Assembly: GCF_031598375.1 (NCBI RefSeq)
Contig: NZ_CP123872.1
Coordinates: 496,001 to 560,000 of the forward strand
Origin: Temperatibacter marinus
GTDB lineage: Bacteria > Pseudomonadota > Alphaproteobacteria > Sphingomonadales > Kordiimonadaceae
Length of the DNA: 64,000 bases
Reading direction: 5' to 3'
Numbering within the stretch: position 1 is the stretch's first letter; each line of letters begins with the position of its first letter. The position numbers were made by a program, and so were the translations under genes. The notes beneath the pieces were generated by a model. The model made no database searches. It saw nothing but the letters and a program-made list of their open reading frames with translations, and was not told the origin of the DNA. Positions 1 through 64,000 of the stretch are shown in pieces.

Positions 1-38
1 GGAAAGGCCTCTAATAATGTTCGGAGTTCATCATGCAT
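1..38 (-). CDS. Possible 5' end of a gene running off the window
   Basis: An open frame on the minus strand begins 21 bases after the stop of the sulfotransferase at 60-830 and stays open to the window edge, reading MHDELRTLLEAF. A TTG at 48-50 in the same frame is an alternative start. The tight spacing would suit a further gene of the minus-strand operon. Twelve codons are too few to name a family or to prove coding. Confidence 0.25.
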   Translation of the reverse strand, partial: MHDELRTLLEAF

Positions 39-59
39 TCCATCATCCAAAGTGATTGA

Positions 60-830
60 TTATTTTACAAAGTCTATTGCCTTATAAAGCTGGTTATCTA
101 GATCTATAAAGGCGGCAATTTTATCTTTTGTCGCCTCTGAAGGATTTAACTCGCAAAGCATTTCATACCGTGTTTGTTTTCGTTGATCAGGATTGACATT
201 AATTTTTCTGCTGGCAAATGGAAGAGTTGTCCCTACCTTCTCAGCAAACCGCTCTTCGAAAACATCAAGATGATCAATATCGCCGATAAGGTCGATATAG
301 CGTGCGTTATCGACGGCCCGCTTCAAGAGGGTTTGGTTATAATCAACCTGATCTTTAAGAAGACGCTTCATCTCAGGTCTACTATCATAGCGTCGGCCAG
401 CAAAGAAATAGGTATAGAAATTATCATAATGATTATCGATAAATCCCCTTTCGGGAAGGTCTGCTTTACAGAAATACTCATCAACCGATAAATTCTTCGC
501 TAAATAAAGGCCTCTATGATCAGGACGATTTAGAACATCATCAGGCAACCCTTCAGCTTTCCTTTTTAAATACAAGTAAAAAGAAGAAAGTCGTTCGAGT
601 GGATCTCTGAGAATTGTAAATATAACCTTAGGATCGCGGACAAAATCCAATTTTTCCCAGTCCAGGTGCCCAGAGTAGACTTTATAATTTTGTAGATCAG
701 CGAAATTATAATTATCAAATTGCGCGTTCACACGAACCGGACATACATTCTCTCTTCCATACTGATTTATAAGGACTGAATGAATGGACTGACCCGCTGT
801 TTTTGGGATATGCAGAAAAACTATATTCAT
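60..830 (-). CDS. Sulfotransferase family 2-like protein (sulfated-glycan operon)
   Basis: A 256-residue cytosolic P-loop protein, predicted to move a sulfuryl group from PAPS to a sugar hydroxyl or amine. The 5'-phosphosulfate-binding loop PKTAGQS is at residues 9-15 just after the first beta strand. The 3'-phosphate-binding motif RDPLERLSSFY is at 75-85, preceded by a hydrophobic strand. The YSGHLDW stretch at 52-58 resembles the region before the 3' motif in bacterial carbohydrate sulfotransferases. It is the last clear gene of the minus-strand operon starting at 12136, and its ATG overlaps the stop of the upstream acetyltransferase by one base (TGATG), implying coupled translation. There is no signal peptide or membrane segment. 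The acceptor cannot be read from sequence. Confidence 0.85.
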   Translation of the reverse strand: MNIVFLHIPKTAGQSIHSVLINQYGRENVCPVRVNAQFDNYNFADLQNYKVYSGHLDWEKLDFVRDPKVIFTILRDPLERLSSFYLYLKRKAEGLPDDVLNRPDHRGLYLAKNLSVDEYFCKADLPERGFIDNHYDNFYTYFFAGRRYDSRPEMKRLLKDQVDYNQTLLKRAVDNARYIDLIGDIDHLDVFEERFAEKVGTTLPFASRKINVNPDQRKQTRYEMLCELNPSEATKDKIAAFIDLDNQLYKAIDFVK

Positions 831-1573
831 CAGTCAGCAATCTCTTTTAATTTAACCACATCGGCCTCAAAAGGTTCAAGGTGTGGAATTTCCTTATCCA
901 AATGATCAATGGCAGCATCAATATCATGGAACGGAATTCGCCCCATTTGCCAAGGGGCAAAGCGCCACCACTGCAACTCTTGTAATTTCTCAATCTGATC
1001 TTCAGAAAAACGGTATTTCTTAATGCGAGCAGGATTGCCTGCAACGACTGCATAGGGCGGCACATCTTTTGATACCACAGACCCTGCTGCAACAATAGCC
1101 CCGTCTCCAATAGTGACGCCAGCTCGAACCATAGCGCCATGTCCAATCCAGACATCATTTCCAATATGAGTGATTTGCAGCTTTGTAGACGGCACCTTTC
1201 CTACTAGATGTGATTTATACATCTGGTAATTTTCAGCATGGTTAAAGTCATCACCCAAGTTAAATAGCTTATCATTTAGATACTGAATTGGACTTGTACT
1301 TAACCACGTCGTTGGGTGGTCTTGGCGACCGATCTGCACCTGTTCTCCGATGGAACAATATCGCCCCATCTTCAGTCCACACGCATATCCAGAAACAGCA
1401 TAAGAAAAAGCACCCGCATGATAGAGTTGTTCCACTCTGAGCCATTTAAGACTCCCTGGGGCTTCAATTTCTGTATTCTCGGGTAAATGAACGCTCCCTG
1501 CGCCAAACAGAGTTTCAACGCCCTTAGCATGCATTGTTTTCTTGAGTTTCTCAGTCAGTAATATGTTTCGCAT
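830..1573 (-). CDS. Left-handed beta-helix acetyltransferase (CatB/XAT-like)
   Basis: A 247-residue hexapeptide-repeat acyltransferase, probably O- or N-acetylating a sugar with acetyl-CoA. The C-terminal half has the isoleucine-patch repeats ([16 protein letters not shown], then [19 protein letters not shown]), followed by the [11 protein letters not shown] segment that closes the helix in xenobiotic/virginiamycin-type acetyltransferases. The first ~100 residues carry the [13 protein letters not shown] entry turn. It lies three bases downstream of the 906-residue glycosyltransferase and overlaps the sulfotransferase start by one base, so it should be made together with them. A glycan-decorating role is inferred from context. 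Similarity to antibiotic-inactivating enzymes is structural and does not imply resistance. Confidence 0.85.
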
Positions 1574-1576
1574 TTT

Positions 1577-4297
1577 CTATGATCTTTCAATTCCATAATA
1601 ATCATGCATCAAGTCATGGCTACTTTGGTTCGCCAGATCTCTCAGCAATGCTCGATGCTCCAACATAGATAAGCGAGCAGTTTCAGAGGCCATTAGGAAA
1701 TTAACAACTTTCTCTGGGCTATGCATCCATTCAACAGGAAGAACATGGCCAAAGTTAGCTTTCCTAACTCTCTCTGCAGGTGCTCCAATATCGAAAACGA
1801 TGGGCGGGATGTTCATCTTAAAAGCGATGCTAAGTGTGTAGTTATAAGTTTCAGGCCAAATTGAAGGAAAGAATATATAATCTGGATTATATCTTCGCAA
1901 ATGCTCGACACATTCTTCTTCAGACTTATATTCCCCCGTCTCCACAAAATTATTGGCTGAAATCTTAGTCCCGCCAATGTAACCGATCAGTTGGAAATTA
2001 ATCGCTTTCTTGGCAAAGTCAGCATAGGTGGTCAAACTATCAATAAAGTGTTTTCCCTTATGAGACCCAATTGCCCCAATGAAAGCAACACGCTTACTTT
2101 TACTTCGTCTAATACGGGTCTTTTGATAATTTTGATATTCCTCAAAATGCTCACGGACTTCAGTCTTATCATTGCCTAAGAAGGCATCGACTTTTGATTT
2201 TGTATTTGCTGATGGCGCATAAATACCCTGACAATGATCCAGTAATCTCTTATAGGTATCATGGTAGTCTGTAATATCGACCCAACCATTCATCGGAGGG
2301 TTTTTCTTCAGACAAGAATGACAGCCCCCAATCTCTGGTTCTCCGCAGTAGGTGAAGTCATCTGGAACAAATTGAGCATGAGGACATTTAAAGGAGAAAT
2401 CATGAGCCGTATAAAAAACAGGATATTTAGTGGAAATAAGTAAATCGATTATAGACTTTCTAAGCGATTCCCTCAGAGTAAAGAGAGAGTGAATGTGGAC
2501 TAAAGCAGGATCAATAACTGTTAGCAACTCAACTATCTCATCTCTATCAGCTGCCGCATGCAGTAATACTCTGTTTGCTATCGAGAATCCATCATTCAAC
2601 ACATCAAAAAAGACATTTTCAGTAGCGCTCCCATTAATACGAAGGATTATTACACCAATATCTTGAGCCTCTAAAAGAGCTGTCATGTCTTGAATATTTT
2701 TCTCGATCCCGCCCCCCCAGCTGTGAGAAACGAACACGCAAACTTTAGAGAAGTTCCTTTTAACACGTGCAATGTCAACTTTCAGTCGACTTATTTTAGC
2801 CGGATCTTCTTGAATATAATGATGGACATGAGACAGATAGTCAGGATGCTTTTTAATCAAAGCTTTCAACCCTGAATCTTGCATCTCTTTTGCATCATTT
2901 GCGAAGGAAACTTCACCGTAATGTTTTACATATATATCAAGGGCAAAAAGATTTCTATACCCCTGCAACTTCGAGCGCACACAAAAATCATTCTCCTCGC
3001 CGTACCCTTTTGCAAAAGCCTCCTCATCAAAATACCCAACCTCATCAAGGGCTTTCCTGCTGATATAGAAACAAAAGCCTACCCCTGTAGGAACATCTAC
3101 AGAGGTTGCTTTATTCGATTCATACATCAAATCATTCAGCTCTGATCCACTTAGCTCAATCTCATAACTATTATTCAGCAAAGTATGAGGATAGCTGCAA
3201 ATTGTTGCATTATTTGAGAAGGGTGTAACAGTCGCCACGTTTGGCAAACGCTCTGCATGATCAAGCAGTCGGTCGATCCAATAATCATAGACATGGGTAT
3301 CAGAATTTAGAAGAACCACATCATGCTTATGAAGCATCATTCCCCTGTTCACGGTTTTAACAAAGCCAAGATTTTCTTCGTTCACAAGCAAAGTAAAAAG
3401 ACCTTTTTCACTCAACTCGTGTAATTTCTCACTCAATTCAGGTTCGGGACTGCAGTCATCAATGACGATAAGATTATACGGAACATCACTTTTTGCAGCA
3501 AATACGGCGTAAATGCATCTGAGTGTCTCATCAAACCCTCTGTATACTGGGATAATAACATCTATAGTATTTTCATCTTCTATCGATCTTGATTTTTGAA
3601 TGGCGTGCCACTCATCCTCAGAAGGTGCGATAGGTCTTTCCATTGGAAGATAGCCGAATTCATTTGGCACGAAATCGCCTTCCAGTCCAAATTCCATAAA
3701 TTCTACGAGAGGGTTTTTATTCTCTTGGTTCTTGATTGGGCTGTTAGCCTTATAATATTTTATATCAAAAACAGCAGATGGGTTACGACCTTCCCTCCAG
3801 CCAAATTGACAGAAATGAAGCAAGGGGTTCAGTCCGCTATCCTTAAGGTCTTCATTTATCCGTGCATAATATTTAGCATCCCAATAGGCAGACTCTTGAA
3901 CAAGAGTTATATCTTCCTGAAGTTTCTTGGGTAACTTTTCAATGAGCGCCTCAAGATCAACTTCATTCACGCTGCTCTCTTCGTCCGAATTATTGAGAAT
4001 TTTATTCGCCATTTTTGAGACCATCCGCCCCTCGTCCATTCCCTTTGTAAGATAGTGTACAAAAGGATTAAGACCTGCCTCTTTAACATCAGGGTATAAG
4101 GCCACATAATCTTTCAATGAAAACCATTTGGCCGGATCATTGCCAATTTTCCAACCGATATCTAAAAAATGTTGGAGAGCGTCTTTGCCCGATGTCCCAG
4201 AGTTCAGATAATTAGAAGCGTAATACTCACTATCAAAATATTTATCCAGTAGCTTTTTTTCGTTTCGTTTCTTGTTCATCTTTTTCAAGAAATTCAT
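1577..4297 (-). CDS. Large multidomain glycosyltransferase (repeat region + GT2 + GT4-like)
   Basis: A 906-residue protein built from three parts. Residues ~20-215 hold four imperfect repeats; the best two contain YPDVKEAGLNPFVHY and a diverged LKDSGLNPLLHF, each ending near GMDEGR or GWREGR, a repeat often found at the front of large polysaccharide glycosyltransferases. Residues ~245-460 are a GT2 domain: DVIIP at 246-250, VIDDCSP at 278-284 and the DxD-like NSDT at 331-334. From ~515 to the end is a GT-B/GT4-like domain starting VFVSHSWGGGIEKN, with a late PSIWPETYNYTLSIAFKM acceptor/donor segment. Two catalytic domains suggest two successive sugar additions. It sits in the secretion/glycosyltransferase operon, 21 bases after the next gene upstream. 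Confidence 0.85.
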   Translation of the reverse strand: MNFLKKMNKKRNEKKLLDKYFDSEYYASNYLNSGTSGKDALQHFLDIGWKIGNDPAKWFSLKDYVALYPDVKEAGLNPFVHYLTKGMDEGRMVSKMANKILNNSDEESSVNEVDLEALIEKLPKKLQEDITLVQESAYWDAKYYARINEDLKDSGLNPLLHFCQFGWREGRNPSAVFDIKYYKANSPIKNQENKNPLVEFMEFGLEGDFVPNEFGYLPMERPIAPSEDEWHAIQKSRSIEDENTIDVIIPVYRGFDETLRCIYAVFAAKSDVPYNLIVIDDCSPEPELSEKLHELSEKGLFTLLVNEENLGFVKTVNRGMMLHKHDVVLLNSDTHVYDYWIDRLLDHAERLPNVATVTPFSNNATICSYPHTLLNNSYEIELSGSELNDLMYESNKATSVDVPTGVGFCFYISRKALDEVGYFDEEAFAKGYGEENDFCVRSKLQGYRNLFALDIYVKHYGEVSFANDAKEMQDSGLKALIKKHPDYLSHVHHYIQEDPAKISRLKVDIARVKRNFSKVCVFVSHSWGGGIEKNIQDMTALLEAQDIGVIILRINGSATENVFFDVLNDGFSIANRVLLHAAADRDEIVELLTVIDPALVHIHSLFTLRESLRKSIIDLLISTKYPVFYTAHDFSFKCPHAQFVPDDFTYCGEPEIGGCHSCLKKNPPMNGWVDITDYHDTYKRLLDHCQGIYAPSANTKSKVDAFLGNDKTEVREHFEEYQNYQKTRIRRSKSKRVAFIGAIGSHKGKHFIDSLTTYADFAKKAINFQLIGYIGGTKISANNFVETGEYKSEEECVEHLRRYNPDYIFFPSIWPETYNYTLSIAFKMNIPPIVFDIGAPAERVRKANFGHVLPVEWMHSPEKVVNFLMASETARLSMLEHRALLRDLANQSSHDLMHDYYGIERS

Positions 4298-4318
4298 TTT
4301 CAGACTCCATGTCTAGGG

Positions 4319-5566
4319 CTAAATATTTTTATAAGTATAATGAGTTGAAGGCCGTTCACCAGCCTCAACTTTATGAATAAGGTCTCGGTATAACGGCAAG
4401 AGGTCATTCTTATCATAGCTCATCAAAATTGTTTTCCGTGCATTTTGACGAATTTCTTTTAACGCGTCTTGATTATCTAGAGCATAGTTAATTTTCTCAA
4501 TGAGTTTATCGACTTCAAAAAATGGGACTAGAAGACCGTTATGATTATCCTTAATGACTTCGAGAACAGGCGCCGTATCTGAAGCCACAATAAGGGCTTC
4601 GGTCGCCATAGTTTCCAATAATGACCACGAGAGAACAAAGGGCGCAGTTAAATATACATGCACCTTAGAGATACGAATCATTTGCAAAAGGAATTCCAAC
4701 GGTTGATTGCCGAAGAAATGTAACCGATCATGATCATATTCAAAATTTTCGAAGGCCCAATTCTTCAACCCTTTACCGTCTGGTCGCTGGCTACCATAGG
4801 CAACTCTATCTTGCCCCAGGACCATCACATGGGCTTTTGGTCTCATTTTTTGAATTTCTGAGACAGCTTCCATGAATTGTCTGAAGCCACGATAGTCTTC
4901 CATTCCCCTGGCGATATAGGTTATAATTTCGTCCTCTTTAGTAAATTTCTTGCCATTCACATTAAGGACGATATCAGGATTTGGAGTAAAAAACTGTGTA
5001 TCTACACCATCATGTATCACAGAAATCTCACTACGGAACTTTTCGGGAATCATGCTTTGTTGAAAATATGTTGGGCACTGCCCCCAATCCTGAGCAGCGA
5101 TATCATGAAGAATAGGTGTATTTTTCATGCGTATTCTTAGTTCAGAGTTTGCATCAAATCTTTTTTGGGCAACGAACTCTCCGTCGCCGCCATGACAATG
5201 ATAATACCACTCATAATAATTTAATAGTTTAGCCTTTGGGAAGACATCTTTAGCAAAGAGAGACGAACCCCAGCCTGAATGAGATAGGATGATATCAGGT
5301 TCAAAACCACTCTTTTTGAAATTCGTCAGAGCACCGTAGGCCGCTTGCCCCATAAGGACAGCATTTTCACTAGCATGTAGAGAAGGGTGAATATCTTTCG
5401 ACGCTTCACGGTGAGGCTTGAATGTCCGAGTTTCTAAACTTGTTTTTTGCTTGTTAGTATTTAAAGTTGCCACGCGCATATCGTAACAATCTTTCTCTCT
5501 CAGGAACTGATAGATTCTTCTATACTGCCCTGGAAAGTTATTATGCATAAATAAAATTTTCATCAT
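4319..5566 (-). CDS. GT4-family glycosyltransferase (Glyco_trans_4_3 type N-terminus)
   Basis: A 415-residue GT-B-fold enzyme. The N-terminus (ILFMHNNFPGQYRRIYQFL) and the YYEWYYHCHGGDGEF region around residue 118 match the pattern of the Glyco_trans_4_3 domain. The C-terminal Rossmann half has TYIARGMEDYRGF and the nucleotide-sugar contact segment PFVLSWSLLETMATE followed by APVLEVIKDNHNGLLV, as in retaining GT4 enzymes. Residues 1-2 are both Met; I keep the first, but the second is equally possible. It is co-directional with a GT2 upstream and the 906-residue transferase downstream, so it probably adds one sugar in the same chain. Donor and linkage are unknown. Confidence 0.85.
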   Translation of the reverse strand: MMKILFMHNNFPGQYRRIYQFLREKDCYDMRVATLNTNKQKTSLETRTFKPHREASKDIHPSLHASENAVLMGQAAYGALTNFKKSGFEPDIILSHSGWGSSLFAKDVFPKAKLLNYYEWYYHCHGGDGEFVAQKRFDANSELRIRMKNTPILHDIAAQDWGQCPTYFQQSMIPEKFRSEISVIHDGVDTQFFTPNPDIVLNVNGKKFTKEDEIITYIARGMEDYRGFRQFMEAVSEIQKMRPKAHVMVLGQDRVAYGSQRPDGKGLKNWAFENFEYDHDRLHFFGNQPLEFLLQMIRISKVHVYLTAPFVLSWSLLETMATEALIVASDTAPVLEVIKDNHNGLLVPFFEVDKLIEKINYALDNQDALKEIRQNARKTILMSYDKNDLLPLYRDLIHKVEAGERPSTHYTYKNI

Positions 5567-5615
5567 TCGTCTAGCTAGCCTCTTTGGGAAATATCAGCTT
5601 CTCTTTAAATCTTTA

Positions 5616-7556
5616 TCATAACTTCAGCAATGTTAACTTCATTTTTGGAATATTTTTTCCATTAAAATATCTATAGTCAGCTTCTGATTCCAAATATAAC
5701 CTCTGGATAACATGCTCAAAAGCCAGAATACTATCCCCATAGGAACAGCCCCTCACAAGGGACTGAGGCATTTTTTCTCGTTTAATAACATGCATAGAAG
5801 TCTCGTTGTTCTTTAGAACTCCTGCAGCACTAAAAGCAATTAAAGATCCAAAATTATAGAGTTCCTTGAAGCCCGATCCGAGGGAAATCAGCCTATTGCT
5901 GTAGACATGCGGCACATACGAAGCAATCTGGCTGCTGTTATAATAGCCATATTGAATCTCGCTAGAAATGACTCGGAACGGGATAATGTCGATTTGGTTG
6001 ATGCCAATGAAGGCACGCATTAAAAACTCTTTTTCTTGAGGTGTTTCATACTCAAAAGAAACAGAGTGAATTTCCAGCTTTACAAGCAATTCTTTTAAGC
6101 GATCGATCTGGCTAGGATTAGCGACATAATATGCCGTAAAATCCAGACCAACATGTAACAATTTTTCCTGGTTTGTCACAGGAAAGAACGGCAAGCCTTC
6201 ATGCTCTGTAAATTCCTCTAACAGTTCTTCTTCAACCTTTTGTGTAGATGGCCCCCAATAGGACAATATTTCATCATCATAGGTGTGCCCTGCCACTTCC
6301 TTTTGATCCGAATTGAACCCCTCAAAAGAGTAGCCCTCAAAATCATAGGAGGGCAGCAGTTCGATCCGCTCCCTCATAAAGGGATAGCAAAGAATAAGAG
6401 AAAGCTTTTTCTCTGATTCAACCTGTTTTGTCTTTAGAAGTTTCAAATGGCATTTCTCGAGAGGCTGCTGAGAATAGATGATACCAGGAAAGGCACCGAA
6501 TCGAATTTCAATTTCAGCCTCGCTGAACTCATGGATAAATAACTCCCAAAAGAGAGCCCGCGTAAGTTGAAGATTTGATGTAATGATCTCACGACAAAGT
6601 TTAGATCCTACGAAAATCAAATCTGCAATAAAGTGCAATTGCGGGTCCTGCTTCCAACTGTCAAAATGTTCTAGAAACCCGCCGACTTCACTCTCAATCA
6701 TGGGGCCGATAGGGTCGTTAAAAGTGTGAACAGTTTCCCTGTCGATTGCCACATAAGCATAGGTAGGTTTTTCTTGGAACTTTGCGGCAAGCACGGTGTC
6801 GATCGAATAGAGGGCTTTATGTTTATGTCTGAGCGATAACTTTAAATAGTCATTCATTCTATAGCTTGAGGTTAGCATACTCTCTGGGCGCCTTCGATAG
6901 AGAAACCCTGAATTCCTAACACGGCACGCTGTAAAACCTGCCTCGATGCAAAGAAGCCAAAAATCCCAATCCTCAAACCCATGAACCAAAGATTCATCGT
7001 AAAATACACCTGCATCAAAAACCTTTGCACTCACCATAGATCCAGCCTCAGAAATATTGGCTGTTAATTGTCTTAAAACACTATAGCTTTCTGACGTTAA
7101 TCGCACCTCATAATGGTCAGAAAAATTTGTCAGCCCAAACTGTATAATGTCAGGATAAGCCCACCCGACACTTTCCTCATTGCGAGGGTCTGTCAGAGCT
7201 GTGTAATATGTTTCAAGTGAGTGTGGTTGTAGACGATTATCGGCATCTAAGAAAAGATAGGCTTCAATAGAAGGATACAGCTTTCTGAGGTGAGTGATCC
7301 CTTTGTTTCTTGAGGCCGGCAACTTTGAATTTTTTTGACGCACGTACAGAAGTTTATCTTTATAGGCATGCACCAAGGAGTGCACCCCTTCATATGTCTC
7401 TGGCGAAAGGCAGCCGTCATCAACAACGATAACTTTATAGGCATACTCTGTCTCTTGTTCACAGGCCGAAATAATGGCCTCACTAACCAGACGAGAGTGA
7501 CCGAAGACTGGAATAACAATCCCAAATTTGGGATCTTTCTGTACAGTTTTTATCAT
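5616..7556 (-). CDS. GT2-family glycosyltransferase with long C-terminal extension
   Basis: A 646-residue protein. Residues ~10-245 are a GT-A/GT2 catalytic domain: FGIVIPVFGHS at 11-21, VVDDGC at 44-49, the metal-binding DAD at 104-106 within LFLDADNRLQ, and an acceptor-side GFEDWDFWL near 195-205. Residues ~250-646 match no family I recognise and have no obvious membrane segment, although this part is longer than the catalytic domain. It follows the unknown 488-residue protein by 32 bases in the minus-strand operon. Role inferred: sugar addition during assembly of the surface glycan. Confidence 0.85.
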   Translation of the reverse strand: MIKTVQKDPKFGIVIPVFGHSRLVSEAIISACEQETEYAYKVIVVDDGCLSPETYEGVHSLVHAYKDKLLYVRQKNSKLPASRNKGITHLRKLYPSIEAYLFLDADNRLQPHSLETYYTALTDPRNEESVGWAYPDIIQFGLTNFSDHYEVRLTSESYSVLRQLTANISEAGSMVSAKVFDAGVFYDESLVHGFEDWDFWLLCIEAGFTACRVRNSGFLYRRRPESMLTSSYRMNDYLKLSLRHKHKALYSIDTVLAAKFQEKPTYAYVAIDRETVHTFNDPIGPMIESEVGGFLEHFDSWKQDPQLHFIADLIFVGSKLCREIITSNLQLTRALFWELFIHEFSEAEIEIRFGAFPGIIYSQQPLEKCHLKLLKTKQVESEKKLSLILCYPFMRERIELLPSYDFEGYSFEGFNSDQKEVAGHTYDDEILSYWGPSTQKVEEELLEEFTEHEGLPFFPVTNQEKLLHVGLDFTAYYVANPSQIDRLKELLVKLEIHSVSFEYETPQEKEFLMRAFIGINQIDIIPFRVISSEIQYGYYNSSQIASYVPHVYSNRLISLGSGFKELYNFGSLIAFSAAGVLKNNETSMHVIKREKMPQSLVRGCSYGDSILAFEHVIQRLYLESEADYRYFNGKNIPKMKLTLLKL

Positions 7557-7588
7557 GCGCCCTCACGTATCATCTTTAGGAAAGTGTA

Positions 7589-9055
7589 CTATATCTGTAC
7601 ATTAAAACTCTCCAAAATGGCTGTGACACGCCCCCTCCCTTTCTTCAGAGGCACAAGCATCCAGGCAAGTGTTTTACTGTTGTGCAATATTTCAGGTGGA
7701 CAGTCTACCTTCACATTTGAAACTGAGGAAGTGGTCGCGCCCAACCCTGCCCAGACGCATGAGTATTTTTCTGAAGTCATCCACCCTTCTTGCTTAGACT
7801 GCTGAACAATTTGGCTCTCTATGGCAGAGAGAGCTTCGGGCAACAAATCACTGTCGCCGTCAAAAACGACTGAAACCAATCTAAAGTTCTCTAAATCATC
7901 CCCTTTCAATCGAAAGTGAGTTTCAACTCTATAGGCACCCTCAGGGCATGTCTTTTCAATATATGCGTTGGCAGAACAATTGTGATCCGGCAAACTGTGC
8001 AGAAGCATTGATCCATCAAAAGACCATCCCACAGGGCCATACCCTAGAGACTCTACTAGAGCAGGTAACGCGTCTCCGTAGCTCGTTTTTGTTCTTAGTT
8101 CATATTCTTTGAACCGCTTCGTCGACAGATGAAAATATCTTAAAAAATCATCAAAATCATATGACTTTCCATGATATTGCCAGACTTTGATCGCTAACGG
8201 TTTTTGCGGTACAGCCGCTTCTATCGATTGCATGGATCCACGGGAGAATGCGATCTCTAAGCCATCCGTCTGTTCAATATGAATCGTGAAATCTGAAATA
8301 AGAAAAGATGGGTTTTCAATTGGTAGGTGGAGCCAGCCTTGAGCAATTTCTTCAGCCTTGAGACTGATCATCGCCATCTCTGTCTCATCGGCGTTTCTTA
8401 TGACTTTTATCTGCAAATTTCCCTGTTTAGTTTTTACAGAGCTTATATATAAATCTATAACAGCAATTTGATATAAAGATGCCGGTATGCTTTCAGTATA
8501 TGTGGGCTGCTTCTCATTAAGTTCCAGACTATTCCCTGAAACGGCCCGGGAATATTTCAAAGAAAAAGAAGATCTATCTTGCTCAATCAGTTTTGACCGT
8601 AAGAATGTCAAGTCTTGCTGCTGAATATCATTTTCAAGCCTCAGTGCAGTGATTTGCTTTTCAGCATTCGCACTTCTACTGCTCAAGGACGTTATAATCG
8701 AAGCACTGAGGCATGTTAAAAGCTGTTCAGCCGACTGCTGTTCCAGAGGAAAGTCATCAATAATGTTATTACAGCGATTGATTTCTTTCGCCGATTGAAA
8801 TTCTGTCAATATAGAGCGGTGCTCTTCTTTGAGAATAAAAATCAAATGTGCAACAGGATAAGCATCCAACAAATTTATCATGCTCTCAGTTTGATCCGTC
8901 TCCTGATGACCTAGATTTAATCTGCCATCAAAGAATAGAACTGACCCAATTTGGGTGAGACATTCGATCAGAGATGCAGGCGCATCGCTAGACACGATGA
9001 TGAGCAAAGGCTCTTCATAGAATCGAGAGAGTGTTTCGTTGGTTATCGCTATCAT
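7589..9055 (-). CDS. Unknown protein encoded between HlyD and glycosyltransferases
   Basis: A protein of about 488 residues that I do not recognise. It has no signal peptide or membrane segment. The first ~130 residues look like an alpha/beta domain (LLIIVSSD, LIFILKEEH). Residues ~150-180 form a short charged helix that could be a coiled coil. The remainder is strand-rich and may hold a carbohydrate-binding-like beta-sandwich (IAVIDLYISSVKTKQG and later segments). A TTG at 9071-9073 in the same frame would start the gene flush against the hlyD stop; I prefer the ATG at 9055 for its codon, although neither has a clear ribosome site. Its position inside the secretion operon suggests a partner of the type I exporter or of the glycosylation machinery; this is inference only. 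Confidence 0.7.
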   Translation of the reverse strand: MIAITNETLSRFYEEPLLIIVSSDAPASLIECLTQIGSVLFFDGRLNLGHQETDQTESMINLLDAYPVAHLIFILKEEHRSILTEFQSAKEINRCNNIIDDFPLEQQSAEQLLTCLSASIITSLSSRSANAEKQITALRLENDIQQQDLTFLRSKLIEQDRSSFSLKYSRAVSGNSLELNEKQPTYTESIPASLYQIAVIDLYISSVKTKQGNLQIKVIRNADETEMAMISLKAEEIAQGWLHLPIENPSFLISDFTIHIEQTDGLEIAFSRGSMQSIEAAVPQKPLAIKVWQYHGKSYDFDDFLRYFHLSTKRFKEYELRTKTSYGDALPALVESLGYGPVGWSFDGSMLLHSLPDHNCSANAYIEKTCPEGAYRVETHFRLKGDDLENFRLVSVVFDGDSDLLPEALSAIESQIVQQSKQEGWMTSEKYSCVWAGLGATTSSVSNVKVDCPPEILHNSKTLAWMLVPLKKGRGRVTAILESFNVQI

Positions 9056-9073
9056 AATGCTCAATTGGGGCAA

Positions 9074-10450
9074 TTAACTTGCTAAAGATCCCCGTGCTAT
9101 TTGTGTTAATGGTCTCAGTATATAACTCAACAATGTTGTCGGCTGTCCTTTAATATAGACCGTTCCTGTATTTCCAGGCAACAAATGCTCTAAACTTTCA
9201 CCTTTCTTTATAATGCCAAACCCACGGTAGTAGCCTTCTGGATCTTGGTCAGACGTGATTGAGTCTCTTGAAATAAAGGTTAGAGTACCAAGAACTGGCA
9301 AAGCCCCACGACCACTATCTGTTGCAAAAATAATATCAAACTCCTGACCAATATGGACTTCGTCAATCTTATTAACGGGGATTTTTATATCTAGCTTCAA
9401 ACTATCCGATACAGGGAAAATACTCATGATCGGCTCACCCGGCTTAATAACAGCCCCAACAGTATGTGTTGAAATTTGAATGACTACGCCGTCCACAGGA
9501 GATTTCACAAAAGTTCTAGACAAGAGGTCATCAAGCGATTCCAGCTTTGTATCAATATCATTCAATTGTTTCTGTAGCTCAATTGCTTCTTTTTCTGCAA
9601 CAGCGAGCCTGCTCAGCTTAACTTCCCCTTTTTTGACTTCGAGAGTTTTGATTTCATTGATTGTTTTTCCAATAGTCAGTTTTGTCGTCTCGATGCGGGC
9701 TTGCAGGCTGGCTTTATTGCGCTCCGCTTGAAACAAGCGAGTTCTTTGAATTAAGCCCTTTTTATTTAGCTCTCGATAATCTGTAACTTCTTTATTTGTC
9801 AGTTCTAGCTGAAGCTCGTAAGCCTTTTTCACTTCTTCATTGCCAAGAATAACGGCATTCTTTGTATCAATTTCACGGTCGATTGTATTTAAGCGACTTG
9901 AGATCAAGCTCATGACCGCATCAAATTCTTCGCGCTGACTTTGCAAAGCCTCTTTGACACTTGCATTAGATAATGTTTCAGGCTGGATATCTTTAGGTAT
10001 CTCAAAAGCTGGCTTATCTAAAACCTCAGCCCGACGGCGTGACAATTGTATTTTTCGAATGGCTCTTTGGATCAACAAACTTTGTTGCTGCACTCTAGAA
10101 CGTGTTGTATCCATAACAGCTACAATGTCGCCCTTATCAACACGCTCACCCTCATTAACGGCAACTTCTTGAAGGATCCCTCCTTCTAAGTGCTGAATAA
10201 CGCGATTATTAAGGTCAGCGATTACCCGTCCTTGGGCAGTGATAGCACTTTCAAGCGGTGCAAATGCAGCCCAGAATCCCCCGAATCCAAAAACGAGAAG
10301 ACCGACAAGCTTGGCAGTCTTTGTATCGGGCTTATAGTCAAGTTTAAGGCCAGAATGCCACCTCCCTAAACTCCTCCTATCCAGCACAGACGCGGTTAGG
10401 TCATCCTTTTGAGGGGCATCAGACAATGTATCATTTTGTTTTTCTTCCAT
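9074..10450 (-). CDS. HlyD-family type I secretion membrane-fusion protein
   Basis: A 458-residue periplasmic adaptor of the HlyD/PrtE/LapC type that would join the inner-membrane ABC transporter to an outer-membrane TolC-like channel. A cytosolic tail of ~45 residues precedes one membrane helix (LVGLLVFGFGGFWAAFAPL). Then come the first half of a lipoyl/biotinyl-like motif (VIQHLEGGILQEVAVNEGERVDKGDIV), a long helical hairpin at ~110-300, the second lipoyl half (FVKSPVDGVVIQI) and a beta-barrel ending before LRPLTQIARGSL. It starts 12 bases after the ABC gene, and its stop abuts the next open frame. No TolC gene or RTX substrate is nearby. Confidence 0.93.
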   Translation of the reverse strand: MEEKQNDTLSDAPQKDDLTASVLDRRSLGRWHSGLKLDYKPDTKTAKLVGLLVFGFGGFWAAFAPLESAITAQGRVIADLNNRVIQHLEGGILQEVAVNEGERVDKGDIVAVMDTTRSRVQQQSLLIQRAIRKIQLSRRRAEVLDKPAFEIPKDIQPETLSNASVKEALQSQREEFDAVMSLISSRLNTIDREIDTKNAVILGNEEVKKAYELQLELTNKEVTDYRELNKKGLIQRTRLFQAERNKASLQARIETTKLTIGKTINEIKTLEVKKGEVKLSRLAVAEKEAIELQKQLNDIDTKLESLDDLLSRTFVKSPVDGVVIQISTHTVGAVIKPGEPIMSIFPVSDSLKLDIKIPVNKIDEVHIGQEFDIIFATDSGRGALPVLGTLTFISRDSITSDQDPEGYYRGFGIIKKGESLEHLLPGNTGTVYIKGQPTTLLSYILRPLTQIARGSLAS

Positions 10451-10462
10451 TGTTCTAAGCCT

Positions 10463-12136
10463 TTATTTCTTTTCAATCATTATATTGCCACTAGACATCG
10501 TGTCAGTCACTGGGCCCGACTTCACGATCCGTCCACTTTGCATAACAAGCATCTCATCTGCAACCTTCAAAAGACCTGGACGTTGTGTAACGACGATTAC
10601 GGTCATATTTTCTTTCTTGCATTTTTCTATACAAGCCATAAGAATCTGCTCTCCAACACCATCAAGGGCAGCATTCGGCTCATCAAGAACGAGGACTTTT
10701 GGCTTCGTGTAGACCGCACGCGCTAGGGCAAGCAATTGCGCTTGTCCACCTGACAGATTCATACCAAAATCACCAAGAACTGTGTCATAACCTTTTGGCA
10801 ATCTCATGATCATATCGTGAACACCCGCAAATTTGGCCGCATCAATGGCAAAATGATCAGGATCATCTTTTCTTAACCGTGCAATATTATCCCGAACTGT
10901 ACCATTAAAAAAGGTAACCTTTTGCGGCATATACCCCATGTAAAACCCTTTAAGTACAGGATCCCATGATGAGATTTCTTGATCATCCAATGTGGCATGG
11001 CCTGCAGAGGGCTTGATATAACCCACAATGACTTTGGCAAGGGTAGATTTACCGGCGCCGTTATTCCCAAGCACTGCTGTTACGGTTCCAGACTCAAACA
11101 GATGTTGTAACTTCACTAAAATAGGATCAGAGACACCTTCTGGGGCGTAATAAACCTGCTTCAACCTAACAAAGCCTTTGGGCACAGGGAGAAGCGTTGA
11201 TTTTTCAGGCAATTCTAACTCACTCAAGCGGTCCTTTAACTTATTATATGTAGTCTTGATCAAAACAACCTGACGCCAGTTTCCAACAAGGGCCTCAACA
11301 GGCCCAATCGCCCGGCCCCCAATAATGACCATCGCGAAAACAACCCCCATTGATGCGCCCCCTTCAAGAACCAGCATGGCTCCTGTAAAGACAAGTAAAA
11401 TTTGTACAACTTGACGCATCGCTTTAGACAAAGAGGATGTTTTAGATTGAATTTCAACCATTTCAATCTGAGTTTTTATTGCCTCATTATGTTTGGCGCC
11501 ATATTCAGCAATCGCTTCTTTATACATGCCCATAGATTTTACATTTTCTTGAGATCGAGCAAAACTCTCCAAGACTTTTTGACTCTCAATGTTTTTCTCT
11601 CTTGATAAGTCAATCAAAGGCGACGTCTTTGCATTGCCTTTGATGGCTAAGTAAGACAAGAAGATTATACTTGCCATCAAGACAAGGCCTGCACCAATAT
11701 GGATATAGAAAATGATGAAAAGAAAGATGGGTACCGTCATAAGATCAAAAGCACTCATTACCACCGAGGATGACAAATGAACTCTTAGAGCTTGAATGTC
11801 GTTAATGCTCTGAATGCTTGATTGCTTGTTATGATTCAACTCTGCAGCCATAACAAGCCCCATCAAATCAGCTTCAAATCTAAGGGCTGCCTTTGACAGA
11901 ATAATGGTTCTAGCTTTTTCTAGAAAGTAATAAGCCCCCATAATGACAAGAACTAAAGCTAAGAGCGCGAAGAGTGTAGGTGTACTTTTTGCTGGGATAA
12001 CCGTCCGATATGTATTCATCATAAAGAGCGGCATTGCCAGAAAACTTAGATTCGCTAAAAAAGAAAATAACGATACGATGCCAACTGATTTCTTGTATAA
12101 AGAAACAGCCTGATCAAAGTCGGCAGATAATTTCAT
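10463..12136 (-). CDS. Type I secretion ABC transporter (PrtD/LapB-like) with H-loop substitution
   Basis: A 557-residue half-transporter: membrane domain at ~15-300 with about six helices, then the nucleotide-binding domain. Walker A GNNGAGKS is at 357-364, signature LSGGQ at 461-465, Walker B VLVLDEP at 481-487. The length matches the short type I secretion ATPases that lack an N-terminal C39-like domain. The segment that normally carries the switch histidine (VTHRP in the family) reads VTQRP, with Gln at 518 encoded by CAA, one base from a His codon. It is the first gene of an eight-gene minus-strand operon and is followed by hlyD. The exported substrate is not evident; a glycosylated adhesin or RTX protein encoded elsewhere is the simplest guess. 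Confidence 0.92.
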   Translation of the reverse strand: MKLSADFDQAVSLYKKSVGIVSLFSFLANLSFLAMPLFMMNTYRTVIPAKSTPTLFALLALVLVIMGAYYFLEKARTIILSKAALRFEADLMGLVMAAELNHNKQSSIQSINDIQALRVHLSSSVVMSAFDLMTVPIFLFIIFYIHIGAGLVLMASIIFLSYLAIKGNAKTSPLIDLSREKNIESQKVLESFARSQENVKSMGMYKEAIAEYGAKHNEAIKTQIEMVEIQSKTSSLSKAMRQVVQILLVFTGAMLVLEGGASMGVVFAMVIIGGRAIGPVEALVGNWRQVVLIKTTYNKLKDRLSELELPEKSTLLPVPKGFVRLKQVYYAPEGVSDPILVKLQHLFESGTVTAVLGNNGAGKSTLAKVIVGYIKPSAGHATLDDQEISSWDPVLKGFYMGYMPQKVTFFNGTVRDNIARLRKDDPDHFAIDAAKFAGVHDMIMRLPKGYDTVLGDFGMNLSGGQAQLLALARAVYTKPKVLVLDEPNAALDGVGEQILMACIEKCKKENMTVIVVTQRPGLLKVADEMLVMQSGRIVKSGPVTDTMSSGNIMIEKK

Positions 12137-12284
12137 GCGTTTACAACTTAATTGTTATTAATATTTCCCACCAATTAGCATATTATGCTTCGATCTGTCG
12201 ATAAGTAATCTTACCATATCGACTTTTAAGAAAAAATCTTATAAGACGATGACAGACACAGAAAAATAGAAACGGTAAGCAATT
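12137..12284. promoter_or_regulatory. Divergent promoter region with two inverted repeats
   Basis: This 148-base AT-rich spacer separates the minus-strand secretion/glycosyltransferase operon from the plus-strand sulfotransferase/GT61 operon. GTCGATA at 12197-12203 and TATCGAC at 12217-12223 are perfect inverted copies 13 bases apart. A second repeat, TAAGA at 12227-12231 and TCTTA at 12237-12241, follows directly. Either could be an operator read by both promoters or a hairpin in the plus-strand leader. No convincing -35/-10 pair was found by eye. Confidence 0.4.
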
Positions 12285-12938
12285 ATGCCTGTCCTGAGAA
12301 ATAAAGAGAAATCCATTTTATACATCCACACGCCAAAAACCGGGGGAGCCTATATCGAAGACTTCTTCAAAGCCAATGGATTTAAGATGACATATTGGAC
12401 CAGCATTATCGACCCAATTGAACGGTGTACAGCACAGCATTATCATATGAAGATATTGAACCAATTGTTCGACTTTTCAAAATTCAATTTTATATTCATG
12501 ACCGTTCGCAACCCTATAAGTCGCCTTGTATCAGAATATAATTGGTTGATCAAAAAGAGAAAAATCCTCTCTCCCTCTATCTCCTTTGAAGAGTTCTTAA
12601 AAAAAACCCTAGAGGACTATAACAAAAACCCTTACCTCTATGACAACCATATCAGGCCGCAAACTGAATTCGCAAAAAAGGGCGTAACGGTCTTCAAGCA
12701 AGAAAACCAATTTGATGAAAAATGGGCGGAGCGACTAGAAACATTGATCGGGATTGAATTTAAAACAAAAGAGGTCGTTAAAACGCAAAACAGCCCAGAC
12801 TTTCATAAAAAACTCACCTTAGGGGATGTAGATCCTGCCGTCGTAAAAGCAGTGAATGATTTTTATCACCTAGATTTTAAAAATTTCAATTACGACCCCG
12901 AGGAAGCATGGAACTCATATGGAATTCACCTTGAATAA
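12285..12938 (+). CDS. Sulfotransferase, PKTGG subgroup
   Basis: A 217-residue P-loop sulfotransferase. The PAPS 5' loop is PKTGG at 17-21 after the strand ILYIHT, and the 3' phosphate motif RNPISRLVSEY is at 75-85. A distinctive block around residue 125 (DNHIRPQTEF, then KQEN) is shared with the proteins at 14536 and 17822, defining a local paralogous trio. Start at ATG 12285; the other two also begin MP-x-x about 15 residues before the loop. Its 3' end overlaps the following GT61 gene by 20 bases if that gene uses its first ATG, so the two are probably translated together. Predicted role: sulfation of the glycan made by the neighbouring transferases. Confidence 0.85.
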   Translation: MPVLRNKEKSILYIHTPKTGGAYIEDFFKANGFKMTYWTSIIDPIERCTAQHYHMKILNQLFDFSKFNFIFMTVRNPISRLVSEYNWLIKKRKILSPSISFEEFLKKTLEDYNKNPYLYDNHIRPQTEFAKKGVTVFKQENQFDEKWAERLETLIGIEFKTKEVVKTQNSPDFHKKLTLGDVDPAVVKAVNDFYHLDFKNFNYDPEEAWNSYGIHLE

Positions 12939-14508
12939 CTCACACATGCTCGAGCAAGCCATTGCAGTGCCTTGTTATGGTGCTGAAAATGGGCCTGTTT
13001 TACCAGGGGTGAAGGGTGGCATATTTACCAAAGATATGGAAAGTCTCCCCTCCTCCCTTTTGTATCGCGAATATACCTCCAGATCCTTAAAGAATAAAGC
13101 TATCACGCGCGCTTCCAGTGGCAAAATTAACAGGATAATGGATCCCTATCCTTTGAATGAGAGCGAGTTAGAGAATATCGCTTTCATTGAAGGAGAATGT
13201 ATATACGGGGGGCTTCTCTTTAGCCATTTTGGACACTTCATTCTAGAGAGCCTTGCACGTCTTTGGTATATTAAAAAACACCCATCTCTAAAAATCATCT
13301 GGTTAAGCGCCCACCAGCAAAAGACATTGAGCGATTATCAAAAAGCCATCTTGGATTTACTTGGCATTAAAAATGAGATTGTGATTGTCACTGAGATTTG
13401 CCGCATAGAAAAACTTCACTGTCCAGATGCCGGTTTTCTTATTCAATCTAAAATCACCCCTGAACAACAACAGGCTTTATATGTGACCGAATCAAAAAAT
13501 TTGGTTTCAGGGAAAAAAGTTTGGCTTTCAAGAGCCTCTGCCACTTTCGGAAAGGTTTATAATGAGACACTCCTTGAACCGGTTCTAAAAGAAAATGGAT
13601 GGCTTATCTACGAGCCTGAAAAACATTCTGTCGGTGAACAAATAGAATTTTTAAAGGATGCTGAACATATTGCTGGTGTTGGGGGGTCTGCTTTTCATTT
13701 GTTGGTTTTCATTAAAAACTATCAAGGAAAAGTCAGTCTTTTTCCCAGAGGATTATCTCTCAGTGGCAACTATTATACCATTGCTGAGAGTTTAAACTTA
13801 AATCAAACAGAGTATTTTATTCCGTCTCTAAAGTGGTCCCATGATCAACCGAGTTGGCGCGCGAATTGGATATGGAAATCCCTGGATCCCCTTTTAAAGA
13901 TCCTTGACATTCCAGAAACAGCCCCTCAAAAGCCAGGGACACTCTCAAAACCCCTAAGGGATTTTTTAGCGTCACTGGAGGGGCTGGTTGACAAAGCCAT
14001 AGAGTTCACTCTTCAAGAACCTTTGATATCAGACGCGCTGCAGGTGAAAGAGAAATTTATTATTTCAGAGGGTTTCATTCGACGAAAGGCCACTCTGAAA
14101 GCGACAGATAGCTTCTTCTCAATGTCACCAATTCAATTTATGACCCTTTTGGATAAAAAGACACAATTCGACGCACTGATCCTGCCATCCTATCTGCCAC
14201 TTGAAGAAAATATTAAAGTTGTGAATGCCGTCTTAAGTCATATGAAGCCATCTTCATTTATACTCTTAGAAAAGAAAAATGATGCAGCTGAGAAACTCTG
14301 TAAATTCATCTATGACTTCTATCCAACCCTGAGCGTGGATCGGATTGAAGGGTTGGAAATATACCTTATCACGAGATCGCCTAGACGGATGTTCTCACCT
14401 GCAAATAACAGCCTTGATCGGGACTCTTCAGAAGAGCCAGCCTATGAGAGAATACGCTGTCTATCACCCGCCAAGGCCCTCGCTCTACTCGAAGCTTTAA
14501 AACATTAA
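12919..14508 (+). CDS. GT61-like glycosyltransferase with degenerate methyltransferase-like C-terminus
   Basis: A 529-residue protein. Residues ~85-300 resemble the GT61 (DUF563) family: HFGHFILESLAR at 103-114, KVWLSRASATFGK at 200-212, and AGVGGSAFHLLVF at 252-264. Residues ~350-500 align by eye with the C-terminal part of the paralog at 16269, which keeps a SAM-type VLEIGA motif. Here that stretch reads AIEFTLQE and has lost its glycines, while the later DSFFSMSPIQF and FDALILPS segments still look like class I methyltransferase positions. The domain is probably catalytically dead or non-enzymatic. Start: ATG 12919 follows a GAGGAAG ribosome site; ATG 12946 is possible and would remove the overlap. 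It lies between two sulfotransferases. Confidence 0.75.
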   Translation: MEFTLNNSHMLEQAIAVPCYGAENGPVLPGVKGGIFTKDMESLPSSLLYREYTSRSLKNKAITRASSGKINRIMDPYPLNESELENIAFIEGECIYGGLLFSHFGHFILESLARLWYIKKHPSLKIIWLSAHQQKTLSDYQKAILDLLGIKNEIVIVTEICRIEKLHCPDAGFLIQSKITPEQQQALYVTESKNLVSGKKVWLSRASATFGKVYNETLLEPVLKENGWLIYEPEKHSVGEQIEFLKDAEHIAGVGGSAFHLLVFIKNYQGKVSLFPRGLSLSGNYYTIAESLNLNQTEYFIPSLKWSHDQPSWRANWIWKSLDPLLKILDIPETAPQKPGTLSKPLRDFLASLEGLVDKAIEFTLQEPLISDALQVKEKFIISEGFIRRKATLKATDSFFSMSPIQFMTLLDKKTQFDALILPSYLPLEENIKVVNAVLSHMKPSSFILLEKKNDAAEKLCKFIYDFYPTLSVDRIEGLEIYLITRSPRRMFSPANNSLDRDSSEEPAYERIRCLSPAKALALLEALKH

Positions 14509-14535
14509 TTTTTGTCGCAGAAAGACTCGTTTAAA

Positions 14536-15138
14536 ATGCCAATTTTCACACGTAATAACAGTAAAATATTCTTCGTCCATATCCCTAAAACAGGGGGGAC
14601 TTATGTTGAAGACCTCTTCAGGGCTAACGGTTTTCAAGTTCATTTCTGGAAGCCGCGCCGCCTTCTGCCTGTGGAAGCTATTAGTCAACAACACTACCAC
14701 TTAGACATACTCAAGAACATCTTCTATATGGAAAGTTTCGACTATAAATTCGTCACTGTACGCCATCCTGTAAAGCGCCTCATCTCAGAATATAAGATGC
14801 GCAATCCGGATCAGGAAGTAGAAATTAATTCTTGGATAGACGATACTCTAGATCAAGCCTCTCAAGATCCAAGTTATTTGGACAACCATCTCAGACCCCA
14901 GCATGAATTCCATCAAGAGGGTATTGACATTTTCAAACAAGAGGATGGATTTGATGCCGCGTGGGCAAGCAGATTAGAGGCGGCCATTCAAACAGACCTC
15001 CCTCATAAACTCGTGAAGCGTAGGCGAGATAACAGAGACTTCCATCAAAGCTTTGATCCGTCACAGTTAGAACAGCGCGTTTTAGAAAAAATAAAGTCTT
15101 ACTATCAAAAAGATTTTGACTATTTTGACTATGACTAA
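14536..15138 (+). CDS. Sulfotransferase, PKTGG subgroup
   Basis: A 200-residue member of the local PKTGG trio. The 5' loop PKTGG is at 17-21, RHPVKRLISEY at 76-86, and the shared DNHLRPQHEF/KQEDGFD block follows near 120-145. I start it at ATG 14536, not the in-frame TTG at 14512, because MPIF then aligns with the starts of the paralogs and an AGAAAGA ribosome-site-like stretch precedes it. The gap to the GT61 stop is 27 bases, so this is the third gene of a plus-strand operon. Two near-identical enzyme types flanking one transferase suggest they sulfate different positions or residues. Acceptor unknown. Confidence 0.85.
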   Translation: MPIFTRNNSKIFFVHIPKTGGTYVEDLFRANGFQVHFWKPRRLLPVEAISQQHYHLDILKNIFYMESFDYKFVTVRHPVKRLISEYKMRNPDQEVEINSWIDDTLDQASQDPSYLDNHLRPQHEFHQEGIDIFKQEDGFDAAWASRLEAAIQTDLPHKLVKRRRDNRDFHQSFDPSQLEQRVLEKIKSYYQKDFDYFDYD

Positions 15139-15169
15139 GCGTGAAATTTTACGAAGATTGTATTTTCAC

Positions 15170-16165
15170 CTAAGACTGGCGATTTAGATAGTCTGTAATC
15201 ACTGTTTGCACTTGAGGTGAAAAACCCGCAGATAATGTTAAGGCTTTACTGCGCTGCAACTCTGTCCAGGGCTTAGGACCCGCATAGAGTTCAATCTTTT
15301 GATCGACATAGGCTGATCCCAGATGCTTGAAAAGATACTTATTTTCTATAGCAATTCTTCTTTTTAAGGGCTCAAACTGTGCTTGAGTAAGCTTAAACTG
15401 ATCCCCCTGTATTTGATCAAAGACATAGGTGTCATGGTTTTTTCTATGGGGATTAAGAGCTATATTTTTTGAGATTAGCGGCTCTTTAAAATTTAGATAT
15501 CTGAGCATTCGGACAACTTGATCAGAGGATGATTTATTTATGTCATAATAGGGCACAGCACTTTCTTTTGCGATGCCGAGTGCCTTGTAGAAGTGATCCG
15601 TCACGCCGCCGTCCAACATTTTCACTTCTTCAAAACTAAATACTTTTACAGTTGAGAAGACAGAGCGAATTTTCTGATATTTGGCAAATGGGAGTTCAAC
15701 CTGCCCTAAGGTAGTATACCGCCCTGTTTTAAGAATTTGCTGATAGTGACTAAGGAGCAGTGGATAGGGCCGTCTCAAATACATAAGGACAACAACAGTG
15801 AAGCCTTTCTGTTCGAAATAGGTTTTTAAATTTGATAATTCAACTTTTGAAAGAAGAGAAATATCTTCTCCGGAAAGAATTAAATCCTTGTCAGTCGCTG
15901 TCCATTCATCCAAAATTTGTCGGTATTTTCCTATTCGCTTTGCTAGAGGGATAGTGTGACGAACATTATTATGATAATTTTCAGGAGAAGAAGAAAAAAC
16001 AGTATACATCAACGCCGAATGATTGCCTGTGGGGTTTCTAAAAAAGCGATAGATCGGCAAATAGTACCCTTGTTCAGATAAATAGTGTCGGCTATCAATC
16101 AAACTCTGTTGAATTGATGTTGTCGCAGTCTTATGAATGCCCACATGTAGGTATACTGTTTTCAT
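15170..16165 (-). CDS. Sulfotransferase-like P-loop protein (HKTATTS loop)
   Basis: A 331-residue protein starting VYLHVGIHKTATTSIQQ, with the 5' loop HKTATTS at 11-17, a form common in bacterial proteins distantly related to heparan and chondroitin sulfotransferases. A strand-loop around VVLMYLRRPYPLLLSHYQQ supplies the 3' phosphate motif. The open frame extends 27 codons upstream, but that extension is unlike the family and has no ribosome site, so I use the ATG at 16165. It runs convergent to the operon ending at 15138 and is downstream of the GT61 gene at 16269, probably in one transcript with it. The subgroup is unlike the PKTGG trio, so it may use another acceptor. Confidence 0.8.
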   Translation of the reverse strand: MKTVYLHVGIHKTATTSIQQSLIDSRHYLSEQGYYLPIYRFFRNPTGNHSALMYTVFSSSPENYHNNVRHTIPLAKRIGKYRQILDEWTATDKDLILSGEDISLLSKVELSNLKTYFEQKGFTVVVLMYLRRPYPLLLSHYQQILKTGRYTTLGQVELPFAKYQKIRSVFSTVKVFSFEEVKMLDGGVTDHFYKALGIAKESAVPYYDINKSSSDQVVRMLRYLNFKEPLISKNIALNPHRKNHDTYVFDQIQGDQFKLTQAQFEPLKRRIAIENKYLFKHLGSAYVDQKIELYAGPKPWTELQRSKALTLSAGFSPQVQTVITDYLNRQS

Positions 16166-16268
16166 GGCTTTACGTAAAAGTTTGAAGTTAAATTTAATTC
16201 TGAATAATCCAAAAGGAGCAATATAAAATTCAATACGGCATGTCAAAATATAAGTTAAAATTATCAGT

Positions 16269-17822
16269 CTACAATTTATTTAAAACTCCAGAAACAGCGA
16301 TGTCCTGAATCCAGGAAGAAAGATTCATGTCAATTACCTCATCACTAACATTGTGCTGTAATTCATGTTTAACTATATAGAGACCCGTTCCCATTAAATT
16401 ATATATTCTTTTATTTATATGCTCAGAAAACAAATATTTAAAAAACAACTCGACGGAATCATTAGTAGTAGTATCACAAGCATATATCCATATAGAATTT
16501 TTGTGTGATGCAGACAAAGTAGCATTGTAAATTTTTTTATTTTTAGCAGCATCACTATTTAGATGTATTATAAAAATATCATAATCAGTCTGGTTTGAAA
16601 GATATGTAAAGTAGTGTGATGGGCATATATCAAAATATTTATGTAGTGACGTTTCAGATGACGAAAAATTTCTATTCTCCGAAACACTAATGCCTCTAAT
16701 TCCACTTCTGCGGGGAAGATAAGATATTGTATCAGCCCCGATCTCAAGCACTTTCTTGGCATATTTCCCTTTGACAATACCATCAATAGCAATTAAATTA
16801 TTTTTATGAATGCTAGGAATCTTTTTTTGTGAATTCAAACCTACTCCTAATTGATTTAACATCACCTCTATATTAGTAAAAACTCTGTTGCACCGAACAC
16901 GTGTTTCTCCTGGAAGTATGCAATCAAAGCTAGAAATAAACTTCACAGCCTGTTTAAATCTTTTTCTCTTTTGTATAGTTAAATAATTTCCCGATAGTGA
17001 TACCCCCCTTGGGAAAATAGTTAATTTCCCTTTAAATCCTTTAAGAAATACCATTGTATGTTGAGAGGAGCTAGCTATGCCTGCAATATGACATGCGTCT
17101 CGATACATTTCGATTTGATCTCTTACAGAGTGGTCTTCGGGCTTATAGATAATCCAGCCATTTTCTTCTAAGTGACTCTCAATTACATTTTCATTGAGAA
17201 CACGAGCTGATGTTTGCGATGTACGAGAAAGCCAAATTTTCTTTTTAAAATCCACCTTAGGGCAATCGATAATCTCTAATGCTTTACTCTGTTCATTAGA
17301 AAAATAATCTTGCACAATATAGCCATATTCCGGGACAATCAATTTCTCAAATTCCATAGGCTTGTCAACCAAAATAATTTCATTATTAATACAGAGCAAA
17401 TCTAATATTTCTTTCTGATAAATCGAAAGTGATTGTTTACCCTCCTCTACAGCCCAAACAATAGGCAAATCACTATTTCTATAATACCAGTATCTCGAGA
17501 GACTATCTAAAATAAAATGGCCATAATGATCGAATAAGATTCCAGCATAAATATAAGTGCCTTTTCTTTTCTCAAAGAGTTCTAACTGTGGGCTCCCCGC
17601 TCCCATAGTAAGTTTGAAATTTTTTTCGATTTTTTGCGGGACAGATATCTGATTATTTTTATATTTCACAACTGCATTAATTTTATAGTATAAACTATTC
17701 TTAACCAATTCATTCTCAGATGTGAATATACCCCCTGAAAAATTACCATATCTATCTTGAGAACGAGGTAAAACTTTAGCTTTAGAATACTGAGCTATAG
17801 AATCTGGTGTTATACTAACCAT
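16269..17822 (-). CDS. GT61-like glycosyltransferase fused to methyltransferase-like domain
   Basis: A 517-residue paralog of the protein at 12919. The GT61 part has DHYGHFILDSLSR at 98-110, KIWLSRTSQTSAR at 195-207, then AGIASSSQHTMVFLKGF and the PRGVSLSGNY segment also present in the paralog. The C-terminal domain keeps VLEIGA at 358-363, a plausible SAM-binding motif I, and DYDIFIIHLN near 413-422 at the motif where methyltransferases usually read FDLIFIDG. The usual acidic and His residues are missing, so activity is doubtful. The gene is visibly richer in A and T, and in Asn, Lys and Ile codons, than the paralog. Its ATG overlaps the upstream sulfotransferase stop by one base (TAATG). 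Confidence 0.75.
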   Translation of the reverse strand: MVSITPDSIAQYSKAKVLPRSQDRYGNFSGGIFTSENELVKNSLYYKINAVVKYKNNQISVPQKIEKNFKLTMGAGSPQLELFEKRKGTYIYAGILFDHYGHFILDSLSRYWYYRNSDLPIVWAVEEGKQSLSIYQKEILDLLCINNEIILVDKPMEFEKLIVPEYGYIVQDYFSNEQSKALEIIDCPKVDFKKKIWLSRTSQTSARVLNENVIESHLEENGWIIYKPEDHSVRDQIEMYRDACHIAGIASSSQHTMVFLKGFKGKLTIFPRGVSLSGNYLTIQKRKRFKQAVKFISSFDCILPGETRVRCNRVFTNIEVMLNQLGVGLNSQKKIPSIHKNNLIAIDGIVKGKYAKKVLEIGADTISYLPRRSGIRGISVSENRNFSSSETSLHKYFDICPSHYFTYLSNQTDYDIFIIHLNSDAAKNKKIYNATLSASHKNSIWIYACDTTTNDSVELFFKYLFSEHINKRIYNLMGTGLYIVKHELQHNVSDEVIDMNLSSWIQDIAVSGVLNKL

Positions 17823-18439
17823 TAATCAATTTCTTCAGGATCATAATTAAATGTTTTAAAATCATTTTTATATAAATTATAATATTTATCTCTGATTTTA
17901 TAAGATAAATCTGAAAATAAAATTTTCTTGTGAGTTCTTTTAGCTTCTTTTCTACGAGGTACTTGCTTTATAGGCAAACTTAGGCTTGAATCATTCTCAA
18001 ATTTGAAAGCCCATTTTTCATCAAAACTATCTTCCTGCTTATAATAGCGAGTGCCGCTTTGATGAAATTCTGCTTGAGGCCTTAGATGATTATCATATGC
18101 ATAGGGATTATTCAAATAATTCCCATAAGCTTCATCAAGCCATTGATCAATTTGAACATCATGCAAGGGATGTCGCATTGTATATTCAGATAACAATCTT
18201 TTATATGGGTGCCTCACAGTCGCAAAGATAAAAGTAATTGCAGTTAAATCTATCACACCAGACAGTTGAGCGAGTGTATAATGCTGTGGAGTGCATAGAT
18301 CAAATTGTGTAAGTCTCTTTCCTCGCCAATAAAACTGAGAATAAGAATTTGCTCTTAGTAAATCCTCAATGTAAGCCCCGCCTGTTTTTGGGATATGCAT
18401 ATATAATATGCTAATTTTATTATTAATATATAAAGGCAT
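17822..18439 (-). CDS. Sulfotransferase, PKTGG subgroup
   Basis: A 205-residue third member of the local trio: PKTGG at 17-21 after ILYMHI, RHPYKRLLSEY at 76-86, and the DNHLRPQAEF/KQEDSFDEKWA block. It forms a translationally coupled sulfotransferase-GT61 pair with 16269, the same gene order as at 12285-14508 but on the opposite strand. Codons are AT-rich like those of its partner, suggesting the pair moved or diverged as a unit. No signal peptide. Predicted to act in the cytosol on a glycan intermediate. Confidence 0.85.
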   Translation of the reverse strand: MPLYINNKISILYMHIPKTGGAYIEDLLRANSYSQFYWRGKRLTQFDLCTPQHYTLAQLSGVIDLTAITFIFATVRHPYKRLLSEYTMRHPLHDVQIDQWLDEAYGNYLNNPYAYDNHLRPQAEFHQSGTRYYKQEDSFDEKWAFKFENDSSLSLPIKQVPRRKEAKRTHKKILFSDLSYKIRDKYYNLYKNDFKTFNYDPEEID

Positions 18440-18697
18440 TTCTATTTCTCATAACTAGCCATTTGCAACCAATTTTCAGAGTCAATGCCATACCCCTATT
18501 GGATAGCTTCAACACTTTTTCATAAAATTTCTTGAGCCACTGATGTTGTAGCCTATAGTAGGTTTTTCGTAACTACCGACGTGCTTTTTTTGATCTGAAG
18601 ATGATGCATAAGAACACTTTTGTAAACAAATAAATAACCTTAATCAATTTAAACAATTATACACTATGGTATTGATTTATCAATATATAAATAACAC
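18440..18697. other. Intergenic stretch with possible decayed coding remnants
   Basis: 258 bases without an intact gene. On the minus strand short open stretches survive (for example one reading LQHQWLKKFYEKVLKLSNR, and in another frame SYEKPTIGYN), broken by stops and frame changes. They may be the lost 3' part of the truncated sulfotransferase upstream or the relic of a mobile element; I could not match either. The 11-base word ATGCATAAGAA occurs at 18604-18614 and again at 18706-18716. Confidence 0.35.
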
Positions 18698-18716
18698 TCA
18701 AATTAATGCATAAGAA
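18604..18716. repeat. 11-base direct repeat around a sulfotransferase break point
   Basis: ATGCATAAGAA is found at 18604-18614 and 18706-18716, 102 bases apart. The second copy lies in the last codons of the truncated sulfotransferase gene. A short direct repeat at a break point is compatible with a recombination or insertion event, but a chance match in AT-rich DNA is also possible. Confidence 0.35.
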
Positions 18717-19060
18717 GGGGATATGTCTGCGAAATATTTTTGTCCCGTATATTTGCAACGAAATAAATCATAATATTTTTCTATATCCGTTAAGGCATCC
18801 AGATGAATAGCATCATTTTTTATATCTTCTATCTGCTTGATATTATCGCCAGAAATATCGCCTATTGACGTGACTTTTCTCTTAAAATTCTCGAGAAACT
18901 TATGAAAATTGTAGGGTAAATACAGTCTTGAAAAGTGATGTAATTCTTTGGTTGGTCCAAACAAGACATCCTGTGTCGATTCAAGATAGTAAGAGAGCCA
19001 GGTAGTTGCAGCTTTTTGTGCCCCAAGGCCGACAATAAATTTAGCGGATTCAAAATTCAT
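18698..19060 (-). pseudogene. 3'-truncated sulfotransferase (QKA-TTW subgroup)
   Basis: A 120-residue remnant. It begins FIVGLGAQKAATTWLSYYL with the PAPS loop QKAATTW at 15-21 and matches the 286-residue protein at 30529 along its length (KELHHF against KELNYW; DISPSYALI against EITPGYALL). It then stops at TGA about four residues after the point where the paralog continues toward its 3' phosphate motif. More than half of the fold, including that motif, is missing, so it cannot be a working sulfotransferase. It starts eight bases after the stop of the sulfotransferase at 19069, in the same direction. A frame break or deletion is likelier than a real short protein. Confidence 0.75.
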
Positions 19061-19068
19061 AATTGCCT

Positions 19069-20097
19069 CTATAGGATATAGCCCAATTCTTTTAGATCAT
19101 ACTTAGTATATTCCGCCAGTTTTCGATTGTGAGGCGCAATATCCTCTGCAATTTTCTCCTGATAAAATTCCGGAATTTCAAGCTTCTCAACTGTAAAATT
19201 GGGGTTTATTTCTCTAGCTTTTTTCACAATTTTTTCTTGTGAAGATCTAAACATAAAATGATGGAATTTTTGATTTTGGAGTTGCCGATCTGGCACCTCA
19301 ATATCAAATTTCTCTTTATACCAAGAGGTTTGATGAGTTGCGATTGCCCTATTATAGGTTCCGCCTCCCATTGAATAGCGCCAGCGCCTGTTAAACAACA
19401 GCATTGCTGCTCTAACCTCATCGGTGTTCTTGGCGTTTACGCTCTCTTTCTTTACATCCGGAAAGTGAGAAATTCCTAGACTTTCACAAATGGTATTTGA
19501 GAAATGCACCGCTCCTTGTTTTATCAATTCAAAAGGAATGGCGTGCACATTTTCTTGACCAAAGATATCTGCATATGTTTCGAATATTTTATCATAATAT
19601 AAATTTGCGTAAGCGCCGATATCTCTATCATAGTAAAAATGATGCAAATGCTCTTCAAAAGAATTGGTGTATCCCAACTGCCAGACGCTTGTATCATAAT
19701 GCGATTTAATGAAATCAAACTGATTGCGTAAAATGAAAATGATTTGAACATCATCACCCATCGCTGCTTTAAGTCTTTGCGCTCTCTGCGGAATATCTAA
19801 TCGTTCAAAAAAGATATTGGTAAATAACTCTTGAGAAACGCCCGCGGCTTTAACGTCCTTATTTTCACTAACTTGAGAAAAAGCTTCGTCAAAAGTTTTG
19901 CGTGTTGCTACAGAATCGAAACAATATTCGGGCGTAGAAAGTGCATCATGCCATAAGAAGACTTTAATGGCCTCATTCAGAGCATATTTGCGAGGCCCTC
20001 TTCCCAAATGAGCAATCTCAGGATGAGAGGGGAAGAAAACATTCTGCAACCAACTTGAGGCCCCCTTTGGAAGGCCAATATGCGCATATTTAATCAT
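19069..20097 (-). CDS. Sulfotransferase-like protein (PKGASSW loop)
   Basis: A 342-residue P-loop protein. The 5' loop is PKGASSW at 10-16 after the strand KYAHIGL, and the 3' motif RNQFDFIKSHY at 124-134 follows the strand VQIIFIL. Gln replaces the usual Pro after Asn in this motif, yet the Ser and spacing are kept. The C-terminal ~150 residues are helical and rich in aromatic and basic residues, as in acceptor-binding lobes of this fold. It is the first gene of a two-gene minus-strand unit with the truncated 18698 copy. Its subgroup has no other member in the window. Confidence 0.8.
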   Translation of the reverse strand: MIKYAHIGLPKGASSWLQNVFFPSHPEIAHLGRGPRKYALNEAIKVFLWHDALSTPEYCFDSVATRKTFDEAFSQVSENKDVKAAGVSQELFTNIFFERLDIPQRAQRLKAAMGDDVQIIFILRNQFDFIKSHYDTSVWQLGYTNSFEEHLHHFYYDRDIGAYANLYYDKIFETYADIFGQENVHAIPFELIKQGAVHFSNTICESLGISHFPDVKKESVNAKNTDEVRAAMLLFNRRWRYSMGGGTYNRAIATHQTSWYKEKFDIEVPDRQLQNQKFHHFMFRSSQEKIVKKAREINPNFTVEKLEIPEFYQEKIAEDIAPHNRKLAEYTKYDLKELGYIL

Positions 20098-20144
20098 CCA
20101 TATATTCCACTATTAGTTTTCATCTCGGGACCAAGGGACCTCCC

Positions 20145-20162
20145 CTTGATATACTTGATATA
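20145..20162. repeat. Short tandem repeat
   Basis: The nine-base unit CTTGATATA occurs twice head to tail in the divergent spacer between sulfotransferases at 19069 and 20262. It could be a regulator half-site pair, but nothing else supports that. Confidence 0.3.
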
Positions 20163-20261
20163 CATATATTTTAAAACTTCAAGATTGGCTATTGAATAAA
20201 ACTATTATCTGCTTACTATATCAGAAAATGAAGTCACCCCAAATTTTCCATTGAGATCCAT

Positions 20262-20957
20262 ATGTATATCTGTTTTCACTTACCCAAATGTGCTGGCACA
20301 AGTTTACAGCGATATCTGAAGCCCAATCCACAGGTTATGTTGGATTATGGCAATAGGATCAATGCTTATGATGAGGAGTCTCTTGCTTTCAGGCGCAAAA
20401 AAAGAGAGGCCTTTGCCCAGCATTACAAGGCGGGGCGCATTCATCAGAAAATCATCTATGGACATTTTTATGCGGATCAATATCACGGCCTCGACGATAC
20501 ATTTAAATATTTAACCATTATTCGGGATCCTATCATAGCGTTGCAATCAGGCTGGTCTCAGCTGCAAAGGATCATCAATAACGAAGAAGTTGGGAACTTT
20601 CAAAAGGCCAAAAACAGGCATCCTTCCACTATTGAGGGGCAGAAAATTAAATGTTTTGACGACTATATTGAACACCCGTGGTTCAGCAATAAATACTCTC
20701 AAATCCTTAACCCCCTAAAAGTTGAGGATTTCACTTTCATAGGCATTCAAGAATATTATGATATTTCAGTGGACATCTATTGCGACATTATAGGCATTGA
20801 TCCTCCCAAAAAGCTTGAGAAGGCCAATTCAAACCCTAAAGGGGAAACCCAGTACAATCTTGATCGTGATACTTTGAAGAAAATATGCACCCATCATGCT
20901 GCGGACATCGAGTTTTACACGAAGGCAAAAGAACGCTTCCTTAAAGAGGAGCTCTAG
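20262..20957 (+). CDS. Sulfotransferase family 2-like protein (PKCAGTS loop)
   Basis: A 231-residue P-loop sulfotransferase candidate. MYICFHLPKCAGTS places the 5' loop at residues 8-14. IIYGHF near 64-69 and the 3' motif RDPIIALQSGW at 88-98 follow at the spacing seen in bacterial sulfotransferase family 2 proteins. The C-terminal third is basic. It stands alone on the plus strand, between minus-strand sulfotransferases at 19069 and 20971, and its 3' end is convergent with the latter (13-base gap). No membrane segment. The acceptor is unknown. Confidence 0.8.
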   Translation: MYICFHLPKCAGTSLQRYLKPNPQVMLDYGNRINAYDEESLAFRRKKREAFAQHYKAGRIHQKIIYGHFYADQYHGLDDTFKYLTIIRDPIIALQSGWSQLQRIINNEEVGNFQKAKNRHPSTIEGQKIKCFDDYIEHPWFSNKYSQILNPLKVEDFTFIGIQEYYDISVDIYCDIIGIDPPKKLEKANSNPKGETQYNLDRDTLKKICTHHAADIEFYTKAKERFLKEEL

Positions 20958-20970
20958 CGATTACACGAAG

Positions 20971-21858
20971 CTAGTCATTCCAGCTGGGAAGTGATCTTTT
21001 AAAGATTTCTTTTTCACAGTACCGGACTGTACTCTCGAATAGCCCTTCAAAAGAAGCATTTTGTGCTTTATTCTTCCGAAGAGATGCAATCCCTGTTCTT
21101 ACAAATTTCAGAGCCTGATCGGAGGGCTCTCGTATGACTTTCTCAGTTTTTTTGGTTCGATTACTATAGCTACCAATATGACAAAATGGCTTATTTTTCA
21201 CTTTCCCTCTGTTGATGAAATATCCCCAGTCTTCTCCTTTATTTCGAAAAGCAGCTGCATCTGAATCAATTGAACCCACACCAAGAAAATCACAAATTTC
21301 TTTAATAATAGAATTACGTTTTACGCCAAAATAATCTTCATACAAAATTGGGTAAATGTTCTCTTGACCAAAGGTTTCAAAAATGAACGGTAAAAAAAGC
21401 TCATATCTACTTAACCAGATATGATTTAGTAATGTAGAATTTGTGAAATGAAGGTCCGTAGCCGATGATTTTTTTTCCAACTCGATAATTTCTTGAATCG
21501 TTCTATTCTCAGCCAAATGTCTTACCGCGTGATTATAGCTAGAATATGCACGTTTAGCAGGATTGCGCATACAGAGTAAAATTTTCACATCACCGCATTT
21601 ATCTTTCATCAATTTTAACCCATTGGGCATGTATGCAGTCACTGGCATAATATCCATAAGGATTTTTTCATTTCGATAGTTTTTATAATAATGAGATTCA
21701 AAAGCTGCTGGACTTCTTGCACTTCCCTCTTCCAAAACAAAAGCCTTACTTTCCTGATACCTCCCAGGGCATATTTCCGAGTGGTTGCCCAAGTCAAAAT
21801 ATAATGATGTGCTCCCACACTTAGGGAACCCAATAAAAGCCGCATTGGGAAGTGCCAT
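20971..21858 (-). CDS. Sulfotransferase (PKCGSTS loop), last gene of the sugar operon
   Basis: A 295-residue protein with the heparan/NodH-like layout: AAFIGFPKCGSTSLY with the 5' loop at 12-18, DIMPVTAY near 69-76, and the 3' motif RNPAKRAYSSY at 98-108 after the strand VKILLCM. The C-terminus holds KNKPFCHIGSYSNRTKK, a basic stretch that could bind acceptor or cofactor. It begins three bases after the stop of the WbqC gene at 21862, so it is the distal gene of the minus-strand operon running from 28405. Linkage to WecE and WbqC suggests it sulfates a glycan bearing the amino-sugar made there. Confidence 0.88.
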   Translation of the reverse strand: MALPNAAFIGFPKCGSTSLYFDLGNHSEICPGRYQESKAFVLEEGSARSPAAFESHYYKNYRNEKILMDIMPVTAYMPNGLKLMKDKCGDVKILLCMRNPAKRAYSSYNHAVRHLAENRTIQEIIELEKKSSATDLHFTNSTLLNHIWLSRYELFLPFIFETFGQENIYPILYEDYFGVKRNSIIKEICDFLGVGSIDSDAAAFRNKGEDWGYFINRGKVKNKPFCHIGSYSNRTKKTEKVIREPSDQALKFVRTGIASLRKNKAQNASFEGLFESTVRYCEKEIFKRSLPSWND

Positions 21859-21861
21859 AAC

Positions 21862-22560
21862 TTATTCCTTTAATCCTAAACTATTGATCATCATTAGAGT
21901 GTCTATTATGGAGACAGCACCGTCGAAGCCTTCATATAATTGCGGGTAAGGCTGTAGAGGAGAATAATCTGCCCAAATAATCTCTATCCCTTCCTGCGCA
22001 AACAGCTCAACATCCATATAGGCCTGCGCAGCAGGGCCCGATATATAAGACGTGGCCTTCACGGCTTTACAGAGATTAAGTAACCTCTCTGTACTGTCAA
22101 ACTCTTCAAGGGTCCTTAAGTCGAAATGATCTGTAGACCAGGTTATGTCGATGTCGACATGGGCGTATTGACAAATCGATTCCAGAAAATGCCTATTCAC
22201 CATAGAGAGCGATTTTTCACCGATAACATCGTCGTATAGTTGATTTAAGAACGGCATCACCTGTTTGTAATAGGGCGCTTTTCTATACATTTGGTCAATT
22301 ATAGATCTGTGACTATTCATCCAGGTGGGATCGTTTATTTCTGTATGACATATTTTATGCATCCCAAATTGACCTTTGGAATTCACAGGAACAGTGAGCC
22401 ACTTCTTACCTTGTGGTGTTAATATTTGATTGCGATTACGCCAATCACGGCGCGTAAACTGGACATCGTCCAGCAGCACCAGATGATCACTCTCTTTGAT
22501 ATTCATGAAATAGCCGCGCCAAGGAATATAATTGGACTGGGTAACAACAACTTTTTTCAT
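21862..22560 (-). CDS. WbqC-family protein
   Basis: A 232-residue member of the WbqC-like family (PF08889-type), found in O-antigen and exopolysaccharide loci without an established activity. The family signature is clear: VVVTQSNYIPWRGYF, then LLDDVQFTRRDWRNRNQI and KWLTVPV, and a C-terminal WADYSPLQPYPQLYEGF with the SIIDTLM motif. It sits between the propeller gene (one-base gap) and a sulfotransferase (three-base gap). A second WbqC at 32387 is also coupled to a sulfotransferase. This repeated pairing suggests the family works on the same intermediates. Confidence 0.9.
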   Translation of the reverse strand: MKKVVVTQSNYIPWRGYFMNIKESDHLVLLDDVQFTRRDWRNRNQILTPQGKKWLTVPVNSKGQFGMHKICHTEINDPTWMNSHRSIIDQMYRKAPYYKQVMPFLNQLYDDVIGEKSLSMVNRHFLESICQYAHVDIDITWSTDHFDLRTLEEFDSTERLLNLCKAVKATSYISGPAAQAYMDVELFAQEGIEIIWADYSPLQPYPQLYEGFDGAVSIIDTLMMINSLGLKE

Positions 22561-22561
22561 A

Positions 22562-23458
22562 TCATTTCAACTTTGCCATCCCGAATCCAGTCAGGCCATA
22601 GGCATTGCCATTATAGAGCATATAGCGACTGCCTTTATGATCAAAAACACAAGGATATTCGACTGTTTCACTATCCCAGCCTTCTTCAGATACAGAAATG
22701 CCAACTTCCTCATCTTTTCGAACCCAAGTTTTCCCATCCTTGGATTCTGCATAGCCAATTCTATAGGCAAGACCTCTGTAGCTATACCACATCTTAAAGC
22801 CATCTGGGTCTTTGATGACACAAGGCTTAGACATAGCATACTCGCCTTCATCCTTAAAAGGCAGAGCAACATGCCCCTCTCGATTCCAATTCAGGCCATC
22901 ATCTGAGCGGGCATATTTCATCAAATGGGCCATATCCTCTTGTGCGTCGCCCCATGCTAAATTAGAGCCGTACCAAATATGAAATTCTTTATCATCCTGA
23001 AGAATCCAGGGATAAGAAATTGAATATGGGTCTGCATGACAACGGTCTAAAATTGGGGCTTTGCTCACTCTGACAAAGCTGCCGTCATCTTGCTCTACAG
23101 CTGCACCAATACTATTCCGCCACGGCACTGTTACCCCCAAATTCCAACCGAGATAAAAAAGATGTGTTTTGCCGTTAATTTCTGCAAAGCACCCCATTGA
23201 AACGCCGCTGTCATCAAAGAGTCCAACGTCCCCAGGTGAAAGGACTGGCTTATCGCACAACCTCTGGACTGTCAGAGGGTCATTCATATCAATCTCAAGC
23301 CACGAAATATGAGCCTGATTTTGTTCGCTTCGCCCACTAAAATAAACGCGAACTATATCGTCGCCCATAGGGCGCACGACAGGATTAGCTGCGTGAGTTT
23401 TCATCCATTCAAGAGACCCGTCAGGAACAAAAACATGCCCTAGTTTTTCCCACTTCAT
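22562..23458 (-). CDS. Glycosidase-like five-bladed propeller protein
   Basis: A 298-residue soluble protein resembling the GH43/GH32-type propeller families: repeated blade motifs NPVVRPMGDDIVRVYFSGR, KAPILDRCHADPYSISYPW, HIWYGS, CVIKDPDGFKMWYSY, EYPCVFDHKGSRYMLYNG. There is no signal peptide, so a cytosolic site is likely and polysaccharide digestion outside the cell is unlikely. The gene lies one base from a NeuD-like acyltransferase on one side and WbqC on the other, which argues for a part in biosynthesis (sugar binding, transfer or editing). I could not place the three catalytic acids of GH43 with certainty. Confidence 0.75.
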   Translation of the reverse strand: MKWEKLGHVFVPDGSLEWMKTHAANPVVRPMGDDIVRVYFSGRSEQNQAHISWLEIDMNDPLTVQRLCDKPVLSPGDVGLFDDSGVSMGCFAEINGKTHLFYLGWNLGVTVPWRNSIGAAVEQDDGSFVRVSKAPILDRCHADPYSISYPWILQDDKEFHIWYGSNLAWGDAQEDMAHLMKYARSDDGLNWNREGHVALPFKDEGEYAMSKPCVIKDPDGFKMWYSYRGLAYRIGYAESKDGKTWVRKDEEVGISVSEEGWDSETVEYPCVFDHKGSRYMLYNGNAYGLTGFGMAKLK

Positions 23459-23459
23459 T

Positions 23460-24125
23460 CTAAATCCTCTTAAGGGAGGTTGCCTCTAACCCCTCTATTT
23501 TATCTGTATGCTTCCCAGGATAGACTTCATTTTCACCTGTACTCTTCAATAGAATAGCGCCAGCGCCAATAATATTTTTAGGGCCAATTGTAATATGATC
23601 TCTGAGGGTCGCATTCACCCCTAAGAAGGAATATTCGCCAATATCAACACCGCCTGAGCATACAATATGAGATGCAACAAAAACATGATCTCTAATAATT
23701 GTATGGTGGCCAATATGATTGCCGCTCCATAAGACCACGTTATTTCCGACCTCAACAAAAGGTTGGATAGTGTTTTCTTCAAGGATCAGGACATTGTCAC
23801 CAATTTTATCAGTTAAAACGGTAGCTTTCTCGCTGATATAGTTTGCAAGGCTATACCCTAGCCCCTTCATCCAGTGATATTTCTCAGCTCTTAGGTGATT
23901 GAGTTTATTGTAGCCTATGGCCACATATGCATCGTGAGTGTCCGGGGAAAACTGTTGAGAAATCTCTTCAGCTTCGATAACTGGTTTACCCCAAAAACTA
24001 TCCTCTGAGACATGTTCGCCGTCCACGGTAAAAGCCGCAATCTCATAATCAGAATGTTTATCGAAATAATATTGAATAACTTCAGCTTGTTCGCCTACTC
24101 CGAATATTACAAGTTTTTTTGACAT
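23460..24125 (-). CDS. NeuD/PglD-like sugar O- or N-acyltransferase
   Basis: A 221-residue two-part enzyme. Residues 1-75 are a small Rossmann-like nucleotide-sugar binding domain (KLVIFGVGEQAEVIQYYF). From ~95 on it is a left-handed beta-helix with hexapeptide repeats (TIQPFVEVGNNVVLWSGNHI, then GHHTIIRDHVFVASHIVCSG). This is the arrangement of PglD and NeuD, which acetylate UDP- or CMP-amino sugars. It starts right at the stop of the WecE gene, so the likely substrate is dTDP-4-amino-4,6-dideoxygalactose or a relative. A putative catalytic His is in SGNHIGHH. Transfer of acyl groups other than acetyl cannot be excluded. Confidence 0.85.
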   Translation of the reverse strand: MSKKLVIFGVGEQAEVIQYYFDKHSDYEIAAFTVDGEHVSEDSFWGKPVIEAEEISQQFSPDTHDAYVAIGYNKLNHLRAEKYHWMKGLGYSLANYISEKATVLTDKIGDNVLILEENTIQPFVEVGNNVVLWSGNHIGHHTIIRDHVFVASHIVCSGGVDIGEYSFLGVNATLRDHITIGPKNIIGAGAILLKSTGENEVYPGKHTDKIEGLEATSLKRI

Positions 24126-25265
24126 CTATGACCCCTTATAAAACTGATAAATTGTCTGAATAACCTGATCCAATTCATCCCGACTAATTTTGTGATACAT
24201 TGGTAATCGAACCAATTGATAGGATTGTTTTTCTGTAATAGGCAATGCACCACATAAATTAGAGAATTGAACACCCCTATTAGAAGTATGAAGGGGTAGA
24301 TAGTGAAATACTGCATTGACACCCTGTTCATTTAAATACTCAAGCATGTCCTTTTGCTGCTCTGAAGACTGTGTCAGCAGATAGAAAAGGTGTCCGTTTC
24401 CATTTGTTTTAGGCAAATGCTTTTGTAATTTGATCAGCCCTTGCTCTTCAAGAGGTCTTAATTGTTCAACATAATAGCTAAATGCTTCTTCACGCAGTTT
24501 GTTAATCTCATCCATATTTTCAAGCTGTGCAAAAAGATAGGCAGCCAGCATATCGGACATAACATAAGAGGAACCGATATCGACCCAGGTATATTTATCA
24601 ACCTGGCCTCTGAAAAACTGCGATCTATTTGTACCTTTTTCGCGAATAATTTCAGCTCGCTCGAAATATTTAGGATCATTAATGACGAGGGCACCGCCTT
24701 CGCCGCAAATAATATTTTTTGTTTCATGAAAGCTGAAAGTTGCCAGCTCGCCGAACGTGCCTAAAGGCTTGCCGTTATAGGAACTCCCCAGGGCCTGAGC
24801 AGCGTCTTCAACCAAATAAATTTCTCTTTCAGCACAAAAACTCTTTAGGGCATCCATATCACAGCTGACGCCCCCGTAATGAACAGGCACAATAACTTTT
24901 GTCTCTTTTGTTGTAAGCCTCTCCACTTCTGCAAGGGAAATATTCATACTGTCAGGGTCGACATCTGCAAATTTGAGTACGCATCCGCGCAGAAGAAATG
25001 CATTCGCCGTCGATACAAAGGTGAATGAAGGCAGAATGACTTCATCTCCTTCTTGCAAGTCTAAGAGTAAGGCAGCCATTTCTAAGGCAGATGTACAAGA
25101 GGTCGTTAACAGTACACGACATCCCCCCCCCAAAGCAGCCTCAAGCAAGTGCTCGCATTTCTTTGTAAACGGTCCATTGCCGGATATATGGTGCCCCTTT
25201 GAGACAGCCTGATTAATATAATCAGCCTCATTTCCAATCATTGAAGGTTTATTGAAGGGTATCAT
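24126..25265 (-). CDS. wecE: dTDP-4-amino-4,6-dideoxygalactose transaminase
   Basis: A 379-residue PLP-dependent aminotransferase of the DegT/DnrJ/EryC1/StrS family. It converts dTDP-4-keto-6-deoxyglucose to dTDP-4-amino-4,6-dideoxygalactose using glutamate. The start MIPFNKP, TSCTSALEMAALLLDLQ, PSFTFVSTANAFLLRG and VPVHYGGVSCDMD follow E. coli WecE/RffA almost word for word. The PLP lysine is K183 in FSFHETKN and the ring-stacking segment is EDAAQ at 153-157. It overlaps the upstream GT41 gene by four bases (ATGA) and abuts the acyltransferase. The dehydratase that would make its substrate (RfbB) is not in the window, though RfbA is at 33104. Confidence 0.93.
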   Translation of the reverse strand: MIPFNKPSMIGNEADYINQAVSKGHHISGNGPFTKKCEHLLEAALGGGCRVLLTTSCTSALEMAALLLDLQEGDEVILPSFTFVSTANAFLLRGCVLKFADVDPDSMNISLAEVERLTTKETKVIVPVHYGGVSCDMDALKSFCAEREIYLVEDAAQALGSSYNGKPLGTFGELATFSFHETKNIICGEGGALVINDPKYFERAEIIREKGTNRSQFFRGQVDKYTWVDIGSSYVMSDMLAAYLFAQLENMDEINKLREEAFSYYVEQLRPLEEQGLIKLQKHLPKTNGNGHLFYLLTQSSEQQKDMLEYLNEQGVNAVFHYLPLHTSNRGVQFSNLCGALPITEKQSYQLVRLPMYHKISRDELDQVIQTIYQFYKGS

Positions 25266-27292
25266 TCAGCTTGCTCTTTATAAACAGACTCATCGTTGAA
25301 TTCTGTGTATTTCCAAGTTTTCTTATCCGAAGCCATAATCATCTCGTGATTATAGTATATATCATTCATCGCCTTTAACATGTCTTCATTAGCACTATTT
25401 TTGTCTCTAAAGAATGCTTCCTTAGGCTTACCGTCGATAATATTTCTACTAATCTTCACCCGCAGTTTATCATTATCAATTAATTTAATCATGGCCGCAT
25501 AATATTCTTCTATGGTCGATGCTGTTAGCCATTTTGGCTGATTAATTCGCTCTAGAAGATGGCTATCATTATAACTGTGCACTTCATCACCCTGCAAATT
25601 TACCACAGGCAGTCCTTGGATAGAGGCGTCCATGATACTGTTTGTTGCACCGAAAGGAAAAGTGCTCATAAAGATATCGCATTTGTTTAAGTTCGAAATG
25701 TAATCTTCATAGCTTGTTGTTGGAACAACCCTCGTATCAGGTATGTCTTTCTCTAATCTTTGACGAAGAGATTGAAAGAGTGCATTTTTTGCGTTCGGGA
25801 AAAAAACAAACTCCACCGGACGTTTTGATTGCTTATGCAGCTTCTTGCAAACTTCTAAAAAATCTGGCGACACTTTTCTCGACCAAGCTGGAACAGCAAT
25901 TCGAATTTTTTCAGGCTCTGGTCTGATGATATATTTATCAATTTTCAAATCTTCGCGTGCAACATGCCGGGTTGTATTAAGTCGGAAATAAACCTTTTCA
26001 GTCAGCGTTCTCTCATGACCTAGCTGCCCTTCGGCTAGAATTACATAATCCACATACTTAGATCGAGTAGAAGCAGGGTGCCCAAATGTCATCACTTGGA
26101 TAGGAGCAAGCCTGACATTTGAACAAGCAATACTCGACAACCTCATGCCGATACTTGGATAGTAAAGAATATCAGGCTTATAGCTCTTAATTTTGTCAAA
26201 AAGTGCTTTAGGGTTTTCAGAATCAAACTTTGTCGTGTCAATCTCATCGACCATATCAATGATAAGGTCATCAACACAGTTTTCCTCTATGAATAGAACT
26301 GTATGATAATTTTCTTTCAGGGCTTTAATAGAAGGCCCATAGCAACGATGCATTGCATGCTTACTATTATAAAGCTCTGCAAAGATGACGATTGTCGGTT
26401 TTTCAGGCATAGGCCTTTTAGCTGATGTCTTAAGGCCATGAATGTCAGCTTCCTTTAACCAGTTAGAGACATAATCATTTATGGCGTATTTGACATCATG
26501 TTTAAACTCGGCCTGAGCATAACTACACCCCATATAAGCTGGCCCGATAATGCCCAAGGTAGAATTAAAATAAGGCACATCACGCATGGATTGAAGCATT
26601 TTTAGCAGTTCAGTCCTCACCTCTTCAACATTTTCAGCGTATAGCATCTGTTCTGAGAGATAGCCAAGTAACAAGGAAAAGACGACCTCTTTTTGTAGCG
26701 GTCGGATAATGGGCAATAAATTTAAGGTAAGCGCATTAATTGACAAAAGGTGCAAGGCTCGGATCAGTCGATCTTTATTGATCGTATATTGCCCCACCTC
26801 ACTGTATTCTTTTACCCTTTCAATAACTATATTCGTTCCTCTATATCCTGATATTTCAAATACCTGAGAGATCGTTCTTCTATACCGGCAGAGATTGAGT
26901 AAGACAGACACTCTGGTCGGTACACTTTCATCAAAAACAAGATCGATCATCGCTTGTGCCAATCGTGTTGCTGTTGAATCTAAATAATCAGACCTTTCCA
27001 AGTAGCCTTTTTCGCCAAAATGCCAGTCATTGCCTTCAAGCTTTTTTAATATTTTTAACAGCACTGCATAAGCATCTAATGGCTTTTCTTCGCGGTGCAA
27101 TTTTTCCATATACCGAATAGCTACAATCAAACTTTCAGACTCAAGTAACCCCTTACTGACCTGCGTAACACCGTCTACCTTCTCAACCTTCTCAACATTC
27201 ACTGGAGCAGGCTTGTTCTGCGCTTGAGCAGATACTGCCTTCTGACTACCATTCTTCTTCGGTCTTGGTGGCATTTGTTTTTTACGAGCCAT
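25262..27292 (-). CDS. HMW1C-like glycosyltransferase (GT41-type, candidate protein N-glycosyltransferase)
   Basis: A 676-residue protein. Residues 1-45 are basic and rich in Lys, Gln and Pro; ~50-290 is all-alpha; the rest is a GT-B domain. The features match the HMW1C/ApNGT group: AELYNSKHAMHRCYGPS at 305-321, FGHPASTRS at 403-411, IAVPAWSRK near 465-473, and STFPFGATNSIMDA at 543-556 followed by GDEVHSYND. In characterised HMW1C enzymes these segments bind UDP-hexose and glucose is moved to Asn in the cytosol. Residues vary, so donor and acceptor may differ. It lies between two sugar aminotransferase genes, which suggests a donor made here. No signal peptide. Protein glycosylation is inferred from family, not shown. 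Confidence 0.8.
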   Translation of the reverse strand: MARKKQMPPRPKKNGSQKAVSAQAQNKPAPVNVEKVEKVDGVTQVSKGLLESESLIVAIRYMEKLHREEKPLDAYAVLLKILKKLEGNDWHFGEKGYLERSDYLDSTATRLAQAMIDLVFDESVPTRVSVLLNLCRYRRTISQVFEISGYRGTNIVIERVKEYSEVGQYTINKDRLIRALHLLSINALTLNLLPIIRPLQKEVVFSLLLGYLSEQMLYAENVEEVRTELLKMLQSMRDVPYFNSTLGIIGPAYMGCSYAQAEFKHDVKYAINDYVSNWLKEADIHGLKTSAKRPMPEKPTIVIFAELYNSKHAMHRCYGPSIKALKENYHTVLFIEENCVDDLIIDMVDEIDTTKFDSENPKALFDKIKSYKPDILYYPSIGMRLSSIACSNVRLAPIQVMTFGHPASTRSKYVDYVILAEGQLGHERTLTEKVYFRLNTTRHVAREDLKIDKYIIRPEPEKIRIAVPAWSRKVSPDFLEVCKKLHKQSKRPVEFVFFPNAKNALFQSLRQRLEKDIPDTRVVPTTSYEDYISNLNKCDIFMSTFPFGATNSIMDASIQGLPVVNLQGDEVHSYNDSHLLERINQPKWLTASTIEEYYAAMIKLIDNDKLRVKISRNIIDGKPKEAFFRDKNSANEDMLKAMNDIYYNHEMIMASDKKTWKYTEFNDESVYKEQAE

Positions 27293-27304
27293 TGATATTT
27301 CTCT

Positions 27305-28405
27305 TTACTTAATAATAGCGCAAATGTGATGAATTTGCTCATTCGTCAAAAAATTATGGAATGGGATTCCAACCAGAGAGGATTCCAAATATTCGCTCAC
27401 AGGGCATTTATCAAGCCCCTGCAGACCAACTTTTATGTAGGATTGGAAAATCTCATGTTTATGAAGCGGCGGTAAATACCACTGCCGCGTTTGAATTTTA
27501 TTCTCTATGCACGTCTTGATCACAGCCGCTGAGCGACCTTGCGTATTCACCATTAACGTTGCAGGCAGTTTATTTTTATGCGCCTGACAGTAATCCACAG
27601 TGTCTAGAGTATCAATACACTCTTTATAGAGGGCCCACCGTTGTTCCCGCTTCAATGTCACCGCATCCCAGCGCTCAAATTGAGTGAGCCCGACAATGGC
27701 AAAATATTCTGCCAATTTTGCATTAAAACCGATATCTTTAATCAATCCCTGCACAAAACCGAAATTCGAGTTGAGCTTGCTTGAAGAGGCCATAGCGTCA
27801 GAGGCCGTAACAATCAAGCCGCCTTCTCCAATGCCAAATGGCTTTGTGGCATGCATAGAGAAAACCGTCGGTATCTTTGGGGAAACCTCTTGCTGTCCTA
27901 GTGCTGCCGCACTATCAAAAAAGACTGGGATCCCAGTTCGGTCTATAAAAGCTTCCCATGCTCTACTGTCCAAGGCGTATCCAAAAGAGGCAACCGGCAT
28001 AACAGCATCAATGTCACAATAATCAAGCATCGCTTCCACGCCAGCAGGGGTTAAGGTCCATTCTTCTTCGCAGACATCTGCAATCACAGGTTCCATTTCC
28101 GACCGAATGACAGCGAGAATAGTTGCGGGGAACGTCACAGAAGGCACCATGACTTTGGCACCTTTGGGCAGGCCTGAATTTTGCAGCATAAGTTCAAGAG
28201 CGCTCGTCGCATTATTACAACTGACAACATTCAACGGGGCCCCATCTGTTGAAGAAAGGAACTGCGCCATTTTGGCTTCGAACTTTTGCACAAATGGCCC
28301 AAAATTCGTATACCATTGATTGCTATCCATCTCCGCCAAAAGGGATGTATAAGTCTCTACGCTTGGCAGATCAGGTTTCAAGCATTCTATTGCCCATTCA
28401 CTCAT
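27305..28405 (-). CDS. DegT/DnrJ/EryC1/StrS-type sugar aminotransferase
   Basis: A 366-residue PLP enzyme of the sugar aminotransferase family. It shows SCNNATSALELMLQN, PSVTFPATILAVI, and the Schiff-base lysine K188 in HATKPFGIGEGG. The segment that is EDAAQ in WecE reads FDSAAALG here: the Asp that contacts the PLP nitrogen is kept, the following Gln or His is Ala. The first gene of a minus-strand operon that continues with GT41, wecE, acyltransferase, propeller, WbqC and sulfotransferase. It is clearly different from WecE, so two different 3- or 4-amino sugars may be made. The product cannot be named from sequence. Confidence 0.85.
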   Translation of the reverse strand: MSEWAIECLKPDLPSVETYTSLLAEMDSNQWYTNFGPFVQKFEAKMAQFLSSTDGAPLNVVSCNNATSALELMLQNSGLPKGAKVMVPSVTFPATILAVIRSEMEPVIADVCEEEWTLTPAGVEAMLDYCDIDAVMPVASFGYALDSRAWEAFIDRTGIPVFFDSAAALGQQEVSPKIPTVFSMHATKPFGIGEGGLIVTASDAMASSSKLNSNFGFVQGLIKDIGFNAKLAEYFAIVGLTQFERWDAVTLKREQRWALYKECIDTLDTVDYCQAHKNKLPATLMVNTQGRSAAVIKTCIENKIQTRQWYLPPLHKHEIFQSYIKVGLQGLDKCPVSEYLESSLVGIPFHNFLTNEQIHHICAIIK

Positions 28406-28696
28406 TTAAAATTCCAGTTATTGCCTACTATTGATTAACTTATTAAAGAAACAAAAGCTCTATAACAAGAGCTATATTCAGTTTACTTGTCATAAATCCA
28501 ATAGATTGAGGAAGATGTCATTCTCCCCCTCTTAAACAAGGACTTATAAAAGCATAAAATAGTTTTCTCTTCTCTGTAATTCTTTTTGAGTATAATTATA
28601 TTTTATAGTGTATGAATAATGACATTGATTGTTCTACCCAAGCACTTTTAAGCATTTTAATGCTTAGGCAATAACAACTTAAAGACAGATGAGACC
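28406..28696. promoter_or_regulatory. Divergent promoter region with two inverted repeats
   Basis: A 291-base AT-rich gap between the minus-strand sugar operon and the plus-strand gene at 28697. AGCTCT at 28456-28461 faces AGAGCT at 28468-28473 (six-base spacer), near the sugar operon start. TAAGCAT at 28649-28655 faces ATGCTTA at 28660-28666 (four-base spacer), 31 bases before the plus-strand ATG. They could be operators or leader hairpins. I saw no gene and no clear promoter hexamers. Confidence 0.4.
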
Positions 28697-30367
28697 ATGA
28701 CTGTAGATTTTTCATTCCTCGGTAAAACTTTTGAAAACTGGATCAGCCAAAGACCTGACACAAAACTTCAGTCAGACCACCTCATCGCGAGCTCCTATTT
28801 TATAGACTTAATAAGGCATAAGAAAAAACGTACTCATTTCCATAAATTTATTCGCAAGAATTTGAAGAGTACACATTCTAATTTTTGGAAAAAATTTCTA
28901 GAAGCTTTATTTTCAGAACCCGCTGTCTCATCTCTAGTTCTCTTAGAGCTCATATTTTTATTGACTGAAAACAAGCAACTCGAAGGGAGCTTGGATACCT
29001 ACCTCTCTCTGTTGGGTAGACGATGCGAAAAATTCTCTGCGGACACTGAAGCCAACGATATTTTCCATTGGCTGTATACGGTCAATAGAGAATACCCCAA
29101 TAAAGCAAGATCTTTTTATGCCCTAATCAACAAATTACTCTCCCCACTCAAAGACATAATTCATCCGAAAAACCCCTCGAGAAAGCATTTTGTAATTGCA
29201 GTCAATCATATCCCCTGTCTCCCTGAATCAATTTTAAGAAATTCTCACCTCTTCGTCGTCTATGCATTTATTGAAGTCCTTATCGAAGCCTATGAGGGCT
29301 GCCGAATTCTTCTTGTCTTTACAGGTGAAAATCAACGAAACTCTGAATTTTTGCAGCATCCAAACTATAAAAATCCCAGCCTTGAGGACAGCCGCAAATA
29401 TTATGGGAACTCTTCGAGCCATTTTTGGGAATATCTGCCTAAGAAATGCAAAGAGAGCGTGGAGGTTTTTATTCCTTCTTCTCAGACTGGCACATACAAT
29501 TTATATAATTCGTATCAACAAATTATAGAAAAGATCGAAGCTTTTAATCCGTGCGCAATTTTTACAGCAGGCGGGGTCATGGAAGCCAAATATATCGCTC
29601 AATTATACTACAAAAAGCGACCGACAATTTTTGTACCTTTCAATCAAAACAATCAACTGTTTGCCCCCTATAAAGGGTATTTAAATTATTTTAAAAAGGA
29701 AAAGCTTGCGATCGATCCAATTGCAAGCGACCGAAAATTATTTTCCCATACGAAGGCCGTTTTCATTGATCCCCCAGAACCCATTTTACCGAAACTTGGG
29801 CGTTATAAAAAAACTGATTTTGTTGAGGGTGAAAAAGCATTTCTTCTCGTTACTGCCTTAACCAACAATCGAACCAGCAAGGCGCTAAAGGCTCATTTCA
29901 AAGAAAAAGATCTGGAGCAATTCGCCGCTATTTTTGACCAGCATCCAAACCTACACTGGCTCATTTTCGGGGAAGAAGAGGCTTCTGCTATCACGGAACT
30001 GCACCCAAAACTTCACCAATTACAAAAAGATAAGAGGCTGATCATCCGAGAAAGCGAGTCAAATTTGAGAGGAGCCTATGAGCATTGCAAGATTTACTTT
30101 AATCCTTTTGGTGCTCATGGCGGCGGGAATGGAGCAAGGATGGCAGCTCTAGAAAAATGTGCTGTCATCACCTATTCATCTAGTGACCTGGACATCTTCA
30201 CACCACAAGAGCTCATCGCACCATCTCTTCAAAACCAACTTGAAATATTACTTTCCCTGATTCAATCCGAGGAAAAACTTGCCGATTTTCAGGAGAGATG
30301 TTTTCATAAAACAGCGAATCGTAATCCAAAAAAATTCAAAGAAAATCTTAACACGCTCTTATTTTAG
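28697..30367 (+). CDS. Unknown protein with GT-B-like C-terminal half
   Basis: A 556-residue soluble protein I cannot place in a named family. The first ~170 residues are helical and basic. From ~170 it looks like two Rossmann halves: HFVIAVNHIPCLPESI, then AIFTAGGVMEAKYIAQLYY and IFVPFNQNNQLF. Later come FLLVTALTNNRTSKAL, HPNLHWLIFGEEEAS and YFNPFGAHGGGNGARMAALEKCAVI. The last resembles the donor-binding loop of GT41 and other GT-B enzymes (compare PFGATNSIMDAS in the 25262 protein). A glycosyltransferase role is likely but unproven. It opens a plus-strand run followed, 161 bases on, by two sulfotransferases and WbqC. Confidence 0.65.
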   Translation: MTVDFSFLGKTFENWISQRPDTKLQSDHLIASSYFIDLIRHKKKRTHFHKFIRKNLKSTHSNFWKKFLEALFSEPAVSSLVLLELIFLLTENKQLEGSLDTYLSLLGRRCEKFSADTEANDIFHWLYTVNREYPNKARSFYALINKLLSPLKDIIHPKNPSRKHFVIAVNHIPCLPESILRNSHLFVVYAFIEVLIEAYEGCRILLVFTGENQRNSEFLQHPNYKNPSLEDSRKYYGNSSSHFWEYLPKKCKESVEVFIPSSQTGTYNLYNSYQQIIEKIEAFNPCAIFTAGGVMEAKYIAQLYYKKRPTIFVPFNQNNQLFAPYKGYLNYFKKEKLAIDPIASDRKLFSHTKAVFIDPPEPILPKLGRYKKTDFVEGEKAFLLVTALTNNRTSKALKAHFKEKDLEQFAAIFDQHPNLHWLIFGEEEASAITELHPKLHQLQKDKRLIIRESESNLRGAYEHCKIYFNPFGAHGGGNGARMAALEKCAVITYSSSDLDIFTPQELIAPSLQNQLEILLSLIQSEEKLADFQERCFHKTANRNPKKFKENLNTLLF

Positions 30368-30528
30368 ACTTTCATTCTCATTGCTGTATCAGATGATTTC
30401 ATTTTATAAGCGCGGCTCCCGTTGAGGTGAACTTTTCTTCTTAATTCCTTCTTAACAAAGAAGGCTAAATTTCTATTGGTTTATCAAGTAAATATGCTAA
30501 ACAGCATAAAACTCATTGGGATACGAAT

Positions 30529-31389
30529 ATGACTGACTTTAATGATAAAACGCTCCTTCTTGGCATCGGCGCTCAAAAAGCAGGCACCACGTGGCTGAGT
30601 TCGTTCTTGAACGGCCACGCAGATGTCTTTATGTCGCCGATTAAAGAGCTGAATTATTGGAATATGCTCCATGTGCCTGAGATACGCCCTATCCAAGAAG
30701 CTTATTTCCTCAGTCAAATGAAGCGCATGTCAGCCGGCATCACCAGTTACAGCGAAGTGTTAAATAAAAGCCCGCGCTATAAACAATTAGTAAATTACAT
30801 CGAGCGCTTTGAGATGGCCTCAACAGATGACTATATGAATTTCTTCCAAAAACGCGTTGGCGCACAGAAAATCATGTGCGAGATCACACCTGGGTACGCA
30901 CTGCTCAGTGCCGAGCATTACGAAGAAATGTATAAATTACATCCCAGCGTTAAAATCATATTCATTATGCGCGATCCCATAGATCGCTATTGGTCTAATT
31001 TGAGATTCTACCAAAAGCTCATGAAAAATTTTGATGCTAAAGAGAATTTTGTGCGCAGGCTTTCTGACAAACCCTATTATCAGCGGACCGATTATGCGCG
31101 CACAATGGTAGAACTTGAAAAGTCTGTTCCTGCAGAAGATCGCCTCTATCTCTTTTATGAGGATCTTTTTACTCAGGCCTCCATTGACAAAGTGACACAG
31201 TTTATTGGTGTTCCTTCTGAAAAAGCTGATTTCGATCGCGAGGTGAATAAATCACCCTCCATCCCCATCTCTGAAGAAGAACAGAAGTTAGCCTACGATC
31301 AATTTGCATCTATCTATAAAAAGCTCCATGATAAATTCGAGGGCAAGCTACCGAAGCGATGGTTAGAAAATATGGAAAAATTTGGCTAA
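30529..31389 (+). CDS. Sulfotransferase (QKAGTTW loop)
   Basis: A 286-residue sulfotransferase of the common bacterial type 1/3 layout. LLGIGAQKAGTTWLSSFL has the 5' loop QKAGTTW at 16-22, KELNYW follows near 39-44, and the 3' motif RDPIDRYWS is at 148-156 after VKIIFIM. A late ...RWLENMEKFG C-terminus ends the fold. It is the intact counterpart of the truncated gene at 18698. The following gene most plausibly starts at the ATG overlapping this stop (TAATG), so the pair is coupled. Predicted cytosolic; acceptor unknown. Confidence 0.9.
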   Translation: MTDFNDKTLLLGIGAQKAGTTWLSSFLNGHADVFMSPIKELNYWNMLHVPEIRPIQEAYFLSQMKRMSAGITSYSEVLNKSPRYKQLVNYIERFEMASTDDYMNFFQKRVGAQKIMCEITPGYALLSAEHYEEMYKLHPSVKIIFIMRDPIDRYWSNLRFYQKLMKNFDAKENFVRRLSDKPYYQRTDYARTMVELEKSVPAEDRLYLFYEDLFTQASIDKVTQFIGVPSEKADFDREVNKSPSIPISEEEQKLAYDQFASIYKKLHDKFEGKLPKRWLENMEKFG

Positions 31390-32387
31390 TGACTGAAAAA
31401 AAGCGGGATATTGATATCGGCAGATCTAAAGACTTTGAGAAGGACGCAAGTCTAGAGGATGTTCTTTCAACGTTAAATACCCTCATCAAACCTCATAAAG
31501 GCTCGCAGAAAGAAAACCAGTATCCACCGATTTTTATTGTTGGTTGCCCCAGAAGTGGTTCAACGCTCTTGCTTCAATGGCTCGCGTCGCTGGGTCATTT
31601 CTCTTATCCATCAAATCTATTGGCTCGGTTTTATGCGAACCCCTATTTCGGTGGGCTGGTTCAAAATGCCCTCATCGATTATGATGAACAGAATATTTTG
31701 AACTTTGATAAATCAATCGACTATCAGTCAAATCTAGGCCGCTCCACTGGGGCATTAGCCCCCAGTGAATTCTGGTATTTTTGGCGTCAGCATTTTTCAT
31801 TGGATGAAATTAGTGTCCTAACAGAAAGTGCTAAGAAAGCGGTGGACAAGGAAAACTTTAAAGAAGCACTCGCCGGCATAGAAGAAGTATACAACAAACC
31901 AACCGTGATGAAGGCAATGATCCTAAACTGGGACATTAGCTTTTTAGCGGAGCTTGTTCCCAATGCCCTTTTTCTGAATGTTGAGCGCAGTGATTTTCAC
32001 GCAGCACAATCTTTATATTACGCACGTACGAATTTTTTCAATGACGTAAAACGGTGGTATAGCTTTAAACCGCCAGAATATGAGCAATTAAAAGAGAAAG
32101 ATCCTCTTGAACAAGTTGCGGGTCAAGTCATTCATACAAAACGGGCTGTGATTGAGGAATTAGCGAAAATTAACCCGTCAAATCAATTGACCCTCAATTA
32201 TAAAGATTTTTGCTCTGATCCCGCAGGCATTTTCCACAAGATTACCGCGAAATTGGCGCTGCTTGGCTATGATCAGGCCATGCCCTATTCTGGCCCAACA
32301 CACTATACCTACCGCGAAGAAATTAAACTTTCTACAGACCAAGAAAAGCAGCTCAACGACGCACTTGAAAAGTATCGGAATAAATAA
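31389..32387 (+). CDS. Sulfotransferase-like protein (CPRSGST loop)
   Basis: A 332-residue P-loop protein. PPIFIVGCPRSGSTLLLQWL places the loop CPRSGST at 53-59 after a ~45-residue charged N-terminal tail, the pattern of Sulfotransfer_3-type proteins. The 3' motif is diverged (LFLNVERSDFHAAQSLYYAR, around 195-215). I use ATG 31389, overlapping the previous stop as TAATG, instead of the ATG 30 bases upstream, which would cause a longer overlap without a ribosome site. It is itself followed by WbqC with a one-base overlap, so three genes form one tightly coupled unit. Less certain as a true PAPS user than its neighbours. Confidence 0.8.
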   Translation: MTEKKRDIDIGRSKDFEKDASLEDVLSTLNTLIKPHKGSQKENQYPPIFIVGCPRSGSTLLLQWLASLGHFSYPSNLLARFYANPYFGGLVQNALIDYDEQNILNFDKSIDYQSNLGRSTGALAPSEFWYFWRQHFSLDEISVLTESAKKAVDKENFKEALAGIEEVYNKPTVMKAMILNWDISFLAELVPNALFLNVERSDFHAAQSLYYARTNFFNDVKRWYSFKPPEYEQLKEKDPLEQVAGQVIHTKRAVIEELAKINPSNQLTLNYKDFCSDPAGIFHKITAKLALLGYDQAMPYSGPTHYTYREEIKLSTDQEKQLNDALEKYRNK

Positions 32388-33091
32388 TGTCTACCATCGC
32401 CATTATGCAACCCTATCTTTTCCCCTATATTGGTTATTACCATTTATTAGCTGCCGCTGAGACTTTCGTTTTTTATGATGATGTGAATTTCATGAAAGGG
32501 AGCTATATTAACCGAAATCAAATTCTCACAAAAAATGGCCCCCTCCGGTTCACTCTATCTCTAGATGGGGCGGGATCAAACAAACTGATCAATGAAATAT
32601 CTCTCAGCAATCGAAAAGATAAATGCCTCACTCAAATCGAAAACTCATACAGAAGAGCCCCATATTTTGAAGAAGCATTTGCCCTAGTGCAGCGCTGTTA
32701 TAATAGTGAAAAGCGTCAGTTAAGCGATTTTTTATTCACCTCGATCAAAACCCTGTCAGATGCTCTAGGCTTAGAAACAAAAATTCTTAGATCAACTGAA
32801 TTAGAGTATAACAGAGATCTCAAAGGACAAGACAAAGTTATCGAACTCTGTAAAATGCTTGCAGCAGAGACCTATGTGAATGCCATCGGTGGTAAAGATC
32901 TTTATGACCACGAAAGCTTCAACAAGAAAGGCCTCCAGCTGAATTTCATCAATCCAGTTCAAGAGGCCTATACACAATATCTATCGTCTGAAGACTTCGT
33001 GCCTTATATGTCTATCATTGATACCTTGATGTTTTGCGGTATAGAAAAAACAGCATCGATGATCAAAAAGAATTACACATTAGAAGCCTAA
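32387..33091 (+). CDS. WbqC-family protein
   Basis: A 234-residue WbqC-like protein: IAIMQPYLFPYIGYYHLL, YDDVNFMKGSYINRNQIL, and a C-terminal INPVQEAYTQY with SIIDTLMFCG. The same signature positions occur in the second copy at 21862, but sequence identity looks low, so this is not a recent duplicate. Its ATG overlaps the stop of the sulfotransferase-like gene by one base (TAATG). The gene converges on rfbA with a 12-base gap. Biochemical role unknown; its repeated coupling to sulfotransferases is the strongest clue. Confidence 0.9.
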   Translation: MSTIAIMQPYLFPYIGYYHLLAAAETFVFYDDVNFMKGSYINRNQILTKNGPLRFTLSLDGAGSNKLINEISLSNRKDKCLTQIENSYRRAPYFEEAFALVQRCYNSEKRQLSDFLFTSIKTLSDALGLETKILRSTELEYNRDLKGQDKVIELCKMLAAETYVNAIGGKDLYDHESFNKKGLQLNFINPVQEAYTQYLSSEDFVPYMSIIDTLMFCGIEKTASMIKKNYTLEA

Positions 33092-33103
33092 TTCTTCTCT
33101 GCA

Positions 33104-33970
33104 TTAGCTATACTTCATAATTTCCATAAGATATTCACCGTAACTATTCTTATAGCCTTTAGCCAATATTTCCAGGTCTTCCGTTGTGATAAATCCTTGT
33201 CTCCAAGCAACTTCCTCTGGGCAGGCAATTTTCAAGCCTTGACGCTGTTCAACAGTCTGAACAAAATGTGAGGCTTGGATAAGGCTATCAATCGTTCCTG
33301 TATCGAGCCAAGCAAAGCCGCGCTGCATTTTAATCACATTCAACTCACCCGCTTTTAAGTAAGCATCATTGACGGATGTAATTTCAAGCTCACCGCGGTG
33401 AGATGGCTTAACCTTCTTGGCAATGTCGACAACTTTATTATCGTAAAAATATAGTCCTGTCACAGCCAAGTTACTTTTCGGGTTTTCGGGCTTTTCTTCA
33501 ATCGAGAGAGCTTTACCTGACTCATCCATCTCCACGACACCAAAGGCTGTAGGGTCCATAACTGGATAGGCAAAGACATAGGCCCCATTCTCGACCTTAC
33601 TGGCTTTGATGAGATATTCAGAAAATCCTGCGGAATAGAAAATATTATCGCCAAGAGCGAGAGCAACTGAAGACTCCCCAATGAAGTCTTCGCCTAAAAG
33701 AAAGGCCTGCGCCAGACCTTCAGGTTTGGCCTGCTCAATATACTCAATCGTTATTCCCCATTGATGTCCGTCCCCTAATAAATCTTCATAAAGGGGCAGA
33801 TGTTGCGGCGTAGAAATAATCAAAATCTCTCTAATCCCCGCTAGCATCAATGTCGTTAGGGGATAATAAATCATTGGCTTGTCATAGACAGGCAGCAATT
33901 GTTTACTGATTGATTTTGTAATTGGATAAAGTCTTGTTCCCAGTCCACCAGCAAGGATAATACCCTTCAT
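33104..33970 (-). CDS. rfbA: Glucose-1-phosphate thymidylyltransferase
   Basis: A 288-residue nucleotidyltransferase that makes dTDP-glucose from dTTP and glucose 1-phosphate, the first step to dTDP-deoxysugars. The start [16 protein letters not shown] with [17 protein letters not shown] is the canonical RmlA nucleotide-binding stretch. Later segments [39 protein letters not shown] and [10 protein letters not shown] complete the family pattern, and the length is normal. It is distal to rfbC (78 bases between them). rfbB and rfbD are absent. Its product could feed both a rhamnose-type branch (RfbC) and the WecE branch. Confidence 0.95.
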
Positions 33971-34048
33971 GGTTCCACTCCATTTTCATTTTTCTAATAA
34001 ATCTATGCCTTGCATTACTATAGATGCGGTGTCCATGCCACCATAAAT

Positions 34049-34621
34049 TTAGACTTCGTAAGTAAAGGGGGAGATCAATTCCGAAAGTTTTGGATGTTTT
34101 TTGTCCTTGTCCGAAACTGTCATTTGATCAAAAGGCATAGGCCACTCAATCCCCAATTCATGATCATCATAGGCAATGCCACCATCATGGTCAGGCGAAT
34201 AAAAATTTGTTACTTTATAAACAAATTCCGTATGATCCTCTAGCGTACAGTATGCATGTGCAAACCCAGGTGGTACCCAGAGTTGAGCCCAATTTTCAGC
34301 GCTCAGTTCCACTGAAAGATGTTGTCCATAGGTGGGTGATCCGGTGCGAATGTCAACAATCACATCAAGCACACTGCCGCGCGTCACACGCACAAGTTTC
34401 CCTTGATCAAAAGGCGGGGCTTGGAAATGCAACCCGCGCATCACACCCTTATCTTTTGAATAGGCATGGTTGTCCTGAACAAAATTCAAGGGCCCCAAAT
34501 AGTCACCTAATGTCTGAGCATTAAAAGTTTCAGAGAAAAAGCCTCTTTCATCCCCAAATTTTTTGGGTTTAAAGAGATAGACACCAGGGATTTCTAATTC
34601 TTCAGCAATCATGCCATTCAC
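34049..34621 (-). CDS. rfbC: dTDP-4-dehydrorhamnose 3,5-epimerase
   Basis: A 190-residue cupin epimerase. It epimerises C3 and C5 of dTDP-4-keto-6-deoxyglucose. GVYLFKPKKFGDERGFFSET at the front, RGLHFQAPP with catalytic His65, the strand VDIRTGSPTYGQ, and VPPGFAHAY with VTNFYSPDHDGGI give the full RmlC pattern, including the C-terminal active-site Tyr in NFYSP. It lies 36 bases after the sulfotransferase at 34658 on the same strand and before rfbA. RfbD, needed to finish dTDP-L-rhamnose, is not in the window, so the branch product here is uncertain. Confidence 0.95.
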   Translation of the reverse strand: MNGMIAEELEIPGVYLFKPKKFGDERGFFSETFNAQTLGDYLGPLNFVQDNHAYSKDKGVMRGLHFQAPPFDQGKLVRVTRGSVLDVIVDIRTGSPTYGQHLSVELSAENWAQLWVPPGFAHAYCTLEDHTEFVYKVTNFYSPDHDGGIAYDDHELGIEWPMPFDQMTVSDKDKKHPKLSELISPFTYEV

Positions 34622-34657
34622 TTTCTTTGATAATCCTCAAAACTCTGACAAGGATCT

Positions 34658-35431
34658 TTAATAGGGGTATCCAAGATCTATAAAATCATTCTTATAGATT
34701 TCAACAATTAAATTCTTTGTTTCGCTATTTAAAAAATATTTCTTATCCGGCGTCACCCCCTTCATCGCTATCTCCAGTGAAGAGAGCTGAGAGACAGGCC
34801 CATCGAACAGGCCCTCTTGTTCAGCATAGGTCATCTTATTGAAATTCTTAATCTCTGTTTCTTTTCCGATGAGGTCATTGATCATATGATTGGCTTTAGC
34901 CATCTCTTCAATGGGAAAGATATAATCGTATTGTGCCGCACAGATGGATACTCTTTGTTGCGGTGCCCAGTGATGATCAACAGGATGGCCAGCAGCAATT
35001 TGGTTTTTAACATTTTCTAAAAACTGGAGGAAGCTTAGCCCTGCATAAGCTTTACTGCGGTCTGCTGTCAGCGTATAGATATCTTGTGCAAACTCTTCTA
35101 AGTCATCAAAGGTTGTTAAGAATTTTTCTCGGTTAAAGATAAATTTATTGCAAAAAGCACTGACAGCACGATCATAAGGGTTTCTTACAAAAGCAATCTT
35201 CTTATAGTCACTCAGATCCTGCCTCTTAAGGTCTCGACTATCTAATAGAAACATATGCTCTTTTAACAGAACCCGCGCATCGGAAGATATTGATAGGTCA
35301 AGTGTAGCGCGTGTTGATTCAGAAAGAACCTGCCAGAGAAACCAATTGGCTATGCTGGTGCATGCAACTTTTGGGGACCAAAAAAACAGAATTTTATGTA
35401 CTCTGTCAATGTAGGCATTTTTAATCAACAT
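34658..35431 (-). CDS. Sulfotransferase family 2 (carbohydrate sulfotransferase-like)
   Basis: A 257-residue P-loop protein. ILFFWSPKVACTSIANWFL holds the 5' loop PKVACTS at 20-26, the form typical of HNK-1/chondroitin-4-type carbohydrate sulfotransferases, and RNPYDRAVSAF at 83-93 follows KKIAFV as the 3' motif. Residues ~165-180 (HWAPQQRVSICAAQYD) match the family's HW-PQ segment, which helps define the substrate pocket. First gene of a minus-strand unit with rfbC and rfbA, so its target is probably the glycan carrying the dTDP-derived sugar. No membrane anchor, unlike the Golgi relatives. Confidence 0.9.
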   Translation of the reverse strand: MLIKNAYIDRVHKILFFWSPKVACTSIANWFLWQVLSESTRATLDLSISSDARVLLKEHMFLLDSRDLKRQDLSDYKKIAFVRNPYDRAVSAFCNKFIFNREKFLTTFDDLEEFAQDIYTLTADRSKAYAGLSFLQFLENVKNQIAAGHPVDHHWAPQQRVSICAAQYDYIFPIEEMAKANHMINDLIGKETEIKNFNKMTYAEQEGLFDGPVSQLSSLEIAMKGVTPDKKYFLNSETKNLIVEIYKNDFIDLGYPY

Positions 35432-35580
35432 AGGTCGTCAATGTCCTAAAATGGGTGACCAGTCTTCACTGAAGTGGTGGCTTTAAGAAAAGATTTCATC
35501 TTTTTATTTCTTATTCCAACCAGTTTCATGTATGTAAAGAAAACATTCGGTTTCACTTATCTTTAACATACTGAAAATCC

Positions 35581-37338
35581 ATGCGAAATAGACAATTCAT
35601 ATATTTCATAGCGATTATTCGACATCCTCTTAGAGCGCTGGAAGCTTTCTTTTGGTTGATGACAGGCAAAAAAGTCAGAGCCCGCAATCGATTAGGTGCT
35701 CTGCTTCATAACCTGCGATCAGATTATCAAGTCTGGCAGGACCTCAATGAGGACTTTTCCACTGTTCGGCAAAATGATAGTCTGCAGCTTAGTGCTCTCA
35801 TGCAAAAGCCTCCCTATTTTCAGGTGATAATTCTCAGTGGTGCAGGGGACGATAAATTACTGGATGACTCACTCCAATCCATCGCAGATCAGTGGTATCC
35901 TCATGTTGATTACATCATCGCGAATGGCCACAATACGCCGACCCTTCATGCCCCCGGTCAAAGCCCTCATTATTATTTATGGATCACAGAAGGAGATATA
36001 TTACTTCCTGATTCACTTTTTAATTTCGCTTCCGTTATAAATGAACATACAGTTCCTATTGTATATAGCGATGAAGATCAAGTGACCCGAACAGGTGAGC
36101 GATGCTTTCCGCATTTCAAGCCATCCTTTAACAAAGAATTACTGTTCTCTCAGGATTATATTGGACAGGCATGCGTCATCAATGCAGAGCTTGTTCTTGA
36201 TGCTAACTTGGACCCCCTCCATAGAGAAACACGGGCAAAAATCCTCCTTGAAGCAGCTGATAAGGAAGCTGCTGTTCAGGTAGCCTCTCTAGATAAAAAT
36301 GAAAAGACACAGGCTTCAATTCACCATATCCCCAGCATCACGCTCAGCCGTTTTCACCATAAATCCGTGGGCGTAGAAAAGTGGTGCAGCAGTGCTGACT
36401 ATAACAAACTATTAAAGACCTTTGCCGATTCTCGGCCGTTTCGGCGCTATAAAACAGGTTCATTTGGCTTTGCCTACTTAGAACCAGCCTTACACTCTGA
36501 ACCTCTCGTTAGCGTCATCATCCCAACGAAAGATACAGTACCTCTCTTAAAGAAATGCCTCAACAGTATTTTCATGCAAACTGATTATGAAAAATACGAA
36601 ATACTTGTCGTCGATAACAACAGTGAGGAAGAAGAGACCTTCGATTACTTCACTACACTGGCCAATGAACCACGCGTGAGAATTCTCAGCCACCCAGGCG
36701 CTTTCAACTATTCAGCTATCAACAATGCTGCTGTGAAAGAAGCCCAAGGTAAGTATATCTTTCTCTTGAATAATGATACAGAAATACTGACCCCTACATG
36801 GATCAGAGATTGCCTTGCCTATGCGACCCGGGATGACATTGGCGCTGTCGGGGTTAAGCTATACTATCCCGATACCCGTATTCAGCATGCTGGCGTTTTC
36901 ACTGGAATAGGGCGAATGGCAGGTCACGGTCACCGCTTCTTAGAAAAAGATAACCCTGGATACTATTATCGCGCTCATATTGTTCAACAAGTCTCAGCTG
37001 TGACGGCAGCCTGTCTTTGTGTAAAAAAAGACAAATTCCTTGAAGTTGGCGGGCTTGATGCCGAAAATTTAGTTGTGGCTTTTAATGATGTAGACTTATG
37101 TCTCAAGCTTGACGCTGCAGGGTATAAAAATATTTACTTGCCCCACGTTGAACTGGTGCATCACGAGAGTGTCTCCCGTGGGAAAGATCTCTTTGGCGCA
37201 AAGCGAGAACGCTATCTTGGCGAAGTGACGTATATGCAAGAAAAATGGGGCATGGATACCCAAGTTGATCGCTTCTACAACCCCAATCTCACCCTTATCA
37301 CAGAAGACTTTGCCATTCGGACCACGCCACCAGAGTAG
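35581..37338 (+). CDS. GT2-family glycosyltransferase, rhamnosyltransferase-like tandem type
   Basis: A 585-residue protein with two GT-A-like halves. Residues ~80-230 are a degenerate first copy (YFQVIILSGAG, then VYSDEDQV and HFKPSFNKELLFSQDYIG). Residues ~310-560 are the active-looking copy: VSVIIPTKDTVPLLKKCL, ILVVDNNSEE, FLLNNDTEIL as the metal site, and FNDVDLCLKLDAAGY near the end. This build is common in polysaccharide transferases annotated as rhamnosyl- or related transferases. It is the last gene of the island and is closed by the terminator at 37407. The donor cannot be assigned. Confidence 0.88.
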   Translation: MRNRQFIYFIAIIRHPLRALEAFFWLMTGKKVRARNRLGALLHNLRSDYQVWQDLNEDFSTVRQNDSLQLSALMQKPPYFQVIILSGAGDDKLLDDSLQSIADQWYPHVDYIIANGHNTPTLHAPGQSPHYYLWITEGDILLPDSLFNFASVINEHTVPIVYSDEDQVTRTGERCFPHFKPSFNKELLFSQDYIGQACVINAELVLDANLDPLHRETRAKILLEAADKEAAVQVASLDKNEKTQASIHHIPSITLSRFHHKSVGVEKWCSSADYNKLLKTFADSRPFRRYKTGSFGFAYLEPALHSEPLVSVIIPTKDTVPLLKKCLNSIFMQTDYEKYEILVVDNNSEEEETFDYFTTLANEPRVRILSHPGAFNYSAINNAAVKEAQGKYIFLLNNDTEILTPTWIRDCLAYATRDDIGAVGVKLYYPDTRIQHAGVFTGIGRMAGHGHRFLEKDNPGYYYRAHIVQQVSAVTAACLCVKKDKFLEVGGLDAENLVVAFNDVDLCLKLDAAGYKNIYLPHVELVHHESVSRGKDLFGAKRERYLGEVTYMQEKWGMDTQVDRFYNPNLTLITEDFAIRTTPPE

Positions 37339-37406
37339 CGAGGCCGCATATTTCTCTTGCGGCAATGGCCTTACCCGCGTATAAGCCGCTTAAATTATGG
37401 GATGGT

Positions 37407-37434
37407 GGGCTATGAGATACTCGTAGCCCTTTTA
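37407..37434 (+). terminator. Rho-independent terminator after the GT2 gene
   Basis: A ten-base-pair stem, GGGCTATGAG against CTCGTAGCCC with one G-U pair, has a three-base ATA loop and is followed by TTTTATTAT. It lies 69 bases after the GT2 stop and ends the glycan island on the plus strand before typA. Confidence 0.8.
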
Positions 37435-37552
37435 TTATGATCCATCCACAGATCACTTTTGGCCACAGCCTGATCTCATTGATAGCTCTTACAGAGTAAG
37501 ACTGATTTCAATGACCAAGCTAAACCTATAGAATAAAGTAAAGGGTAGCGAC

Positions 37553-39376
37553 ATGGAACGTCGTAATATTGCAATTATCGCACACGTTGACCACGGAAAA
37601 ACAACCTTGGTGGATAACCTGTTTAAACAATCAGGTACTTTTCGTGAAAATCAACGCACAGAAGAAAGAGCCATGGACAGCGGCGATCTTGAAAAAGAAC
37701 GTGGCATTACGATCCTAGCAAAATGTACCTCAGTTGAGTGGGAAGGCGCCCGTATCAATATCGTTGATACACCCGGTCACGCTGACTTTGGTGGCGAGGT
37801 GGAACGGATCCTTTCTATGGTTGACGGCGTTGTACTGCTTGTTGATGCTGCTGAAGGCCCAATGCCTCAAACTAAATTCGTAACCTCTAAGGCACTGGCC
37901 CTTGGCCTCAAGCCCATCGTTGTTGTGAACAAAGTTGACAAGCCAGACGGCGACCCGGATAATGCGACAGACCTTTGTTTTGATCTCTTTGTCTCTCTAG
38001 ATGCTGATGAAGAGCAACTCGATTTTCCTGTACTTTATGCCTCAGGTCGTGATGGTTGGTGTGATGAGACCCTAGACGGCTCACGTGAAAACCTTCACCC
38101 GCTCTTCCGAAAAATTATGGATCATGTGCCAGCCCCAGCCGTTGTGGACAAAGTGGATGAGCCCTTCACCATGTTGAACACTCTTCTGGATAGTGACAAT
38201 TTCCTAGGTCGTATTTTGACAGGACGTATCGAAAGTGGTCGTGTGAAAGTTAACGACAGCATCAAGGCCCTAAACAGTGTGGGTGAAATTGTAGAGCAAG
38301 GCCGTATTTCTAAACTATTGTCCTTTCGTGGTCTTGAGCGTGTCCCCGTAGAAGAAGCACAAGCAGGTGACATTGTGGCTATTGCAGGGCTTCAAAAGGC
38401 CACAGTAGCCGATACACTCTGTGCCCCGTCTGTATCAGATCCAATAGCCTCCTTGCCCGTTGACCCGCCGACACTGTCTATGGAATTTTCTGTAAACAAC
38501 AGCCCACTTGCAGGTCGTGAAGGTAAAAAAGTTACATCACGCTTGATCCGTGACCGCCTCCTAAAAGAAGCAGAAGGCAATGTGGCCATTAAAATTGAAG
38601 AAACGGACAATGCTGATACGTTCAAAGTATCAGGCCGCGGCGAGCTTCAGCTAGGCGTTCTGATTGAAACCATGCGCCGGGAAGGCTTTGAGTTGGCCAT
38701 TTCTCGTCCGCGAGTGATTTACAAGCAAGACGAAAATGTTAAACGTCTCGAGCCTTTTGAAACAGTCTTCGTTGATGTAGATGAGGCTTACCAAGGCACT
38801 GTGGTTGAGAAAATGACGTTACGTAAAGCCGAGCTTAAAGGCATGGAACCTTCCGGAGCTGGCAAAGTTCGCCTAACCTTTGATGCACCCTCACGAGGCT
38901 TGATCGGGTATCACGGTGAATTCCTAACTGACACGCGCGGTACAGGCATTATGAACCGCTCATACGATCGCTATGATGCTTATAAAGGTGCCATCGCAGG
39001 TCGCCAGCGCGGTGTATTGATCGCCAATGCGCCAGGGAAAATTGTAACCTACGCCCTCTTTAACTTGGAGGATCGCGGTTTTATGATTGTTGACGCTGGC
39101 GTTGATGCATACGAGGGCATGATTGTCGGTGAGCATAACAGGGATAATGATCTTGAAGTGAATGTACAACGAGCCAAGCAGCTTACCAATATCCGTGCAG
39201 CAGGCAAAGATGATGCAGTGAAACTCACACCTCCAAGAAAATTGCCTCTTGAAGAAGCGCTTTCTTACATCAACGATGATGAGTTGGTAGAAGTGACCCC
39301 AGAGAGCATCCGCCTCCGTAAACGTCATTTGAAATTGCACGAGCGCAAAAAGGCTTCTCGCGGTGAAGCCCTCTAA
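37553..39376 (+). CDS. typA: Translational GTPase TypA/BipA
   Basis: A 607-residue ribosome-binding GTPase that aids ribosome assembly and stress growth. The G domain has IIAHVDHGKTTLVDNL, the switch I RGITILAK, DTPGHADFGGEVER and NKVDKPD. Elongation-factor-like domains II, III and V follow, then the BipA-specific C-terminus (GIMNRSYDRYDAYKG, RGVLIANAPGKIVTYALF, LEEALSYINDDELVEVTP). Length is normal. It is monocistronic: the GT2 terminator lies upstream and its own terminator is at 39384. Codon use looks like housekeeping DNA and less AT-rich than the island upstream. Confidence 0.97.
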   Translation: MERRNIAIIAHVDHGKTTLVDNLFKQSGTFRENQRTEERAMDSGDLEKERGITILAKCTSVEWEGARINIVDTPGHADFGGEVERILSMVDGVVLLVDAAEGPMPQTKFVTSKALALGLKPIVVVNKVDKPDGDPDNATDLCFDLFVSLDADEEQLDFPVLYASGRDGWCDETLDGSRENLHPLFRKIMDHVPAPAVVDKVDEPFTMLNTLLDSDNFLGRILTGRIESGRVKVNDSIKALNSVGEIVEQGRISKLLSFRGLERVPVEEAQAGDIVAIAGLQKATVADTLCAPSVSDPIASLPVDPPTLSMEFSVNNSPLAGREGKKVTSRLIRDRLLKEAEGNVAIKIEETDNADTFKVSGRGELQLGVLIETMRREGFELAISRPRVIYKQDENVKRLEPFETVFVDVDEAYQGTVVEKMTLRKAELKGMEPSGAGKVRLTFDAPSRGLIGYHGEFLTDTRGTGIMNRSYDRYDAYKGAIAGRQRGVLIANAPGKIVTYALFNLEDRGFMIVDAGVDAYEGMIVGEHNRDNDLEVNVQRAKQLTNIRAAGKDDAVKLTPPRKLPLEEALSYINDDELVEVTPESIRLRKRHLKLHERKKASRGEAL

Positions 39377-39383
39377 TGAAAAT

Positions 39384-39414
39384 AAAAAAGCCCTGAGAGA
39401 TCAGGGCTTTTTTT
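39384..39414. terminator. Bidirectional terminator between typA and argG
   Basis: An eight-base-pair GC-rich stem, AGCCCTGA against TCAGGGCT, with a four-base GAGA loop is bordered by an A-run on the left and a T-run on the right. It can therefore terminate both typA on the plus strand and argG on the minus strand. Confidence 0.92.
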
Positions 39415-39436
39415 GTGTCTACCTTAACCAAAGAAT

Positions 39437-40669
39437 TTAATCATAGCTTGGGGGTTCAGTGATTTTTCCGCGCTGATTAAGTAGTCTAAGACGCAGGGCA
39501 TTCAACTTGATAAAGCCTTCAGCATCGGTCTGGTCATAGACGCTATCTTCTTCAAAGGTCACATGTTCCATGGAATAGAGACTGAAAGGTGATTTTCGGC
39601 CCACTGTTCTCACAGACCCTTTATAGAGCATCAACCGCACAGTCCCAGCAACAAACTCCTGTGACTTATCGATCAAGGCTTGTAGCATGTCACGCTCTGG
39701 CGAGAACCAAAATCCGTTATAGATGAGCTCTGCATATTTAGGCATGATGCCATCTTTCAAGTGCGTCGCGCCCTTATCAAGCGTGATTTGTTCGATTCCA
39801 CGGTGCGCCTCAAGAAGAATAGTCCCGCCAGGAGTCTCATAGATGCCGCGTGATTTCATACCAATGAAACGATTCTCAAGTAGATCTAAGCGACCAATGC
39901 CATGCTTTTTGCCGTATGTATTAAGCTCAGTCAATAACGTTGCCGGGCTCATGGCAACACCGTTAATTGCAACAGGATCCCCTTTTTCAAATTCAACTTC
40001 GATATAGTCTGGCTCATCAGGCGCTGTAAGCGGATTATCAGTGCGGCTGTATACATATTCCTCAGCGTCGACCCATGGATCTTCCAGTGCTTTTCCTTCG
40101 CTTGAAGTGTGCAACAAATTAGCATCTACAGAGAAAGGACTTTCACCGCGCTTATCTTTCGGTACAGGTATTTGATGCTTTTCAGCAAAATCAAGGAGTG
40201 CAGTCCGAGACTGCAAGTCCCATTCCCGCCACGGGGCAATCACTTTGATATCAGGCTGCAGACCATAATAGCCAAGCTCGAACCGGATTTGGTCGTTGCC
40301 TTTCCCTGTGGCACCGTGACAAACAGCATCAGCCCCTGTCTCCCGTGCAATTTCAATTTGACGCTTTGAGATGAGAGGTCGCGCAATCGACGTCCCCAGC
40401 AAATATTGGCCTTCATAAAGCGTATTGGCTCGGAACATCGGAAAGACGTAATCGCGCACAAACTCTTCACGCAGATCCTCAATATAAATTTCTTTGATGC
40501 CAAGCATTTCAGCTTTTTGACGTGCGGGCTCTAACTCTTCACCCTGACCGAGGTCAGCCGTAAAGGTCACCACTTCGCAATTATATTCAACTTCCAACCA
40601 TTTTAGAATGATTGATGTATCTAGACCACCCGAGTAGGCTAGAACGACTTTATTCACAGACTGTGTCAT
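39437..40669 (-). CDS. argG: Argininosuccinate synthase
   Basis: A 410-residue enzyme that joins citrulline and aspartate with ATP, the seventh step of arginine synthesis. [19 protein letters not shown] is the PP-loop; [30 protein letters not shown] and [16 protein letters not shown] are the other family hallmarks. Length is normal. It converges on typA across a shared terminator. The 261-base leader upstream has two hairpins (see 40670-40930), which may regulate it. Three orphan binding-protein genes follow in the upstream direction before rlmN. Confidence 0.97.
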
Positions 40670-40930
40670 TAAAAGGGAACCTCACACCTTTAAACCCCCT
40701 TTTCCAGCTGCGGAAAAGCCGGGGTACAATGAAAAAAATTCTTCAGACTCACCTGAAGACGGGCGGAGTATAGGCTTATAATCTTTTTGGTCAATCTGAA
40801 TATGAGAGAGTCCGATGAACAACATGATCACGCAGAATAATTGCCTTCGCTGCTCCGGGTAAAAAACCCGTGCAGCTGCTGAAGCTTTCACTCAAAATGT
40901 TACTCTCTATACCCCGTGAAATGGTTCTCA
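40670..40930 (-). promoter_or_regulatory. argG leader with two hairpins
   Basis: The gap upstream of argG holds a strong stem at 40849-40876 (CGGGT against ACCCG with GCTGC against GCAGC outside, five-base loop). A second is at 40696-40724 (TTTTCC against GGAAAA, extended by CCCC-GGGG across a three-base bulge). On the argG transcript the second lies about 27 bases before the start codon. Attenuation or RNA-protein regulation is possible; neither stem has a proper U-run, so they are not ordinary terminators. Confidence 0.45.
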
Positions 40931-41734
40931 TTATTCAACTACAATTGTTTGAAGCGCCTTATTTAAACGTTGAAGGAGGGCCTGACTGGTTTCCTTCGTG
41001 CAGGCCAAACGATAAGGGACACGATTGTGTTGCAAGTCATCAAAATCATTACGAAAAGAAAAGGCCTCAGCATAGTGTTTGTTTTGTTTGAGATAGTTCA
41101 CTGTATCTTCACTCACCAAGGTGTAAAGGCTTGGGTCTCGCATGATGCTACGTAATAAGCGCTGCGGCGATATTTTCTGTTTCTCAACAGTATATTTAAC
41201 AAATAATTCTTCAAGATATGCGCCTTTAGAGGCCCCGCTTATCAAAAGAAATTCTTTGGTATTCTTTGCTAGTAACGTGCTGAAATTCTTATAATGATCC
41301 AAGGTTCTATTGGTTCGATTTGTCGTCAGGAAATATGTTGAAATATACCCAATTGGAGCAGAGAAGATCAGTGTCTTTTCCCGCAAGGATGTGCGGATAA
41401 GGCCTGCGGTGCACAAATTAGCAATGGCCTGTGTTTCAAAAGCTTCTGCCCCATTATAAACGCGCCACATCAGACCCACGCGTGCCCTTTTGGCTGCTTG
41501 CTGTAAAACGGTTACCCCAGGACCATAAGGATCATTTTTCCTTCTCCCATCCTTAGAGAGGAAATTATTGTGTAAAATAACTAACGTTTGGTCGTTCTCA
41601 TGTTGAATAGCCCTTAACGGAAAAGAAAAGATCATACTAATGAAGAGAGTCGTAACAATGAGGCCGTGCTCAAACTCAAACCACGCCCTAATCGGGGATC
41701 TTTTATGTGAGAAACTGTCTTTCATAACTCTCAT
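40931..41734 (-). CDS. Periplasmic solute-binding-like protein (paralog 1 of 3)
   Basis: A 267-residue protein of the extracellular solute-binding family 3 type, as judged from the layout: hydrophobic leader near residues 25-43, then LVILHNN, GPGVTVLQQAAKRARV, WRVYNGAEAFETQ, RTSLREKTLIFSAPIGYIS, SPQRLLRSIMRDPSLYTLVS and a late LACTKETSQALLQRLNKAL. The last two are shared word for word in position with the protein at 41801. There is no permease or ATPase gene nearby. It may be a stand-alone sensor or binding protein instead of part of an importer. Start uncertain: Met1 or Met4. Confidence 0.75.
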   Translation of the reverse strand: MRVMKDSFSHKRSPIRAWFEFEHGLIVTTLFISMIFSFPLRAIQHENDQTLVILHNNFLSKDGRRKNDPYGPGVTVLQQAAKRARVGLMWRVYNGAEAFETQAIANLCTAGLIRTSLREKTLIFSAPIGYISTYFLTTNRTNRTLDHYKNFSTLLAKNTKEFLLISGASKGAYLEELFVKYTVEKQKISPQRLLRSIMRDPSLYTLVSEDTVNYLKQNKHYAEAFSFRNDFDDLQHNRVPYRLACTKETSQALLQRLNKALQTIVVE

Positions 41735-41800
41735 ATAAACATAAATTAGAGGGTTTGGCCACGGCCTTGTTAAGAGGAAGCCAAGTAATCAAACTGGGCT

Positions 41801-42532
41801 TTATTTCGAAACAAGCTGTAAAAATTGTTCGTTTAAACGGTCAATCAATTTACGATCAGACTGTTGGGTGCAAGCCAAATGAAAGGCGACTCTATTTTCC
41901 TTTAAATCTTTATAGCCCTCGCCAAAGAAAAAGGCTTTTGCGTATATAGGATCTTGGCTCATGAAATCTTTGGTCTGACTGTCGATGACAGTGAACTTCT
42001 GAGGATCTTCCTTCATGACACGAATGAGGCGCTGGGGTGAAAGTGTTGCTTTGATCAAAGAATTTTTAGCTATCACATCTTCAAGGTAAGGCCCGTATGC
42101 AGATGACTTCATAAGCAACAAATGGTGTTTGTGGTCTTCGACAAGACTTATGAAATCTTTGTATGTACGCACAAAATTATTCTCAATGCCTGCTAAAACA
42201 AAGAAAGACTCAAGATACCCCATGGGCTCAGAAAAAATAAGGGCCGCTTCACGCTCTTTCGTTTTCATCAGACTTGGCTGGCACAAATTTGGTATCACCT
42301 GTTTTTCAAAGGGCACTGCTCCATTATAAACACGCCAATTGATTTTCACCTGTGCCCTTTTGGCAGCTTCTATCATGACAGCAATTCCAGGACCTTCTGG
42401 GATCATAGACGATTGATTATTTGCTGAATTAAAATTATTATGGAGCAAGGTGAGTACATTGTCTTCGGCTCGTACTGTGTGCACAGACCCCAAAAATAAG
42501 CTGATACTTATAAAAAGAATAGTCCTTTTCAT
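41801..42532 (-). CDS. Periplasmic solute-binding-like protein (paralog 2 of 3)
   Basis: A 243-residue secreted protein. I start it at ATG 42532 because MKRTILFISISLFLGSVHTV-RAED is a clean signal peptide; the longer frame to 42652 would run into the epimerase gene at 42598. LTLLHNN, GPGIAVMIEAAKRAQV, WRVYNGAVPFEKQ, EREAALIFSEPMGYLE and SPQRLIRVMKEDPQKFTV match the neighbour at 40931 closely, so they are tandem duplicates. A third, more distant copy is at 43613. The ligand cannot be read; in this family amino acids and other small molecules are common. Confidence 0.8.
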   Translation of the reverse strand: MKRTILFISISLFLGSVHTVRAEDNVLTLLHNNFNSANNQSSMIPEGPGIAVMIEAAKRAQVKINWRVYNGAVPFEKQVIPNLCQPSLMKTKEREAALIFSEPMGYLESFFVLAGIENNFVRTYKDFISLVEDHKHHLLLMKSSAYGPYLEDVIAKNSLIKATLSPQRLIRVMKEDPQKFTVIDSQTKDFMSQDPIYAKAFFFGEGYKDLKENRVAFHLACTQQSDRKLIDRLNEQFLQLVSK

Positions 42533-42597
42533 ATCGTGCCCTGACCTCTCATCTAAAAAAGTAGACCACAGCTTTGTAAAGAAGGCTAGTAGGAATG

Positions 42598-43536
42598 TTA
42601 TTCTGCGGACTGCTTTATCGTTTTGATAGCACTCTCTTTGTTCAATAAACAATCTGAAAGGGCAGACTGCAGATCCGGATATGAATATTCAAATCCTATC
42701 TTATCCAATTTACCTCCGCTCACGCGTTGACCAGAGATGAATAAATCTGACATTTCGCCAAAAAGTAGCTTAAAGAGCCCTGCTGGCGCCCATAAAAAAT
42801 ACGGACGTCCCAAAGTATCCGCAAGGGTGCGGTTAAAACTATCTTGAGTGTGACTATCGGGCGCGACAAGATTATAAATGCCGTCTATTTGAGCTGTATT
42901 CACGGCCCGTTCAAAAAAATCAATCACATCATCCAGATGGATCCACGGAAAATACTGAGTGCCGGTCCCAATTTTCATCCCTGCAGCAAACCGATGGGGC
43001 AGCGCAAGCGCCGGCAGTGCCCCGCCCTGAGTTCCTAAAACAACACTCAAACGGGGGATCACAAGGCGCACCCCAAATTCTGTAACTGCTGCTGCTGCCT
43101 CTTCCCAGAATTTGCACAGAGACGACATGAAAATATCTTGAGCCTCAGCTTCTTCGATCATCCATTGGTCTTGCTGCCGCCCGTAAAACCCTACAGCCGA
43201 AGCGCTGATCATCACCGAAGGTTTATCGACTAAGCCCTCCACAAGGTTGATCAAATCATTCGTGGTTTCAATTCTACTTGCCTGCAGCGATTTTTGACGG
43301 CTTTTTGTCCAGCGACCGCCTGCAATCGGTTCCCCAGCAAGATTAATGATGCAATCAAATTTTGCTGTTTTCGTAATTTCATCACAGCCTCTGTAGAGCG
43401 TGACCTTGGGGCCCAGTATTTTCGAGGCCTTATCCAGATCACGTACAACAGCACTCACGGCATGGCCGTGCTCTAGAAGATAATGACAATAATGGGTGCC
43501 TATAAAACCAGTTGCACCTGTTAATAAATATTGCAT
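42598..43536 (-). CDS. TIGR01777-family NAD(P)-dependent epimerase
   Basis: A 312-residue Rossmann-fold protein of the YfcH/TIGR01777 group. YLLTGATGFIGTHYCHYL is the nucleotide-binding start, INLAGEPIAGGRWTKSRQ and ISASAVGFYGRQ are group signatures, and FPWIHLDDVIDFF, IYNLVAPDSHTQDSFNRTL and FLWAPAGLFKLLFGEMS follow. The C-terminal LSDCLLNKES region is the small DUF1731-like tail. I use the ATG at 43536, which is preceded by GAGGGGAAA; the ATG at 43554 lies upstream of that ribosome site. It interrupts the row of solute-binding paralogs. The substrate of this family is not established. Confidence 0.9.
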   Translation of the reverse strand: MQYLLTGATGFIGTHYCHYLLEHGHAVSAVVRDLDKASKILGPKVTLYRGCDEITKTAKFDCIINLAGEPIAGGRWTKSRQKSLQASRIETTNDLINLVEGLVDKPSVMISASAVGFYGRQQDQWMIEEAEAQDIFMSSLCKFWEEAAAAVTEFGVRLVIPRLSVVLGTQGGALPALALPHRFAAGMKIGTGTQYFPWIHLDDVIDFFERAVNTAQIDGIYNLVAPDSHTQDSFNRTLADTLGRPYFLWAPAGLFKLLFGEMSDLFISGQRVSGGKLDKIGFEYSYPDLQSALSDCLLNKESAIKTIKQSAE

Positions 43537-43612
43537 GGGTTTCCCCTCATTCATACACCCTTATTACGGCGGAATGCGCTCCTTAGATGCATCAAAAGGA
43601 AAAATAAGTTTT

Positions 43613-44371
43613 TTAGTGTTTGGATGGGTCAATCATCGGGAATTTTTGAATGGCCTGATTTAATCTCTCGATCATCTTTAAAGTCGTAGGTAAAGAACAA
43701 GCAATATAATATTCTGTACCTACATTAAGGTCTTCAAGGTGAGTATACGCCTCTAAGCGCCCGACAAATTGAGTGTCTGCAAGGATTTTTTGAGCTGTCA
43801 CATCTGCCATCAATACATAATCAACTGCATTGTTCACAATCAGATTGGCAAGCCGTTTCGGAGTATTCACAACTCTTGGTACAGAATGTTTAGCATAAAG
43901 AGCATCGATATAAGCCCCATAAGAAGCCCCTTTCAAAGCAGCAACCTTTAAGACATCGTCTGCCAGTATCTCCTTCAGTCTAGTGTGTTTTTTCAAGGCA
44001 GTATTCTGTGGGTAAGAAAGCAGCTTATATGCGGCAACACGACCGATTGCCTTTGTGAAGTGCATTTCCTTTTCTCGGGCCGGTGACTTATAGATACCAC
44101 TATAACAAATATTAGGGCGCTTGCTGCGCAGTGTTACACTGCCTTTTCCTGAGTGGATCCATAAAATTCTAAGATCTGTACCTTGCGTTATCTTCTTAAT
44201 ATAGTCAGGAATTATGCCAACCATTTTACCTTCAACGCGGGTCGCATAGCCAGAATGGCCTCCATACAGCATAATGATTGTGCCTTCCTCTGCAGCAGAA
44301 AGAGCCCGCACCCAGAGGACACAACCAACCACACAAAGGGTAAGACATCCCAGTATTCTATATAGTTTCAT
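43613..44371 (-). CDS. Periplasmic solute-binding-like protein (paralog 3 of 3)
   Basis: A 252-residue secreted protein starting at ATG 44371, which gives a clean leader (MKLYRILGCLTLCVVGCVLW, cleavage near LSAAEE). The body follows the same plan as 40931 and 41801: IIMLYGGH, LRILWIHSGKGS, SPAREKEMHFTKAI, GASYGAYIDALYAKHSV, then LIVNNAVDYVLM and IACSLPTTLKMIERLNQAI. It keeps the internal order but shares few exact residues, so it is an older branch. It is separated from rlmN upstream by 58 bases, which include a CCTGATG/CATCAGG hairpin at 44387-44411. No transport partner is present. Confidence 0.78.
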   Translation of the reverse strand: MKLYRILGCLTLCVVGCVLWVRALSAAEEGTIIMLYGGHSGYATRVEGKMVGIIPDYIKKITQGTDLRILWIHSGKGSVTLRSKRPNICYSGIYKSPAREKEMHFTKAIGRVAAYKLLSYPQNTALKKHTRLKEILADDVLKVAALKGASYGAYIDALYAKHSVPRVVNTPKRLANLIVNNAVDYVLMADVTAQKILADTQFVGRLEAYTHLEDLNVGTEYYIACSLPTTLKMIERLNQAIQKFPMIDPSKH

Positions 44372-44429
44372 ATAGCCCCCCAACACCCTGATGAGACCTC
44401 TCACCATCAGGATGCCTTAACTTTATGTC

Positions 44430-45638
44430 TTAAGCTAAAGAGTCATTCTCCACAGCCAATTCTTTACTTTCCGCTTCTTCGCGCTTTAACTGTGCTTTAG
44501 ACTTTTTCTCAGATGCAGATTTTAACTGACCACAAGCTGCCATAATATCACGGCCACGAGGTGTTCGTATTGGGGCAGATATCCCAGCTTCAAAGACAAT
44601 ATCACTAAAGCGTTCAATTTGACGCCATTCGCTACATTCATACTCAACACCTGGCCATGGGTTGAAAGGAATGAGATTAACTTTTGCGGGTAATTTATAT
44701 TTCCGAAGCAGTCGAACTAATTCTTTTGCGTCAGCGTCACTATCATTTTTATCTTTGAGCATGACATATTCAAATGTGATCCGACGGGCATTATGGGCCC
44801 CTGGATAATTTGCGCAAGCGCTGAGAACCTGCTCAAGATTATATTTCTTATTAATTGGCATAATGTCAGTACGCACGTCATCGAAAACGGCGTGCAAAGA
44901 TACTGCCAAATTCACCCCAATTTCACTGCCACAGCGCTCCATATGAGGCACGACACCAGATGTCGACAAGGTAATCCGTCTTTTCGAAAGCTGGATCCCT
45001 TCTTCGTCCATGATAATGTCTAATGCTTTTTTGACCTCGTCAAAGTTATACAAAGGTTCCCCCATCCCCATCATCACAATATTTGTGACCATACGGCCTT
45101 CAGTTGGGTTCGCCCATTCATCTAGATCATCTCTCGCGATCATCATCTGCGCTACGATCTCTGCCGCTGTTAAATTGCGCACTAGCTTCATTGTCCCTGT
45201 GTGACAAAATTTACAGTTCAGCGTGCAGCCCACTTGAGAAGAGACACAAAGCGTTCCACGGTCTTCTTCTGGAATATAAACAGTTTCTGCTTCGTTGCCA
45301 TCTTCAAAGCGGATAAGATATTTACGGGTCCCATCTTCAGAATATTGAGCACTGACAATTTCAGGGCGTTCAATATAGAAATGATCTGCAAGCTGTTTTT
45401 GTACTTGCTTGGAGACATTGCTCATAGCTTCGAAAGAAGAAACACCGTGATGATAAATCCAGCCCCAAATCTGTTTGGTGCGCATCTTAACCTGTTTTTC
45501 AGGGACGCCAATTTCAGTGAGGGATGCCTTGAGTTCTTCGCGGCTCAGGCCGAGGAGGTTTTTCTTTCCTGTCACTGCTTCTGTCTGGAGCGGACGTGGG
45601 GCAATAATAGGCTCGTGCCCATTGGGAGTAATTTGCAT
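44430..45638 (-). CDS. rlmN: Dual-specificity 23S rRNA/tRNA A2-methyltransferase RlmN
   Basis: A 402-residue radical-SAM enzyme that methylates C2 of A2503 in 23S rRNA and A37 in some tRNAs. The iron-sulfur CxxxCxxC is C138-C142-C145 in [13 protein letters not shown]. The methyl-carrying cysteine is C369 in [10 protein letters not shown], and [18 protein letters not shown] and VNLAVSLHA are hallmark segments. The C-terminal ~30 residues are charged and extra to the core. It is upstream of the binding-protein genes and argG on the same strand. The rlmN-argG association is common in alphaproteobacteria; here it is split by about four kilobases. Confidence 0.96.
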
Positions 45639-45771
45639 TCTATTTCACCTTGCCTTAGTAGATCATAGTCTAGTTCAGGACGTTTCAGGACCAACAGGCG
45701 TTCCACCCGTCAATCGGTTTGTTGAATTTGTAAGCTGGCTATATACGGTGCATAGCTTAATGTAAAGTTAA

Positions 45772-46902
45772 TTACGTGCGCTTTAATCCGATCAACGGCC
45801 TAATATACGTTAGCCTTTTGAGTATTTCATAAAAGACAAAACAGCCTGCGAAAGTTATGAGAATGAGCAAACTTGCTTCGATACTGTCCTCTAGATCATA
45901 AGTGCGGATATAGAAAAAGCTTATGAGAAGAATAGTTTGATGAATGATATAAAATGGATAAACGGCAGAAGATAAATACTCCAGAGGCCGACTTGATTTG
46001 TTAAGATAGCGCATCCCGAGGCCAAAAATTGCAAGGATGATAGACCACCGAAACACCGCACCCACATCGTATGATGAGACATAAAAGTTATCCCCAGAGA
46101 AACGAGCGTCTAACAGTGCAAGTACCGAAAGGACTGTGATCAAGGCTACCAGAGGCAACGCTTTATATATGGTTGCCCAACTCCCTTCACGTTTTGCTAT
46201 CAAATATCCTAGTATAAAGATGAAGCCATATTTTGAATGTGCGCCCCAATCGCCAACAAAAGCATGCGTCTCTGCATAGTGCGTCGTAAGAGGCACAGAT
46301 ATGCTAAAATAATAGAGCAACGGCAAAACCAAAAGCCGCCAACCTGACAAGGCCCAGTCTATGCCTCTCTTAATGCTCAGCAGCAAGCTTTCTGGGCAGA
46401 CTTTCTTATAGAGAGAGACCATAGCGGCTAAGATCAAACTATAGATGAAAAGATAGGCAACATACCAAAGATGGTTATAAGTTGGAAACGGTGCCATCAT
46501 ACCTTCAGGCCACGAGCCAGAAAAATAAACAGTCCGCCAAAAAGTAAAATAATCCCCCTGAAAGATCGCTTTATCTACCGCCTCTACATAGGCTTGCGGT
46601 GGCAGAAATACCGTTACTGCAACCACCAGAGGCACCAGCAGTCTGGTGACACGAGACTGAGCAAAATATCCTGGTTGCATTTTATCGAGCATATACCGAC
46701 TAACAATGCCAGAAATCATAAACAACAGGCTCAGCCGGAACAAACTGGAAAATGACATAGGAAGTTCTAGCCATCCTATGGGAGGATGGCTGTTTAAGTG
46801 GAAAGTCCAAGGCACATAGATCATACCAATATGGTAAAAAATCAAGACGCCGAAAACTAAAACTCTAATCCAGTCAAGGTCATATCGTCGACCAGCATTC
46901 AT
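45772..46902 (-). CDS. Acyltransferase-3 family membrane protein
   Basis: A 376-residue integral membrane protein with about ten helices, of the Acyl_transf_3 family that includes MdoC/OpgC and O-antigen acetylases. The family start RYDLDWIRVLVFGVLIFYHI carries the conserved Arg and the His in YHIG. LFMISGIVSRYML, TYNHLWYVAYLFIYSLIL and VYPFYIIHQTILLI are the other hallmarks. The ATG at 46902 follows an AGAGG ribosome site, so I prefer it to the ATG at 46953. Predicted role: O-acylation of a surface or periplasmic polysaccharide. It is divergent from the RND gene. Confidence 0.88.
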   Translation of the reverse strand: MNAGRRYDLDWIRVLVFGVLIFYHIGMIYVPWTFHLNSHPPIGWLELPMSFSSLFRLSLLFMISGIVSRYMLDKMQPGYFAQSRVTRLLVPLVVAVTVFLPPQAYVEAVDKAIFQGDYFTFWRTVYFSGSWPEGMMAPFPTYNHLWYVAYLFIYSLILAAMVSLYKKVCPESLLLSIKRGIDWALSGWRLLVLPLLYYFSISVPLTTHYAETHAFVGDWGAHSKYGFIFILGYLIAKREGSWATIYKALPLVALITVLSVLALLDARFSGDNFYVSSYDVGAVFRWSIILAIFGLGMRYLNKSSRPLEYLSSAVYPFYIIHQTILLISFFYIRTYDLEDSIEASLLILITFAGCFVFYEILKRLTYIRPLIGLKRT

Positions 46903-47020
46903 GGAACGCCTCTGAGATGTTGCTAAAAATGCACACCCTATGATGAATGTCACTCAAAATAGACTAACGGATTGGAATCATTTGTAAAGTAACTTATAAA
47001 CGTCCAATTAGGAGTCTGTT

Positions 47021-50000
47021 ATGTCATTATCTACCAAAAGCCTTCATAATCCAGTGATTGTCGCTGCTGTAACCACCCTAATTCTCGTGCTAGGGATTGT
47101 TGCAATTTTCAACATGCCCGCGCAACTTTTGCCTAATATTCAAAAACCAGTTATTACAGTGGTCAACAGCTGGCCCGGCGCTTCACCTACTGAAATGGAA
47201 TCTGAAGTGACGGTAAAGGTGGAAGAAGTGCTGCGCGGCACCCCCGGCATGACGAAGATGAACACGTGGAACGGTAACAGTTTCAGCTATATGCAATTGG
47301 AGTTCTCTCTTGGTACAAATATGACCGAAACCTTGATTGATGTGATCAGTCGGATTAATCGGATGAGGCCTTTGCCGTCAAACGCCCAAAAACCTTCCGT
47401 TTTCATGGGAGAGTGGGGGGATGCCAATGATTCACTTATCGAGTATTTCATCCAACACAAACCTGATAGCACCTTCACGCTTGCCGAAAATTTGCGCTAT
47501 TTGCGCAGCCAATTCTTACCTGAACTTCAATCGCTTTACGGCGTTTCAAATGTTGAATTTGATGATGGAACAGGGGGCCAGAAAGAACAAATTCAAATCA
47601 TTATTGATCCATACAAAGCTGCAGAACTTGGGGTTGATATCGCACGCATAAATGGTCGCATCTCAGGCAGTGCTGACATCAGCAGCGGCGTTGTGAATGT
47701 CGGAACTAAGCAATATAATATCCGTATTGAGGGCCGCTATGACATTGAAGAATTGCAAGATATCATTGTGGATTGGCGCGATGAAAAGCCCATTCGCCTT
47801 AAGGATCTCGCAGCCATTAAACTGTCTCCAGCCAAAGCAAGCAGCTTCATCATGCAAAACGGCAATGATGCCGTTAGAATGACAATTTCCAAAACCAATG
47901 ATGCTAATGTCCTTGAAGCTATTCAAGGCGTGAAAGACTTTTTCGACACTTTAGAAGTAACAGAATTTAAAAAGCGGGGCCTCACAGCTCAATATAGTTT
48001 TGACCCATCAAGCTATATTAATAGATCAATCAGTTTTCTCAGTATGAATTTATTCATCGGGATCGGACTGGCAATCTGTATTCTCTATCTATTCTTAAGG
48101 CAGTGGCGGGCAACTATTCTCATTTCAATGGCCATCCCCATTTCTTTGCTAGCGACTTTCTTCTTGTTCAGTATCACAGGACGCAGCTTAAACATCATCT
48201 CTTTAGCAGGCCTTGCTTTTGCTACCGGTATGGTGCTTGATGCAGCCATTGTAGTCCTGGAGAATATTGTTAGATTTCGCGAGAAAGGCGAACGCCCTTT
48301 TGACGCCAGTGAGAAAGGCGCAGCGGAAGTGTGGGGGGCTCTATTGGCCTCTACGGCGACGACTGTAGCGATCTTTATTCCCATCATGTTCCTTGAAGAT
48401 GTCGAAGGACAGATGTTTGCTGATCTAGCTCTAACCTTGGCTATCTCAATCACCACATCTTTGATTGTTGCTGTTACTATTTTACCCACCATGGCAAGAT
48501 TTTGGATGCGGGATAACCCTCCTGAACGCAATCAAGCTTTATGGGAGAAAATTAGCCAACTTTGCATGCGTTTGACCCGTACAAATGCTCATCGTGTTTT
48601 CTGGATTGCAGGTCTCATTTTCTTATCTGTCGGGCTGACTGTTTTCTTATGGCCTAAAAGTAATTTCTTGCCACCAATGAACCGCGATACAATTGATAAC
48701 TTTGTCATGTTTCCGCCTGGCATTAGTATAGAAAATAGTAAAGAAACAATTGCAAAAGTTATAGACAAGCGCCTCGAGCCACACCTAAAGGGAGAGAAAG
48801 AGCCCTTTATCAATGATTATTATTTCTGGAGTTTCGGCAGCGGTGGCGGATGGCTTGCCTTAAACGGCAAAGAAGGCGCTGACCTTGAAGCCATAAAAAA
48901 CTTCTCTCAGACACAGCTCATGACAGGCATTCCTGACATGATGGGCTTTGCTTATCAACGGTCCCTGTTTGGTGGCTTTGGGGGCAACGCTAGTATTGCC
49001 CTGAACATCAAATCTAAAGACATGGAAGAATCGCGCGCTGCAGCCCTTGCTGCAACTGGAATGGTCTTTCAAATGATACCGGGCGCAATCGCCCGCACCG
49101 AACCAGATCCATCCTCAGATGCTCTGGAGCTACGATTCATTCCTAATGATAGAAGACTGGCTGAAGTTGGCTGGACGCGGCGAGATTTAATGATGGTTGT
49201 TCTTGAACTGGGTAACGGCCAGTGGCTTGGTGAATATTTTGATGGATCTGAACGCCTAGACATCTATATGAAAACGATCCGCTTCAATAGCCCAGAAGAA
49301 ATGCAAGCCATTCCGGTTCATACACCTTTTGCTGGGGTTGTGCCAATCGGCGATCTTGCGTCCATCGAACAAGTTCGAACTCCGTCCATGATCATCCGAC
49401 GGGATGGGTCTCGTGTTTATTCTGTGACTGTTAATCCGCCAGAGGGCATGCCCATGGAAACATTATTGGAAGAGCTTAAGACAAAGATTGAGCCTGCCAT
49501 CAGACCTATGCTGCCGCCTGATGCAATCATTGAGTATGCTGGAGGCGCAGAAGATTTAGCTCGGGCCTTATCAAACCTGTTCAGCAACCTTGCGCTGGCT
49601 GTTCTTATTCTTTTCTTACTCATGGCGGCTCTATTTAAGTCCATTAAAGATAGTATTTTTGTTGTTGTCTCATTGCCTCTCGCTAGTTTTGGCGGTGTCC
49701 TGATGATCTATATTATGAGCATGGTCTCCCCTCTCTCTCTAGATCTACTTGGCATGATAGGTTTTGTGATCCTCACAGGACTAGTTGTAAATAATGCTAT
49801 TCTTCTAGTGGCTCAAACACGGGCCAGTGAAGCAGAGGGGAATAGTCGAACGGAGGCTGTACAATTAGCATTAAGGCGCCGCATTCGGCCAATTTTCATG
49901 TCAACGCTGACAAGTCTTTTTGGGATGCTGCCCCTTTTGATGTTCCCTGGTAGCGGTAGCGAAATATACCGCGCCATGGCTGCTGCTATTGTAGGCGGCA

Positions 50001-50110
50001 TGACCGTCTCTACACTTTTTACCCTGCTCTTTTTACCAAGTTTATTGCAGCTTGATTTTGGATTGAGTTCCTCAAAGTCAAAAAATACAGAATTAGCTGC
50101 AGGAGAATAA
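47021..50110 (+). CDS. RND-family efflux permease
   Basis: A 1029-residue inner-membrane proton-driven transporter of the AcrB/HAE-like superfamily: N-terminal helix from ~10, two large periplasmic loops, twelve helices. GMVLDAAIVVLENIVR in helix 4 holds the proton-relay Asp. FLFSITGRSLNIISLAGLAFA, FIPIMFLEDVEGQMFADLALTLAIS and the repeat GMIGFVILTGLVVNNAILLV are family segments. The ATG at 47021 is preceded by AGGAG at the right distance. The adaptor gene follows four bases after its stop, the reverse of the usual adaptor-first order. No outer-membrane factor gene is present. Substrate unknown. Confidence 0.93.
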   Translation: MSLSTKSLHNPVIVAAVTTLILVLGIVAIFNMPAQLLPNIQKPVITVVNSWPGASPTEMESEVTVKVEEVLRGTPGMTKMNTWNGNSFSYMQLEFSLGTNMTETLIDVISRINRMRPLPSNAQKPSVFMGEWGDANDSLIEYFIQHKPDSTFTLAENLRYLRSQFLPELQSLYGVSNVEFDDGTGGQKEQIQIIIDPYKAAELGVDIARINGRISGSADISSGVVNVGTKQYNIRIEGRYDIEELQDIIVDWRDEKPIRLKDLAAIKLSPAKASSFIMQNGNDAVRMTISKTNDANVLEAIQGVKDFFDTLEVTEFKKRGLTAQYSFDPSSYINRSISFLSMNLFIGIGLAICILYLFLRQWRATILISMAIPISLLATFFLFSITGRSLNIISLAGLAFATGMVLDAAIVVLENIVRFREKGERPFDASEKGAAEVWGALLASTATTVAIFIPIMFLEDVEGQMFADLALTLAISITTSLIVAVTILPTMARFWMRDNPPERNQALWEKISQLCMRLTRTNAHRVFWIAGLIFLSVGLTVFLWPKSNFLPPMNRDTIDNFVMFPPGISIENSKETIAKVIDKRLEPHLKGEKEPFINDYYFWSFGSGGGWLALNGKEGADLEAIKNFSQTQLMTGIPDMMGFAYQRSLFGGFGGNASIALNIKSKDMEESRAAALAATGMVFQMIPGAIARTEPDPSSDALELRFIPNDRRLAEVGWTRRDLMMVVLELGNGQWLGEYFDGSERLDIYMKTIRFNSPEEMQAIPVHTPFAGVVPIGDLASIEQVRTPSMIIRRDGSRVYSVTVNPPEGMPMETLLEELKTKIEPAIRPMLPPDAIIEYAGGAEDLARALSNLFSNLALAVLILFLLMAALFKSIKDSIFVVVSLPLASFGGVLMIYIMSMVSPLSLDLLGMIGFVILTGLVVNNAILLVAQTRASEAEGNSRTEAVQLALRRRIRPIFMSTLTSLFGMLPLLMFPGSGSEIYRAMAAAIVGGMTVSTLFTLLFLPSLLQLDFGLSSSKSKNTELAAGE

Positions 50111-50114
50111 TCTG

Positions 50115-51170
50115 ATGAAACACATACTTATAGCATTTTTCTGCACAGCTCTTTTGGCAAAGACCTCGCTGGCTCAAGGCATGCCGCCAGCGCTTGTTAA
50201 AGTTCAAACCGTAGAAGAAAAATCCATGGTTGCAACCAGCGAAACAGCCGCTTCGATTGTCAGCTTGAATGATGCAATGATTTCAACAGAAATCTCCGCA
50301 CGACTGCTTTGGATTGCCGAAGTAGGTACCGCAATCAAGCAAGGGGATGTCATTGCAAAATTTGATAAAAGCCTGCTGCAAATTAACTTAGACCGTGCCA
50401 AAGCACAGGTCGTTCGACTAAAAGCCGACCTTGCTTTCCGTGAAGATGAATTAAAAAGACAGCAAAGCCTTTCAAAAAGTGACTTTGCTTCAAAATCGCG
50501 CCTGCAGGCTGTCCGCAGTCAAAGAGACATGACCAACGCTGATCTTATGAATGCGAAAGCTACATTAGCCCAAGCGGAAAGAGAATTGAGGTTAACTGAA
50601 CTCACAGCTCCTTTTGATGGACATGTCGCTTTTAAAATGGCCAGCTCTGGTGCCTATCTGTCTCGTGGCAATAACTTGCTGCGGCTTGTGGACACAAGTG
50701 GTCGTGAAGTTAGTCTTTCAATCCCCATCCGCTTTTTGCCCTTTGTCGCGAATTTGACGACGGTCGTTGTAAAAGATGAATTTAATCGCCTCTCAGAGAT
50801 GACTGTCCGTGCTCTTGTTCCTGTGAGTGATAGCAAATCAAGACAGGTTGAAATGCGCCTTGAGGCTGGTCCAAGTGGATGGCCTCTAGGATGGATTGTC
50901 GGCGCTCCTTTGACAGCCTCCATTCCTGCCTCTCCTAGCGAAAATCGCATTGCTGTTCCTCGCGATGCCATGATTATTAAAGGCAGCAGTATACTTGTCT
51001 ATAAAGTGTCTCCAGATAATAAACAGGCTATTCCTCTGCGCGTTGATCTGGACTATGCATCTGGCGCTTTTATAGCCATAAAGAAAACTGACCTAAAAGC
51101 TGGTGATAAAGTACTGATTAGCGGCGCCGAAAGGCTGATGCCTGGGCAACCTATCATGATACAAGAATAA
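50115..51170 (+). CDS. RND efflux periplasmic adaptor
   Basis: A 351-residue membrane-fusion protein of the AcrA/MexA type. A leader (MKHILIAFFCTALLAKTSLA, cleavage about residue 20) precedes the first beta-barrel strand and EISARLLWIAEVGTAIKQGDVIAKFD as the lipoyl half. A helical hairpin follows at ~75-150 with LAQAERELRLTELTAPFDGH, then the second barrel half (PIRFLPFVANL, VPRDAMIIKGSSILVYKV). The final DKVLISGAERLMPGQPI is the standard C-terminus. It is co-transcribed with the permease. No lipobox Cys, so it is periplasmic, not a lipoprotein. Confidence 0.92.
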   Translation: MKHILIAFFCTALLAKTSLAQGMPPALVKVQTVEEKSMVATSETAASIVSLNDAMISTEISARLLWIAEVGTAIKQGDVIAKFDKSLLQINLDRAKAQVVRLKADLAFREDELKRQQSLSKSDFASKSRLQAVRSQRDMTNADLMNAKATLAQAERELRLTELTAPFDGHVAFKMASSGAYLSRGNNLLRLVDTSGREVSLSIPIRFLPFVANLTTVVVKDEFNRLSEMTVRALVPVSDSKSRQVEMRLEAGPSGWPLGWIVGAPLTASIPASPSENRIAVPRDAMIIKGSSILVYKVSPDNKQAIPLRVDLDYASGAFIAIKKTDLKAGDKVLISGAERLMPGQPIMIQE

Positions 51171-51186
51171 GAGTTATCTGAAACTT

Positions 51187-52161
51187 ATGTGGAAAATCAA
51201 TCCAACGAATGATCTCTATTTTCTCAACAGCTGTCGGGACCTAGTGCAGACCTTTTGGCGAAGAAATAGGCCTATTAAACGCATTGGTGATCATACATTC
51301 AAAGCTGAAAATCATTATCTGGTGATCCGTGATGATGACCCTGAAATTTTAGACCCTATTCTCAAAGACACGAGCAAAAAATTAATATATCTGATTGATG
51401 ATAACATTTGGGAAGCGCAAGAAGACACCAGCCTGTCTAAAAACTATCGCCACAAAATCCAATCTTTCAAAGAACATGCAGATCGACTGATTGCCAAGGC
51501 AGACCATGTGGTGGTTTCCTCAAGTTATCTGAAAAAATTCCTGCCCGACCATCCTAAAGTTTCTCTTATGCGGCCTGCATGGGGGGCGTCTCTTCCCAAC
51601 GGCAATCATTATTCTTACGCTGATAAAATCTTTAACCTCGTCCATATAGGTACAACCAGCCATAGAGCGGGCTATCGCCTGCTAAGGCCTGTTGTGAAGG
51701 CTCTTTTAGAGAGACATGATCATGTAACCTTCACTTATCATTCAAACGAACCCCTTATGGAAGAGCTGGATCAGCATCCCCGTGTAAAAAGACGTCAACA
51801 TCTCAGGTGGGCCTTCTTCCAAAGGCATATTGGTAAATACCCATATCATCTCGCACTCTATCCCATCGCAGATACACCGCTCAACAAAGGACGATCGATC
51901 AATAAAATCCTTGAGCATCCACTTTCTGGATGCGCAGGGGTTTACACACAGGGTTGGATCCACGAACATTATGTCCAGGAGTATCAAGCAGGATTGTCTC
52001 TACCCGCTAGTGTGGAAGCATGGGTGGAAGGCATTCATGAAATTATTGAATCTCCGAAAAAAGCTGAGGTCTATTTTCAAAATGCTGGACAAAGTTTTGA
52101 CGCTTTAAACCGCTTAGATGATCAACGTCGGTTTTGGAAAACTCACCTTCTAAGGGAATAA
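51187..52161 (+). CDS. GT4/GT1-like glycosyltransferase
   Basis: A 324-residue soluble GT-B candidate. KLIYLIDDNIWEAQEDTSLS and ADRLIAKADHVVVSSSYLKKFL resemble the N-terminal half of GT4 enzymes. FNLVHIGTTSHRAGYRLL opens the C-terminal half, where GRSINKILEHPLSGCAGVYTQGW stands in for the donor-binding loop. It follows the RND adaptor by 16 bases, so it may share the transcript, although a functional link is not obvious. Its end overlaps the tail of the TauE/SafE gene by 12 bases. Donor and acceptor unknown; family call is by pattern. Confidence 0.75.
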   Translation: MWKINPTNDLYFLNSCRDLVQTFWRRNRPIKRIGDHTFKAENHYLVIRDDDPEILDPILKDTSKKLIYLIDDNIWEAQEDTSLSKNYRHKIQSFKEHADRLIAKADHVVVSSSYLKKFLPDHPKVSLMRPAWGASLPNGNHYSYADKIFNLVHIGTTSHRAGYRLLRPVVKALLERHDHVTFTYHSNEPLMEELDQHPRVKRRQHLRWAFFQRHIGKYPYHLALYPIADTPLNKGRSINKILEHPLSGCAGVYTQGWIHEHYVQEYQAGLSLPASVEAWVEGIHEIIESPKKAEVYFQNAGQSFDALNRLDDQRRFWKTHLLRE

Positions 52162-52938
52162 GCTGTCGCCTATAAGCTTTAGTCCAATCACAAACACAGA
52201 TCCATACACGATTTTATAGAACAGAGCATGATCAAGTTTCTTATTGAGCCAAAGACCTGAATAAACCCCAATGGGGACAAGGGGGGCGAGCACCAGCGCC
52301 TGGATGCCTATATCGAGAGTCAACTGGCCCGAATAGATATAGGCCGGGAATTTCAAGCCATTCACTAAAGTAAAAAAATAGGTCCCCGTTGCTGCAAAAC
52401 TAACTTTATCCAGTCCCTTAGGAATAATGTACATGTGATAAGGAGGGGACCCTGCATGGGCGATATAACTGGTAAATCCTGCAAACGTTCCTGCAAGTGA
52501 CCCTTCTACGATCCTGGGCTTTTTGTCTAGAATCATGCCCTTAGACCGTGGGAGGTATTGATAGAGCACAAAGGCGACAGCCAGAACCCCAACGAACAAT
52601 CTCACTTGTTCTGCACTGACATAGGTCGCTGTCAGCATCCCTATAATCACGCCAACGACAGCGCCGGGCAACATGGCTCTCAGGTGACCCCAGTGTGCTT
52701 TTCCCCGCCATGCATAAAACCCCATAGCATCCATCATAAGCAACAAGGGCAGAACAATGGCCGCTGCTTCTATCGGAGAGATTACCAAGGCCATGATAGG
52801 AACCGCGAACAGCGCTATTCCCCCAAACCCACTCTTTGAAACACCCGTTAAAAGAATGGCTGGAACAGCTGCTAAATAGAATAAAGGATCCGTAGAAATC
52901 ATAAAAGTCTCGTCGGTGATTATTTTGATCAGCACCAT
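52150..52938 (-). CDS. TauE/SafE-family (TSUP) membrane permease
   Basis: A 262-residue protein with eight or so membrane helices of the sulfite exporter TauE/SafE family. AVPAILLTGVSKSGFGGIALFAVPIMAL is the signature N-terminal repeat. LPLLLMMDAMGFYAW, VIIGMLTATYV and the second repeat GTFAGFTSYIAHAGSPPYHMYII follow. The first ATG (52938) or that at 52902 may be the true start; the second places the hydrophobic region at the usual distance. Relatives move sulfite, sulfoacetate or other organosulfur anions, but many have other cargo. The leader carries a strong hairpin at 52983. It is the only sulfur-related transporter in the window. Confidence 0.85.
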   Translation of the reverse strand: MVLIKIITDETFMISTDPLFYLAAVPAILLTGVSKSGFGGIALFAVPIMALVISPIEAAAIVLPLLLMMDAMGFYAWRGKAHWGHLRAMLPGAVVGVIIGMLTATYVSAEQVRLFVGVLAVAFVLYQYLPRSKGMILDKKPRIVEGSLAGTFAGFTSYIAHAGSPPYHMYIIPKGLDKVSFAATGTYFFTLVNGLKFPAYIYSGQLTLDIGIQALVLAPLVPIGVYSGLWLNKKLDHALFYKIVYGSVFVIGLKLIGDSLFP

Positions 52939-52982
52939 AGCAGCTCTTGGCTATATATGTGATCCCCAAATATAAAAAATGA

Positions 52983-53014
52983 GGGGAAAAAGGCACCCTG
53001 CCTTTCTTTTCCCC
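52983..53014 (-). terminator. Terminator-like hairpin in the TauE/SafE leader
   Basis: On the minus strand a stem of about 13 pairs (GGGGAAAA...GGCA against TGCC...TTCCCC, three-base bulge, three-base loop) is followed closely by TCATTTTTTATA. It lies 45 to 80 bases ahead of the permease start and has no minus-strand gene behind it that would need terminating. It therefore looks like a leader attenuator, or it stops antisense transcription from the EF-hand gene region. Confidence 0.6.
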
Positions 53015-53103
53015 AAAAAACATAGAAATTATTTTCAAAATCCTTGCAGGGCTGTTGGTGACCCGATCGTATAGAGGCAACTGCGAATATAAGAGGACAT
53101 CTA

Positions 53104-53670
53104 ATGACAAATAAATTGTTTTTGGTTTTATGCCTATCCACCTTTTTACTCTCTGCCTGCACAAGTGGTCCCGGTCGACCTGATCGCGGCGCGCACTCCA
53201 ATCGTAAAGAAATGAGCGCGGAAAAATATGAAAAAATGAAAATGAAGTTTCGACAAAAATACGAAACGATCATTTCTAATTTGGACCTCAATAAAGATGG
53301 ATTTCTCACGTGTGAAGATGATTATATACAAAAAGCGAACTTATTTAAAAAGCTAGATACAGATGCTTCGTATGACTTGTCATCAAGTGAATATCGAGAG
53401 GTGAATTTCATGACCAATAAATATATGTTTCATGACTTTTCTACAGTCGATAAAAACCATAGTCGCAGTATCACCCTCAAAGAATTTCAAGCCATTCCTA
53501 ATGGCTATATCATCAAGTATGATCGCAACAATGATTGCACAGCGACAGAAGAAGAGGTCATGAAGGTCCTCATGAAAGAGCTGCGCTCATCAGGGTCTAA
53601 AGAGCGCGGACAGCGCAGTCAAGGCAAGCGCTCAGAAGGGAAAAGGCGCAGTCAGCGCCAACGTAACTAA
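53104..53670 (+). CDS. EF-hand lipoprotein
   Basis: A 188-residue lipoprotein. The leader ends in LLSAC with lipidated Cys19. The mature part carries four 12-residue EF-hand-like loops with Asp first and Glu/Asp last: DLNKDGFLTCED at 61-72, DTDASYDLSSSE at 85-96, DKNHSRSITLKE at 116-127 and DRNNDCTATEEE at 140-151. The first and last are the best calcium ligand sets. The C-terminal ~30 residues are Arg/Ser/Gly-rich. Calcium binding at the cell envelope is inferred. The gene stands alone between divergent and downstream transporters. Confidence 0.88.
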   Translation: MTNKLFLVLCLSTFLLSACTSGPGRPDRGAHSNRKEMSAEKYEKMKMKFRQKYETIISNLDLNKDGFLTCEDDYIQKANLFKKLDTDASYDLSSSEYREVNFMTNKYMFHDFSTVDKNHSRSITLKEFQAIPNGYIIKYDRNNDCTATEEEVMKVLMKELRSSGSKERGQRSQGKRSEGKRRSQRQRN

Positions 53671-53778
53671 CCCATTCTACTCTTAAGGCTTATGCACTCT
53701 ATGCATAACTGCACTCTACGAAACAACACTTGTGCTTCTAATCCGACCGTGTAAATGTACAATTACAAGGATTATAGC

Positions 53779-54717
53779 ATGGATATCGTATTAACATCAG
53801 CCCTCCCGCTTTTTGCCCTGATAGGCCTTGGGTACTGGGTCGGTAAACTTGATAGTTTTCCAGAGAGCGGCGTAAAAGGAATTATCCTGTTTGTTTGGTA
53901 TCTGGCCATGCCCGCACTTATCTATAAACTGATGAGCGTTAATCCCTTGCCGGATCTTGCGGATACATGGATGCTTTCAGGCTTTCTCATTCCCATGGTT
54001 GTCCTCTTTATGCTCACAGTTCTTATCTTGGGATCTTTTTTCAATCATGATTATAAAGAAAGAGCCATGTACGCCTATTCTATCAGTTTCGGCAACAAAG
54101 CTTACATGGGGATACCTCTCACCTACGCAACCTTCGGAGATGTAGGATTGCGCGTGAATATTTTGATCTTATCAACTCATGAAGTCATCCTAATCCTACT
54201 CGCTGTACTTGTCATGGCAGCTGATCCAAAGCAAAAGAAATCTATTTTAAACTCTCTTAAAGAAGCCGGGCTCGGGTTTATGAAAAACCCTGTCATCCTC
54301 TCGATCGCCTTTGCAATGCTGGCCTCAGCATATCAATATACTGCTCCTTCCCCGCTGTTAACTCTAGTGGATCTTCTGGCACCGGCAGCGGCCCCAGCAG
54401 GTCTCTTTGCTTTAGGCGCTTCGCTGGCCAGTGTTAATGCGAAAGGTGACCGCGTACAAGCCAGTGTTGCTGCAGGGGCAAAACTTTTCCTCTTCCCGTT
54501 AATGGTTTACACGACAACCCAGATCATGAATATTTCGGGGACGGAACAATATACATTATTACTATTATCTTGTCTGCCAACAGGATTAAATGCTTTTAAT
54601 TATGCTGTGACTGTTGGGACGGGATCTCGTCGGGCAGCCTCAACAATTTTATATTCTACTCTGGTATCCATGATCACTGTTTCTCTTTTCTTACTCTTCA
54701 TCTCAGGGAGGGCATAG
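53779..54717 (+). CDS. AEC-family transporter (first of tandem pair)
   Basis: A 312-residue auxin-efflux-carrier-type protein with about ten helices. LPLFALIGLGYWVGKL opens helix 1; AYSISFGNKAYMGIPLTYATFGD is the conserved mid-protein stretch; ALGASLA and LLSCLPTGLNAFNYAVTVG are the C-terminal hallmarks. An in-frame ATG at 53755 exists, but AAGGA sits seven bases before the ATG at 53779, so I choose that. It precedes a second AEC gene by one base. Substrates in bacteria include malate and malonate; none can be assigned here. Confidence 0.88.
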   Translation: MDIVLTSALPLFALIGLGYWVGKLDSFPESGVKGIILFVWYLAMPALIYKLMSVNPLPDLADTWMLSGFLIPMVVLFMLTVLILGSFFNHDYKERAMYAYSISFGNKAYMGIPLTYATFGDVGLRVNILILSTHEVILILLAVLVMAADPKQKKSILNSLKEAGLGFMKNPVILSIAFAMLASAYQYTAPSPLLTLVDLLAPAAAPAGLFALGASLASVNAKGDRVQASVAAGAKLFLFPLMVYTTTQIMNISGTEQYTLLLLSCLPTGLNAFNYAVTVGTGSRRAASTILYSTLVSMITVSLFLLFISGRA

Positions 54718-54718
54718 A

Positions 54719-55660
54719 GTGCTGACCAATTTATCGGTAATGGCCCCTTTGTTTACAATGATGGCACTGGGATATTTCTTAGGGAAAACAACTCTCTTCA
54801 AACAAGGAAGCGGCGCTGCTCAAGCGCTCTCAAGTTATATTTGGACGGTGGCAATCCCTTCTCTTCTCATGCTGCTCATTGCGGATAAGCCTTTTCCCTC
54901 TGGGCAAGAACTCAAAGTGGTGGGCGTCTATTATTTGGCACTCTATACAATATATTTTCTAGCCGCCTTTGTGATCTCATCTCTTGCAGGTGCAAAAAAA
55001 CCTGGCCGAGCAATCTTTGCCTTTTCTTGCTGTTTTGGAAATCTCGGCTTTATGGCTATTCCTGTGATCGATGGCGTTTTCGGCGACGATGGCCTGAGAA
55101 TATTGTTAATGATTATGTCATTTCATTCAATGACTCTCCTCCCCATAACCATTATGCTTTCAGAAGGATATTCAGGGACCAGCGCCAGCGCGCTCGATAC
55201 TTTTAAACGCAGTTTACTTTCTACAATGAAAAATCCTGTTATTATTTTCCTTGGTTTATCATTGATCTGGTCAGCAACGGGTTTTGGGCTATCCGATTTA
55301 GTCAAAAATATTCTTGCCTTGCCTGCAGGTAGTGCTGCGCCAGTAGGGCTGTTTGCCGTTGGATTAACCTTATCACGGGTGAAACTTGGGGGACTTGTCA
55401 TTAGCGCCGTCCCTATTATGGTTTTAAAACTACTTGCCCTACCCGCTCTCGTTTATTTCTTCACAAGTGCTGTCTTTGACCTTCCCGATCTTTGGGTGCG
55501 TGTTGCCACAGTCACAGCCTCTCTGCCAACGGGTGTGTTGGCCTTCACAGTGGCTTCAGGGTATGAGTGCAACCGAGAAAGAGTCTCTGCTTCTATTCTT
55601 GGGTCAGCCATTGCAAGCATTGTTACACTGCCCGTGATTATTTCATTCGTGATAAATTAA
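54719..55660 (+). CDS. AEC-family transporter (second of tandem pair)
   Basis: A 313-residue paralog of the preceding gene, with the same ten-helix layout (LFTMMALGYFLGKT, CCFGNLGFMAIPVIDGVFGD, FAVGLTLSRVKLGG, TASLPTGVLAFTVASGYE). Translation starts at GTG 54719, preceded by the strong GGGAGGG ribosome site inside the end of the first gene; the two genes are one base apart and surely one operon. Sequence identity to the partner looks moderate. Paired AEC subunits could act together or have different cargo. It ends flush against the MarC gene on the other strand. Confidence 0.88.
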   Translation: MLTNLSVMAPLFTMMALGYFLGKTTLFKQGSGAAQALSSYIWTVAIPSLLMLLIADKPFPSGQELKVVGVYYLALYTIYFLAAFVISSLAGAKKPGRAIFAFSCCFGNLGFMAIPVIDGVFGDDGLRILLMIMSFHSMTLLPITIMLSEGYSGTSASALDTFKRSLLSTMKNPVIIFLGLSLIWSATGFGLSDLVKNILALPAGSAAPVGLFAVGLTLSRVKLGGLVISAVPIMVLKLLALPALVYFFTSAVFDLPDLWVRVATVTASLPTGVLAFTVASGYECNRERVSASILGSAIASIVTLPVIISFVIN

Positions 55661-56278
55661 CTAAAAAGCGTAAAAACCTTGGACGCCTTCTAGAACATAT
55701 TGAGCTGCCAAGGCTGCTAAAACAACACCTAGAACCCGGGTAATGACAGCATTCACAGACGGGCCTAAAAGCGCCATCATCTGAGGTGCGATCAAGAGCG
55801 CAATCAGCGTCAGAAAGATCACAGATAATAACGCGCTCATGACCATCACTTGTCCCATCAAATTGCCTTCCTGATTATTCATCAAGATCATAATTGTCGC
55901 GATTGACCCCGGGCCTGCCAGCAAGGGAAGGGCAATGGGAAAAACCGAGATATCTTCAAAGTAATCATCCAATTTCTCCGCAGCTTCTTGTTTGCGTTCC
56001 GTTCTTTTTTCCATCACCATTTCTAGGGCGATAATGAAGAGCATTATGCCGCCTGCAACGCGTAATCCGTCAATTGAAATACCAAGGGCATTCATAAAAG
56101 GCTGTCCTGCCCAGCCGAAAAACAATAGAATTAGAAGAGCAATGAAAGAACCTTTTATCGCCATTGTCCGCTTGAATTTCTTGGAGGCACCATCGGTTAA
56201 TCCTGCAAAAATAGGTGCCATACCTGGCGGATCAATAATAACGACGAGCGTGATGAAAGCAGCAATATAAGTTTCCAT
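55661..56278 (-). CDS. MarC-family membrane protein
   Basis: A 205-residue protein with six helices: FITLVVIIDPPGMAPIFAGLT at the start, GLRVAGGIMLFIIALEMVME in the middle, and PLLAGPGSIATIMILM before the last helices. The DPPG-P pattern is typical of the UPF0056/MarC family. Despite the name, a role in antibiotic resistance is not established for it. It follows folD by 56 bases on the same strand and may be the last gene of that operon. Confidence 0.92.
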   Translation of the reverse strand: METYIAAFITLVVIIDPPGMAPIFAGLTDGASKKFKRTMAIKGSFIALLILLFFGWAGQPFMNALGISIDGLRVAGGIMLFIIALEMVMEKRTERKQEAAEKLDDYFEDISVFPIALPLLAGPGSIATIMILMNNQEGNLMGQVMVMSALLSVIFLTLIALLIAPQMMALLGPSVNAVITRVLGVVLAALAAQYVLEGVQGFYAF

Positions 56279-56334
56279 GATTATCTCCGTTCTAAAAGAG
56301 CAATCTCATTGATGAGAGGTAATAGTCTTAACAT

Positions 56335-57219
56335 TTATTTTTTAATGTCATTTTGACGGTAAGTGGCGGTCACAGTGTTTTTCAACAAACAAGCGATTGT
56401 CATAGGGCCCACACCACCCGGCACTGGGGTTATCGCCCCTGCATTTTCGCTCGCTGTTGCATACTCAACATCTCCAACAAGTCGATGCTTCCCTTGCCCG
56501 CGCTCTGGGGCAGGAATTCTATTGATACCCACATCAATGACTGTCGCATCCTGTTTAATCCAATCCCCTTTGATCATCTCAGGGCGGCCGACTGCTGCGA
56601 CAACAATATCTGCCTGAGCCACTTCAGCAGGTAAGTCTTTTGTGCGGCTATGGGCGATTGTCACTGTACAGCTTGCATCAAGTAAAAGCTGTGCCATAGG
56701 CTTGCCAACGATGTTGGATCGCCCCACCACAATTGCTTTTTTCCCGGATAGATCCCCCAAATGATCCTTGAGCATCAGGTAACAACCGAGCGGTGTACAG
56801 GGCACCAATCCTTTGCCCCCAGTTGCTAGCAAACCAGAATTGACCACATGGAATCCATCTACATCTTTTTCAGGACTGATTGCTTCTATAATCGCGGTTT
56901 CATTCATATGATCTGGTAATGGCAATTGAACCAAAATACCGTTCACTGCAGGATCATTGTTCAGCTCATGCACTTTTTGCAAAACTTCTTCTTCTTGAGT
57001 GTCAGCAGGATATTCAAAATGAAATCCATTCATGCCGACTTCAGACGTTTGCTTCACTTTATTACGAACATAAACCTGGCTGGCTGGGTCCTCTCCGACA
57101 ATTACCACTGCAAGGCCGGGCGTGATACCATGCTTTTGCTTAAGGCTTTGAACATCCTTAGCGACATCACTTCTTACGGAAGCTGCAAAAGCTTTGCCAT
57201 CTATAATATGTGCGGACAT
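56335..57219 (-). CDS. folD: Bifunctional methylenetetrahydrofolate dehydrogenase/cyclohydrolase
   Basis: A 294-residue enzyme interconverting 5,10-methylene- and 10-formyl-tetrahydrofolate. [21 protein letters not shown] contains the catalytic Lys region, VQLPLPDH and PEKDVDGFH follow, and [15 protein letters not shown] is the NADP-binding turn. The ending [15 protein letters not shown] is diagnostic. I start at ATG 57219 because AAAGG lies at the right distance; another ATG is six bases upstream. It is preceded by DUF167 and YggT genes, a typical alphaproteobacterial order. Confidence 0.96.
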
Positions 57220-57256
57220 GAGCATCCTTTAATTCTATAATTAAACAAAGGGACCT

Positions 57257-57571
57257 TTAGTTGTTTTCTTTAACCCAATTTTGAAGAAGTGCAAAGCGCT
57301 CATTTATATGAGAAGTTATCTTTATCATTTTAAAACGACTGGCCTCACCCCGTGCGACATGTATAGAATTTTTAGGCAGACCCCACTCTTCAGATAACAG
57401 GTTGATGATCGCCTTGTTGGCCTTTCCTTTTTCTGCGGCTTTCGTCGTATAGACGTGAATATAGCTCTCCCCCGCGTCATTCACTATAGGTTTCATGACT
57501 CTATTAATCTTTGAGGCTGGATAAGCCTTTATGGCGACAGAAATATAATCATCCAGGAGGGAAATCGCCAT
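57257..57571 (-). CDS. DUF167 (YggU) family protein
   Basis: A 104-residue small cytosolic protein of the DUF167/YggU family, with unproven function. VAIKAYPASKINRVM, YIHVYTTKAAEKGKANKAIINLLSEEWGLP and VARGEASRFKMIKI match the family, including the KGKAN helix. It lies between YggT (two-base gap) and folD. Confidence 0.9.
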   Translation of the reverse strand: MAISLLDDYISVAIKAYPASKINRVMKPIVNDAGESYIHVYTTKAAEKGKANKAIINLLSEEWGLPKNSIHVARGEASRFKMIKITSHINERFALLQNWVKENN

Positions 57572-57573
57572 CT

Positions 57574-57864
57574 CTACATAAGAGCTCTCTGTAGGTCTCC
57601 GACAATTAAAATACGCACAAATTGGAGAAGTATGAGGGCGATCAATGGAGATAAATCTAACCCACCCATAGCTGGTAAATATCGTCTGATGGGCTGAACA
57701 ATGGGATTGGTTATTCGGGAGAGAGCATCTAAGAGAGTTCTCACGACAGGTTGATAAATATTAATCACACCAAAAGCAACTAACCAGCTTGCAATCACAT
57801 TGGCAATTAAACAAAAAACCATGATACCAATGACTGTATCAACCAACCAAAATAACGCACCCAT
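57574..57864 (-). CDS. YggT-family membrane protein
   Basis: A 96-residue protein with two membrane helices. FCLIANVIASWLVAFGVIN, LDALSRITNPIVQPIRRYLP and a C-terminal PLIALILLQFVRILIV are the YggT pattern. Members are linked to cell-division or osmotic functions only loosely. It is the first gene of the YggT-DUF167-folD operon and is divergent from the FlaEY-like gene. Confidence 0.92.
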   Translation of the reverse strand: MGALFWLVDTVIGIMVFCLIANVIASWLVAFGVINIYQPVVRTLLDALSRITNPIVQPIRRYLPAMGGLDLSPLIALILLQFVRILIVGDLQRALM

Positions 57865-57966
57865 AAGATATCCTCTTAATATTCTAAAACTGTCATAGTC
57901 CTTGCAATAGTATGTAGGTAACCTTGAAGAAGATTACAAGAAAAGGAATCATTTGCCTGCTTTAAG

Positions 57967-58026
57967 CCCTAATTAGGGGCATTTAAGCGGGTTTTATAGG
58001 CAATTATTGCCCTATGGGCATTTTTT
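57967..58026 (+). promoter_or_regulatory. Leader of the FlaEY-like gene with overlapping hairpins
   Basis: In 60 bases there are three inverted repeats: the palindrome CCCTAATTAGGG (57967-57978), GGCAAT/ATTGCC with a one-base centre (57999-58011), and TGCCC/GGGCA (58008-58020) followed directly by TTTTTTG (58021-58027). The last looks like a short intrinsic terminator. Its left arm overlaps the right arm of the middle repeat, so the two stems exclude each other. The next gene starts at 58091. Confidence 0.5.
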
Positions 58027-58090
58027 GCCTTCTGTGCTAAACTCTAAAGACTCGTACAGAAGGGTACACGTCAGAGGAAAGAGAAGCGAA

Positions 58091-61000
58091 ATGGCTTTTA
58101 TATTAGGTGGTGGTTTTGGAAGTGTTGGCGGCCTTTTTGGCGGCGGCAACGCGACAACTTCACGCCCAATTGTCGGCATTGGCGCAAACCTTCTTTCAGC
58201 GAATTATAGTGCCCAACTCACCAATAGAACACTGGGGTCTCTCTCAAATACAGATCGCGCTGCCTTTGATCTTTCAGGTGTCAGTGAAAATGTCACAGCA
58301 CCCTGGGATACAGATAACATTAATGAACAAGAAGATGGCCCCTTAAGCCTAGAACGACGCGTCAAAGAAATTCGCGAACTTTCAAGCTTTATTGACAAGG
58401 ACGATTCTGCTTTTGCGGAAGTTCAAGATGATCCCGATCGTCTCGCAACATTTGCCATATACCGCGCCCTTACAAATTTACAAACCTTAGCTGAATATGC
58501 AGCGGAAGATTCCACAGTTACATCTTCTCTTGAACGACTTGATGACCAGTTTCAACAAGGCATGACTGAAATTCGCGAGTTCTTAGCCGAAGGCAGCACA
58601 GAGAAACTCGACCTCTTTCTCGGTGACAAAGAATATAAAGCAGAAACAACCACCCGGACCGGCAAGAATAACACAGAAGCAACTTTCTCCTCTATTGTGA
58701 GCAGCGCAGATGATGTTATTGAAGGGTTAACCGGCACAGAAGTATTCTCCGTTTCCATCACTAAAAGCGGTTCAACTGAAGAAATCTCTATAGATCTTTC
58801 AAATATGACTGAAGAGCTGACGTTAAACAATGTGGTCGCTTATATGAATAGCGTTATGGATGCTGAACTTATACTTGATGAGCATGGTGATCCTGAACTT
58901 GACGGAGAAGGCGAGACGCAGCCTCAATATATTACACGGTTTAATGTTGAACAAGATAGCAACGGTAAATACGGAATCAAGCTTGAAGGGGCCTTAACTG
59001 AGGAAGTCGCCTTTAGTGCAGCCGCCACAGAAAAAGCACTGTATGTTTCCAGCAATGCCACTCAACTTGATGAAGATCTTGCCATCACATCTCGGCTTGT
59101 GGAATTCACAAATATTGCGACGACCTTGACCCGAGACGACGTCACTTCTTTTGCAGCAACGGATATTGAAGCCTCTGAAATTAAGTCTCTGACCAAAGAG
59201 GAAGACGAGGAAGATGAATTAGATCCTGAAATTCAAAAGCTCAGAGACCAATTCCGTTCTGATGCTCTATCGGATGTAACAGACACAGACGATGACGATG
59301 ATGAAGAAGAGGAAGATGAAGACGCCTCTTCAATCACGAATATAAACAGTGATACGCGGGTCAATGCGAATACCCAGTCGCAAGGCGTTGTTGTTGATAG
59401 CCTTGGAAACACCTATGTTGTTGGGCACTCAGAAGGTAGTTTTGGTTTCCAGCTTAATACAGCAGAGACCAACGATGTCTTTCTTAGTAAATTTGATAGC
59501 GAAGGCAATTTACAATTTTCCCGCTTACTCGGTGTATCTGGAAATGCAGAAGCCTACGGCATTACTGTCGATAATGAAGATAATGTTATCATTACGGGAC
59601 AAACGGATAGTGCCGTTGTGGTTCAAACTGAAGACAATACAAACGCCGGCATCATTAACGGGGACACCATTGAAGACAGTCTCGATACATTTGTCGCTAA
59701 ATTTTCCTCAGCTGGAACAGAAGTGTTTCGCTATCAGTTAGATACCACTGCTGAGACAAAAGGTCTTGCGCTGACTGTTGACAGCAACAATGATATTTAT
59801 GTTGCAGGTCAATCTGCCTCTGCTTTCAGCGGAACCAATAGCTTTGGGGGCAGTACAGATGGGATGGTCATCAAACTCGATGGGACGGATGGCTCCGTTC
59901 AATCAAGCACTTTGATTGGAGATAGCAGCGGGGAAAAAATTTCTGCCATAACCATTGCAAATGACGGCGATATCCTTGTTGCAGTTGAAGATGACGGTAT
60001 TGCCAGCCTTAAAAAATTAGATGCCAACGATCTAACCAGTGAACAATTCTCAATTGAATTAGGCGCAATCGGTACAACTGGTGAAATTACAGACATCGCT
60101 GTCGACGGCACGCAAATTGTTCTCTCAGGCTATAGCACCGGCGCTTCAATCGATAGTTCAGGCACAGCCACAGTCAATGGATCCTTTTCTGGCAACAGAG
60201 ATGGCTTTGTCGCCAGCTTTACAGATAGTGGTGCCAGCGTAACTGCAGACTTTGTGACACTGATTGGCACGTCAGAAAATGATCAAATTAATGGTGTTGC
60301 TATTGATAATGGCAAAATATATGTGGCAGGCTCTACCGGGGGCAACTTAAACGGCGAAACGAAAACAGGCAATGTTGATGCTTTTGTTGCACGGCTTGAT
60401 GCCAGCAGCGGCATCGTCGAAGATACTGAATTATTCGGCGAAGGTCTTGCCTCAATGAATGCGACTGATATTGGGTTTACTGATTTAGGAAATAGTGTTC
60501 TCGGCACCCTTGGCCTTCCCCAAGGCAGTGCAAAATTTGATCAGCAATTGGACCTGGAAACACAGACCAGTCTTAGAGCCGGTGATAATTTCTACATCTC
60601 CATAGACGGGGAAAGTAAAATCAAAATTGAAATTGAGGCTGGCGATACATACGATGATATCGCCCGTCAAATGCGCATCGCTGGTTTTGGCAAATTCACT
60701 GTAGAAGTTTCAACAACCTCTGAAGGGGACAAATTAAAGATTCAAACCCTTGATCCAAAAGGTTCTCCTACCCTTGATTTCTTAGCTGGAGACGAAGGAC
60801 GGGATGCCCTTAGAAAAATGGGCCTTGAAGAGGGTCGCATTCTTTCAAAGAATGAGGTTTTCAATATCAGTGGTGACGGTGATGATGAGGTAGAACCAGA
60901 TGGGCCAGATGATTTGGGCGGTGCCTTCGGCCTTGCGCTTGAAGGTGCGCTGAATATTCGTGACAAAACAACAGCGAAATATGTTCTTGGGCTTTTAGAA

Positions 61001-61192
61001 ACAGCACTCGGCACCATTCAACGGGCTGAAAGATCGCTCACATACAATCCTCTCAAAGCCCTTATTCGTGATGGTGGCTTAAATCAAGAACCTGCCCCTG
61101 CCCGAATTACTGCACAAATTGCGAACTATCAAACTGCCTTAGCACGCCTTTCCTCAAGTTCACAATCCGGGCCAGCCAGTTTATTTATCTAA
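58091..61192 (+). CDS. Large acidic propeller protein, FlaEY-like flagellar regulator candidate
   Basis: A 1033-residue protein. I start at ATG 58091 after GAGGAAAG; the frame is open 28 codons further up. The N-terminus is Gly-rich (ILGGGFGSVGGLFGGG) and followed by a helical region to ~150. Residues ~215-270 (VFSVSITKSGSTEEISIDLS) resemble a flagellin/FliD-type IN domain, and a second copy lies near 860-960 (NFYISIDGESKIKIEIEAG, then ALRKMGLEEGRIL). Between them a Asp/Glu run near 395-415 precedes five or more SBBP-like propeller blades, e.g. GVVVDSLGNTYVVGHSEG and AYGITVDNEDNVIITGQT. The overall layout fits FlaEY of Caulobacter relatives, but the name is inference. No signal peptide; flagellar export is possible. 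Confidence 0.75.
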   Translation: MAFILGGGFGSVGGLFGGGNATTSRPIVGIGANLLSANYSAQLTNRTLGSLSNTDRAAFDLSGVSENVTAPWDTDNINEQEDGPLSLERRVKEIRELSSFIDKDDSAFAEVQDDPDRLATFAIYRALTNLQTLAEYAAEDSTVTSSLERLDDQFQQGMTEIREFLAEGSTEKLDLFLGDKEYKAETTTRTGKNNTEATFSSIVSSADDVIEGLTGTEVFSVSITKSGSTEEISIDLSNMTEELTLNNVVAYMNSVMDAELILDEHGDPELDGEGETQPQYITRFNVEQDSNGKYGIKLEGALTEEVAFSAAATEKALYVSSNATQLDEDLAITSRLVEFTNIATTLTRDDVTSFAATDIEASEIKSLTKEEDEEDELDPEIQKLRDQFRSDALSDVTDTDDDDDEEEEDEDASSITNINSDTRVNANTQSQGVVVDSLGNTYVVGHSEGSFGFQLNTAETNDVFLSKFDSEGNLQFSRLLGVSGNAEAYGITVDNEDNVIITGQTDSAVVVQTEDNTNAGIINGDTIEDSLDTFVAKFSSAGTEVFRYQLDTTAETKGLALTVDSNNDIYVAGQSASAFSGTNSFGGSTDGMVIKLDGTDGSVQSSTLIGDSSGEKISAITIANDGDILVAVEDDGIASLKKLDANDLTSEQFSIELGAIGTTGEITDIAVDGTQIVLSGYSTGASIDSSGTATVNGSFSGNRDGFVASFTDSGASVTADFVTLIGTSENDQINGVAIDNGKIYVAGSTGGNLNGETKTGNVDAFVARLDASSGIVEDTELFGEGLASMNATDIGFTDLGNSVLGTLGLPQGSAKFDQQLDLETQTSLRAGDNFYISIDGESKIKIEIEAGDTYDDIARQMRIAGFGKFTVEVSTTSEGDKLKIQTLDPKGSPTLDFLAGDEGRDALRKMGLEEGRILSKNEVFNISGDGDDEVEPDGPDDLGGAFGLALEGALNIRDKTTAKYVLGLLETALGTIQRAERSLTYNPLKALIRDGGLNQEPAPARITAQIANYQTALARLSSSSQSGPASLFI

Positions 61193-61830
61193 TCCCAACT
61201 TTTCTATGATCGTTGACATGAATGACGTTCGTCATTGGCATTAAACGATACACCTTCTATGAGCAGGAAAGTGACCTGATCTAACTCCTGCCTTTCACAG
61301 GACAGCCACTCCATTCAATGTTTTTTAAACATTAAATTCTAAGATCCTTCATTTGGAAAGTGGGTTTCTAGGAGCTTCATCTCTGAGCGCTGACAAAAAG
61401 AAGTTAACACGAGGAAAAAAGAAGCAGAAATAATTAAACCGCCATAAAGGCGGTTTAAAAATGGCAGGACGCAAAAGTGAGTGCACGATTGGGGGTCGAG
61501 TAATAAAAAACTCTCACCTCTGCATACCTGCTCGAGAGGTACTTATATCATTACAAGCTGCGTGCCAGTTTTTAAAAACAAACATAAGATATTGATTTTA
61601 TTAATTAATTTATTTATTTGTTCTTATTTCATTCCCTAATGTGGGGTAATAATTGCATTTTGCAATATTAGAATGTCGCATTGTGCAATAAAATTCTCAT
61701 TATGCAACTGACACATCAAGACTTTAATTTGCCATCTTCTGCAACTAGAGAAAACTAGAATGACTTGACCTTTTACGCTAAAGTTTCCATTAAGACTGTC
61801 CGTAAGTTCTTGACGAAAGATAGAAGACTG
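61193..61830. promoter_or_regulatory. 638-base gene-free gap with inverted repeats
   Basis: No gene was supported here. It contains AATGACGTTCGTCATT (61221-61236), a palindrome of TetR-operator type; a GCAGGA/TCCTGC hairpin (61263-61291) that may end the upstream gene; and a nine-base stem TAAACCGCC/GGCGGTTTA (61435-61457) that looks like a terminator with little U-run. A cluster of three TTGCA-N3-TGCAA-like sites (61653-61707) lies upstream of the FliL-like gene. A small RNA is possible but unproven. Confidence 0.45.
61653..61707 (+). promoter_or_regulatory. Three operator-like repeats before the FliL-like gene
   Basis: TTGCA-TTT-TGCAA (61653-61665) is a perfect inverted repeat. TCGCA-TTG-TGCAA (61676-61688) and TCTCA-TTA-TGCAA (61695-61707) are progressively weaker copies. 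TGCAA recurs every 23 then 19 bases, about two helical turns, as expected for side-by-side dimers of a MarR-type or similar regulator. The last copy is 124 bases before the start at 61831. Confidence 0.5.
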
Positions 61831-62265
61831 ATGATAAAAAAAATTACCCTTTTAACCCTGATGAGTTTTTTATTCATTCAATTACTGCCCGCACAGGGGT
61901 TGGCTGCTGTTTATTCTGTGAAGGCACAAGACGGCGAAGAGGGCGAAGATAAAGAAGGTCAAATTGATTTCAACCCTATCATTTACACATCGATCCGCAA
62001 CGGACGCCCCTACCTTCAAATTACATTAAAGGCTGTTGGCAAGATTCAAAAGACACCGACACAACGGTATCATGACCGTAAAGACCAATTGGCTGCCTCT
62101 ATGCTCACGATTATATCGCGCCTGGCGAAAAAGAAATTTCGCGTTGGAAGGCGTCTTGATCCAGACTTGATCAGGAAATACCTGCAGGCTGCTGCTGACC
62201 GCACACTTAAAGAAGAAAATGCTGTCAAAATATTCATTACCCAAATTAGCCAAAAACCACTCTAA
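61831..62265 (+). CDS. Small secreted FliL-like protein
   Basis: A 144-residue protein. ATG 61831 gives a typical leader (KKITLLTLMSFLFIQLLP, ending near GLAA); the longer frame from TTG 61765 adds unlikely residues. The mature part begins with an acidic linker (DGEEGEDKEG). It then has the strand YLQITLKAVGKI, the helix RKDQLAASMLTIISRL, the helix PDLIRKYLQAAADRTL and the final strand VKIFITQISQ. That order (strand, two helices, strand) matches the periplasmic domain of FliL, but the membrane anchor is replaced by a cleavable-looking leader. Function by similarity only; adjacency to the FlaEY-like gene adds weight. Confidence 0.6.
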   Translation: MIKKITLLTLMSFLFIQLLPAQGLAAVYSVKAQDGEEGEDKEGQIDFNPIIYTSIRNGRPYLQITLKAVGKIQKTPTQRYHDRKDQLAASMLTIISRLAKKKFRVGRRLDPDLIRKYLQAAADRTLKEENAVKIFITQISQKPL

Positions 62266-62294
62266 GCCCTTCTATAAGGCCTTCTGCTCGCCTC

Positions 62295-62972
62295 TTAAAA
62301 TGGGATAGGAGCTGAGATGTCTAAGCTTTCGGAAGTTTCGGGATGCGTGATCTTTAAGCTATTCGCATGAAGGGCTAGTCGAGGGCTTGCCGTATACGCC
62401 TCACCGCTTGCATAGAGCCTATCTCCTAGTATTGGATGACCTAAATGGAGCATATGAACGCGAAGCTGATGTGAGCGGCCAGTGATGGGGTTCAGCGTCA
62501 CTCGGGTCGTTGTTTCTGTACGATCAAGAACAGTATAATTTGTTACAGCTTTTTTCCCGTGATCATAACAAATTTTTTGCAGGGGCCTATTGGGCCAATC
62601 ACATATTAACGGCTCATCAACCTCCCCAGTGTCCTGAGGGAGAACGCCCCAGACCACGGCTTCATAATATTTTTCGGTCTGACGCATTTCAAATTGACGT
62701 GAGACAGCTCGATGCGCATCTTTGTGCCGTGCCATCACGAGAACACCCGAGGTCTCCATATCAAGTCTATGAATAATAGTCGCAGCAGAAAATTGCGCTT
62801 GGACACGAGATTCAAGACAATCCTTCATATCTTCATTTTTTCCCGGCACAGTCAAAAGACCACTTGGTTTGTTTAAAAAAAGAAGATCATCATCTTGATA
62901 GAGAATATCTAAAAAGGGTTCCATCGGCGGGTGATAAGGCGGTAGTTCAGGGGGCATTAAGGCAACGTCCAA
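62295..62972 (-). CDS. RluA-family pseudouridine synthase
   Basis: A 225-residue enzyme that isomerises uridine in rRNA or tRNA. LFLNKPSGLLTVPG is the N-terminal motif, IIHRLDMETSGVLV holds catalytic Asp71, TEKYYEAVVWG and the C-terminal TGRSHQLRVHMLHLGHPILGDRLY are the RluA hallmarks. There is no S4 domain, so it is of the short RluA type. The specific site cannot be told by eye. Its 5' end overlaps the protease gene by 16 bases; an internal ATG at 62957 would reduce this to one base. Confidence 0.93.
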   Translation of the reverse strand: MDVALMPPELPPYHPPMEPFLDILYQDDDLLFLNKPSGLLTVPGKNEDMKDCLESRVQAQFSAATIIHRLDMETSGVLVMARHKDAHRAVSRQFEMRQTEKYYEAVVWGVLPQDTGEVDEPLICDWPNRPLQKICYDHGKKAVTNYTVLDRTETTTRVTLNPITGRSHQLRVHMLHLGHPILGDRLYASGEAYTASPRLALHANSLKITHPETSESLDISAPIPF

Positions 62973-63778
62973 AGAAATTTCACTTTTTGACGAAGTGATT
63001 TCGTCATTCGATGATGACTATTAGCATAAAGTTTAGGGTCAGCCAAACTCCCTTTTACGGGCATGTCTCCTTTATCATTCTTAGCCCTTAAAAATCCGGT
63101 TCTAACACCATAAAGATACAATCGCCCTGCCTCGCTGTCATACAGAAACACTCCTCCTCCTGAGGCGCCTTTACCACTATCACAACTATCAAGTCCTACA
63201 CTCAACTGATCCCTTGCCAAACCCTTTTCTTTGTCTTTAGGGATGATCGTGCAATCAATAAGACTGGCAACAAGAGCGTTATAACTCTCCTGATAACCGA
63301 TTAATAGTGCTTGGTTGGGCCGACGAATTTCTCGAGATGAACGGCTCAAGCGCGCAGCTCCAAACATTGACAAATCTGCTCTGACATGCAGCACTGCCCA
63401 ATCCCCCTCAAAAATGTCAGGTTGTGCTTTCGACCGACCCAAATGCGCTACAGTGAAGGTGTAGCCCTGATACATATCATAGGGATGGAAAAGACATTGC
63501 GTCAGATTCTTTTCTTCAACAACGTGAGCCGCCGTTAGAATTAGGGCCTTTTTTGCATCTGACCTGATAATAACAGCAGAGCCAATAACCCGCGGGCCGC
63601 ATCTAATCACACCAACACTTCTGATTTGCCGAAGCATTTGTGTGGGCAATTCTGATAATGGCATTCTATTATCCTCGATACCATTCTCACTATCACCGTC
63701 ACCCACGACTTCGGCCTGCAGACTTTGTGACGTATTAAGAAAGAATCCCATAAGAATAAGAAAGAAGAAGGATCGCAT
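62957..63778 (-). CDS. Trypsin-like serine protease, secreted
   Basis: A 273-residue protein with a leader (MRSFFFLILMGFFLNTSQSL, cleavage near LQAE). The chymotrypsin-fold triad is visible: His85 in LTAAHVV, Asp126 in GDWAVLHV and Ser206 in GKGASGGGVF. Cys60, Cys95, Cys176 and Cys199 could form disulfides. No PDZ domain follows, so it is a short periplasmic or secreted protease, unlike DegP. Its 3' end overlaps the pseudouridine synthase start, so the two may be coupled, though unrelated in role. Confidence 0.85.
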   Translation of the reverse strand: MRSFFFLILMGFFLNTSQSLQAEVVGDGDSENGIEDNRMPLSELPTQMLRQIRSVGVIRCGPRVIGSAVIIRSDAKKALILTAAHVVEEKNLTQCLFHPYDMYQGYTFTVAHLGRSKAQPDIFEGDWAVLHVRADLSMFGAARLSRSSREIRRPNQALLIGYQESYNALVASLIDCTIIPKDKEKGLARDQLSVGLDSCDSGKGASGGGVFLYDSEAGRLYLYGVRTGFLRAKNDKGDMPVKGSLADPKLYANSHHRMTKSLRQKVKFLWTLP

Positions 63779-64000
63779 ATTTTACCCCAATATCGTTTAT
63801 ATTGAGGTACCACATCGGTTGGGTTATATGAAAGGGTTTTCTGTGTGGCGTTCTGCTTGCGATTTAAATTCTTCCCTGTGTAAAGTCTGTCTCTCTGACA
63901 TCTATACATCGTTTTCACCATACGATATACTCGGTGAAAATTTAGAAGCAGTGCCAATTGAAAGAAGACTCTTATGCACGAAAATAGTCATATAATTACA
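63779..64000. other. Terminal 222 bases without a supported gene
   Basis: Both strands carry open frames here, but they lack ribosome sites and recognisable motifs and overlap the protease gene. The stretch probably holds the protease promoter and the upstream region of a gene beyond the window. Confidence 0.4.

Follow-up and report, generated by a model that had tools for sequence, protein, structure and literature searches.

What an HMW1C-like glycosyltransferase does in an amino-sugar operon is the question raised by a locus of Temperatibacter marinus (Kordiimonadaceae, Alphaproteobacteria). The window analysed is the whole stretch of 64,000 nt at positions 496,001–560,000 of the forward strand of NZ_CP123872.1 (GCF_031598375.1). 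The HMW1C enzymes described in a review (PMC3983070) and a structure paper (PMC10507012) work with hexose donors on the Asn-X-Ser/Thr sequon; according to the review, their genes are found with two-partner secretion genes or alone. A reading made from the sequence alone had assigned an HMW1C/GT41-like transferase to 25262–27292 and proposed that it N-glycosylates exported proteins.

The HMW1C-like gene and its operon

The assignment is correct. The gene lies on the minus strand (25262–27292) and encodes 676 amino acids, with an ATG start and no internal stops. It is no chance reading frame, since homologues occur in 17 of 30 Kordiimonadaceae genomes, mostly at 40–46% identity; Kordiimonas gwangyangensis and K. 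laminariae are among the carriers. The relatives in genome contigs were recovered by an alignment-based scan; a single-sequence scan of genome contigs gave none, and the viral contigs searched contained none. The NCBIfam NGTferase profile (NF049992) matches residues 101–633 (E 5e-79) with 266 bits, which is below the curated cut-off of 1000 bits. Four other Pseudomonadota genomes contain NGTferase matches above 1000 bits. The protein also matches ApHMW1C (3q3e, E 9e-56) and AaNGT (8p0o, E 5e-57). Its Pfam GT41 (PF13844) score of 23.5 bits falls just below the gathering cut-off of 25, and for this reason a PF13844 search of the T. marinus genome returned no match; nevertheless, the protein belongs in GT41 by fold and tree.

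The gene is part of a seven-gene operon that runs from 28405 to 20971 on the minus strand with intergenic gaps of −4 to +12 bp. As the sequence-only reading had stated, it sits between two sugar aminotransferase genes, both of the DegT family. The first, DesI-like (27305–28405), is separated from it by 12 bp; the second, a WecE-type dTDP-4-amino-4,6-dideoxygalactose transaminase (24126–25265; 543 bits, cut-off 375), overlaps it by 4 bp. The remaining genes encode a NeuD/PglD-type sugar acyltransferase (23460–24125; 161.7 bits, cut-off 160.8), a GH130-like protein (22562–23458; profile scores under the cut-offs), a WbqC-like protein (21862–22560; E 4e-67) and, in last position as claimed, a sulfotransferase (20971–21858; Sulfotransfer_1, 34.8 bits, cut-off 22). 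The view of the operon as one for dTDP-amino sugars holds directly for the WecE-type gene, which is additional to the conserved pair; the gene that forms this pair with the HMW1C-like gene is the DesI-like one. RmlA (33104–33970) and RmlC (34049–34621) are encoded on the minus strand of the window, RmlB and RmlD to the left of it (L048/L049), and two sulfotransferase genes (30529–31389 and 31359–32387) lie on the plus strand.

Fold and ancestry

The AF2 model (pLDDT 86, pTM 0.85) aligns with AaNGT (8p0q) along 590 residues, AAD domain included, with a VIA Z of 42.3 and an rmsd of 2.7; the TPR-type GT41 proteins give Z values of at most 33.5. The protein is thus modelled with the whole HMW1C fold, the AAD being joined to GT-B across the entire chain. 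In the tree, the HMW1C branch (support 100/100) stands apart from TPR-type GT41. The Kordiimonadaceae clade (97/95) is sister to the known NGTs, and the node that unites the two has a support of 99/99.

Donor and acceptor residues

Residues were compared between 15 members of the main clade and seven canonical NGTs. The residues for the donor pyrophosphate, ribose and hexose are retained in the clade (H276, G369, H370, K440, N520 and D524 in 15/15; R280 in 14/15), as is the donor residue T519 (15/15). The pyrophosphate contact T437 is replaced by W or F, the uracil contact H494 by R, T or A (mostly R), the uracil contact S495 by T, K or others, and the contact S277 by A. The three residues that read the sequon are kept in all seven canonical NGTs. 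In the main clade, R177 is Q and H214 is absent in all 15 members, and D215 is P in 14 and Q in one. Alanine mutants of R177 and of D215 are each inactive in AaNGT (PMC10507012). With the sequon-reading region altered in this way, the clade probably differs from the NGTs in the sugar it uses, in the site it modifies, or in both. The alignment had been proposed as a check. The claimed kinship with HMW1C is supported in fold, ancestry and the pyrophosphate/ribose site; sequon N-glycosylation with UDP-glucose is not supported.

A canonical NGT would take glucose from UDP-glucose and attach it to Asn-X-Ser/Thr sites in the RTX proteins; amino sugar and sulfate would follow in later steps, as first suggested. 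The full-length match to the NGT profile and fold and the kept donor residues are what such an enzyme would have, but two residues essential in AaNGT are replaced clade-wide, the uracil site and T437 are altered, and the obligate partner is an aminotransferase. The RTX sequences, if these proteins are the acceptors, do not favour it either. The raw sequon excess in Kordiimonas RTX proteins is partly due to GNDT within the RTX repeats; once the repeats are masked, an excess is absent from most proteins, and we set sequon enrichment aside. Nor does RTX sequon content differ according to whether a genome carries the enzyme. We consider a canonical NGT improbable.

The aminotransferase partner

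The DesI-like aminotransferase adjoins the HMW1C-like gene in all 17 genomes that carry the enzyme, and the two are jointly absent from the other 13 (13/13) of the family. Eight relatives possess the locus and lack exactly this pair. The best-named profile and the PDB relatives of the aminotransferase are DesI, although the score is under the DesI cut-off; the PLP lysine, K188, is invariant. DesI aminates dTDP-4-keto-6-deoxyglucose. The co-occurrence is strong by count (Fisher p 8e-9) and phylogenetically clustered. As the exporter tree requires only about two changes, we do not use it as independent evidence and place more weight on the pair staying together in differing neighbourhoods. In one genome (G005) the pair stands alone among unrelated genes, 160 kb from the exporter; in another (G022) a second copy lies near an autotransporter gene. 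The aminotransferase is the obligate partner of the HMW1C-like gene, and we propose that the two work as a two-gene cassette.

The type I exporter and RTX proteins

The type I exporter was correctly placed in the same island, and the link to export is stronger than the sequence-only reading knew. On the minus strand of the window lie genes for an ABC exporter of the PrtD/HlyB type (10463–12136; PrtD 5l22, E 3e-91), an HlyD-type adaptor (9074–10450; 275 bits, cut-off 209), a DUF6212 protein, which is a conserved part of the exporter operon (7589–9073), a GT2 glycosyltransferase downstream of it, in the position found in Kordiimonas (5616–7556), and a GT4 glycosyltransferase (Glyco_trans_4_3; 4319–5566), whose Kordiimonas homologue is upstream of the RTX gene. 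With the PrtD model the ABC protein scores 469 bits, just below the cut-off of 510 and the best among 187 models. Two RTX proteins of 1894 and 1049 amino acids are encoded just left of the window (L049). Ten loci of relatives have the colinear operon ABC-HlyD-DUF6212-GT2-aminotransferase-HMW1C, with the HMW1C-like gene last, and in every genome where that flank was read an RTX gene, coding for a large surface protein that binds calcium, is directly upstream of the exporter. The physical coupling of the HMW1C-like gene to amino-sugar synthesis and a type I exporter is conserved family-wide.

The window itself is a looser case. The exporter operon and the aminotransferase/HMW1C pair are 13 kb apart, with sulfotransferase and GT61 genes between the two operons (12285–20097). 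The ABC protein forms a long branch in the exporter tree, the DUF6212 protein is about 17% identical to those of relatives, and a capsule-type ABC exporter (KpsM/KpsE type) is encoded in the same region. We count these points, together with the clustered co-occurrence, against the function proposed below. A DUF6212 search of the T. marinus genome gave no match (nor did the controls), yet the protein in the window passes the DUF6212 cut-off. FG-GAP was not found in a search of this genome, though the relatives have it. The model of the Kordiimonas DUF6212 homologue suggests tandem CBM-like β-sandwiches; a sequence search among solved structures found no relatives of DUF6212.

The same genes could serve a polysaccharide. 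The acceptor of the amino sugar would then be a surface polysaccharide of the capsule or O-antigen type that anchors an RTX layer, and exporter and sugar genes would share a locus for no other reason than that the cell makes the protein along with its anchor. Parts of PMC3034196 describe such anchoring of RsaA through smooth LPS. RTX, type I exporter and polysaccharide genes indeed lie in one locus, with the capsule-type exporter close by; the pair behaves as an optional cassette, much as serotype genes do, while the rest of the glycan locus stays constant, and the peptide-reading residues are lost. Export does not require the pair, since eight relatives have exporter, RTX and glycosyltransferase genes without it; its role could just as well be to diversify a polysaccharide. 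Against this, the acceptor-binding AAD domain is intact, the pair in G005 is surrounded by neither glycan nor export genes, and the second copy in G022 is near an autotransporter gene. Solved GT41 relatives (OGT, SPINDLY, NGT) act on proteins. We regard a polysaccharide acceptor as rather unlikely, though it is the main competitor.

A protein acceptor other than RTX (flagellin, an autotransporter, or some further protein that is exported or stays in the cytosol) is suggested by the same G005 and G022 copies and by the five flagellin genes of T. marinus. Flagellin had been named earlier as a target; all five genes are far from the island, no link was found, and we dropped it as a candidate. No flagellin gene was seen in the annotated loci, and most members of the clade terminate an RTX exporter operon. 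The autotransporter in G022 is not sequon-rich. Such an acceptor seems to us very improbable.

Proposed function

We tentatively favour, while stopping short of calling it probable, a soluble cytosolic HMW1C-like transferase that attaches its partner's amino sugar to a non-canonical site of an RTX-type protein bound for export. The proposal builds on the fold and ancestry, the residues kept and lost, the obligate pairing and the exporter/RTX operon; from these we infer the donor, the acceptor, the linkage and the order of steps. In this branch of GT41, sister to the NGTs, both the Asn-X-Ser/Thr recognition site and some of the nucleotide-binding pocket have been exchanged. Starting from the RmlA/RmlB intermediate, the DegT aminotransferase encoded next to the transferase would produce a 4-amino-4,6-dideoxyhexose bound to a nucleotide, probably dTDP; in some genomes this sugar may then be N-acylated by the NeuD- or WbqC-like enzymes of neighbouring genes. 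In the cytosol, the HMW1C-like enzyme would attach the amino sugar to a non-sequon site of a protein destined for export, which in most genomes would be the RTX substrate of the neighbouring type I system. The product may be lengthened or decorated by the GT2 and GT4 enzymes and the sulfotransferases encoded in the locus; alternatively, these may work on a separate surface polysaccharide. The isolated pair in G005, the ten colinear loci, the protein-acting GT41 relatives and the existence of glycosylated RTX proteins support this proposal.

The fuller version, a third kind of HMW1C system in which an aminotransferase-made amino-dideoxy sugar is attached to a non-sequon RTX site before type I export and the glycan is acylated and sulfated, is unlikely to hold in all its parts. 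A natural sister clade that keeps the HMW1C fold and donor core, has a rebuilt acceptor site and is tied to an amino-sugar enzyme and to RTX export would show how donor and acceptor can shift in cytosolic glycosylation by a single enzyme. It would also account for the glycosylation of some RTX surface proteins, and the enzyme could become useful for adding amino sugars to proteins.

Relation to known systems

HMW1C, ApNGT and AaNGT share with the clade the full-length AAD and GT-B fold, sister ancestry and the donor pyrophosphate/ribose residues, and differ at R177, H214, D215, T437 and the uracil site. NGT genes are beside two-partner secretion genes or have no partner (PMC3983070), whereas the clade is found with an aminotransferase and type I/RTX export. 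Our literature search found no HMW1C paper that links RTX or type I secretion in such a manner. The RsaA/smooth LPS arrangement of Caulobacter also brings RTX protein, type I exporter and polysaccharide genes together, and we know of no HMW1C-like protein transferase in it. RsaA differs in being held by LPS, according to parts of PMC3034196. The same parts report the cyanobacterial RTX surface proteins SwmA and oscillin as glycosylated, a feature shared with our proposal, and identify no transferase for them. FlmG, the flagellin O-glycosyltransferase of Caulobacter, is likewise soluble, cytosolic and alphaproteobacterial, with an N-terminal substrate-binding and a C-terminal GT domain, and acts on a protein before export with a non-glucose donor (PMC7591256); it has a TPR domain in place of the AAD, and uses pseudaminic acid and flagellin. 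In the VioA-VioB-VioT island of Pseudomonas syringae, an aminotransferase and an acyltransferase make a dTDP-4-amino sugar for the glycan of an exported protein (PMC3927599), but the protein is flagellin, the transferase is of another kind and the amino sugar caps an O-linked rhamnose chain.

Gene context and fold

The HMW1C-like gene (25262-27292, minus strand; 676 aa) lies in a genome of 3.18 Mb on one contig. It is the second of seven genes in a minus-strand operon running from 28405 to 20971 with intergenic gaps of -4 to +12 bp, in the order DesI-like aminotransferase (27305-28405), HMW1C-like, WecE aminotransferase, NeuD/PglD acyltransferase, GH130-like, WbqC-like and sulfotransferase. 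The ABC and HlyD genes of a type I exporter occupy 9074-12136. Profile matches and gene order thus bear out the sequence-only reading of an HMW1C-like gene in an aminotransferase and sulfotransferase operon with a type I exporter nearby. Upstream of the aminotransferase, a divergently read 556-aa ORF (28697-30367) has no Pfam match at cut-off and no NCBIfam match.

The NGTferase model matches the protein nearly end to end with 266 bits (model cut-off 1000), and solved HMW1C-type enzymes match it at E about 1e-56. The AF2 model, of good quality (pLDDT 86, pTM 0.85), superposes on AaNGT with Z 42.3; the 590 aligned residues take in the N-terminal AAD domain, the feature that sets HMW1C proteins apart from TPR-type GT41. 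The next structural matches are SPINDLY and the O-GlcNAc transferases (Z 33.5 or less). A tree of 40 rows separates the HMW1C branch from TPR-type GT41 (support 100/100) and groups the Kordiimonadaceae proteins in one clade (97/95), whose sister group is the canonical NGTs. Named carriers of homologues, all Kordiimonadaceae, are Eilatimonas milleporae, Kordiimonas marina, K. gwangyangensis and K. laminariae, joined by MAGs of the group; the source genome, an alphaproteobacterium likewise of the Kordiimonadaceae, is the sole one of its genus among those compared. Across about 400 Pseudomonadota genomes surveyed with the NGT model, four NGTs score above 1000 bits and one 694, the Kordiimonadaceae proteins 200-266, and all remaining matches below 82. 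By fold and descent the enzyme belongs to the HMW1C-like branch; it is not classed with the canonical NGTs because the defining residues tested differ.

Active site

Residues named for AaNGT (PMC10507012; AaNGT numbering) were compared in 15 members of the main clade and seven canonical NGTs. H276, G369, H370, K440, T519, N520 and D524 are kept in all 15 members and R280 in 14; these residues contact the pyrophosphate, ribose and hexose. At the acceptor positions of the 15, Q takes the place of R177 and P that of D215 (Q in one), and H214 is missing. In AaNGT these residues read the +2 Thr of the sequon, and R177A and D215A are inactive (PMC10507012). All seven canonical NGTs, including the divergent 694-bit one, retain R, H and D here. 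At the uracil site, 13/15 have R for the contact H494, and S495 is variable; S277 becomes A, and next to the pyrophosphate 14/15 carry W in place of T437. The protein from the window has T525/T526 (its own numbering) where most relatives show R followed by T or K. The likeness to N-glycosylating enzymes therefore holds for the donor pyrophosphate, ribose and hexose contacts but breaks down at R177/H214/D215 and H494/S495/T437. Judged from this pattern of kept and changed positions, the enzyme looks like a live transferase with an altered acceptor site, and its donor probably differs from the canonical one.

With RTX repeats masked, the RTX proteins show no general excess of N-X-S/T, and observed/expected sequon ratios do not differ between genomes with and without the enzyme (1.28 versus 1.39, p 0.49). 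The main support expected for the N-glycan of the sequence-only reading is thereby removed as far as the RTX proteins are concerned, and canonical NGT action, against which the RTX counts speak, is improbable.

The aminotransferase pair and the exporter locus

The aminotransferase is the closest partner of the HMW1C-like gene. It is present (E <= 1e-60) in exactly the 17 of 30 genomes that carry the gene, and adjacent in all 17 (Fisher p 8e-9, but carriers group together on the tree, and about two changes account for the pattern); in one additional genome HMW1C is represented by no more than a 96-aa fragment at the end of a contig. The aminotransferase retains K188, and its best-named relative is DesI, with a score under the DesI cut-off. 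The product of DesI is dTDP-4-amino-4,6-dideoxyglucose.

Nine family loci share the colinear run ABC, HlyD, DUF6212, GT2, aminotransferase and HMW1C, the HMW1C-like gene being last, as does one further MAG locus labelled Oceanospirillaceae; gaps in the run are small or nil. An RTX gene is immediately upstream of the exporter wherever that flank was read. In the window this order is broken: sulfotransferase and GT61 genes split the exporter operon from that of the aminotransferase and HMW1C, and the exporter is divergent. Two copies of a sulfotransferase-GT61 pair face opposite ways (12285-14508, plus; 16269-18439, minus), which suggests an inverted duplication. The same island continues left of the window with RmlB/RmlD and two RTX genes, encoding 1894 aa (L049:7181-12865; genome 483181-488865) and 1049 aa (L049:13411-16560; genome 489411-492560), whose products the exporter at 9074-12136 probably secretes. 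The two RTX proteins share 54% identity over 595 residues, and the longer one has near-identical internal repeats.

Eight relatives have the locus and lack exactly the pair; what they hold is GT4, the RTX gene, exporter, DUF6212, GT2, mostly a sulfotransferase, more GTs and RmlA. One of the eight, G005, carries a diverged pair elsewhere, at a distance of 160 kb from the exporter and with unrelated genes around it. In K. marina and K. gwangyangensis the pair has moved to the other strand, and in genome G004 it adjoins an RTX gene.

Donor and acceptor

RmlA and RmlB would provide dTDP-4-keto-6-deoxyglucose, which the aminotransferase would convert to the 4-amino sugar; these steps are family knowledge. 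Acylation of the amino sugar by a NeuD- or WbqC-like enzyme may follow in some genomes. For the HMW1C-like enzyme we infer donor identity, acceptor and linkage: it would move the amino sugar, in the cytosol, onto a protein destined for export. The RTX protein is the most likely acceptor and would then leave via the type I system. Modification of a protein with the partner's sugar is our leading, still tentative, reading. Three points speak for it: the AAD domain is preserved whole, the GT41 relatives of solved structure have protein acceptors, and in G005 the pair stands by itself. The same three points argue against a glycan acceptor, which we consider somewhat unlikely; towards it, and away from a protein, point the behaviour of the pair as an optional cassette within a glycan locus and the co-occurrence of RTX, exporter and polysaccharide genes where polysaccharide anchors an RTX layer, as for Caulobacter RsaA (PMC3034196). 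There is a slight chance that the acceptor is a protein other than RTX.

Each separate idea has precedent: flagellin is glycosylated in the cytosol by FlmG with a donor other than glucose (PMC7591256), dTDP-viosamine is placed on flagellin glycans (PMC3927599), and glycosylated RTX proteins are reported (PMC3034196). Reviewed HMW1C enzymes, from Pasteurellaceae, Enterobacteriaceae, Neisseriaceae and Burkholderiaceae, lie beside two-partner secretion genes or alone (PMC3983070), whereas here the gene accompanies an aminotransferase and type I/RTX export. No report tying an HMW1C-like enzyme to RTX export was found in the open-access literature; as far as checked, both the combination and the altered acceptor site in a sister clade of HMW1C are new.

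Neighbouring genes and other loci

Left of the window, sulfate activation genes (CysD and a fused CysN/APS kinase) and a polysaccharide exporter of the KpsM/KpsE type (L048:5757-8560 and L048:11875-16150) share a region with the numerous sulfotransferase genes, a grouping consistent with a surface polysaccharide that is sulfated. DUF6212 proteins (7589-9073 in the window; L071:4648-6804 in another locus) occur in 24/30 family genomes, the gene sitting between HlyD and GT2 of the exporter operon in the loci read. The model has a long helix, three beta-sandwich domains like carbohydrate-binding modules (Z about 10) and GWCRW motifs; a carbohydrate-binding partner, if it is one, would be unusual for a type I exporter.

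Close clade members occur on two MAG contigs, L065 (labelled Oceanospirillaceae) and L070 (labelled Spartobacteria). L065 carries a complete Kordiimonas-type operon (44-77% identity per gene), and mis-binning or recent transfer is therefore likely. Genome G022 has a second HMW1C-like gene without the aminotransferase, in the run autotransporter, NeuD-type acyltransferase, beta-keto acid cleavage enzyme and HMW1C-like (L038:4264-10931, same as L074). In G004, L040:2132-10174 holds two TPR-type GT41-like genes in tandem, each encoding 583 aa, by the gene for a 1382-aa FG-GAP/cadherin protein, so that another GT41 group adjoins a large repeat surface protein.
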